From assembly GCF_043641665.1 (NCBI RefSeq), contig NC_092203.1, positions 7,858,067-7,922,066 of the forward strand: a stretch of 64,000 bases of DNA, in the 5' to 3' direction. How positions within the stretch are numbered: the first letter of the stretch is position 1; each line of letters opens with the position of its first letter. Below, piece after piece: positions 1-64,000 of the stretch. The notes under the pieces were generated by a model. That model ran no database searches. It was given only the letters and a program-made list of their open reading frames with translations, and was not told the origin of the DNA. Position numbers and translations under genes: made by a program. This stretch comes from Enoplosus armatus (Eukaryota > Chordata > Actinopteri > Centrarchiformes > Enoplosidae).

Positions 1-312
1 GATAAAACGCTTTAATCAGTAAATGAAAGAAAAGTAGGTCACATGGTCCGATTCAATTAGAGGCCAACCAAAGCGTGGCAGAGGTCCTGTGGAGAAGAAT
101 CCATTTTTTATGAGGTTGACCTGTATGAATCTTTAAAAGTGCTATTAGAAACACAAAGCTTCCCTTCTTTGTCCTTTTAATGTTTCCACTCATTTTATCT
201 CCTTCATTCACACTAGATGTTTTTAATATTACGCTTTCTTTACTCTTGTAAAACCGTATTATTATTATTATTATTATTATGTCACAAAATATGTGTGTGT
301 GTTTATGTATAC

Positions 313-395
313 CTGGCTGCCACCACCACAGACTGGCGTTGTCCAAACAAGGTGAACGAATGAGGGACTCCCCACTCCTCCTCACTTTCTCGGAT
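313..395 (-). CDS. farp1: farp1 exon 23: PH1, last exon inside the window
   Basis: An 83-nt exon, acceptor TTTCAG and donor [26 protein letters not shown] then QSVVVAA. The next exon (human SEMEKWVEDIQ) is not found in positions 1-312, so the gene continues off the left edge. Confidence 0.95.
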
Positions 396-2214
396 CTGAA
401 AAAACATCATCATCCAACTTAAATACACTCCTAATCCTTTACAGTACATGCATGTAAACCAAACCCACAATCACTTATAACAACAACATACGATGTAAAA
501 ATAAGCCCTAACATCTAAATAAAACACGATTTCACCCTAAAACTTCTTGTAAAGAAGGAAAACTTTGCAGGTTTCAGTTCTGCACCATTCAACCTTGCAG
601 TACATGTGTTGCTAATGGAATATGGCCACGTACCGTCATGCCATACAGGGGCAGCTGGCCATGAACTTTAAACTGGTTAGACGGGGTCATTCCTCGACTG
701 GTGTACACCAAGGAATCACTGAACTACAGAGGACGAAGAGAAGAAAGAAAAGTGAGAAGTGGAGGCTAGATTTCTTTGCTTTTATCGCCAACATTAGATT
801 CACTTTGAAAAGTTGCTGAAATGTCATACCAGGAAGAACATCCTCTGCTGAAGGCCCTTCCCTGAGAGCTTGCTGAGGCAACCGAGCCTGATGAATTCCT
901 GTAAGTTAAACATTAACAACAAAAAAAAATATGAGAGCAACAGAGAGAAAGCCAAGATCCATAAATGAGCAGAATGGAGGAGATTTTGCAGGTCTAATCT
1001 AGGCCTCAAGCACGGAAACTAACTATTTAAGTAATAACAGAGTCTGACCCTCCCGGGGATGGCGAGGTTGTCGATGCCGGTAAGATCTTTCTTCAGCTCA
1101 AGAAGCTTCTGGAAGTTCTCCATCTTCATCATGGAGCCTTGCAGCTGCAGCACCATCTCTGAGATGTCAGCCAAAGCCGCTGAAGGGAAGGTGAAGAGAT
1201 GGTTATATAAAAAAACACACACATTTAGTTTCGCATGTACAAAAATACATATGTTGGAGGAAAAGGTGGAGATGCTGCACACAAAAAGGCACTCGTGTAC
1301 CTCTACAGTCCCTGAAGTCATCGTGGGTGGGCGGGAAGTGCTTGCAGAGCCTCTCCAGGATGAGTTTGTAGTGCAGCAGGCGGTGGAGAGGCCGGAGGAG
1401 GAAGATGTTGAAGGGCAGGTAGCAAACTCTCTGCTGCTCAAAGTCTCGACACAGAGCCTCGGCCTTCCGACTGGACCTGAGGAACAGTGAGGGGGAGGGA
1501 AGTGGTGCTTTTCACAATGCTCCCACAAAGTATAATGTTTTTCTCTGTCATCTTTTCTACCTCATATTTCCATTATTTTTATAGTTTCTTCTGTTATTTC
1601 ATTCATAGTTTGGCTGGTTGAATATTCTGATAAGAGAGTGCATTAACTTTCTTACTTCATGCCTGCTGATAATTGGACCTTTGCTTACAGTTTACTTATG
1701 GTTTTGTTCTGCGTCACCTACCTGCAGACCCGTTCCAGTTCGACCAGGCACTCTGAATGTTTCTGAAGATGAACCGTCAACTGCTGCAGATGCAAAAGAG
1801 AGAAAACAAATTAAAAACAGATAAGAGGCAGAGAGACAAACAATCTATATGTATTTAATTAAAAACAACCCTTCTACCCTTCTTGTTTCACAAAGAGGGC
1901 GTCTATAATTTCTACATCTGTACTGTAAATCATATACTGACAGCGTGGGGTTATAGAGGGAGATCTAGTTACCCTCAGACCCTGAATGTTCTTCAGGAGA
2001 ATGTCACCAATGCGTTGATAGTCTCCTTTAATGTGGGCGTTGGAGCGGCCCTCCCTGAGAGAGAGAAGAAATGAAGATCTTGCAGTAACATTTATCCACC
2101 AGTAGATGTCAGGCCAGAGCTGAAGAAGTTTCTCACACGACTGGAAAATCTTCATCAATTCCCACAATCCCATTCATCTTACCAGCAAGTCCCTGGGCCC
2201 TCTCCAAAAGCATG

Positions 2215-2286
<72 letters not shown>

Positions 2287-5200
2287 TCCTGTCTGTCATT
2301 ACAGAAATAACACAGACAAGATTCCCACAGGAGGAAATGAGGACTTTGCATGTGCACTTCAGCTCCCATGCAAAGTCACATTAGTCTTTTCATGTTATTA
2401 TGTATTCATGGTTTAGGTTTTAATTAAAATGACATATTGTGATGCTGGTACGCAACTTAGTGATAAAAAGTATTGTGCTGTTGCAAACTTTCTTCATTAA
2501 TGATCTCATTTGTCACAAGTTAAAGGAAATGAGTGAATCCACAGAATTCAAATCACCTTATTTCTCCTTCTTCACTGATGTTTTTTGCTTCCTTGACTTT
2601 CCCCCAAAGCTGGTTGTATGTTGTTGTGAAACATGATACAGATACTGATACAGAAACACTACAGTGGAGTGAATGTCTTTGTTTTTGTCTTGCCAAAGCA
2701 CAATAGCAAATTGCCAAACACTAATCTGGTCTTAAAATTCTTCTCATTTTTGTGGTGGATGTGTTTTGTTTAAATCAAGTAATCCTATTTAAATTGCCAA
2801 ACTTTTCTGAATGGGAACAGACGGATACTGACCACTGTGCCAGCCGCTGCTCCACCTCTTTGAGGAATCCCTGGTGAAACTTGTGGACCGGATCGTAGCT
2901 GGTGGAGATCAGGTTCTTAACGGAGTCCGGGAAGGCCTCATCTTTCCCCGCAATACTCTCGAAGGACTACAGTAGACAAAGAAAACATTCACACTTCTTC
3001 ACGCACCGTCTGACATCAAAAATTCTAAATCACGTCAAGCTTTATCTCCGTCTTCTGTCTTATCTCTGTGCGTCCTCAGAATGAGCAATCAGCAGTCACA
3101 AAGAGCCACATTAAGGGAAGTAATATGCAAGTGACGACACAGTGAAGCAAAGAATTCATTTAAGGTTAAAGCCAAAACAATTCATCGATTAGTCGAGAGG
3201 CAGAAAATGAATCTGCAGCTGTTTTGATAATTTCTTTCTTTAGATTTGCTGCTTTTCTTTGTCTTATATAATTACAACTTGTATATTTTGGGGTTTTGGA
3301 CTGTTGGTATTTTTGGTGTTTTTACCACTATTTCCTGATGTTTATAGACCAAATGATTAATGAATTAACTGAGAACATTTGTCAGAATAATCTATAATGA
3401 AAATAATCGATAGTTGCAGCCCGAGTCAAGGTAAGATGAGACCTGTCCTATAAAAACATGCTTTAAAACAAACTAATGCACCATATAAAAGTACTTTGAA
3501 ATCACTATCACACATCCACATCTCCAAAACAGACAGTGACAGTGATTACAAGTGACTTATATGAGCAACCACACACACGGAAACACACACATTACTGGTA
3601 TGATCCCCCCGAATAGGAGGTCGTGGTCAGAATGAATGATTTGACTTGAAAGCACAATGGCATTTGTTTGCACTGAGGATCAGCTAACACACACACACAC
3701 ACACACACACGCACGCACAGTGATCCTCCTGGCCCCAAGCGAGATAGTACACAACAACCCCTGACCCCTTTCAGAGTGAATCACACACGATTATGACAGC
3801 TAGTGCAGACAGGAGGCCGTCCAGCTGTTTCACAGAAGGACTCGGCGGGAGAGAGGAAGGGTGACAGCGAGAAGAGGGAGGGAGGGGCGGGGTTATGGGA
3901 TCTCAGGGCTGAGTGGTGCCAGCCAAAGAAAATATTTAAGAGGTAAAAAGTGCCAGCGCACGCCTTCCTCCCACATGAAAGAGGGTGGAAACTACTGTTG
4001 AGAAGAAAAACAGCTGAGAGGCAGAAAAAGACACGAGAGGGGAAATATGATATTTTTCCCTCCGCAGCGAGGTCAGAGGTCACAGTCAGATTCATACGAT
4101 TAAGGTGATGGGGTCTTCAGCTTCTGCAGGGGCTTGAACCTGTGTTTACCCCATTGGTGGTCTCTCTCCTCATTACCCCCCTGCTGCTGATTTTCCCCTC
4201 ATTTGTTAGTAACAGGCAGTAAAAACAGACAGACAGTAAAGTTGAATCACATAAAACTGCAGAGACAAAGTCTGACCCACATTAGGCTGCACCTTCATCC
4301 CAGGATTAAAGTTGAAGAGTGGATTTTTTTTCCTCTGTGTTGATTTTAGTGTTTCCACCTGGGAGCGAATAGTCTGTGTAGTCTTAAGGTCGCTGGCTCA
4401 AAAAGGAGGTGAATTATAACATATGCATTGCTTTCTTGTGAAAAACAAAAGAGTGAACGTCATTTAAAAAACGTATAATGTGCTCACATGGAAGCTGTAT
4501 TTTCATCTGTCATCTCTCCTGCACAAAGCTTCAGATGTTGAACCTCAGTCTTCACTCGTGGGCCAAACTAAATGCACATAAAAGCCCATTTTCGGGATGG
4601 GAATAAAAAAAGTAAAAAATACAGGAACAGAGAGTTCAACTTAAGCTCCTTGTCCCAATTTTTGGCATTCAAAAGACCAAGCTGAGCTCACTTTCCCAAT
4701 ATTTAGGCTATAAAATCACCAGTGCAAGTGCTGATTCACAAACCAACTCTGACTGTCCCAACACGTGAGCTTTTAAAAAGACCAACTTTAGCTCACGGTC
4801 CCAAAATTCAGGCTTTGAAATAACCAGCTTTGACTCACTATTCCAGTACAGAGGCTTTAAAGAGACCAACTGTGGTTCAGGGTCCCTCTGTGTGCTCTGC
4901 AGGGCTGTGTGCTTTAGGGAATGTGTTTACACTTGGCCAGAGTAGCTCTTGGTCTTAACACAGATGGCTTTTCAAACATCTCTCTCTCTCAGCCAGTTGA
5001 GAATGGCCCTGCAGTTAGAATCGACATGGCAGAGCGAACAAACACTTAATCACCATCAAAAGAGTGATTTTGTAGCTTCTGTGGCTGTTTTCAAAACTAC
5101 ATCATCGAAAGAAACGATAGAAATGTGTAAAAATGTCCTCCTTACCTCTGTGATGACCTGCAGGTCTTTGAGGTAGGTCCGCTCTGTGGTCAACAGTTCC

Positions 5201-8200
5201 TTGGCGATGAAGTAGGCCTTGTCTGTAGGAAACTTCTGGACACAAACAGAAAGATAAGATCGATCCATCTGTCCACCCATTCACCTATCCACTGATCAGT
5301 TCCTTTTCTTTCTCATCCATCCACCATCTCCCTGTCTGTACGCTCACCTTCCTCCTCGCCTCCTCTTCATCGTCATTGCGGACACATCCGGCGTCGGTGA
5401 GCAGCGGGCTGGTGAGAGGTGATAGCTGCCGTGCTTCAGGACTCTGACCTGGACCCAGGATGCTGCCCATCCCCTGCCCATTTACCGAGCCGTTGCCGTT
5501 AACAACCACACAGGGACTTCCCCCTGGAGAGTCCTCTGAACCGGGACTTTCTGGGGGAGGAGAGGAAAATAAGAAAATGGAGAGTGGGAGGGAGACGGGG
5601 ACAGGAATAGAACAAAGAGTGAGATAAGGGAGAAGATAGCAGGAGAGGATAAGGGATGGAGTTAAAATAGATTCAAAGCCATTCAGCTACTTTAAAGAAA
5701 TTCACAGCCATCTCCCTTATCATTTAATTCTTATAGTCACATTTTCTTTCTTTCCTCTCAGTGGAGGGAAAGGCTTCTTGATTCACCCTGCATTTAGAGG
5801 CTCAGCATATGAACATATTCCCCAAATACTTCCTCCAAAAGTACCCAACCTGTATGGCGATGAATTTCAGGGTTACACAGCGCTACGTAATCAATTATAA
5901 ATCATGGGTCAGGACCCAAAATGAGCAGCTGTCACGTTCAGGCAGGTCGCCACATGACAAAAATGCTACGATCCCTAATCTCTCAAGGAGGCTACGTCTA
6001 CACTATTTCTCTATTTGGATCCTCATCTAACATATGGTTAAAAAGAAGATGAAAAGAAGGAAAAAAATAGCAATAAATGTTAAGAATATATTAGTAAGGA
6101 GCTATGGATTACCAGTTTATTTGCAAGACTTAATAAAGACCATATCTGTGCATTATAAGAGTAAGTAAAAAGACAAATGATGCATGTCCGAGGATTCATT
6201 TTCTGTTGATCGACTAATCGATTAATCAACTAATCGTTTCAGCTCTAGTTGACAATCTATGAATACTATATTACTCTTTCCATTCCCCTTACAATGCACT
6301 ATAGATATGATCTTCTATACATAGGTGATAGTCTTGCTGGTTGTGATGATGCCTAAAATCATCTGTTTTCTAATAGGAGTCTGGTCTGGTCTAACTTTTT
6401 GGGGACAGAAGAATAAAAGGTAAAACCTACTTTTCACTACAGCTAGAGTCACTACAGAGGTTTACTACATGGTACTAAATTGTGACTGTATACTTGCCCA
6501 GGTGCAAAGTTTCCAAAGAGTCCACTGTTATACACCAAACTGGATCATGGGTAAAACCATGGCAACCACTGAGTGCAGATCTGTGATGGGTGCTATAAAA
6601 GAACTTGCCACCATACAGAAGAAAAACTACAACGACACAAAACACAGGTGAAACAACGAGCTAACAGAAGCTAGAAAACACGGAAACACAGACAGAAACG
6701 GATCCAATCATGTGCGCACATGCTGAACAAACAGTGTCGAACAAAACGAACAACCTCTACTCTACAGTCTAGCTACCACAACACAAGACACGGGTGGGGG
6801 GGGTCACAATTCAAGCAGGGTAGGTAGGTGGGGCAGGGGTAGTTGGACATCGGTTCCCTCTACAGAAAATTCTGGAGTCCCTTTTCTTCGAACATACAAG
6901 GTCGTTTTTTTATTGACACTAGTGCACAAAATCAGTTACAGTGTTAAAAGGAGAGATGAAGGGTAAAGAAAAAAACTTTTAAGAAAAAAAAAATCCAGTA
7001 GGTGTTTTGTGAAATGCAAGAATACAAAGTGTTACAAGAGTGACAAAGAAAACCAGTGAGTCAGTGAGTCTTTAGGCCATTAATCAGAGTGCGTCCAGGG
7101 AAAAATGATCATTTCAATGCCTTTCTTTTGACTTGGCAGCACTTTGACCTTTGCATGCTCAGTATTTATTGTGATTTTATGTTTTAGAGATGCTGCAAAG
7201 CCTGTCACTCAACAGAGACATGCACCATGAAATACAGGACATGCAAACTAAAGCTGCCACCAATCTTCAAATCACAAAAATTAGAAGAATGGCCAGAAAG
7301 ACGGTTTATTCCTTCAAAAGAAGTCAGTCAGTAAAAAGTGTATTATGTAAACAGGAAGAGAAGCATAGATGTGATGCTACAACGCCACCGTATACCATTT
7401 TAATAATCTAAATGATAGAAAATGGTTTGACATTTTGGGAGATATGCTTGTTTGGTTTCTTGCTGAGAGTTGTTTACATGAAACCGAATTCATAGCCCAA
7501 AATGTTGAACTATTTGAGAAGAAGAAACTACAATCATTTTACTTTTCATCTTTTAAGATAATCTAGCAAATTTGGCTCTGATTAACCCCATTAACATACA
7601 AATTACAATATGAATACAAAAATCACAATCTATCAGCCTGTTACTGTATGTACAGTACATTAACTTTACAAAAAGCCTCAATGGGAGTGACTTGCTGCGA
7701 CTGCTATTTGGTGACAGGCAGTGAAAGGGAAGACAAGGTGGACTCAACTCCAGTATTCATGTATGTGTGTCCATCTTCTGACAATACTCAGACATTCACA
7801 CCTTACAAAATAAAATGCTGCGTCTCTCAAAGACTTTTTTCTTTTATATTTGCACCTACATTTGCATTTAGCTTAACTTTACTTTTATCTGTCTACCTTC
7901 GCCCTCTCACTCTGCGTTAAAAGAGTACTGGAGTCAAGTCAGCCCTGTTGTGTCCTTGTGCACAGTGAGGAAACCTGGGGCAAAAAAAAAACACAAATGG
8001 TTTCTAAATATTTGAAAAAGACAGGGTGCAGTTACTTAAACATGATGGTGTAGTAACAAAAAAAAGGCATGAAAACTGTAATATCCCACGAGAAGTGAAG
8101 AGGAGTTTGTGTCTGAAAAAAGGGAACGTTACACATTTACTGCACCTAATGCCTCTCAAACATCTGAAACCATTTTGAGCCCAATGACAGAAACAAGAAG

Positions 8201-11200
8201 TGACAAAGTGAGCCAAAACAGAGCAGAATGACAGAAAAGCAGGGACTTTGCTTGCCTGGTTAACATGCGTTCAGAGTAAAGAAAAGGAAACGGTGAGAAA
8301 ACAGCATTGTGTTTCCCACTAACAGAAGACATGCTTAAAAACAGTGCATATACAAAGCGTGAACATTTGTTTCAGGACGCAGCAGTAGCTCTGAGGAAAG
8401 AAAAGCTTGTTCGGCTTTAGAAGCTGAGAACACATGATAAGATCCCATACGTTAACTCACTTCGTAGATTGAAACCTCACTGTTTTGGGGAGCACTAAGG
8501 CTCCCTGAGTCATAGCATATTCATGGAAAAGTGGCTAAGAAGGTATCTCTGATATAGCATGTCCTGAAATGAGGACTAATTCTTGTGTTTTTATGGACTG
8601 TGAGTCAATAATTAATAAGCATCTTTAGTTACAAAGCTGATCCAAATTCAGAAAAGTTTGTATGCTAATTCAAAATATAATTTGTATTGCTAGCTGTCTC
8701 TATTTCCAAAAAAACAAAGTGACAGCGGTTCTTCAAGCTAAATGCTAATGTCAGCATGCTAACATGCACACCATGACAACGCTAACATTGCTGATGTTTA
8801 GCAGGTGTAATGTTTCACATGTTCACAATCATAGATTAGCGTGTTAATATGCTAACATGTGCTAATTAGCAATAAACACAAAGTACAGCTGAGGCTGATG
8901 GGAATGTCTTTAGCTTAGCTTAAACCAAAGTATTGGTCAAATTAAGACTTAGCAAAACACAGCAAAATAATGTGTTGAATTTTACAAAACAATCAACAGG
9001 CTTTATCCTAATTCAGTGTTGCAGTGAAAACAAAAGAAGCATGTGCAAATGACCGTGATGGGGATGGAGTGCCGGCACACCTTCAATAAGAAGAAAGAAC
9101 AGCATCCAAAGGAAGTGAAAGATAACAAAGAGCTACCTTCTTTTGTGTGTGGTCGTAGAACATGCCAGGGGCCAAGCCGAGCAAAGCAGACAGCTATGGA
9201 TGGTCACAGGTTTAAGGACGATGGTTGGCGTGTTTGATTATTGCTTATTGTGTGAAAGAAAGAAAAAAAGAACGACAGAAAGAAATAAAGACTGAAAAAA
9301 GCCCATGACCAACCAAGAAGTAGAATAAGCGCGTATAATGCATCTTCAGCAGAAATGCAGACACACATGGAGCTGCAGTTATTATCAAAAATACAGATAT
9401 AAAAAGGTTAGGGTCATGATCATACTCTCCCTAACATTTTAATTGATGCAAATCTATTCCTCCACTAACGGTAAATACAAAAGAGAACTACTACAAGAAG
9501 TCTCTACCACAAACATCCAAATTACAGTGCAAGTTGCCCACGACAGACAGACAGAAGTCGAATGAAAGCGTAAAAAAGTGCTCCAAAAGAAAAGGACGTC
9601 AGCTCGGCCAAAACCGAATGAGAAAGGCGAGACCGGCCGTTAGCTACAGCCTTCCTCCTCCGCCAGATCCCCATAGCTCACACATTTTAACACCTTTCTC
9701 TACCAAGTCAAGTGTATTACTCCAAGTACAATCTCTAACAAGAACATTCGAGTATACTGTACAATTAAAGGGGAATACCTCTCGTGTTATCCTAGTGGTT
9801 TAACACAGTCCGAACAACCACATACTGTATATAACATCTGACATAAAACAGCTTTCCCCTTAAAAACCTCCAAAGACTTCCCATTGAACTCCAGCTATCA
9901 TCTTAAAGCCCTTCTATTGCACGAGACAACAGTCATTATAAAAGTTTGATTTAGAGAAAATGCTACATTAGGACACTAACATTATTACAACAAACAGTCG
10001 AGTTCTGTTAATGACCAAGAAAGGCAGCTGATCAACTCAACAGCTTCCAGCTTTCAGAATCAAAGCCACCTAAAAATCAATTCATCTCTTGCTTCAACGC
10101 CTTAATATCTCAACAACAAGAAAATATCGTTTAGAAACGTGAGCTACAATAAGGTGAATCCTCCTATTTCTCCGAAACGGAATAGGAGAAATCATATGAT
10201 TACGAATAATATCGATGCTATCAAATGATTTGTGAAGAAAAACGAGGAGGAATTGTAGAAACAATCTTCCCCACAAAAAACTACAATTCTACACGTGAAG
10301 GTTTTCCTTTAGATTTCTAAGAAGACTTCCCAACATAATCTGTATTTTTCATCTGCACATACAACTACACTGAATATACAGTTATGGCACATTGTAAGGA
10401 AGATTTTTCTTGAGACATTACTCAGGCTGATTCTTAAAGGTTTTACAGAGAGCTGGCAGAATTGCCTCCAGGCTTTGACAAATAAGTATTTACTACACGT
10501 GGAGTTAGACTAAAGGTTTGCATACAAAATTCAATACAAAAAAAGGGGGATTTTTGGAAACAATGGACGTGTTATCATTAATCTAAAGGTAGGGCTGGTG
10601 TTTCTATTCACAGTTAAAACCCCACAAAATGTGTCAAAAATATGTTAGAACCTTTGCACAAAATGTGTGCTATATAAGGTGTACATCACAGCTTACCTAG
10701 TGTCAACAGGTGGACTAGATCTACAGTATCGCACAGTTGTGTACTTCTATTTCAATATTCGACTATTAATGGAGCCTTTTTCGGTCTTCATTAATGTAAC
10801 TGGGTGATTAAGTTTGACAGTTTAGCTCTAATACACTAAATTGAGATTATGCTGAACTGCTTGCATATCTTTACCCTTCAACAGCTGAAGACCCGACCCC
10901 CTATATCTTCCTCGTTAAAGCGGTAGCACCCTTCCTCCTCCTCTCCCTCACCATCCTCCCCCTCCTCCAGCTGGAGACTCCCGAAGGAGAACTTGCTACG
11001 AGGCAAGGGCGACGAGTTCACACCGTTCGAGTTGACCGAATTCATGGAACTGACGGCAGCAGGATTGCCGTACATTAACGGCTGGCTGTACGCGCTGCTG
11101 CCGGTGTCTGACTCTGTGTCGCTGGTGTCGGTGCCACTGCTGGTAGATCCGTCGATCATTTGGACCGGCTGGTTTAGGTTGTTGTTACGGGTCGGGTTGT

Positions 11201-14200
11201 TACCGGGCTTTCCCTGACGACCAAACAACCGCTGCACTGTGTTGGACCGTGCCTGACCTGGAACCAAGAGGTTCCCCGCATGATTCCCGTTAGTTATTAT
11301 CATCCTTCGCTCCATCGGGGCTGAACATGGGGCTTGGGCGTGCAACCCGGAGCGATGAGGGTCGTGGTGGTGGATGGGGGTGGATGTAAGCTGGCTGAGA
11401 ATGAATGGATCAGTATCAGAGCGGTTCCTCATGTTGTTGTTGTTATATGGTTTGGCAAAAAGTGGCGGTGTGCGGTTTGAGGTGATCGGGGAGTAGCTAC
11501 CGTAGTGGTTTGGTGGGTGGGATGGTGGCGGGACAGTGGGAGTTTCCACTGGGACTACTCCAGGACGTTTAGTGAAATAATGCCCGCCGTCATCCCAGCG
11601 TGAGGCAGAGCGCGGCTGGCCGTGGCCGTTTGTCATCTCAGCGTGGCTGAGAGAGTTTGTGCGGTGGTGGAAGCTGCTGATCACCGGGCTGGAACACTGA
11701 CTACGAGTCCCGGTTCCTAACGGTCGCCCTGTCGCTGCACCTCGCTTGTCTCGACCCTGAAGGATTTCGTCCAACAGGGTGCTGTGGAGCGGGAGGTGTC
11801 CATGAAATGAACCACCATTGTGTAAAATTTCATCATCTGTCAGCTCGTGACTGACATTAAACTTGTTAGACACTGGAGACTGATCTACAGTGCTCCGGTT
11901 ACCCAGCATACCTTGCTGCTGCTGCTGCTGCTGCTGCCCCATTATAACCTGCTGCTGATGCTGCTGCATCAGCCCCTGGTGATTGGTGTGGTAGAACCCA
12001 TTTACAACCCCAAACAGACTCCCAGCTTGCCCCCCATTGCGACTGCTACCCCCATGCTTATTATTATACACACAAGGCTCATCCGCATTGCTGTCATTTG
12101 CATTGCTGTGGCCCCTGGTGGCCCTGCTGTTCTTTGTCACATCACATTCACTGTCTATGTCGCTGCAGTCTATGTAAGGGATAGAGGAGCTGCTGCCTTT
12201 GTTTGCCCTGCAGGATGGACCTGGGTTGAGGAACTGCGGGTCCGGCGCTGATCCGGTGCCGTGGTGGTTCTGTCGGGACCGAGTCGGGTCTGAGCCGGGC
12301 GCTGCCGGTATATCGTGGTAGCCATTGGTGGAGGACGTGGCCGCTGGTGGCTCCTTTGAACCATTAGACTCAGCTGGACGGCCTGGTCTGGCCGAGTCAG
12401 GCTGGTCTGCTAACTGGACAGACATGGCACTCTGCGAATGAGGAAAGGGAAGAAAAACACAGAAGATGGAGCAAAAGAGGAGTGATGGGTCGAGGTCGAC
12501 AGGAGGAGACAGCTCAGGGGAGAAGCTCTTCAAACTCTTATTTAACTGGGCTCATTTAACTCAATCACTGACTTTGGATAAATTGCTATTTATGGGAACA
12601 GATAAGGAAACCAGCGAGCAGAGACAAGGCACACATTCAGACACACTCACTCCCCGGAGCTGCTCAGGACAAAAACAGCTTTATACTTTTGGCCAGAGAG
12701 CAGCTCCGGATTTAACCAGAGACACAGATAGTCTGTAAGGGTACAACAAATCACATGGAAAATAAAAGAGATAGAAACTAATGCAAAAAAAAAAAAAAGT
12801 GTGTATCACCTCTTTTGGCACTTGCGATCTGAAGGAAGGCGACTGAGGAGACATGCTGCTGTGGGACAAAATCTTACTGTGCTTCCTGGAAAGACAGGAG
12901 GGGACAGAAGAGGTCAAATCATGTGCAACTAATCAGGAAAACAGATATCTGATTGCTGGTTTGTGTCCTTTCTATCTGTTACAGAGTGATGGTGCTGGGG
13001 AGGTTCGGAGGGAACTTCACCTTTCAAATGGAACTTTCTTGAGCTCCGAGTCTTTCACATAATCGATGATCTGCTTCTGGGTTCGACCGCTGCAGGTACA
13101 CAAAGAGAGAAAAGCAGGCGGTGAAAAACAAATTACAGACAAATGCAAGCGTTTTCTATCCTTCCCTGTGTGTCCTCTCCTTACCTGAACCGGAATGAGG
13201 ATCCTCTGGTGAAGAGGATGGGCTTGGGTTTGGGCTTGGGCTCTTCGAAGAGCCTGAAGAAGGCGTGGTACTCTACACAGATCTTCCAGAAGACCTTGCA
13301 GCAATCCCTGCTGGCCATGGCAAACTCCAGCGTGTCGTGGTGGGCATTCTGCTGGAGGACGCAGAGGCAGATATAAGTACGGATGGCGGGAGGAAGAGAT
13401 GCAGGATGGATGATTAGACGGGTGGAGAGAGGAAGAGAGAAGACTGAGAAAAAGAAAGGAAGTGTTATATGACTTACAGTGGGGTCAGCTCTCAGCTTAA
13501 TTAGAAACCTTTTGCGCTTGAAGCTGAGCTTGCGAACCTTGGACCAGTTGAAGGCGTTAATTCTTGTGTAACCCTAAATAAAAGAGAAGACATAATTTTC
13601 ATGAAAAAATCTTTATCTTACAAGGGAAGGGATAAATTGAGATATCTGAAATATCATTAAAAATAAATAAATATATATATAGTGAAATATCTTCACCAGC
13701 AGATAAAGATAAGGTTAATAATTGTACACAAACTGCAGTAGTCAAGGAAAAGCACCACAAAAAAGATCGTATGTATGTATCACCGCTTTCCAGAAAACAC
13801 TTAAGGAATTTACAGCCCATACCTCTGACCTAGATATGCAGCCGAGTACTTGACTCTGGAACAACTCACATGTCAGCAGGACACTTTTAGATTTATAAGT
13901 AGGTCGTTGAATCTGATATTTATGGTTTTACCTGGAATACCAGCACCCCAGTGTGCGCCACAGCCAGACTGAGCTTAGTACCCTCTCTGTCCTTGGCTGG
14001 GTGCAGACGAACGCCGTACATCTCCAACCGCCGAGCGATTTCCAGCAGCTGGTAGTCCGACTCTGCAGGAGTCTGCCCGCTGTGGAGAAGAGCGATCAAT
14101 CGATTATCCATTAATCAACATACCAGGTCCTCTCACTCGTTCTCAAGCTGAAGCAAGAATATAAAAAAATATAGACTGAATTTCTCCTTTTTCTGTTCTG

Positions 14201-17200
14201 TTAGCTTGTACATAATGTGTCTCCAGGGACTGTTACCATGGCAACAACCATAAGGAATTTTTTTTAGAGCACTTACCTGAATGATATGTCAACATTCAGT
14301 TAGAAAGTAAACATCCCTTACAAAGTGCTCATGTGTCACCGTGTGTACTTTATGCACCAGATGTTAGACGTGACCCATTCCAGGTTTCCATTCCAAATTT
14401 ATTGTGAATGCAGAAACAACAAACAGTCTTCAAATACATCACGGCATCAGATGGCAAAACCCTCTGCGGGCGGAAAGAAATCTGCCACAAAAGAAGTTTG
14501 TTTCCTCACAAATCTGAAAATAGCTTCCTGTTTCCTGTATGAGCTGCTGAATTAGCCACTTCCTTCCTGCGTCGGTGGGTGAAGGATCGGGGGAGGAGGG
14601 GGAGGCAGCCCACAGAGAGAGAACGGGTTTGCGGTGCACAGGGTGACCATGACAGGTAATCAACAAGAATGCGGTTTGGTTTTCAGCTCTTATCTGTGGT
14701 TAAGTGAGGGTTTTAGGGGAATTTACATCTCCAGAAAACAAGGAAATGCATTTGTCATGTATTTGCAAACAGTGGCGGGGAAAGCACAGCTATAATGTAA
14801 ATGAGACGCGCTGTGTGAATGTGTGGTCCCCGGGGCACAGAGGGAGTACCAAGTGGTATGTTTGCAGACAGCCACCTCAGCGGGGGAGAGATTATGTGTG
14901 TGTGTGTGTGTGTGTGTTGTGGTTAAAGAGATAAACATCTCTGCCACTGAGAGACTTATGGGTTGGGTGTAATTGTGTAATGGGTGTGTTTGTGAGCACA
15001 CATTTGAATAAGCAGATAAATATTTGTGTGTGTGTGTGTGTGTGAGAGAGACTTGCTGTGGAAGTATATGTGTGTGTGTGTTTAAGTGAAAAACAATTTC
15101 TCCCGACACCTGCGACCTAGAAACTGATCCACAGTCAGACTAAAGCTCGGCTCAGTATTGTTTTTCAAGCACGGATTCATTTTGACCAGCTACTTCCAGG
15201 GAAAGAGAGCTGCCAATGTAACCTTTGCTTATTGTTTAAGCTTGACTGTGCAGAGTTTTATACTAGAGGGCACACTAATTCTCACAGTAACGATAAAACT
15301 TAAAATAATACAACACAATAAACACTTTACTGAGCAATTTGATGATGATAGTAATTTTTTTAACCAAAAAATGCCAAATATTTGCTTCTTAAAAGTGGGT
15401 ATTTGTTGCTTTTCTCAGTTTTACATTGTAAAAATGAACAACTTTGGATTTTGGACTGTTGCTCAGACGAACAAGCACTTTGAAGACGTCACCTTAGGCT
15501 CGTCGAAATTGTGATAGGCATTTTTCACTTAAAGCAGGCCTAATTACTATTTATAGTATACATTGAATATTTCATATGGAGATCCATTTGCTGACTTTAC
15601 CACCATGTAGAGTGAAAATATCCTGCCCTCCTTTAATCTGCTAAAAACTGAATGAGTCCATGTGAGCTTGTACATGCAGTATGTGGGTGTTTGGACACGC
15701 ATGTGATAACTTACACATGCTTGCGGTGGCAGTCAGTGATCTTGTCTCTGATGGCGTCCTGGTCAGGCAGGTACTTATTGTGGAGAAGATGCTGCCAGCT
15801 CTGGGTCTCATCGAAATCTCCTATCTCGGCTGGTGGAGGGAGAGAAGGAGGAGAGAGGTGGCAGAAGGGTGAGAATTCATTATTTATTTGGAGAGAAAAT
15901 GAAGAGAGAAATGGGGGGAAAGTGGGCGACAGGCGGTTGAGAGCAGATTAAATAAAGATGCAGAGTGTTGAGGAAAAGGAGACAAGGGAGTTTAAAAGAG
16001 GAAATGCAGAACGATACAGCAGTACTGTAAGCAAAAAAAAGAGAATATACATTGCTTAACTATGATTTATTGTTCCTGTCTCTGTTATAGTTAATCTTGT
16101 TCATACAGCATCCAAATCTGTTCTACTGTAGATCAAATGAAGTGTGCTGATGCATGTGTCTCCATCTGTCCAATACCAGCAAACAATAAACCCTCGTAGT
16201 GTAGCCACGCGCAGGTGCACATACGGGCGCAGCACTGGCGGTTACCACGGCAACCAAGTCATATTCTTTAGCATGCTGTGCCGTGGCCCGCCGCTGTCTG
16301 CAAGACTGAATTGAATCCATAAATCCTCACACATATGGTGCTGAATAACAACGGTCGCTGTGGTGAACACGGATGGTTTGACGAACAGGTGGCGGGCGGT
16401 GAAATAAATATAATGTTACTGGTTCTAAATATAAGGGAATACTGGTGCTTGATGAGACTGACAAGACAAGGGAATAAAGAAAGAGTGACGGGAGGGAAAC
16501 ATATCGTCCTTCAGCAGCATGAGCTGGGATCATGGCCTCATGCTGGCAAGCATCTGCCCTGCTGGAGTGAGCTGAATCCCAACAGAAGATCCCAACTTAC
16601 GACATCCTCTTCAGATAAGTGTTAAATATTGAGAAAGACAGCTTTGTATTGAATTGAAGCTGGTTTAAATTTGAACTAGTGACACACACGCCATAATACA
16701 GTAAGTGCTGCTGAAATACCCCCAAAGGGAATATCTGTCACACTTATGGAAAATGTAAAATTGCTGGCTTCAACAAGCTGCTAAAGTGATGAGTTATTCA
16801 GACATACAACTTCCTTCACATAAATGTTTGGCTTTATTCAGACATGGTAATTAATGCCAGCCATCATGCTAGCATTCACAGCATGTGTGTTGCACTCACA
16901 CTGGATGATGTGGGAGACCATGAGAGCAGCGCTGGTGTCGTTACAGATGAGACGGCCGCAGGCCAGGTCGCGTTTAATCTGCAGGGCAAACAGATACCTG
17001 GAGAAAGAGAGAATAAAAGATGCAACACAGACAGAAATAGAAGAGAGTGGAGGAGGAAGAAAAGGCAGAAAGCAAGGAGGTTATGAGGTTAATGCACACT
17101 TAATAACCTCAACTGTTAAAAGCAATTCCATTACCATCAAACTGCTGCCATTTATGCACATTCAAACACACAGTGCTGCTGATACATTGCATCTAATGAC

Positions 17201-20200
17201 TTAAAAACAATCTCTCATTGAGAAAACGCTCTTTTCTGTTAATCATTATACAGTCGGCTTCTTGTAACATGATCTGACTCACACACACATGCACTCAGCA
17301 TGCACGTGGTCATGACGCTGCATTTCAATCAGGAAACAGCAGAGACAGCACTATAAAGAAGACTGTAGATATATATATATAATACAAAACCTACCATCAG
17401 CTCTGTTTGCTATTATTTTGTACTGACGAATGTATTTTTGGAGGATTTGTTACATATTTCAGGGTAATAATGAAGCCAATGACAGAACAAACACAACCAG
17501 TCAGTAAAGAGGACAAAATTCAGTGTTTTTAAACATGGGTTTGGCTGATTCACCAGCTCTCTACTCACTGTATAAGGACAAATAGTGGACTGGCTGCAAG
17601 AGGTACATTCAGAGTGCATCCATGTGTGTATAAGTGTGTGATTACTGGTCCACAGCAGCTTTTTATGCGATAAGCAAATCAGCCTTTTTATAACTGCACG
17701 ATTAGCTCTCTAATAAAGTTAATGAGGCTTTGGTGAGTTTCAATATTTTTTTTATTTCAGCCTGGAGTAATTTCACTATTTAAGAACGCTGCACCAATTT
17801 AAATACATCAAGCCCATTCAAACTCTGTTATGGAGAATGCAACTTTGTAAAGTTCACAGTTCAGAGTGCTATCGTACGTAATGTAAACATATTAAACCTC
17901 ACCTTCAGTATATTGGAGCAGCACTAATTGGCGAGTGTCCCATTTTTAACAAAAGGCGAATATCATTTTGATAGATCTTCTAAGAAATACGTCTTGCATC
18001 TGTCTGTCTACATATTTGGTCTGTCTGCGCCCACGTTACCCATCAAAGGAAACATTGACAACAGTGAAATGCTGTGAGAGCCAAACAAAGGAAAAAAGGC
18101 TGTGTGCCCACTTCCTGTTAAATGCTACAGTCAGCTGGCACTCTCCAAGACGATATGAGATCAGTGGAATAAACTGGCGAGCTGAGAGGCCGAACAACGT
18201 CAGTGGAAAATATGTAAGGCGTTCCGAACTGGTGACGATGTTCTCTTGTGAAATTAAAGTTATAATCCTTAAATTAAAAACGATCCACTAAAATAACTGT
18301 TGTTTTGGTGTTTTGGTGGTCAGTTAGCACTAACGTCAGTAACCATTGCATTTCCTGTGACATCTTCACAATAATTTCCAATTGTGTTTTGCCAGCTGAA
18401 TGCTTTCAATTGTCATTTTCATTAGGAATTATTGTTATACGCTGCTGGGAAGTGCTCAAAAAATAAAGTGATACAATAATCAATAATTCTAGGCCATATC
18501 ATCACCACTGGTTTTCTAACATACTTTCATACTTTGGCCGGTTTGATTCATTTGCATTCTATGTGAAAAATGTCTTAAAAAGTCTAAAAGAGTCCCTGGC
18601 AATTTAAATTCAGCACAGGAGTGGCAGACCCCGCCACTTACCAAAACTATACTACTATATAGAGAGGTAATGTAAATACACTGAATGGTTATATATAAAT
18701 AGTATTAAAAATGGGGTTTGATTGTATGACAATCTTAAGGATTACTTGAAGTCTTTATTCAATCTCCGGAGATTCATTCACAGATGAGAGGCACTATGCT
18801 CGCTTCCTGCTTGGCTCTGGTCTCAAGTAAATCCAGCTGGGCACTTAGAGGGAACCACAGCATCATGGGAAAATGTGGAAGGTCAAATGTTTTGGTTATG
18901 TGATGCAAAACGGTGCTGTGCTGTAGCTGAAACTTGTGGAATGAGCTGAGACGAGCACAAACAGTGCAGTCGGCTCTGATGACTGTCAGACTAAACAAAA
19001 CAAAAACCCAGACAAGATGGTGGCTGATAGTTGACACTTTCCAAACAAGGAGTTTAAAAGGACTGAGGTCATAGGTAGGAAGATGAACATTAGTCCGGTA
19101 TGATTTCATCTTTGAATGCTAACAGGGCAAAAAAGATGCTTCTCCAGATACAGCCGGATGATGTGAGATTACTTTAACATCAAACCATGTCTTCTAGACG
19201 AACACACATAAGTCTCTTTACAGTAAAACAGCTTCAAAACTATGGCTCAAGACCCAAAAGTGGTCAGAGCACTCATCTCCTTTCAGCTGGTTTGGAACAA
19301 CAAATGTTTTCATGAGCCTGGTCCCCAGATGACAGACTAAAAGTTCTTGTTTGGGTCCAGAAAGGGAAAAAAAAACCTTGTTTGATGTTGTGGCATGTGG
19401 ATAGAAATGTGTTATAAATGTTAAGTGGCTGACAAAGGAACACAAAACAATACAAACAAGATGCAAACATATTTTAACAAGGCCTCTGCTTTATGTTTAG
19501 CTGCGAAAATCCTCCTGAAGGACTGGAAACATTCTGGCCAGACAGAAAACAAGATGTCTTTTAATCTAAGAAGGCCGTCCTCGGATAGGTGTGGTTTCTG
19601 TGTCGAGAAGACTTACCGAGTCAGCTCCTCCAAGAGTTGTGTGTGGTCAGGAGGGAAGAACTTCACCACAAAACGAAGGATGGTGTTTTTAGGCCCTGAT
19701 GGAGGGAGGGGGGGGGGTATGGTTAAGAAGGAAGAGACAGGAATCATTTCACCACCTTCTTCTTCATCTTTTTACACCTCAGTGTCTCACAAGACTTATT
19801 TTAAATGGCAGAATCATGCTCTTTATCATTCAGGTGGACTATCAAAGGGAAGGCTACACATTTAATACCACAACAGCAACACACAAGAGACGGCATCTGT
19901 GAGCTACTTACGTCTGATCTGTTTCAGCGTCGGCTTCAGCAGATCCAGCCACACCTACGGAGGACAGAGCACAGCTTGACTGTAGGCTTATTATTGTACG
20001 TCAAAGACTGTGACTGTGGTCCTTCGGTAAAGTATTGGTTTAATAGTTCGATAGCTAAATAAATATTAATTGTAGAATACTGGCATATCAGCGCGATTGC
20101 CACACAATTAGCATTTTAGCTTTGAGTATGTAACCTTAGTTAATTTGTCATCTAAATACCAATGATTTTTGATACTAAAATTATTTGTTTGGTTTATTTT

Positions 20201-21559
20201 GTTTGGTGCAAAAATCTCTGTATAATATAAACACATCAAATCCTTCAAACTATGTAATGTAACAAATGGAATATAGAACTTTCCTTGAAATAAAAGTTCA
20301 ATTTAAATACAGTTAATTTATTGCTGTCTACATTTGCTGAGTTGTTTGCCTGTAGACACATTTCTGGGGTCTGTAACTTCCTGTGTGTGTGTGGGCTGAC
20401 AATCGTGTCAGTATTTCTTCACCATTGCATCATTGGTTCTATTGATCCACTTCAAAACAACTGTTCTCATGCCCGAGGCACTGAAATGCACAGTGCGTGT
20501 CTGTGTTGGAGTACACTGAAGTATTTGTATGTGCATACTGATAGATACATGGGATAGTTCATCTGTCTTCTGTTGTCCTCCAGCTATGTTTCCCTTTATT
20601 ACGAGCTTTTTCCACGCACTAATGCAGATTCTACCAGCAGACGTTAGCAGACAATACAGACACAACCCTGTAGCATACAGCAAGTGTGCAAATTATTACA
20701 ACCAGCTGCTCTTTCATGAAATAGGGGGAACAACTGAGTCCAGGTGGATGCTTAAATCCACATAGATGTGGATGAAAGGAAGACAAGCAAAACAGGAAGT
20801 TTCAAGAGTCTCCATGCGTGCAGAATGTGGACCCGTGTGATTAAAACTGAGAGAGCAGCCTTGCTACGTCAATCTGCAGAAATAACAAGCAACATAACAG
20901 AATATAAGGTAATAAACACCCCTGTGTGCAACTGTGTAAGTGTGTGTGTTTGTGTCTCTCACTGTCATCTTGCGCTGGTCCTGGTACTCCAGTCCAAAGT
21001 AGTCTCCCTCTGCCAGGTTGAGATGGACACAAATCAGGTCAAACAGCACTTTGCCGGGGGAACGTTGCTGGAAGAGAAGAACAGAGGTGGAAAAAACAAA
21101 TGAGATTAAAATAAAGAGGAAACAGGGTGACAGGAGAGGTGAGAGGAGGAAAGTAATGCACAGGCCACAATGTCACACAGCAGCTCATCAGGGGAGTGCT
21201 GATAATAGAATAGAGGAGAACAGGAATGTGGGTCTTTTTCTTAAAGGTTATTCTGTATAAGTGATTTAACCCAATAAATTTCTACATGTGTCATCTACGT
21301 TTCCTTAGAAGTGCACATTATTTTCAAATATAACTAATTTCAAAAAGAAGCTGGTAGAAGCGGGTAAATCATGGTACAAGTACCCTAAAAAACCCTGATT
21401 CATGGAGGCCATTTTCTCTAACGAGGCTCTCCTCACTTAACGAGCCTCTGACCTTTGACCTTGATGTGGTCCGGGCGTCAGGTTTGGGTCTAATGAATAG
21501 CTGGAGGCCGAGGCTCAGCTGGGAGTGTTCAGAAACAACCTCAATGCCCCAGTAAAAGA

Positions 21560-21650
<91 letters not shown>

Positions 21651-24600
21651 TGCCTAATGATGTAGCTCTACCTGGAGCTGGCAATGCAGAGTAAGCATTG
21701 TTTTGTTAGCATGTATAGCATCGTTTTGTCTGGACTGAGCAGCAGGACCATTACCACCTCTTTGAATTTGGGATTTCCAGAATAGACACAGACATGGAAC
21801 CAAACCCAAAATTAGCCCAGAATAATTGTTCTCCCGAGGCAGTTCAAGCTAAATGGTACCACCCTGTCAGCCTGAAGACTTAGAGCGTACCATTATACAT
21901 TCAGTGATGAGGCTCTAGTCAAGTTAATATGTAGTTATATGACGGAGAGCATTCCTTCCTTTGACAGGCACACACAGGCAAAAACATAGATTATGACTTC
22001 ATCGACAGATCTGAGATCCCTTCGTCACGTGCAGATCAAACTTACACTACATACAGACTAGGAAAGGAATGAATGGATGGCTAGATGTTGGGATAATAGT
22101 TTGGTTTTATTGTGTCCTGGATATACAGAAATGAAATAAATAGCAAATGAAATAAAACTATAAAGGAACTATAAATTGCATTTAACACAAACAATGTGTT
22201 ATGCATAAAACTGAAGCCTGACACAGGATACAAATACGAAACGGTGATATAACTTATTTCCATCGTGGACTGCTGTGTATCTTCAATATTACATGCAGAT
22301 GTTATTATAGTAGAGACACTATTACTCATTATACAACTTAGGAGAAAGTGCCGTAGTTCCTGTTAGCGCGGGATACAAATAGGATGGAGGATAGAACTAC
22401 ACACATAGCAGCACCGACTGGACGCTTTTAAGTACTTTTAAAAAGCACAAGCATGGGAGAGAGAGAGAGTAAAGAAAGCAGAGAGTGGTGAGAAGAGAAA
22501 TGAGGAGGAGAGGAATCAGAGCAGTGAAGGCCGTGGTGTGAGCCAAGTCTGTCACCATCTGGCTACCGTGTGTGTGTGTGTGTGTGTGTGTCCATCTGTT
22601 TCTGTGTGGTCGGTCTGTCTGCAGGGACACACCCACATACTGTACTCACACACACTCACGCTACCCAGACCTCAAGAAAGAACAATGCTAGCTGACCGCA
22701 CATGTCAGGTATCCTGCAGGTGGATGGTGAGGATACAGACTGACTGACTGACGTCCTGTTTGTTTGTTATAACAGTCACCGGGAGCTTGACTGACAGATG
22801 CCGCTGTCATGTGCAAAGCTCCAGGATCTCTGGAGTTTGTACAGGATCCAGTTCTGGGTCGTGGTAATCTTGGTTTAAAGGAGGTTAAGAGGGGAGAGGA
22901 AGAGGAAGTGCAAGAACAGGTTGGAAGAAAATCCGAGTGCAACGCGGCTTAAAAGACATGAAGGGAGACAAAGAAAAAGACAGAGGAGAAGAAAACCAAG
23001 ATGGAAAATGAAAGACATCTGGCTACTATTCCACCCTTCTCTTTCTTTCCTTCCTCAAGTTGCAGCCACAAATATATTATATTAGTTTCATTCACTCTAT
23101 TGATTCGACTCAAAGCAAATTCTTAAGACGTAACTCAGCATGACCGGCTTTTTTGTCTGCATTTATTTGTGTAAAAACAAACTACTTTGTCCCTCATTTG
23201 CATAGTTTTTTGATTCAACAGTACTTTGGGTTGGCTACGCTCGCTTTAAATTTATGTCCAACTTCAGCAACACACGGTCCAATTTTCTGCAAAACAACGT
23301 TGGGCTTGGAGGAGACACAGGAGCTTAATCATGTGACCCAAAACACACACAGCACATGCTGAGACAGAAAGAAGAAGAAGATAGTGGAGCATTGTGTTAA
23401 GAGATTTAGACTTTGACTGAGGAAAAGAAGAAAATTAGGACAGAAGAAGACAAACAAAACTCTGGAGTTTCTTTCACTCGCGAGCTGCACGGCTGATGCA
23501 GATGACAGAGAAGAAGAATTAAAACACCTGATGAGAAAAACAGAGAAAAGACAGACCTACAAAGGCAGCATCGGCCATGTTCCTGTCTTCTTTCTACTTT
23601 TGTGTACAAATCACAATCCTGGACAGGACAGGAGGACACTAGTGTGATAGGAGGTTCAGAAGGGAGTGAAGATCTTGAAGGTTTGGAAAACAGGGTGCAG
23701 CAGGACATGCTGTACGAGATGAACTTAATTAGACGAGAGGCAGGTTTCCAAGTATGTTTTGGTCAAAAGCAATTTCCTTTAATATCAGCAAACCCTTCTC
23801 CAATAACTACAGTAAGCCTGTGTGCATGCTTTGGGGAGATATCCCATATCACAGTCAAGTAATGCAAGACACTGGAATGCAGAGGGGAATGTCATTGAGG
23901 GAACGGTGGTGAAATGTTCAAATATCGACACCAGTTACAATAACACCAGCGTCACGGACACATGATGTGTCACCGTACAAAGATTAAACACCTTCACTCA
24001 GACACCCGATTCTATACGTGCTGCCTGTCATGGACCCGCCAGCATTGAGTCTGAAGCAAACCTGATGCTCAACCCCCCAACTTTATTCCATGAGTCTGGT
24101 TGTAATTCAATGTTTCTGTCATAACAACAAGCTGGCAGGAAAACGCAAAACCTACATTTAACCTGAGCTGTGTGAAAAGAAGCTGTAATGAGAAGGTGTG
24201 AGCAGAAGTGCTGGAAAGCGAGGAAAGAGGGATCCCAAACAGACTTAAACCCAAGAGACGTGCTCAGATTCAGCTCTTTTTGGGCACTGAAGCAAACCTC
24301 TAAAAGCAACATCCAGAAGCTGGCCAACTTCACAGAGTCTGGTGTGCTGAAAGAAGTAGGCTTCAAACTTCAGAGCTGTGTGCAAAGAGAGGACAGAGGA
24401 TGAAACTTTCAAAACTTTCGATACACATAAACCACATTTAAACTCATCAAGTGTTTGGGGATTTATTTCAAATTTGCAGTGTTCCACTTTCACTAGATAG
24501 TTTCAGCGAAGAGAGAGAAGTGGGGTAATGTCAAACAAAAAACACCCAGGACTCTCTCCTCCAGTTCTAGGACCAAGCACTGATTAACTACCACTGTGAA

Positions 24601-27458
24601 CCGTCACAGAAGACCCACAATATGGTGTAAACTTTGTTGGATCAGGAATACCTTTTACTTACAGGTATAGTTTCCTGCCGTCTGAGATAATACCTGTGAG
24701 TTTCCAATCTGACCGCTCAGTTCCTAATCCCCCTCGTCCACTTTGTAACACGCAATGGCCATGTCTTAATGGTCAAGATTATAGGTCAGGGATTCTCTGG
24801 TTATGGAAGGGATGTCATGAATCTCTTCCATAGGAAAAGCCAGAACTTCCACCTCTATCTTTTACTACTTCAGGACACCTCTAACACTTTCTTGAGAGAA
24901 ATGGAAAAAGGGAAAACTCTGGAGCAGTGATTGCTAATTTATCAATAAAAATCATCATCTGCTGGCCATTTTTGGTATTAAAATGTCACATTTAGGTCTA
25001 ATAATTACTAAGGCTGACCATTTAAAGGTTTAATAGGGAGATAAAGCTGCTCTCATGTGCTCTCCAGACTTTGAGAGGCTTTAGCTTCACCTTAGGTTAA
25101 TAGAGTGAAGCCATCTTTATTCATAAAACAAATGCTGCACTTCCAAAGATTTTCCTTTATGGCACACTGTGTGATCGACTTTTTACAATCCAAATTTGAA
25201 TTCCTGACAATATGTGACCCAGCCAAGCAACACCAGAGTTAACACACACAGTGAAGAGTGGAGTTAATGCTGCTTACTAAATTAAAGTGGAGCAGTCCAG
25301 CCTGTTCTCATGACCTGCTCTCATCTTGGCAACAGGAAATGGTCACCCTGCCGAGGTCAAACGTGATATATATAGGTTTTGTACTTAACTGGGTAACAAA
25401 TAGGGAAAGTGAGGATGTTAATGACAGAGCACCTCAGGCAAATCTCCTCTAATAATTCATGGTGTGAGAGTTTTAAGGCCTAAAAATAACTGGTGTGTAT
25501 GTGTGTTGACATTTTTCAGCCGAACAGAGCAGGCTAGGCACTGTGGAGACCAGGCTGAGGTCCTTTCAGTTCAAATCACAATCACTTCATTCAGCAACTA
25601 CCATCAATGAGCCTTTTCTCAGTCAGCCAAAAGCACACACTGGTACTCACTCACTTATACACAGAGACACATTTTTTATCAAATCTTGGAGCATGATTTT
25701 TGTCTCATCTAGATGTGGAATGATGCTTTGCAATTCCAGACACATTGAGTACTTTCTCTGTTGCATATGCTTACAGTGAAACCGTCATTGGCATGTGTGC
25801 TCGCATGCAGATACACAATTAAAGAGTATGAAAAAAAACAGCTGAAGTCAGAGTTTCCTGCTGCAACACTGGATGTAAAAGCAACCTGCAAAAGGCCAAG
25901 GTCACGTCTTTAAAAAGGCAGGGTCCGGTTTCACACAGCTGTCCTTTTGGGCCTTGCACCAGCATGACTCTTGTCTTTTAAGATAATTATAAGGCTAGTA
26001 GGTCTAGCAGTGAGCCTCAACAACCAACTGTCCATTAGGCAACCATCATCCATTCATCCGAGCCAAAAAACTTCGACCTTAAACCAAGTCGAGCCTTAAG
26101 AAGTCATCAAAATAGCTCCAGACATGGGAAAAGGGAATAAAAACCAGCACTTCTGTTTGCAATGAATCTTTTCAGTGTGTCCTTGCAACAATTTAACAGT
26201 TAAAGTCGGATGGTCTTGCTTGTGACAAAACTAATGAGGAAAACACAACACATTGTTCAAGTATTTTTTCAGCAAGTAAAAGTCGCTAAAAAATAAAAAG
26301 GTTCCCAATGAAACAGCGAGACCGTCTGCAGCTGCGGCAACTGCTTCCTCTTTCTGTTTACCTTTCATGAAATGAATTTAATTACAGTGCTGCCCCTGAA
26401 ACAAAATGTATGTTAGGGGGTTGTGTGTCACAACATTACAGTCAGCTGGCTGGTGGATTGTGGTAGATCCCATGGAGTGAGCGTTTCTGGTTTGTGTTAC
26501 TGACTATAAACAAGGCTGGACTTGACTGTGTCAGCAAAAAGAACCAAAGCCCAAATCGATGGTAAATGAACCAAACCGCTCCAAAGATGAAGGTGCTGAA
26601 AATGTCTCAGTTTGAACTTAAAAACACAATGAGATGTTTCTACCTCTCATGCTTTCTTTTTCTTTGGATTTCTTTCGCTGGACTCACTCGCTCCCTTGTC
26701 TGGTGTCCAGACTCCAGTCAACCCCGTGGCTCTTTGCCTATCGGGGACACTTGCCAGTAAGCTGTCAGCAAGCCTGTTTACTCATCAGACTGTCTTTCTG
26801 CCAAACCCACCCTCACTGCTACCCAGCAAAGTCATCAGCCAGCAAAAACACACAGAAGGTTCAGCAAATACACTTCCTCTCCTACTTCCTTTCAATCCAA
26901 GACCTCTCTCATGCTACAATGTTGGTGCCTGGCTAAACCGGGATGTGGTATATCAAAGCAACTGCTCTCTCTTTTTTACTATCCTGTCCCCTTTTGCCCC
27001 TTGGGGCCTATAGCTAAGAAAACCTCCACATATTTCACTTCACACTCTCTCTTCAGTCTTTATTCTCTCCTTTTGTTAATGTTTCTCTGTGGCCAAAGCT
27101 CCCTTTATGTTAACGATGCACAGCTAATGAAAATGCATCTATTATAGTATCTTTCTCCCAAGCAAGTTAGTCACAGTCACACTAGCAGTCTCTTAAGAGT
27201 ACAATCTGTATCTCACTCTCCCATTCTCTCAAAATCCATGTCGGTTTTCCATTTGCCATAAAAAACAGGCCACATAGACATATTTTACCTATTAATTATT
27301 TTGTTTATCTTACAATATTTCCATTCACTCTCCCTTTGTTTGGATCCTGTCTTGCCCTGCAACTCATGGCCAAGTAAAATATTCCCACCATCTGTCGTGG
27401 TGTGCTGAGAGTTTACAGAGAGCCCCACAGCTTCATTGATGCAAATGACCTATGAACC

Positions 27459-27489
<31 letters not shown>

Positions 27490-29359
27490 GTGTGGCATTT
27501 GGAGTATTCATACCTTGGGTTATGATAAATTACATTTGGCCGCAAAAAAAAGGGAATTTAGTAAGTATCAAGACTTACCAAACTTTCCGGAAATTAAAAT
27601 CAAGATATCTCACTGCCTTTGCAAAATTGTGATTTTCAAAATAACGTTTCCAGACATTCATTGAAACAATAGAATATGACTTGAGGCAACTTGGCACGAA
27701 GTAAGAGGATGTTTGAAAGGCCTGTAGTCCTGCACTCATGACTAATGTCAAAAGGGATAGAAACCAGATGGGTGAGATCGATGATAAGAACTCTCCATGG
27801 GGGGATAGACAGGAAAAAAAAACATCTCGGAGCTGTTCAGTTTCTTCCTTCAGTCCCCTGCTATGAATTCCAGCAGGGATCGTTTCAGTGCAGCTCTGTC
27901 AGGCAGATGTGTTGTTATTACTTTGAGATATTACTTTAAAATTGTACCATTACTGGGTGTTTTTTTGTCTCACAATTTAACAGCAATGGCCCAAAAATTG
28001 TCTGAGATGTCTGGACATCCATCAACTGTCTTACTAAAAAAACAAACTGTGTTACCTTCAAGGCTATGTGACAATAAGAGAGAAGTGAGAGATAAAGACT
28101 AGAAATGAAAGCGATACATGCTGCTGAGAGAGCACCAGGGAGTTACCTGAACCTTAACTAAACTCCTGTCTGGCTGTGAGTGGACGTACTGAGCAGTAAT
28201 CCGAGCTGTACATCTGTGTGTTTTTTTATTTTCATGGTCAACCTTATCTCGAAGGTTTCACACCAGAGAGTAAACTGTGTCCTGCTGCTAAACTGCAGGT
28301 CAACTGAGAAGCTTGAGTTCCAGCAACGTGCAGTACGACACAACCACAGAAATCTCTTACGAAGAAAATCCAAAGCTGTCTTTTCAAAATAGTCTCTCTC
28401 TCATTTTTCTATCTACTATTCCTTAGTTTGCATGCTATTATTTTGTCCTATTCCCAGAGCATTTACTGGGAAAAGCAGAAATGAGATAGATTGAGGGGTT
28501 GTTCCCCAAGGCTCAAAGTAATGAGTCTCTGCAATGTTTAATAGCCTAAACACACAGGCTATTTTCTGAAAGGACCAAGCACAGCAGTCCATAAAATCTG
28601 GTTTAGTAGTGTCATGTTAAAGTAATTGTCAGCGTGCTAGTTCTTCAGCTTTAGAATTGATGGTACGGCTTTGTCCGCCTGAAGCAAGTGCATTGCTCCT
28701 CAAATGAGAAGACAGATCACGCTATTGTTCTTCCTCCCCGCTGTGCACTGTACAGTGGTTAACCCAGCAACTGCTCTGCTTGTGTCAGAGGAAAGAAAAT
28801 GTGCTCTACAGCTTGTTGGTGCTCGCTAATGTACCATCTTGAATGATAAACACCCGACTTCAAATGGATATGGATATCATTTCCTCCACTTCACCATTTA
28901 CTTTTTGAAGTACCAGTACTGCATTCAATTTCACCCTGATATGATGCTCCAGAATGCGGCCACAACTGTACAACTTCCCCTCAAGGAAAAAGAGTAACCA
29001 CTGAACAGCAGGACAGCTGGGAGAGGCTTCCTCCCTCCTCGACTGTCCACCAATCACATTCTCTCGTTCAGATTAGGTTAAACGGCTTAACCTACTGGCA
29101 AGACGTCAGAGCCAGTTCCTCCACACTGCCAGAAGGGAGAGGACTCAGGGTCCATGCACACACACGCAGGCAGATGGACACACATACATATGCCTAACTG
29201 GACTGTTGAATAAACAGCATGCTGGCAAAATACCTCCTAGCATTGTCAGCAGTGACAGCAAGGCACTGTGGGAAATCAAACTGGCAACACCCTGATGGGG
29301 GATGATGAAAATGCCTACAGGCAGCTAGGAAGACAACGGTGTGTCTCAGGGTGCAGTGT

Positions 29360-29397
<38 letters not shown>

Positions 29398-32300
29398 ACG
29401 TTAAGGCTCACGGCACACTTGAGGCAGACGATTAAATCTAGCAGCAGAGAGGAACACATGCACAAAGCTGTACCATTAAAAAGCAATTGGTGTCTCGTGT
29501 TGGATGGTGGTGGGTATGTTTGTACTACGCCTCGTGCAATAATGAGGTCCGTAAATCTCACAACAGGGCTGCTTTGTTTCCTAAAAGCCTCTGGAGCTCC
29601 ATCGAGAAACAGGATGATAAAACGGAAACGATCGACCATATGGTACCAGCTTTTATCTCAAGTGTCTGACAGCACCATGAGTATACTTTAAGCACGGGTA
29701 GCTGCAGTGGGAACACCATCCCTATCCACACTTTAGCTTTGAGTACAGTTGCTAATATGCCAAAGATCTATTATTATTAGCCATGGAAGCCATTGGCAGA
29801 CATTGTGAGATTGTGTATACAATGATAACACTGGATATTGGATAAAGAATGAGGCAAAGACACTGCGTAAGGTGAAAGGGACAGGTCTATCGGTGCTATG
29901 AGGAAAAACAACAAGTTAGTTTTTATAGTTTGGCCCACTGATTTGGCTCAGTCGCCAACACGGTCAGCATTTGGAGCAGCAGCAGTGGCAAAAACGTATA
30001 GCATGATTAGCCCCCAAATAGAAGTGAGACAAAGAATAAAAAATAAAAATAGGAATGACAAAATCCATTAATACGTACTTTTGCTACAGTCGTCTTAAGA
30101 GCTTTAGGTTCTTCACCCCATTTAACCTCACAGCAAAGAACCAGCTATTAAGAGCAAGTAAAAGATGCTTAAGCTTGGCATGTGTTTTTGTTTGTGCACG
30201 TGTTGCTGAAACAGATGATTTACAAGCACAAAAAGGGTGTGGAAACACAATAGAATGATTAAACTAGGCCTGCGGTAAGCACATATGTGTGTGTCATGAG
30301 GATACACAGATGATTTACAAGTAAGGAATAGTTTTTTTTTACTTTAATTATGCCCCAGTCCAAAATCTTCAATGTAATTAAAACTGAATATCACATTAAA
30401 GCATGTCAATCAACACACACATATTGCCATAAACCAATTTTCAAATGCAAATGAATCTCTTAACAATCTCAGCAGTCAACTTCAAATGTTCCCAAATAGC
30501 ACAGATAGTTGAAATCCATTTGAGAGTAATAAAAAACACTCAATCAAATAACATCAATCACAGCCAAAGCCAGCAGAGTGGTGACAGTGATTCATCAGGG
30601 GACGCAACACTGCAGATTCCCAATTCCGGCTGTAAAGGAACAGTCCCCTCAAAAGTTTGCAGTGAATTTAGATGGGTTTGTCTTTGAAAACTGCAAGAAC
30701 AATGAGACTTAAGCATGACGAAATGGCTCGGAAGAGAGAGGGGCATGAAGTCTGGGAGAAAGAAGGAAAGAGAGTGATAATAAAAGTAAGAGAGAAGTGG
30801 AGAGAGGTGAAAACCAAAACAACATTTTCTCCCAAACATCTCATTTCAGGCCACATTCCTCTGCTAGTTTCTCAGAGAAACACACGGCTGGAGACTCGGG
30901 GACACAGCAGGGGAGACGCCATTGAATTCCACTGACGCTTGTGGAAAACATCCAAAACATAGACGAGGAGGGAGAGAGCAGAGAGACGAAGAAACACTTC
31001 ACCTATTGAAAGAGAACCCAGTACAGCATGCTCCCACACACACACACTCGACAACATCCAAAGACCTGGGAGTGAAGTTACAGGGTCAGAGAATGAGTGA
31101 GGCAGGTCTACGGCCTTGGAAATGTTTAATAAGGAGCCATGGACAACTCGTGTTGATGAATCACTTAATTCCAGCTTTTACTTTTATCTTATTGTCAAAT
31201 AGGTGGTGTGTTACTGGGGAGAAGTCAAGCCATTATTCCTCTACCGCAAGTTACCTTACCGGTGACTTTATCACCTATGCCAAGGGAAAACCCTGACACA
31301 AGCAAACGATTCTCCTCCATCATCGGGTGCAGATTTACAGCAGCAGAGACTGCTGGAAAGAGGAGCCACAAAACCTAATAGCTCTGTACATATAAACCTG
31401 TCCAGCACACACCAGAGAAAGAACAGTTAATGGCTAATTTGAGTGACATTTTGTGCAAGGGACTCCCCCTCACTGCCTCGCTACATCAAATTAGGTTCTA
31501 GTTTTCAGGTGGGAGGGACAGAACTTCAAACATCAAGCCTCATAATGCAGCGGGAATGATCTGATTAGGAAAAACAGGAGTGCTGCCTGAAGCTAACTCC
31601 TGCGTCCAACACCACCATGTATCACAAAATACACATATAAAATGCAAAATAAGTGTTGCTACTTTTTTTATAACAGACAACCTCAGCCAGACTCATTTTT
31701 CAAATACATCAGGAGCTCCTTCCAGGGTGTCTGCCAGACATGTTAAAGCTACCAGCATTTGGCTAGCGGCTGATGTTAATTCCCCATTGTGTTTGAAACA
31801 ACAACATTGAGGTATTACCGTGCCAAACTGGAATAGTGGCTGTGATGACGAGGATGCTGAGATGTTATTATAGCATGTTACGCATCAAAGTACCGCAACT
31901 CCTATCAAATACAGGAAATAATTAATATCCCACTTGTAAGAATGGAATGACAAGACAAGCTACAGCAGGCTGCTCCAAACCTTCACTTGTAATCCAAAAA
32001 AAATACTAAATTAGTACAGTGGTTTTGTGTAGCACGGTGAAACAGAGGTACAGTGATTACCCTAAATGGGGCCCAGCTCTTCCCCTGTTGGCTTGACTAG
32101 CCTCCTCACTTGGGACCTCATTCACTGCAATTACAAAAAAAAAAAGGATCCCATCTGCAGCCAAGCAGAGCGGACAGTGTTTGCTCTTTCATTGGCTACC
32201 AGCGAACTGCAAAAGGCTTCTGTGGGAGACGGATGTGTGTCTGTATGCATCTTTCTCTCTCTCCCAGTGCTGCAATCCCCCTCTTTCTCCATCACAGTGA

Positions 32301-33917
32301 GTGTAACACCATGTCTCTTTTTCGTCCCTCAGCGGGGCCCCTCTTCATTTCTTTCCTACCCCCATCCGGCTCCCTTTCAGAAACAATCTCTCAGTAATTG
32401 TCTCTCCATCAGCAATAGTCTTCCACTCACAAAGTAATAATCTCTGTCTCGCTCACTCATTCCCTCCTTCCTAGCTCGGAGGCAGCTCCATCTGTGGCCC
32501 CGTCTTTGAACTCAGCACGTCTAAGTGCTTCCACGTGGCTCCACGTGCACACACCCACATTAATAGCAAAGTAACAAATTGCATGTCTCTACTGAAACAA
32601 TGCAACAGTAGTACTGCACCTACTTGTTCAAGTCTTACTCATGTGTGCTGCATAGCTAACCAACCCTACAGAATGACTAAAAGTGCAACATTATCAACTC
32701 TTTCAGCAGTATGATACTTCATTCATCCCCATGGGGAAATTGTCTTCATCAGGCAGGTCAAACTTTGGGGTCAGCTACAGAAGGAAAAATAGAGGAAAGT
32801 CAGTCCACAGTCAGAAGTCCCTCTCTGAGGTCTTTGACCACAGGAATGAGACAGTGAATGCCAACCATTACGTAATAGAGTTTCTGTGTGAGACTCTGTA
32901 TGCAAGCATGCTGCATCCACGTTTCTCAAACTTCGGGTTGGGACACCACATATGGTCCCAGAACATTTCCGATATTTTATTTTGTTTTATACAGAATACA
33001 AAATATAGCATACTCATTTACTCTTGGCTCTTTGCTAAGCCCTGCCCCCCTTAGTTGGTGAGGTTGCTGGGCAACAGCAGAATTTTCCCCCCATTTCATT
33101 GAATGGATGGAATGTTCAGAGCGAGTGTCATCACGCGCAGAGTCTCTTCAACTTCCTTTTACTCCCACAGTTTTAACTCTTCATACATCATTTTGTCATC
33201 AAAACGTAGGAAAATGTGTCCTCTTACATGCAATGTAATCATCTCAGCAAACGGACGTACACATTTTGCGCTATGACCTTCAAAGTGACAGGAGTGCCAT
33301 CCAGTTCCCCCAGTTGACTTCAATGCTAACTGAGACCAGACATTTCCGGAGCAAAACAGAAAAAGGGAAGTTTTTAAACTCACTCCACTTCCCACATTTT
33401 TGATGCCACTAACACGTTCAGCTGAGTCCAAACTCTCTCACAGTGTAAAAAAATCAAAGTGATGAGAATTATACTCTTTGAACAATGAGCCTCTCAGCTT
33501 AAACTCTATTAAATGAACAGTTTGACAGTTTGTGTGTCCACGGTAGCAGAACGAAGGGAACGTAAGATGGCTGAACTTTGAAAATAAATAAATAAAATAA
33601 AAACAATACATTATTCAGTCATGTTTATTCCTCATTCCCATCTATGAGAGAGTCATGTGGGGGAGGATATTACATCTGCAAATCTAATCAAATATTTATT
33701 TTAATAGGTGATTAACTTGTCTTAAGAGTCAATAGAACTGCAGGGCAGGTTGTAGCAGGCACACAGCACTCACTGTATACATGTCCATGCACATTGGCCT
33801 ATAAACTCACATATCCATGTAACGTGCTTTAATGTGGCCCTTGTGAGCCCATGAAAACAGCATCAATATAGGTTTAGTATGTTACGTTACCGGATTGAGC
33901 AGGGACCGGGGGGGGTT

Positions 33918-33950
<33 letters not shown>

Positions 33951-36900
33951 GCAGGTCTCTGCAGACGATGATGAATGAGGCCTGCCAAAGCTACTGTTAG
34001 TTCTGTAAGCGCTCCAAGAAAGCAGAAAGAGATTATTTGGGAGATCAGAAGTGAGGGTTTGGAGGTGGGATGGATGAATAGCTAGAGAGCAAGAGAGAAG
34101 AGAAGAGAAGAGAAGAGAAGAGAGGAGAAGAGAAAGCCTGCCTCCGCCATGCTGAGACGATGGGTCATAAACTTGCAGAGATCCCAAAGCCAGTGTTTAA
34201 GCCTCACCCTGAAATAACTACATTTTGCTGTCTTTAAACAGCACCTCGGCTCGGCCCACACATCCAAACCGCTGCCAGGACTCCTGCCAACTTCAGAAGA
34301 CATACCATCATAGTTTGGCTCCAAGCTTCAAAGTACACACTTTCTCATCTCTTATCGCTTGTTTGTACTTCTCTCTCTCCAGTGTAAAAGTTCGATCGAA
34401 GAGACAAAAACAGTGGAAATAAGTGAATCTGAGCTGAGTTTTATCGTGATTCACGGTAAAATACTGCTGTAGGGGTTAGTTCTAGCTGACTCTTGTAAAA
34501 AGAAAAGAAGTGTGTTGCTGAACCCAAAGTTTAAAAATAACTGGACGAAATTGTAACTGTCTGGCTCTGTGCGTACTAATTCACTATTTTCTATAAAACT
34601 AATTTACTCTGCTCTTGTTGAGGCCAAATAGCCGAGGTCTCAGCGGAGGGAAGCACAACAATGAGGCAGTCATACCTCTGTTGTGGAGGAGGGATGAGAC
34701 ATAGTTAACCCACAAATGTGTTTCCAACATTTGGACAACATGATGCAAAGACTTAAAGCAATAAATATGTGCATTCAGATCAAGAGAAACAAACATTAAA
34801 TGGTAATTTAAGAAGAGATAAAAAGAAATCTCATGTTTAGACTGCCATTGTATCTTTCTGCAACTTTAATGCTCCTTTTGTCTTTAAAGAAACTTCTTAG
34901 AGGTGTGACTGACTCGCTATCTTCCTTTGTCATTCCTTTCATATCTGCTCCTTCCACATGTATCATTCGCTCCCAAGGTAGCCGACAGCACAAAGGCCCA
35001 TCCATTTGAAATGTCAACTGCTACACATCAGCGCTAGGGAGGAGTGAGTGTGTGTGTTTGTGCATAATGTGGCAGGGGACTTGTAGCTCATTTATCATAA
35101 GCCTTGGGGGACTGCTAGTCCATCAAATGATGTTGTCTATAAAGCGGTTCTATCATTCTAATCCTCATAACCCTCCCCCCAGTAGTCCTGTTTGTTTCCC
35201 CAGCCCTCTTTTAGACAAAAAACACACAAGGTCAGGAGCCATGCAGATCATAAGGCCACAATCCAATCATGCAACAAAAACCCCATAGTGATCTTATTGC
35301 ACATGCACACCTCCCACACACATGCAAACACACAACCCCGTCCAGTCTCTCCTGCTATCAGATGGTCTGTTTCTAAAGCTTCTGACGTCCACTGAGAAGG
35401 TCAGCCCTGATGTGGACATCTTGGATGGTGTTGCAGGGATTAAGGTCAAGACAGCGTGCTCGATAAGGCTGCAGAAATGAAGTAACCAATCAGACAACGC
35501 TCATTGATAGATAAAAGATAAAACATGACCCCATATTCCCTCATGATTACGTCATCTTTGAGACGGACTAAATTAGAAACAAGAGTGAAAACTCTGTAAA
35601 GGCCCATATGGCTCCATATATGCAGGTCTTAAACACTATGTATTATATATGCATCATCTGAACCAATACGATTTCTTAGTGAGGGCAGGTCCATGGGGGA
35701 CACACTTATCTGAGCTCAACTGCTCTCCAGGGGATCAGCAGGACTTCATCTTTGTCATCATAATGTAGTGCAGCGCAAAGCTGGAATATGAAGATGTGGC
35801 ACATGTCTGATAAATCTGTAGTGAACTACAGCTGCAGGTGCCGTCATGGAGCTCCATTAGAGAGTAAGAAGTGTGCAAATCGTGGCTAAATGTAAAAACC
35901 ACCAGGTTAAGAACAACACAAGGATCAAAACACTAGTTTTCTCCTTGCTGTTTACAGTCAGAGGATTGAAGCTGCTGCTCTGCTGACGCTCTGCTAAGAC
36001 TGCGACTCCTGTGTCGACACGGTGTAATTATAATCCACTCAACATGAGTTTAGAAATCAATTAAACCAGTGTTTGATTGCTGCACATGCTCGCCCCTGCT
36101 TCCATTTAGAAACAGGTGCGAGTTCCAGTAAAGCGCAGTCACTTGTTCCTTCTCTCTGAGTTTTATTCATCTCCACCACACAAACCAAAATGGTTTCCCT
36201 TTGGAAAAATCCCCTCACTGATGCTGTGACCTCACGATAAACTGACAGAATCTGGAGCAGCAAAGGCAAATCATGCAACAAAGTTTCTCTCTGACAGCTT
36301 AAACCGATTAAAAATGTAATTAAATCAAATATGAAAAGGAGTCAAAAGTGGAAATGATGTGTTCATCTGTGGAGGCTTGTGCATAGCCAGTACACAGTGA
36401 GAGCAAGTGCATTCACATTCAAATCCACAAATAGGCTTCGGTGAATGGTTTCACTGATAGTGAATTTCATGAGAACAGGTGAGACCATCTCAAAGCAAAT
36501 GAGTAACATACATCCCCCATTATTCACCATGCATGCAAATACACACACACACACACAGATAGAGACACACTGCACATCCTCTCGACCTTCAATTATTTAC
36601 CAGGTGGGAGTGAGCGACGATGTTCAGCACTCACACACTCTTCTACCAAGCTGCTTCAATTCTTCATTAATAATGAAGCCTCCAAGCGTGCGGGTGTGTG
36701 TTGGTGTGTGTTGATGTGTAGCCATAGTGGTCACTAATGCAGTGTGTGTCAATGTTTTATTAATGTAACGTATACCCTGACAATGTACTGTTTTTTTTCT
36801 CAAGTTCTGCTCAGAAAACAAATTACAATAAATAATAAAAAATATATTAATTATCAATAAACAAATGTTTTAGCTCAATAGCCTATTTTTCATATTCCAA

Positions 36901-39461
36901 GAGAGGGAAAAGCTGCATTAGATTTAAATGGTATTCACGCTTTGTGCCTCTAAAAACAGAAGAATCCAGTTAAAACTCTGTAAGATCTCCTTTTGGATTT
37001 TCCACATCACCCCTCATGGGAATCTGGCTAATAGAGTCCGTTCATGGTGCTGAGCCCGAGGATACAGCTCAGTGTTTTGAATGTTTTTCATTAATGCATA
37101 TGCTTAATATATTTAATAAAGAATTATTAAAACCAGGTAGCTAACGTTACCAAAGATTTACGTGATATATCTGTATCGCATGACACACAACACATCACAT
37201 CACTGAATAACAAAAAAAAAGCCTTCTTATGATGCAAGAAAAGTGCAAGCTAAAGTCAATATAAGTCAATACAACCCGACCACAGTAAGCCAACGGTGTC
37301 ACTTTAAGTGTAAAATAAATGTGGCTGTTAATGATAAAGAGTCCAATGTTTTGGATCTTTAAAATGTATTGCTCCTATTGTGCAGCCCCCCTGGCTGAGG
37401 TTTTAAGATAACATGCTCAGTTAATGAGCTAGCCTTCCACTTTCCCTCCCTGTGGGGAGAAAATGCCCAATCGAGTGCCAACGTTAGTGTGAGCTGCAGG
37501 CTTATCTGTTGATTCACGCGTTAGACTACACCTACTGCACAAATACACTGGAGGGCATTGTAACAGGAAAAAGACAGATTAGGTGAGTCAAGCTCAAAAG
37601 ACAATGCCTCCCTTATTTCACTGAGTCTGTGATAAGCACGGAAAACATTATAAGTCATTAATTCGGTTGGTTCACTTTCCTCGTTCTTCCTGTCTCTTCA
37701 TTTTTCATTTGAGCAGCTTTCCTCAACTCCTGCTCACCTCTCTTTTCCTTCTATCCCCTTACGCTCTCTTCCACCTCCACCTTCATCATTATTCCCAGTC
37801 CGGTCCTTGGCTGGCTCGCATTTCGCTCTTGTGACAGCAACCAAACAACATCAGCCTAGACAATAGTGTGTGAGAGTGTGTGTGAGTGCAGTATTAGTGT
37901 TTTGTGGCCATGCTGCTGCTGTCAGCTGATGCGTTCTGCTCTGTGGTCTGAGCAGTGACGTTGGAAGATGTTCCACAGAGATAGGACATTCAATTTGTGT
38001 GTGTCTGTGTGAAAGACTGAGGATAGAAAAAGATCCCTGTCATGAGGAGGACTGCTGCTGCTTTGTGGAGAACCACAAGCTCGCTGTTCTTACATCAATT
38101 TGAGAAGACATCAATTAAGGATTTTGGAAAAATGGTAAAGAAACAAACAAAAACACACATGCAGATGACATCCCTCATGCAGAGACCAGATCCCAGCCCT
38201 CTGTCAAACTGTCCACTCAACCACAGACACATCCTCAGGCACCGACACACTAACAACCACATACATTCTTGGCATTTGCACAAGAGCCAATTACGGCTCC
38301 CCGAACTGGCAGCTCTGGATGTTCTACAAGCCAGCTGAGACAGTAACTCGCAGGAATCTTTCTTAATTATCATCACAAAAACTCCCCAAATTCTAAGCTG
38401 ATAACACAGTGGCTGGGTTTTCTAAAGGCATGCAAATTGCAGAGGAGGGCATGAAATCAAACTCTCTGTCAGCTTGCGGTAGACATTAATTCAGAAATTC
38501 AGGACTACTCCCACCAGGAGATGACATACCAAAGCACCGCAGCACCGATGTCATTAAAGCTGCTGCCTGTGCAGCCTCTCAGAGGACCCCTTTCTCTAAA
38601 CAGCATTAGGAAGCTGCCGTACACAAACACATGCCTCAGACTCACTTATATGCAAGCATACACTCTCACTCGAGCTCACGCACAACTTCTCAGAGATTCA
38701 AAACACATGCGAATACTTAAGATGCCTGATCTGGGTGAATACAGGCTAGAATCTATAATCAGTGCACAGTTATGTATGTTTGTGACTGAGTAAATGAAAT
38801 AGAAAGATGCTAACGTGGGCGACATTATAATCGTGCCATAAGAGCATACATTTTTAGCATCAGCAGCCTTGGTGGGAGACCTGTCGGCATTAAACGAGCA
38901 GAGACTGGGACGCAGCGAGAGATAAAGCAGCAGTGTGTGTCTTTGTCTATGAGGCAGCAGGGATCTGTAGGTGTGGTGTGCTCAGACAGGAAACTGGCTT
39001 CAATCCCTCTTCCTGTGTATATCCAGGAAGTGGAGATATGAGATAAGACTCAAGGTTAATTGAACATATTGAGCCATCCTCTTGCATTTGGGACTGAGGA
39101 AAGAATATCTGAATATCCCCACTGATAAACCACATCTCTTGAGTTGTATTTGAAGATTTGCATCACTCACTGATGCTGGTGTGCAGCAGGCGGTTGATAA
39201 ATAGACAGATAATGGTCTTCATAATCACACACAAATATTACTCACCGATATCTGGAAGACTTCCTGTGTGTCATCGAGCATCTGAACCCTTAGGGAGACT
39301 TGTCGCCCTGGAGGCTGGGCAGGAGGACGCAGGCCTGGCTCCAGGGTGGACACCCCAAAACTTTCAGGGGCACCCAGCCTCTGTCCGGCTGCAGACGGCC
39401 TGTCGGCTGGTTCGACCATGGTGACAGACGCTACAGTAAGGGGCTCCCGAGCTGCAGGCAC
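313..39461 (-). CDS. farp1: farp1, FERM/RhoGEF/PH protein (gene-level entry, 3' end outside window)
   Basis: Twenty-two coding exons on the minus strand join in phase. They encode an N-terminal FERM domain (exons 2-11), a FERM-adjacent segment (10-12), a low-complexity linker (13-14), a DH RhoGEF domain (15-20) and most of the first PH domain (20-23). The end of PH1 and the second PH domain lie beyond position 1. FARP1 was chosen over FARP2 because of the peptides [19 protein letters not shown] and [23 protein letters not shown], the last two being close to human FARP1. A few N-terminal residues (GVSTLEPG) are FARP2-like. The family binds the membrane through FERM and PH domains and acts on Rho GTPases in dendrites and synapses. 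Exon 13 carries its own stop, so a short form of 907 residues (from the second ATG) is predicted beside the long form. Human FARP1 is about 1045 residues. Confidence 0.93.
634..723 (-). CDS. farp1: farp1 exon 22: PH1
   Basis: Thirty full codons, acceptor CTGTAG and donor [26 protein letters not shown] then [10 protein letters not shown]. It matches FNDVLLYTSRGLTASNQFKV in human. Confidence 0.96.
830..898 (-). CDS. farp1: farp1 exon 21: start of PH1
   Basis: Twenty-three full codons, acceptor TTACAG and donor [26 protein letters not shown] then FFL. Nearly identical to the human FARP1 PH1 start. Confidence 0.97.
1049..1179 (-). CDS. farp1: farp1 exon 20: end of DH domain
   Basis: A 131-nt exon, acceptor CTTCAG and donor GTCAGA. 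The peptide includes [40 protein letters not shown] and PGR, the last DH helix leading into PH1. Confidence 0.96.
1301..1476 (-). CDS. farp1: farp1 exon 19: DH domain
   Basis: A 176-nt exon, acceptor CCTCAG and donor GTACAC. The peptide contains [40 protein letters not shown] and [10 protein letters not shown]. It is the central DH helix region ([30 protein letters not shown] in human). Confidence 0.96.
1722..1783 (-). CDS. farp1: farp1 exon 18: DH domain
   Basis: A 62-nt exon, donor GTAGGT, encoding [20 protein letters not shown] and the first two bases of Arg. The acceptor region reads CAGCAG, so a three-base shift of the start is possible. KHSE..xELE fits the family. Confidence 0.9.
1973..2054 (-). 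CDS. farp1: farp1 exon 17: DH domain
   Basis: An 82-nt exon, acceptor CTCTCAG and donor GTAACT, encoding [20 protein letters not shown] then KNIQGLR. It matches the FARP1 segment around DYQRIGDVMLKNIQG. Confidence 0.95.
2218..2284. repeat. (TG)n microsatellite
   Basis: About 33 perfect TG units inside farp1 intron 16; CA repeat in the sense of farp1. Confidence 0.99.
2833..2966 (-). CDS. farp1: farp1 exon 16: DH domain
   Basis: A 134-nt exon, donor GTCAGT. The peptide is [44 protein letters not shown], followed by a split Trp codon. It aligns with the FARP1 DH segment that includes PLHKFHTNFLKEIEQRLALW. Confidence 0.95.
3175..3424 (+). repeat. Dispersed fish repeat, copy 1 (AATCG/GTTGCAGCCC family)
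   Basis: Contains ATCGATTAGTCGA at one end and AATAATCGATAGTTGCAGCC at the other, with TTTGGACTGTTG inside. This is a short interspersed element type common in fish genomes; I cannot name the family. Confidence 0.8.
3687..3710. repeat. (AC)n microsatellite
   Basis: Twelve AC units in farp1 intron 15. Confidence 0.95.
4651..4880. repeat. Degenerate 42-bp minisatellite
   Basis: Five diverged units start with TCCCAA/TTCCA near 4651, 4692, 4754, 4797 and 4839, continue with (A)GGCTTT.AAA..ACCA and end in CTCAC or CAG. The last three are spaced 42-43 bp. The second unit carries an extra segment. Confidence 0.75.
5146..5235 (-). CDS. farp1: farp1 exon 15: start of DH domain
   Basis: Thirty full codons, acceptor GTCCAG and donor [26 protein letters not shown] then [10 protein letters not shown]. 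This is conserved region 1 of the Dbl-homology domain ([10 protein letters not shown]). Confidence 0.97.
5348..5550 (-). CDS. farp1: farp1 exon 14: linker before the DH domain
   Basis: A 203-nt exon, acceptor CCCCAG and donor GTGAGC. It begins in phase 1 (codon completed as Glu: [11 protein letters not shown]) and ends [20 protein letters not shown] then EEARRK. This corresponds to the human FARP1 stretch SPLISPLLNDQ..TDDEDEGRRK directly before the DH domain. Confidence 0.93.
6192..6250. repeat. Dispersed fish repeat, copy 2 (fragment)
   Basis: Fragment with GACTAATCGATTAATCAAC and TTTCAGCTCTAG, the terminal part of the same family. Confidence 0.65.
6909..10877 (-). other. Putative 3' UTR of the short farp1 form, otherwise intron 13
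   Basis: No exon is recognised between 5551 and 10877. If exon 13 ends a transcript, this AT-rich stretch would be its 3' UTR. Minus-strand AATAAA signals are visible at 7165-7170 and 6909-6914. It contains a 10-bp stem-loop at 10161-10188 and a fish dispersed repeat near 8740-8945. The true poly(A) site cannot be decided from sequence alone. Confidence 0.35.
8740..8945 (+). repeat. GCTAACATG-rich dispersed fish repeat
   Basis: Recurrent GCTAACAT and GCTAATTAGC words, ending in CAAAGTACAGCTGAGGCTGA and ACCAAAGTATTGG. This layout recurs across fish genomes to my knowledge; the family name is not known to me. Confidence 0.75.
10878..12431 (-). CDS. farp1: farp1 exon 13: giant exon with in-frame stop, FRMD7-like tail
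   Basis: The acceptor is CGCAG next to 12431 and the phase-0 frame stays open for 517 codons to TGA at 10878-10880. The peptide is rich in Ser, Asn, His and Gln, with an 8-Gln run, an SDTESD acidic patch, and a C-terminus containing [20 protein letters not shown] followed by acidic residues and [11 protein letters not shown]. That end resembles the end of FRMD7 as I recall it (SDSESE, then [20 protein letters not shown], then YFN). Read to its stop, the exon yields a FERM+FA protein without DH or PH. Two phase-1 donors inside it (intron side of 10952 and of 11912) would instead join exon 14 in frame. Its use as terminal, internal or both is inference. Confidence 0.88.
   Translation of the reverse strand, partial: SAMSVQLADQPDSARPGRPAESNGSKEPPAATSSTNGYHDIPAAPGSDPTRSRQNHHGTGSAPDPQFLNPGPSCRANKGSSSSIPYIDCSDIDSECDVTKNSRATRGHSNANDSNADEPCVYNNKHGGSSRNGGQAGSLFGVVNGFYHTNHQGLMQQHQQQVIMGQQQQQQQQGMLGNRSTVDQSPVSNKFNVSHELTDDEILHNGGSFHGHLPLHSTLLDEILQGRDKRGAATGRPLGTGTRSQCSSPVISSFHHRTNSLSHAEMTNGHGQPRSASRWDDGGHYFTKRPGVVPVETPTVPPPSHPPNHYGSYSPITSNRTPPLFAKPYNNNNMRNRSDTDPFILSQLTSTPIHHHDPHRSGLHAQAPCSAPMERRMIITNGNHAGNLLVPGQARSNTVQRLFGRQGKPGNNPTRNNNLNQPVQMIDGSTSSGTDTSDTESDTGSSAYSQPLMYGNPAAVSSMNSVNSNGVNSSPLPRSKFSFGSLQLEEGEDGEGEEEEGCYRFNEEDIGGRVFSC
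11914..11937. repeat. farp1: CAG repeat encoding polyglutamine in farp1 exon 13
   Basis: On the minus strand seven CAG and one CAA give eight Gln; a second short Gln run (QQHQQQ) lies nearby. Confidence 0.95.
12810..12885 (-). CDS. farp1: farp1 exon 12: KHSKI segment
   Basis: A 76-nt exon encoding [20 protein letters not shown] and QVPKE, acceptor TTCCAG and donor GTGATA. It ends in phase 0. That joins in frame to exon 13 but not directly to exon 14, which needs phase 1. Confidence 0.92.
13021..13089 (-). CDS. farp1: farp1 exon 11: FERM-adjacent (FA) region
   Basis: A 69-nt exon encoding [20 protein letters not shown] and FE, with split codons at both ends. Donor GTGAAG. GRTQKQ..DYVK..x.KK..FER is the FARP/FRMD7 FERM-adjacent signature. 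Confidence 0.95.
13185..13351 (-). CDS. farp1: farp1 exon 10: end of FERM F3 and start of FERM-adjacent region
   Basis: A 167-nt exon encoding [39 protein letters not shown] and [11 protein letters not shown]. Donor GTAAGG. The acceptor is a tandem CAGCAG, so the first codon (Gln) may be optional; without it the loop has the same length as in human FARP1. Confidence 0.96.
13478..13573 (-). CDS. farp1: farp1 exon 9: FERM F3 lobe
   Basis: Thirty-two full codons, phase 0 on both sides, donor GTAAGT. The peptide is [20 protein letters not shown] then [12 protein letters not shown]. [23 protein letters not shown] is a FARP/FRMD7 family signature. Confidence 0.96.
13932..14079 (-). CDS. farp1: farp1 exon 8: FERM F2/F3
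   Basis: A 148-nt exon, acceptor CCACAG and donor GTAAAA. The peptide is [20 protein letters not shown] followed by [20 protein letters not shown] and AHTGVLVFQ. It is among the most conserved parts of FARP1 and enters the PTB/PH-like F3 lobe. Confidence 0.96.
15320..15532 (+). repeat. Dispersed fish repeat, copy 3
   Basis: Shares TTTGGATTTTGGACTGTTGC, then GAAGACGTCACCTTAGGCTC and the TTGTGATAGGCATTTTTCAC end with the other copies. Confidence 0.75.
15715..15829 (-). CDS. farp1: farp1 exon 7: FERM F2 lobe
   Basis: A 115-nt exon, acceptor CACCAG and donor GTAAGT. It completes SEIGDFDE, then [15 protein letters not shown] and CHRKHV. The spacing agrees with the FARP1 segment NKYIPQQDALEDKI. 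The TQSWQHLLH stretch departs from the mammalian sequence. Confidence 0.93.
16900..16997 (-). CDS. farp1: farp1 exon 6: FERM F2 lobe
   Basis: A 98-nt exon encoding [20 protein letters not shown] and [12 protein letters not shown], acceptor CTCCAG and donor GTGAGT. It corresponds to the FERM F2 (acyl-CoA-binding-like) helices; RYLFALQ is a hallmark of FERM domains. Confidence 0.95.
19617..19695 (-). CDS. farp1: farp1 exon 5: FERM F1/F2 junction
   Basis: A 79-nt exon encoding [20 protein letters not shown] and LEELT, acceptor CATCAG and donor GTAAGT. [16 protein letters not shown] is nearly invariant in FARP1. A run of ten C (minus-strand sense) lies just upstream of the acceptor. Confidence 0.95.
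19912..19954 (-). CDS. farp1: farp1 exon 4: FERM F1 lobe
   Basis: This 43-nt exon encodes [14 protein letters not shown] plus the first base of the next Arg codon. Donor GTAAGT. It is phase-compatible with exons 3 and 5 and matches the FARP1 segment [15 protein letters not shown]. Confidence 0.94.
20963..21067 (-). CDS. farp1: farp1 exon 3: FERM F1 lobe
   Basis: The exon holds 35 full codons, phase 0 on both sides, acceptor TTCCAG and donor GTGAGA. The peptide runs from [20 protein letters not shown] through [15 protein letters not shown], a typical FERM F1 segment with the [13 protein letters not shown] signature of FARP proteins. Confidence 0.95.
21564..21649. repeat. (GT)n microsatellite
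   Basis: A perfect 86-bp GT tract about 500 bp upstream (in farp1 sense) of exon 3, within intron 2; CA in farp1 RNA. Confidence 0.99.
27457..27489. repeat. C23 followed by A10 homopolymers
   Basis: Twenty-three consecutive C then ten A. In the farp1 RNA this is U10 G23. Length is prone to sequencing error. Confidence 0.9.
29362..29396. repeat. (GT)n microsatellite
   Basis: About 17 GT units in farp1 intron 2. Confidence 0.98.
33921..33948. repeat. (CA)n microsatellite
   Basis: Fourteen CA units in farp1 intron 2, next to a short G run. Confidence 0.97.
34095..34135. repeat. GAGAA-type pentanucleotide repeat
   Basis: Eight or so tandem purine-only units related to AGAGA, with one variant unit. 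Confidence 0.9.
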
Positions 39462-39473
39462 CTCTGTTCACGT
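39246..39473 (-). CDS. farp1: farp1 exon 2: start codon and beginning of FERM
   Basis: The acceptor is at 39474-39475 and the donor GTGAGT begins just below 39246. Two in-frame ATGs occur, at 39459-39461 and 39417-39419. The second gives MVEPADRP followed by [16 protein letters not shown], which aligns with the human FARP1 N-terminus, so it is the likelier conserved start. The exon ends with [13 protein letters not shown], the first strand of the FERM F1 lobe. Confidence 0.92.
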
Positions 39474-41264
39474 CTGGAAGGAGAAAGGAAAGAATAGTTT
39501 TAGATTTCAAAATGTGGGGTTGCAGTTTGTGTCCTTTTATGTGCTTCGAGCCAACAATCTGTTCAGTCTGTGATTTTTGCTATTTTAATCTTAAACACAT
39601 AGTATGCAGTTTTAAGCCAGTAGGATCAGGCATTTCCTCCAACATCCAATCTTCTACATAGGCCCTCATCCTAAATAGCACAGTTACATCACATCCTGTG
39701 CGTTGGTATTCCTGTATTCTTTTTATAGGAATTGCCAAATGCCTTTTGTGGGTGTTTGATAGATGAAAACAAATATTTGCATTTTGAGAAAAAATAGGCC
39801 AAATTAGATGGTCCAGAGAACATTTCTAGGAGAAACTTTCTTAAATGTGGAGACAAAATAAAAAATACAACATTTGTCTCATATGTAAAAAGTGAGTAAG
39901 AGGTTCTGTTGCGTCGATGAAGAAAACTTTGCTTGGAGGGAAAGTTTGTGCTTAATTAGTCCAAGAAATGTGCGAAAGATCTGGCGTTTTATTCAGTCGA
40001 GGTTAAACTGGCCTTGCACAAAGTCAAAACCAGACCAGACATTTAGGCATTTTTCAGTGGTGATTTTATATTGGTCAGGATGATGAAACGAGTGTATAAA
40101 CCACAGACTAGAACAGCCTCATACAGTGTGACAGCTAAACTTAGAGAGTTTGACCGATGGACAAAGACGCAGGCAGACATGTCTCACACCTTTGCTAGAC
40201 ACACACGTATTCCAGCTGCAGCACATGCAGGTGGGATTTACTGCGTTTCCTACAAACCAAACACAGAGCTCTGTTTAAAGACCAGTTCAGACTTGAATCA
40301 AAGCTTCACAAGTAGGGCAGATGAGATACGGTCTGAGAACACACAAAGACACTCACCCCCTCCCCTCTCTCTCTCTTCTCACAGACGCATACACAAACTT
40401 TTCAGCGCCCCCACCTCCACCCCACACTTGATAAACCTCAACCTCAGACAATAAATACGCTCTCAGACGGTTGGTGACATCACTGCTGAGGAATGTTTTA
40501 CAAGACAGTCAAGGGGGCAATGCAGGGATGAGGGTCACACACACACAAACACACAGTGGTTTTCATGTGTGTGTGAGGGCATGGGCAGAGTACAGGACCA
40601 TGAGAATGAAACAAAGACACCTCTCAGATCCCTTTTTCTTTGTTTTCTCTGGGGTGAAATCGCTGTTTTGTCCAACATTTGGCCCAGAGTCATTACCCCA
40701 TTAACTGTCAATAAATCAATATGCCATTAGGGACCTACTGGACATCTTGCTGATTAACAGGTCTTTCTTTGTAGTCACAGGCTAGAATCCTCTGTCTTCT
40801 CCAAAGCAGCATACATCCTCATTTAAGAACACACACACTCCATTCAGCCAGGCCGATATTAGCTTATTGCAGATATATCAGTATTGTTGCATTTGTCGGC
40901 CACTCAGTCTGTATCTTGGTCAAAATTATTTTAGAAAAACAAAGCTAAGGAATCAAAGACTCCATGACTCCACCGTGTATACGAGTGGGTGGATGTCCAA
41001 TCTACAAATACAGCATGTCATCGGGTTGATGGGGCTGATTCCGAAGTCTCCTCCATATGTGCCGAGAAATACAGCTTTCTTCAGCCCAAATCTGGAGAAT
41101 AAAACTGCTGTATAATTTGCGGTCTTTTGTAGACTATCCTAAAATTCACTGCGAGCCATTCACTTTTCTCTGTGAAGCTAAAAGACGGGAAGTAAAATGA
41201 CACTATGGTGAAGCCTCAGTGCACCAGAGGAGAGGGTGCAGGTTCAGCCTACAGAGTAGAGCAG

Positions 41265-41525
41265 AAACAATTCATCAAATTGAGAAAATTGACCTGTAAC
41301 TGTCATTATAATTGATGAATTGATGAAGTAATTTAACCACTCACTCATTCCAGCTTCTCCAATGTGAGGGTTTCTCTGCTTTATATTATTAAATTAAATA
41401 TTTGTGATTTTGGATTGTCGGTCAGACAAAAACAGCTACTTCCAGACGTCATTTGGGCATTAAGAAATAGTGACGTCAGTTTTTATTGACTTTATAAACC
41501 AACTGATTGATTGAGAAAACAACCA
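41265..41525 (+). repeat. Dispersed fish repeat, copy 4
   Basis: Shares TTTTGGATTGTCGGTCAGAC, the CCAGACGTCA block and the ACCAACTGATTGATTGAGAA end. It lies in farp1 intron 1. Confidence 0.7.
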
Positions 41526-43149
41526 GCAGAGTCTTCAGTCCTCCGATGGCCAGATAGACCAAAGGAAGAGGCCCCGGAAATGGCACACAGCCAATGAATG
41601 CCTAGAAGCTCCAGGGGAGCTGCTCTGTAGCTGACCTCTGACCTCAGTGGGAAAGTGGACTTGTGAAAAGGAAAGCGTTCTTCTTCCTGCATTAATAACC
41701 ACAAAAATAAACCGTGTACTCCTCATGGAAACAAAATGAATAATAATAATGTGCATCTGCAAAGAAACTCTACAGACAACTTCCCCCTCTGTGCTTTCAC
41801 ACCTAATCTAGCCTTTTATTTCCATGGTGAGTTTAACTAATCCACCTGCACACATTAACAGGTACCTCTCTTCACCTCAGTGACAAAAGCTGCGACTGGA
41901 AATTGGAGCCTGGCCAAGGAAGTGAGCTGACAATAAAAGGGACCTGACATTCAAGTTACTCATTACACCTGTGGGAACATTCGCTTGTTCTTGTGTGCTA
42001 TTTCCCCACTGCACTGACATGAACGCTCTGCTCGGCTGTTCATTTGTAGCTCAGTGTCAGCTAGTTTGGTATCTGTCTGAGACGTTCTTTCAAAAAAAAG
42101 ACTAAATATTTTCAATGCAATCTTGACAAAAAGCTCCTCCTCCAAGAAGGGCTTGAATAAGGAAACCCTACACTCAGTTAGGATCGCCTACTTGTCTCTC
42201 CATGTGTCACCCTTCAAAGCAAAACAAGTGTCAACTCAGAGCCGGTTTCAAAGCTCTACCTAATCATTCAGTAACAAGCAGGTGCCAATTACCCTGACAA
42301 ACATCAGTAGGTCATATTCTGCAGACAGCAGGGTTGCTTTGCTGCCTGCACGTCTTCATTCTCTCAACACAAACTCATCCACAGATTCAATTTCAGGCTT
42401 TTTACTTCCACAGTTCATTCTATGAGTTTTCCCTCATAAAGAAAATAATACATGGTGAGAGGATTGATTTAAAACCTTGAGAATAAACACACTAGTGGTC
42501 CTCTACTTTGGATCAATTTCACAACTGGAGGGTGGAAATTTGGAAGCAGAAGTTTCATCATCTCCTCAGTAGGAGCTGGGGATTATACATGGAGTTAGTT
42601 GAGCAAGAGAGGAATACAGAGCGAGCTGGTCGCACGGGCACAAAGGAAGCCACTGTGGGAGCTTCCAGCAGCGGGGCTTTAACTCGGAGGGACCGAGGCC
42701 TCTCAACCAGCCTTTGAACTGGTGTTGGTGAAAGTTTCCCAAGGGTTGGAGAGAGGGAGGCCAGGCTCTGGCTATCAGATGATGAGTGTGTGCATCCACA
42801 GAGAAAGCTTTATAATTTACAGGCATTAAGGAGGTCACAAATCTGGTTTTAATCCTATTTGTATTAAGAATGAATAAATCAAGACAACACATATGTTAAC
42901 GTGAAGATGAACCATTACATAATCTGGGTTAGAATATTCACATGGAGGTCTCACAATCAACACTTTGAAAAAGGGGATGATCAAAGCAACATGAGATAAA
43001 GAAACTAAATCATGCCAAAAAAAACCCAGAAACTTACGGAGCTATAAAAAGAGGATCAGTGGTCACAAACGGAAACTAACTAAAAACAGGATGTGATGGA
43101 CACACTGTATGCGACATAGGGGGTTTTACTGCTACACTGCAAAGCTAAA

Positions 43150-43365
43150 TCTGCAGCAGTGTTTCGGTTAATCTGATTATTATCATTCTTTTAGCCTATA
43201 AAATGGCAGAAAATGGTAAAAAAATAAACAAAAAATTATAAAGCCCAAGGTGATGTCTTTAAATATCTTGTTCTGTCTGACCAACAGTCCAAACCCCAAA
43301 CACATTCATTTTACTCCTAGTAAACTAATTTAAAAGACAAAAGAAACCAGCAAAAAGTCACATTA
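43150..43365 (-). repeat. Dispersed fish repeat, copy 5 (reverse)
   Basis: Reverse orientation, with GTCTGACCAACAGTCCAAAC and AAGCCCAAGGTGATGTCTTT. Confidence 0.7.
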
Positions 43366-44671
43366 GAGAAGCCAGAACCAGTGATGCTAAGGACCGTAAA
43401 GGGAGTACATCCATTACCTGATTGTGTTCGCATTGAATTCACAGCGACTTATTGTATACTATCGGACTAAAAATGACACCCAGAGCTGTTAACTACAACC
43501 TGACAAGCACAGGTGAGGGCAAGATCAAGGCCACGACACAGCATGCCCACACCGGCCGAGCTTGATACCGTGTTTTATCAAGGTGACACTCCCCACCCGC
43601 CGAGCCATTAAGCTGCTCTACTGCCCCCAGGAGAGTTTCTATTGTGAGGTTATGTGTGTGTGTGTGAGACAGAAGGAGTGTAACACCAATTCTCCTGGTG
43701 CTGTGGGCGTGATATTGATTGCAAAAGTGAATTGGCAACAGGGCAGCATAGTGATTAAGAAGACCTTGCTTTAATTACAACACCCATGCAACCATTAGCA
43801 AAATGAAGTGCCTATGAGCGAGACAATGCTGCTTCCCAAGTGACCCTGTGCTCTGACCTCACCCTGAGAGAGGGGGTGCGAAAAGAGCACATGTCCCCCT
43901 AAGATCAATAAAGGAAAGGGATTTGTTTGTCACCTCATAGGTGCCATACATACAGTCTCAAGGGGGTGGGTAGACTTGCTTGTGACAATACCAAGCACCC
44001 AGACACACCTCTATATAAAGCACGCACATCAAGAGTCCAGTTGGCAGAGTGCAAACTCCAGGATGTAGGTTAGCAGAGTAATCCTTTAGGCCAGAGTAAA
44101 GATGTCAGTAGGCTAAGGCAACCTGATCACACTCAAGGGACAATGTGTGTGTGTGTGTGTGCTCAATATTAATGTGCATTGACAATGACGAGCTAAGCCT
44201 ATTGTAAGGTTTGGTGAATGGAAAGGCAGCAGGGAATAACTGAGGAGAGAAGCTGGAGGAAAAAAAATCCACAATATAAAACATCACCCAAAGTACATTC
44301 CAGTTAAAGACACAATATTAACTTTGTAAAAACAAACGTTGCAATAGTCCTACATGTAAATGTTTGCAGCACTTATTGGAGAAGGCTATCCTTGTCTTTC
44401 ATTAAGCTTACAGTAAAAGAAGCTCTGTGCTGGACCTCCTAAAGCTCAGCCGATTAGGAAAATGAACAGGCTGCTTGCAATCGAAGCGAGCTTATACTTA
44501 AGACATCGGGCTCATCAAACATCACGCACTCTAAAGCGTCTAGTCTTTAAACTGGAAACGTATACTGCAATGAAACTGGCTGAATCGAAACACAAGTGAG
44601 CACTCCACCGGGAATACCAGAGGGGCTACGTGTAACCTCGCTTCATAATCCGGATAGCATGATTTCCTTAC

Positions 44672-44950
44672 CCCCCCTCTTTCTTCAGGATCCACAGATT
44701 GTCCGTCCGTAAGAGCTTTTATTTCCAGCGCAGACGGTAAATCCCACACAGTGCTGCGCTGCGGCTAAGTTTTAGGGGAATAAGTCCTCTCTTCGCAGCC
44801 GAACCGCTCCCTCTCAGGTGGGACGTGGTTTCCGTGTGGTAGCCATTGAAACAAATGTGGGAAACCGTGCATTGAGCTCTACAGTGGAACAATAAAGAGC
44901 GACACACCGCCTCCAGCACGGGCACCCCGGCACTACAGTGTCAAGCAGAG
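44672..44950 (-). promoter_or_regulatory. farp1: Candidate farp1 promoter and noncoding exon 1
   Basis: The coding exon at 39246-39473 begins with a splice acceptor (TTCCAG, read on the minus strand), so an upstream noncoding exon must exist. A minus-strand donor GTAAGG lies just below 44672. The sequence above it, to about 44.95 kb, is richer in G+C and CpG than its surroundings. The transcription start is not visible, so the upper limit is a guess. The exon assignment is inference. Confidence 0.45.
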
Positions 44951-45805
44951 GGAGAGGGCGGCCAGGGCGGTTAAACAGCGCCACCTCATGGTGGTTTGGG
45001 GAAATGGCGATGTGGATGCAAATGGTTTGCATCAATAAGATTAGGAACTAGGAATTAAGAACTTCCCTTTTCATGCATTTGACAGTGGAATATACATCAG
45101 TGACACGACCATTATTAATTCAAAATGCTCAAATAAATATAGCCTCTCAGAAGTACTGTCATACAAGATGTGTCTTTTACCTCTATGGACAGTTAATCTG
45201 GTATAAAATATGGTTAATGTGTGATAAATATTGTGTTAGTAATAAACTATGAGAGGGTTTGTTTTGGGAGTTCGTACATGATACCCAGTAGAACATGTGC
45301 TGTAAATATTCTTAAGATTTCTGTGGATTAGAATAAAAGTCGTTGTTTTTACACAACAATATTCTTTTTTTCCCCTCAACCAAAGTTTGGACACTGTTGT
45401 CAAGAACTATCTGAATGGCACCACAATTACACATGTTTAAAACAAGAGGGAAGCTATATTTTTTTTGTTAAAAATAGCTAGTAATAAAGACAATTTGAAA
45501 GCAGAACCTTTATTTGAAATGGAGTAGGTTTACATTGCAGTGTTGCTACTTTTACTAAAGTATCTGACTACTTCTTCCACCATTGCTGGTAGAATTAGCC
45601 ATTCTGCATATATAATATGTACATGTTCTGCTAATTTAAAAAGTACAGCATTTGCATTGAATGCTCTCGCCTGTTTTTCGTTTTTAATATTTTATCTCGT
45701 CTTGAAACTGATGTTATATACCGTAAGAAAAACAGTAGACTACTTTCAGGTTTCACTTGAAGCAGGTCAGATTGTGCTTTATTTAGGAGTCTATGGTGAT
45801 TGTAC

Positions 45806-45809
45806 AAAA
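45806..45809 (-). terminator. RNA polymerase III terminator of tRNA-Ile
   Basis: A run of four T on the minus strand six bases beyond the tRNA 3' end, the usual Pol III stop signal. Confidence 0.75.
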
Positions 45810-45815
45810 CGGAAT

Positions 45816-45889
45816 TGGCCCGTACGGGGATCGAACCCGCGACCTTGGCGTTATTAGCACCACGCTCTAACCAACTGAGCTAACCGGCC
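45816..45889 (-). tRNA. tRNA-Ile (anticodon AAU)
   Basis: The reverse complement folds as a complete 74-nt cloverleaf with an intact A box (TAGCTCAGTTGG) and B box (GGTTCGATCC), a seven-base anticodon loop CTAATAA carrying AAT, and no intron. The discriminator base is A. The acceptor stem has one G-G mismatch at its fifth pair, which human tRNA-Ile(AAU) also has as I recall it. A T4 Pol III terminator (AAAA at 45806-45809 on the plus strand) follows. It lies between the farp1 and chn1 promoters. Confidence 0.97.
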
Positions 45890-46188
45890 ATGAGCTCACA
45901 GAAAAAAACATTCAGTTTTATTAATAAATAATGCTGTTTTATTATTTTTGGTGCAGCCAGCTTGTTACCAAGAGAAGGCGAAAAAGTGACCCGGGTAAAC
46001 ATGCCCGCTTAGGTAACTTCGCTAGCGAGTTCACTTTTAAATACCAAACGTTCACACACGTTGCCTGTTACAAGAGCTAGGACACAATGTAACACAACTT
46101 AAATTAACTGTATTGTACAAAAAAAGCAAACTTTAAATCGGCAATGATGAATCGTCTTTCTTGTCAAGTAGTAGCATCAGCAAAGTCC

Positions 46189-46272
46189 GTTGCCATAGTT
46201 ACCCCGGAGAGAGGGCGAGACTGCTCACGTGACGCAGCAAGATGGCGACCACAATGTAGAATGGATGTGAAT
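46189..46272 (+). promoter_or_regulatory. chn1: chn1 core promoter and noncoding exon 1
   Basis: The region contains an imperfect RFX X-box-like sequence (GTTGCCATAGTTAC from 46189), a CACGTGAC E-box (46226-46233) and a YY1-type AAGATGGCGACC (46239-46250). YY1 sites of this kind often sit at start sites. A good donor, GTGAGT, follows 46272, and the next exon (46607) has a strong acceptor. The exact start site is inferred. Confidence 0.6.
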
Positions 46273-46606
46273 GTGAGTATTATTAGCTAACCGTTAGATT
46301 AATAAACCAGTGTATAATTTCACACTGTTGTGCCGCCGTAGTCGGCGCACTTAAATTTGTGTTACAAAGCAAATGTTTTCTTTTCAGTGTAATGTAAAAA
46401 ACATTAGTCTTGTCCGGTTTGTGCTCGCTTCAGCCCGCCAACTAAAGTAACGCTGACCGAATCCGCTAACGCTAGCTCTCTTATAATTTGAGCTTGGTCA
46501 TTTATTGTTTGTCGTTACTCAGCTGTTTTCACTTTAGCCAGGGTAGCTCACCACAGTCCGTGGCTGAATGCTCGTCCCTCATTCTCTTCTGCCTGCTCTC
46601 TTTCAG

Positions 46607-46694
46607 GATTTAAACTGAGTGGGTCCGTTTTGCTGGAAATTTGGATCTGCTGGTTAATTGTTCATCATCATCATCATCATATCACAGAATCAAG

Positions 46695-46713
<19 letters not shown>
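46607..46713 (+). CDS. chn1: chn1 exon 2: 5' UTR and alpha2 start codon
   Basis: Acceptor TTTCAG at 46601-46606. The start ATG at 46695-46697 is in good context (AAGATGG) and is followed by MALNVF and one base of Asp. The donor is GTAAGC. A short CAT repeat lies in the 5' UTR. Confidence 0.95.
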
Positions 46714-62250
<15,537 letters not shown>

Positions 62251-63970
62251 GAGAGCGGAGGGAAGTGATTCTTCCAGTGAGGAGAGGACAGACGGACAGA
62301 TTGGGATTTGTCCTCCTGTGAAAAGTTGGAAGTTGACTTTTTCCAAGAAAATGAAGAAGAAACATGCAAGATACCCGATGTCCTGCAAGAGAGGACAAAA
62401 AGTACACTACCTGTTTTTGTTTTTGTGAGGAGTGCATGGAAGGAACAATGAAGGAAAAAACTATTTGCAAGGAAGTAATGAATAAAAAAAAGAACTAGAT
62501 GGAAAGATGCAGTGTTTCCCTACATTTTAAATGTAAGCCGTGAGCAAAATTAAAAAAGTCAAACTCAATCAACAGACTTGAAGCTTCTACAGAAGAAAAA
62601 AAATGAATTACTGGAACACTGAATACTTGGAAGGACAGTATCTTCCAGCCTTACTTGATAGAAATCAACTATTATTATCTCCCTTGATCAAGAGAAGTAT
62701 GTTGGCTATCATAAGGAGAAATGAATAGTAGCATTACAACAGCACTACTTTGTCTATGTAGGGGAAACTCTGTGTGACCCATCTTCATGTTGATATCTTC
62801 TCCTTCTTAAATGGATCTCTTGACTGTTTTTAGTTTTCTTCACCAGACTTATTTTAGATCTCACTGTTGAGGGGTAAAAAAAAAATCAGCTTCCTTTTAA
62901 AAACCTTTGGTTAGCGTTTGGAACATTTACCACAGAAACCAAGTGATACTGACAGCCACAAGCTTATGAGAAAGTGTCACCTAGTGGTCACCAGTGGTTT
63001 CAGTGAAAAATGCAATAATGCTGTTTTGTAATCGATGTAATGAACAATGTTTTCCTCTGATTCTGGCGGTAAGAGATTATTTTGTTTCCCGTAGTGTCAA
63101 GGTATCCCTTTAACCCTCCTCGAGAGAAGAAAAAGAAGCACTGACTTCAGTACAGTAGACAGCTGGATGAATGACGAATGAATGGAAAACGTGAATCACT
63201 CACCCGTAATGCTAACACTAATTCCTCTGAATGGAACTTAAGTGACTTGGACCTATTGTGTTTTCATTCCTCTTTTATAACTCTTTACTTTTACAGCTCC
63301 ATCGACTGAAATGTAATTATACAGTAATCTTACACTAACAACGACGTCGCTTTTTAGTCGCTAACATAGAAGAAACAATGCCCACTTACCCTTTTTCATG
63401 TCATCATATTCTAAGATTTTGTTTACGAAATGTTTTCTTGTTGTATAATTACATCCAACAATGGAACTGATGGAGCTGTAAATTAAAATGTTTTTTTTTT
63501 TCTCACTGTCTTTAAACAAATCTGCATTGTCTCACTTCTCCACCGGCCTGCTTTGCCTCTGAAGGTGGAAACCTCTTGAAAAAATCACACAAATTCAGCA
63601 TCATGCGGCCCATTTAAAAGGAAGGTTTGGGAAAATCTCTGCAGCGAGCACACATACATCTCCCTCTGGGCTCCGAAACAGTGCTTTATGTTGTTTTTGC
63701 TTTGGTTTGTCATTTGTAAAAAGCAGTATTGTAATTAAGCAGTGTTAACAGGCAGATTTTGTGCTCAAAATACTAATTTGAAATTCTTGATCACTTGCCA
63801 GGATGCAGTTCAACACTAACAATTTCAAGGCCAGTCAACTTTATTGGCCCTGTGGGATAATTCAGACACACAGACGCATGCTCCAATGGCAAGAGCGGCT
63901 TTTGAACACCAGATTATTTGAAATCTTAATATCCTGTCTCTTCCCAAACAATTAAAGCAAAGGAAAAAAA
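62251..63970 (+). other. chn1: chn1 3' UTR
   Basis: AT-rich noncoding sequence follows the stop. An AATAAA signal stands at 62481-62486 and an ATTAAA at 63951-63956 next to an A-rich run, so short and long 3' ends are both possible. The end point is inferred. Confidence 0.55.
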
Positions 63971-64000
63971 AAAAAGAAAAACTCTTGTTAATTACTCTGT

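Follow-up and report, generated by a model that had tools for sequence, protein, structure and literature searches.

Does the nerve-cell gene farp1 of Enoplosus armatus encode one kind of protein or two? A sequence-only reading of the 64-kb window (the whole stretch of DNA analysed here) had claimed that farp1 contains a terminal exon of FRMD7 type, exon 12, and may make both a FARP1 and an FRMD7-like protein. Orthologues, tail homology, exon junctions and spliced-looking contigs all support that claim. We consider it very likely that exon 12 is a composite terminal exon with two outputs, a RhoGEF or a GEF-less FRMD7-like scaffold, both of them probably ancestral; apparently, a single farp1 gene can produce a signalling enzyme or, alternatively, a scaffold protein resembling FRMD7.

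Structure of the farp1 locus

Measured from its acceptor (TTCGCAG/AGTGCC at 12431; slashes mark splice junctions), exon 12 is 1554 nt long, comprising 517 codons and its own stop as first read, and the ORF scan bears this out. Its frame lies on the minus strand, which the sequence-only reading had not specified; it opens at 12551, closes with the stop codon at 10880-10878 and forms the longest stop-to-stop ORF of the window (557 aa; the next has 192 aa). The earlier count of 12 coding exons from the start exon to the large exon was right, because eleven further exons (39419-12810) join exon 12 in frame through GT..AG introns (Table 1). The resulting short-form ORF has 906 codons without an internal stop, is spread over 28.5 kb of genomic DNA and has the architecture of FRMD7, i.e. 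FERM-FA, no DH/PH and a large last exon, the twelfth. Coding exon 1 ends at coding nt 174 (57 + 117). Pfam detected FERM and FA in the proteins P0024 and P0118, and the FA match of the window ORF around coding exon 10 fell below its cut-off. Among 10 further window ORFs scanned against Pfam, one contained a chimaerin-like RhoGAP piece.

DH and PH exons had also been read downstream of exon 12, and tblastn found them at about 5.5 kb to 0.3 kb. No second-PH exon was found by tblastn within the 64-kb window, and farp1 therefore seems to extend past its low end. With FERM-FA followed by DH and PH exons in one gene, and with FARP1 as its nearest relative, the locus is a FARP1 orthologue: the close orthologue P0005 best matches PDB 6d2q, the FERM domain of FARP1, at 554 bits (FARP2, 462). 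In a FERM tree of 14 rows, built without Callorhinchus, Xenopus, gecko and elephant FRMD7, the FARP1, FARP2 and FRMD7 rows are each set apart by a branch (FARP1 support 78/91), and the window FERM falls among the FARP1 rows and not in the FRMD7 clade (100/100). Assignment of the locus as an FRMD7 orthologue was ruled out by this position and by the DH/PH exons.

Table 1. Coordinates of farp1 features in the 64-kb window
Feature	Position	Strand	Basis or remark
Coding exon 1, start codon at 39419	39246..39419	minus	tblastn with P0005, 93% identity; donor GGTGAGTA
Coding exon 2 (FERM)	20963..21067	minus	tblastn and splice sites
Coding exon 3 (FERM)	19912..19954	minus	tblastn and splice sites
Coding exon 4 (FERM)	19617..19695	minus	tblastn and splice sites
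Coding exon 5 (FERM)	16900..16997	minus	tblastn and splice sites
Coding exon 6 (FERM)	15715..15829	minus	tblastn and splice sites
Coding exon 7 (FERM)	13932..14079	minus	tblastn and splice sites
Coding exon 8 (FERM)	13478..13573	minus	tblastn and splice sites
Coding exon 9 (FERM end, FA start)	13185..13348	minus	tandem CAGCAG acceptor
Coding exon 10 (FA)	13021..13089	minus	tblastn and splice sites
Coding exon 11	12810..12885	minus	end = coding nt 1167 = 1050 + 117, place of FRMD7 intron 11
Coding exon 12, FRMD7-type tail	10878..12431	minus	ORF scan; orthologues by protein search
Putative shared part of exon 12 (RhoGEF isoform), first 211 nt	12221..12431	minus	internal 5' splice site
Conserved 14-residue block directly behind internal splice site	12159..12200	minus	loose pattern
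Terminal block, 85 codons and stop	10878..11135	minus	FRMD7-related by profile comparison
Donor-like site TAG/GTAAGC	10697	minus	ad hoc matrix, strongest between 12560 and 9300
Next downstream exon, linker before DH	5348..5550	minus	joins in frame to internal site 12221
DH and first PH exons of RhoGEF isoform	span 315..5238	minus	tblastn pieces, not refined

Conservation and splicing of exon 12

FERM-FA-tail proteins are present in chimaera, sturgeon, other teleosts and from frog to human. The window tail retrieved 155 proteins with phmmer at E<=10, the weakest of the best 120 of 155 reaching 6e-23. The Callorhinchus tail, in a search whose scoring was limited to the 7992 candidates with the most words in common, gave 162 matches (best 120 of 162 listed), and a third protein search gave 394 (best 120 of 394 listed). 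Tail-bearing matches listed include chimaera, sturgeon, peafowl, lizard, gecko, Xenopus and, among mammals, Tasmanian devil, pig, bats, lemur, orang-utan and human. The exon-12 tail is conserved in jawed vertebrates, from chimaera to human. The sequence-only reading had this fish gene keep both outputs; since the exon also occurs in human and other mammals, that part of it describes no peculiarity of fish.

An internal 5' splice site (CAG/GTCCAT after 12221) lies in phase 1 and joins the next exon at 5550 in frame, without a stop. Its score is weak (-2.6, ad hoc matrix), and no transcript using it was seen among the fish sequences retrieved. The site is the equivalent of the human PSTG/PASR junction, and Gly-Pro occupies this position in 136 of 166 scored rows (182 FARP1-type rows examined among the matches listed). 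The human short form (P0154) reads ...PSTG/PASRAARGSSTSIPFID, and at the junction where it diverges FARP1 reads ...PSTG/SLTGSPHLS. Exon 12 is best read as a composite exon rather than a plain terminal one, its first 211 nt probably being shared with the RhoGEF isoform. A loose pattern for the 14-residue block behind the site is present in 166 of 182 FARP1-type sequences among the matches listed.

We hypothesize that competition at this exon selects the product. Use of the weak internal site, 211 nt in, would connect the message with the DH and PH exons, yielding the Rho-family exchange factor FARP1. Where the site is left unused, reading to the exon's own stop would give a FERM-FA protein without exchange-factor domains, its tail closing with a block apparently homologous to the end of FRMD7. 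Such a protein would most likely be bound to membranes and serve as a scaffold or adaptor in the manner of FRMD7 or C. elegans FRM-3A, having the partners of FERM-FA in common with the enzyme and lacking its catalytic output. At least six 'lgn' ORFs (2289-2673 nt) carry four FERM/FA Pfam domains and the tail; their contigs of only 2720-4544 nt suggest that these are probably spliced transcripts.

Alternatively, exon 12 could be a poison version, spliced on after readthrough from the donor-like site at 10697 and subject to nonsense-mediated decay, which would mainly tune FARP1 dose and make no protein. That site, the strongest of the region, sits 181 nt behind the stop and would allow a spliced, stop-containing version; moreover, a motif scan places the first AATAAA 3567 nt behind the stop, with none within 3.5 kb (variants occur at 383 and 1434 nt). 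The tail, however, is conserved as protein over its full length, at 52% identity between Callorhinchus and sterlet (97% of query) and 51% between Callorhinchus and peafowl (96% of query), and the spliced-looking contigs encode FERM, FA and tail together in a single uninterrupted ORF. Some 370 conserved codons make pure dose control an unlikely explanation of the exon, and we regard the poison version as very unlikely.

It is likewise hardly probable that exon 12 is normally an internal, extended linker of a longer RhoGEF isoform, with the stop version a side product of annotation. Models of this kind exist: mouse isoform 2 (P0166, 1278 aa) exits exon 12 at a later point and continues to DH, which indicates that internal donors exist, and in Xenopus laevis and several fish the models connect sequence of exon 12 with DH/PH. 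DH accompanies tail sequence in 12 of the 181 FARP1 models retrieved, so that some gene predictions evidently treat the exon as internal. Against this, the end of the frame is itself conserved. F[SRN]C closes 106 of the best 120 of 155 window-tail matches (FSC in 87), and similar ends recur in bird, gecko and frog sequences. Mouse isoform 2 exits exon 12 ahead of the terminal block, which there would serve the short form only.

Relation of the terminal block to FRMD7

The terminal block of the window gene consists of a Ser/acidic stretch, a later acidic run and a final FSC-stop. Its resemblance to human FRMD7, as originally proposed, holds for the orthologue family, whose profiles exceed shuffled controls, and is not significant for the 517-residue window tail alone, either in a direct search (tblastn E 0.92) or with the FRMD7 profile (5.7 bits). 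The link between the window tail and FRMD7 runs through the orthologues of the tail. A profile restricted to exon 12 and made from 56 FARP1-type rows, two of them DH-containing models (P0174 and P0176), gave 26.5 bits with human FRMD7 exon 12. Full shuffles (5000) reached at most 5.4 bits, and local shuffles (2 x 5000), which preserve composition within blocks of 8 and 12 residues, at most 7.8 bits. An earlier tail profile, built from 110 rows, scored 13.3 bits (best of 2000 shuffles, 6.9) and one of 42 mostly non-teleost rows 33.8 bits (best of 5000 shuffles, 10.0). In the reverse direction, with the FRMD7 profile, 10 of 14 FARP1 tails outscored every one of 7000 local shuffles; the window, grouper, human and partial paddlefish tails did not. 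Profile-profile comparison with hhalign on gapped alignments gave 48.3 for the real pair, yet 4 of 60 column permutations exceeded 130. As this control misbehaved, the comparison was repeated on gap-free columns, with a probability of 93.6, an E-value of 2.1e-7 and 0 of 150 permutations as high. The FRMD7 sequences compared were mammalian, and the human sequence used was identical to the database entry (P0182).

Similarity is confined to about 85 terminal residues, the middles of the tails do not align, and SSSSFPFI, a weak candidate counterpart of the 14-residue block in FRMD7, scored below zero (-2.1 bits). A simple pattern for the terminal-block core occurs in 103 of 181 FARP1-type rows listed, and in 100 of 182 when limited to the 90 C-terminal residues; rows without it include partial or DH-containing models and drifted ends, mammals included. 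No Pfam family covers the tail in scans of the window tail, P0118, P0122, P0182 and P0024, and no NCBIfam family does so in the first four; a DUF1908 match in P0118 (E 0.026) lay below its Pfam cut-off. The farp1 tail is expected to be disordered.

The window junctions, expressed as coding nt minus 117, fall at 57, 162, 205, 284, 382, 497, 645, 741, 905, 974 and 1050. All eight FRMD7 splice-variant positions present in the portions of the literature covered (57, 162, 205, 284, 497/498, 645, 974 and 1050) match one of them. The last, c.1050, lies just before the big last exon of FRMD7 and coincides with the end of window exon 11; c.1050+1G>A is given as 'Intron 11' in a table of PMC3163398. The variants c.658+1, c.658+2 and c.659-2, in a table of PMC7958879, fit no window junction and are presumably those of GPR143, the second gene treated in that paper.

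It is extremely improbable that the resemblance is convergence between acidic, serine-rich disordered tails: the sequence is of low complexity, the alignment spans no more than about 85 residues and the window tail alone falls short, but 10,000 composition-preserving local controls score far lower and the block closes a same-phase exon in paralogous genes.

Significance and comparison with known systems

In the sections covered, PMC3163398 and PMC9200781 describe the FRMD7 C-terminus as lacking significant homology to other proteins. A homologous FARP1 tail, if true, would give this orphan region a relative and a candidate redundant gene, together with well over a hundred tail sequences for mapping essential FRMD7 residues. 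The core of the shared block begins at FRMD7 S672, the residue from which the nystagmus frameshift p.S672Pfs*12, reported in PMC7958879, starts to cut it away. Neither a link of the FRMD7 tail to FARP1 nor a vertebrate isoform of this kind was found in the literature searched, mostly open-access and covered in part (PMC7260190, PMC10830384, PMC7507005, PMC11477271, PMC9632837, PMC3742540, PMC7958879, PMC3042361, PMC9200781, PMC3163398 and PMC10811807).

Like the farp1 short form, human FRMD7 (714 aa, X-linked infantile nystagmus) has FERM-FA followed by a large last exon, shows no DH/PH domain by Pfam, has coincident junctions at the eight splice positions found, and carries a related terminal block (SESSDSESE ... 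YG ...). It differs in being a separate protein without DH/PH, in the middle of its tail, which does not align, and in the five residues NYFLA, which follow the Cys aligned to the final residue of the short form. The canonical FARP1 (CDEP) RhoGEF isoform comes from the same gene; it has exons 1-11 in common with the short form, probably along with the first 211 nt of exon 12, but carries DH-PH-PH in place of the tail. Mouse Farp1 isoform 2 retains part of the exon-12 tail and, unlike the short form, goes on to DH/PH.

C. elegans frm-3 offers, by description, a parallel in gene scheme. As far as the excerpts of PMC7260190 go, one locus makes FRM-3A and FRM-3B with a common FERM-FA part followed by a domain-less C-terminus or GEF-PH-PH, the choice depending on splicing within the final exon of the short form. 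FRM-3 is reported there to recruit CASK/LIN-2 and cluster receptors, and either isoform rescues GABA-A receptor content; FERM-FA suffices, and a specific job of the tail is therefore not implied. FRMD7 is also reported to bind CASK (PMC9200781, in part). This parallel would favour an ancestral FARP gene with both outputs, of which FRMD7 would be a copy retaining only the second; the FERM tree does not settle the order of FARP1, FARP2 and FRMD7. More tentatively, at somewhat less than even chances, the two-output gene may predate vertebrates, with a RhoGEF and a GEF-less synaptic scaffold as its products, FRMD7 having kept the scaffold after gene duplication and FARP1, from sharks to humans, both outputs; the human FARP1 short form would then be made in the nervous system and may overlap in part with FRMD7, or compensate for it, in CASK/GABA-A receptor scaffolding, with the terminal block as a docking site common to both. 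If true, vertebrate FARP1 and FRMD7 and C. elegans frm-3 would fall under one scheme, in which a single exon picks the catalytic or the scaffold output.

Structure and predicted splicing of farp1 exon 12

The exon 12 reading frame is the longest in the window from stop to stop, and from the acceptor the exon comprises 1554 nt, or 517 codons and a stop (see table). Guided by the grouper protein P0005, 11 more exons with GT..AG introns were joined to it in a single frame of 906 codons with 0 internal stops. Further downstream, a tblastn search with human FARP1 located exons for the linker, the DH domain and the first PH domain. The exon coordinates, the count of 12 coding exons and the placement of DH/PH exons after the large exon, all proposed in the sequence-only reading, were thus borne out. 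Exon 12 contains 8 consecutive glutamines, encoded mainly by CAG, where P0005 lacks ten residues; the stretch is therefore length-variable. Elsewhere in the window, a RhoGAP ORF is nearest to N-chimaerin (PDB 2osa, E 4e-39; Pfam RhoGAP E 5e-18) and probably represents exons of a chimaerin-like gene adjoining farp1.

Coordinates of features in the window
Feature	Position	Strand	Remarks
ORF with terminal stop	12551 to stop 10880-10878	minus	ORF scan
Exon 12	12431-10878	minus	acceptor at 12431
Candidate internal 5' splice site CAG|GTCCAT	12221	minus	phase 1; position equivalent to human PSTG junction
Glutamine run	11913-11936	minus	within exon 12
Next exon	5550-5348	minus	start phase matches 12221 site
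RhoGAP ORF	61714-62250	+	

Human P0154, a FERM-FA-tail (short-form) database protein, reads PSTG then PASRAARGSSTSIPFID, and the human long form, which carries DH and PH, reads PSTG then SLTGSPHLS. Given this divergence after PSTG, the long form would leave exon 12 via an internal 5' splice site within a Gly-Pro codon pair. From the candidate site in the window, reading continues into the next exon without a stop. Among 182 sequences examined, 166 could be scored at this position (16 were unscorable), with Gly-Pro in 136, Gly-Leu in 22 and other residues in 8. Mouse isoform 2 exits exon 12 later, yet upstream of the terminal block (the last ~85 codons of the tail), and DH sequence is present in 12 of 181 FARP1-type models. 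With an ad hoc matrix the internal site scored low and a strong donor-like site was found 181 nt beyond the exon 12 stop.

Distribution of the tail

The window tail matched 155 proteins at E<=10 among 6799 candidates. Species named in the best 120 of the 155 were teleosts, the sterlet (P0105) and Callorhinchus (P0118, E 1.6e-23), and many of these 120 were FERM-FA-tail proteins of about 720-900 aa, two of them named isoform X4. With the Callorhinchus tail (residues 370-751) as the query, 162 proteins matched among the 7992 candidates that were scored, and the best 120 of the 162 added birds, a lizard, a gecko, Xenopus, Tasmanian devil, pig, bats, a lemur and orang-utan (where it is named "FARP1 isoform 12"), as well as the human protein P0154, a partial sequence of 797 aa. 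The exon, proposed earlier as a feature to seek in other vertebrates, is therefore present in teleosts, sterlet, Callorhinchus and tetrapods including human. Short FARP1 models are already in databases, and the isoform is not new as an annotation. Turbot (Scophthalmus maximus) has two distinct tail-bearing gene models (P0022 and P0170), so duplicated teleost farp1 copies seem to have kept the tail.

Six listed unnamed entries ("lgn") have a single ORF of 2289-2673 nt that covers FERM, FA and tail; their contigs measure 2720-4544 nt. Since the same ORF spans 28.5 kb in the window gene, the contigs most likely derive from spliced messages, which may end after exon 12. Four of the six end in FSC or FNC, and the other two, which are mammal-like, stop within the acidic run. 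The mammalian short-FARP1 models P0131, P0139, P0151, P0154, P0157 and P0165 end near the acidic run without the final FSC seen in other vertebrates, reflecting either an earlier stop or incomplete models.

Kinship with FRMD7

Scored with a profile built from 172 FARP1-type tails, the part of human FRMD7 that follows the FA core reached 41.6 bits, 26.2 of them in the C-terminal block (best of 5000 shuffles, 9.0). In reverse, a profile of 120 FRMD7 tails gave 18.7-41.6 bits for 7 of 8 chosen FARP1 tails (best of 6000 shuffles, 9.5). Because these figures include some FA sequence, the comparison was repeated with exon 12 parts only (56 FARP1-type sequences, including the window and two DH-containing models, and 113 from FRMD7). 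FRMD7 then scored 26.5 bits, against 5.4 for the best of 5000 shuffles and 7.8 for the best of 10,000 local shuffles. With the FRMD7 profile as the query, 10 of 14 FARP1 tails (14.4-30.8) exceeded all 7000 local shuffles (maximum 12.7); those of the window, grouper, human and partial paddlefish did not. The permutation control for hhalign was unusable on gapped columns; on gap-free columns the probability was 93.6, E 2.1e-7 and the score 58.9, with 150 permutations reaching <=22.1. The suggested resemblance to the FRMD7 C-terminus thus holds for the orthologue family but is not significant for the window tail taken alone, which scored 5.7 bits in the reverse FRMD7 profile, under the best of 6000 shuffles.

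When 22 chosen sequences were aligned, the features in common were a stretch of Ser, Asp and Glu, then [YF]G, then an acidic run, with a Cys close to the C-terminus; most also contained SP-x-x-R-x-[KR]-x-S-x-GS-[LI]-[QR]-L-x-E. SGSLQL is kept in 119 of 120 FRMD7 sequences, and a pattern written for the core of the terminal block was matched in 103 of 181 FARP1-type sequences; in human FARP1 the core has drifted (SRGSLGGLRLSEEQ). The C-terminal Cys of short FARP1 (FSC) corresponds to FRMD7 Cys 709, there followed by NYFLA; to call the FRMD7 terminus PDZ-type would be speculative. The Chinese hamster protein P0297 bears the name FERM, RhoGEF and pleckstrin domain-containing protein 1, but its tail is that of FRMD7, with 75% identity to the human protein across the searched region, and it therefore looks like a mislabelled FRMD7.

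In coding coordinates minus 117, the window junctions lie at 57, 162, 205, 284, 382, 497, 645, 741, 905, 974 and 1050. FRMD7 is reported as a 12-exon gene (PMC3042361; PMC3163398), and the accessible parts of two variant tables place splice variants at 57, 162, 205/206, 497/498, 645 and 974 (Table 1, PMC9200781) and at 57, 162, 205, 284, 497/498, 645 and 1050 (Table 1, PMC3163398). All 8 positions given there coincide with window junctions; for 382, 741 and 905 no counterpart was found in those parts of the two tables. Junctions 1-10 lie within FERM-FA and would therefore be expected in any close paralogue; the informative junction is the eleventh, which lies ~26 codons after the FERK stretch. 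The gene structure agrees with a FARP1-FRMD7 relation. The c.658/659 variants in a table of PMC7958879 match no window junction and were taken as GPR143 variants.

Proposed evolution and role of short FARP1

The chromosome regions of FARP1, FARP2 and FRMD7 are related through the early vertebrate genome duplications. FRMD7 would be a FARP copy that lost DH/PH; a FERM tree did not settle the branching order of the three. The FRMD7 C-terminus has been described as lacking significant homology with other proteins (PMC3163398; PMC9200781), and in the openly accessible literature searched nothing was found that links the FRMD7 tail with FARP1.

FRMD7 and C. elegans FRM-3 offer the best hints to function. 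CASK and GABRA2 are reported as FRMD7 binding partners (PMC9200781), RhoGDI-alpha is reported to be bound by full-length FRMD7 only, releasing Rac1 (PMC3742540), and FRMD7 localisation is reportedly governed by its C-terminus (PMC3163398). FRM-3A and FRM-3B have FERM-FA in common and each rescue GABA-A receptor content, FERM-FA being sufficient and the GEF-PH part insufficient, and FRM-3 recruits LIN-2/CASK (PMC7260190). Another source counts three frm-3 isoforms, two with the FERM domain, and does not distinguish A and B functions (PMC9632837). By analogy, short FARP1 may act as a scaffold at the membrane, either in competition with the exchange-factor form at shared receptors or as a complement to it there. 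With two-output FARP genes in both a nematode and vertebrates, this state is likely old. Like FRM-3A/FRM-3B, the two farp1 proteins would be drawn from one gene, with FERM-FA common to both.
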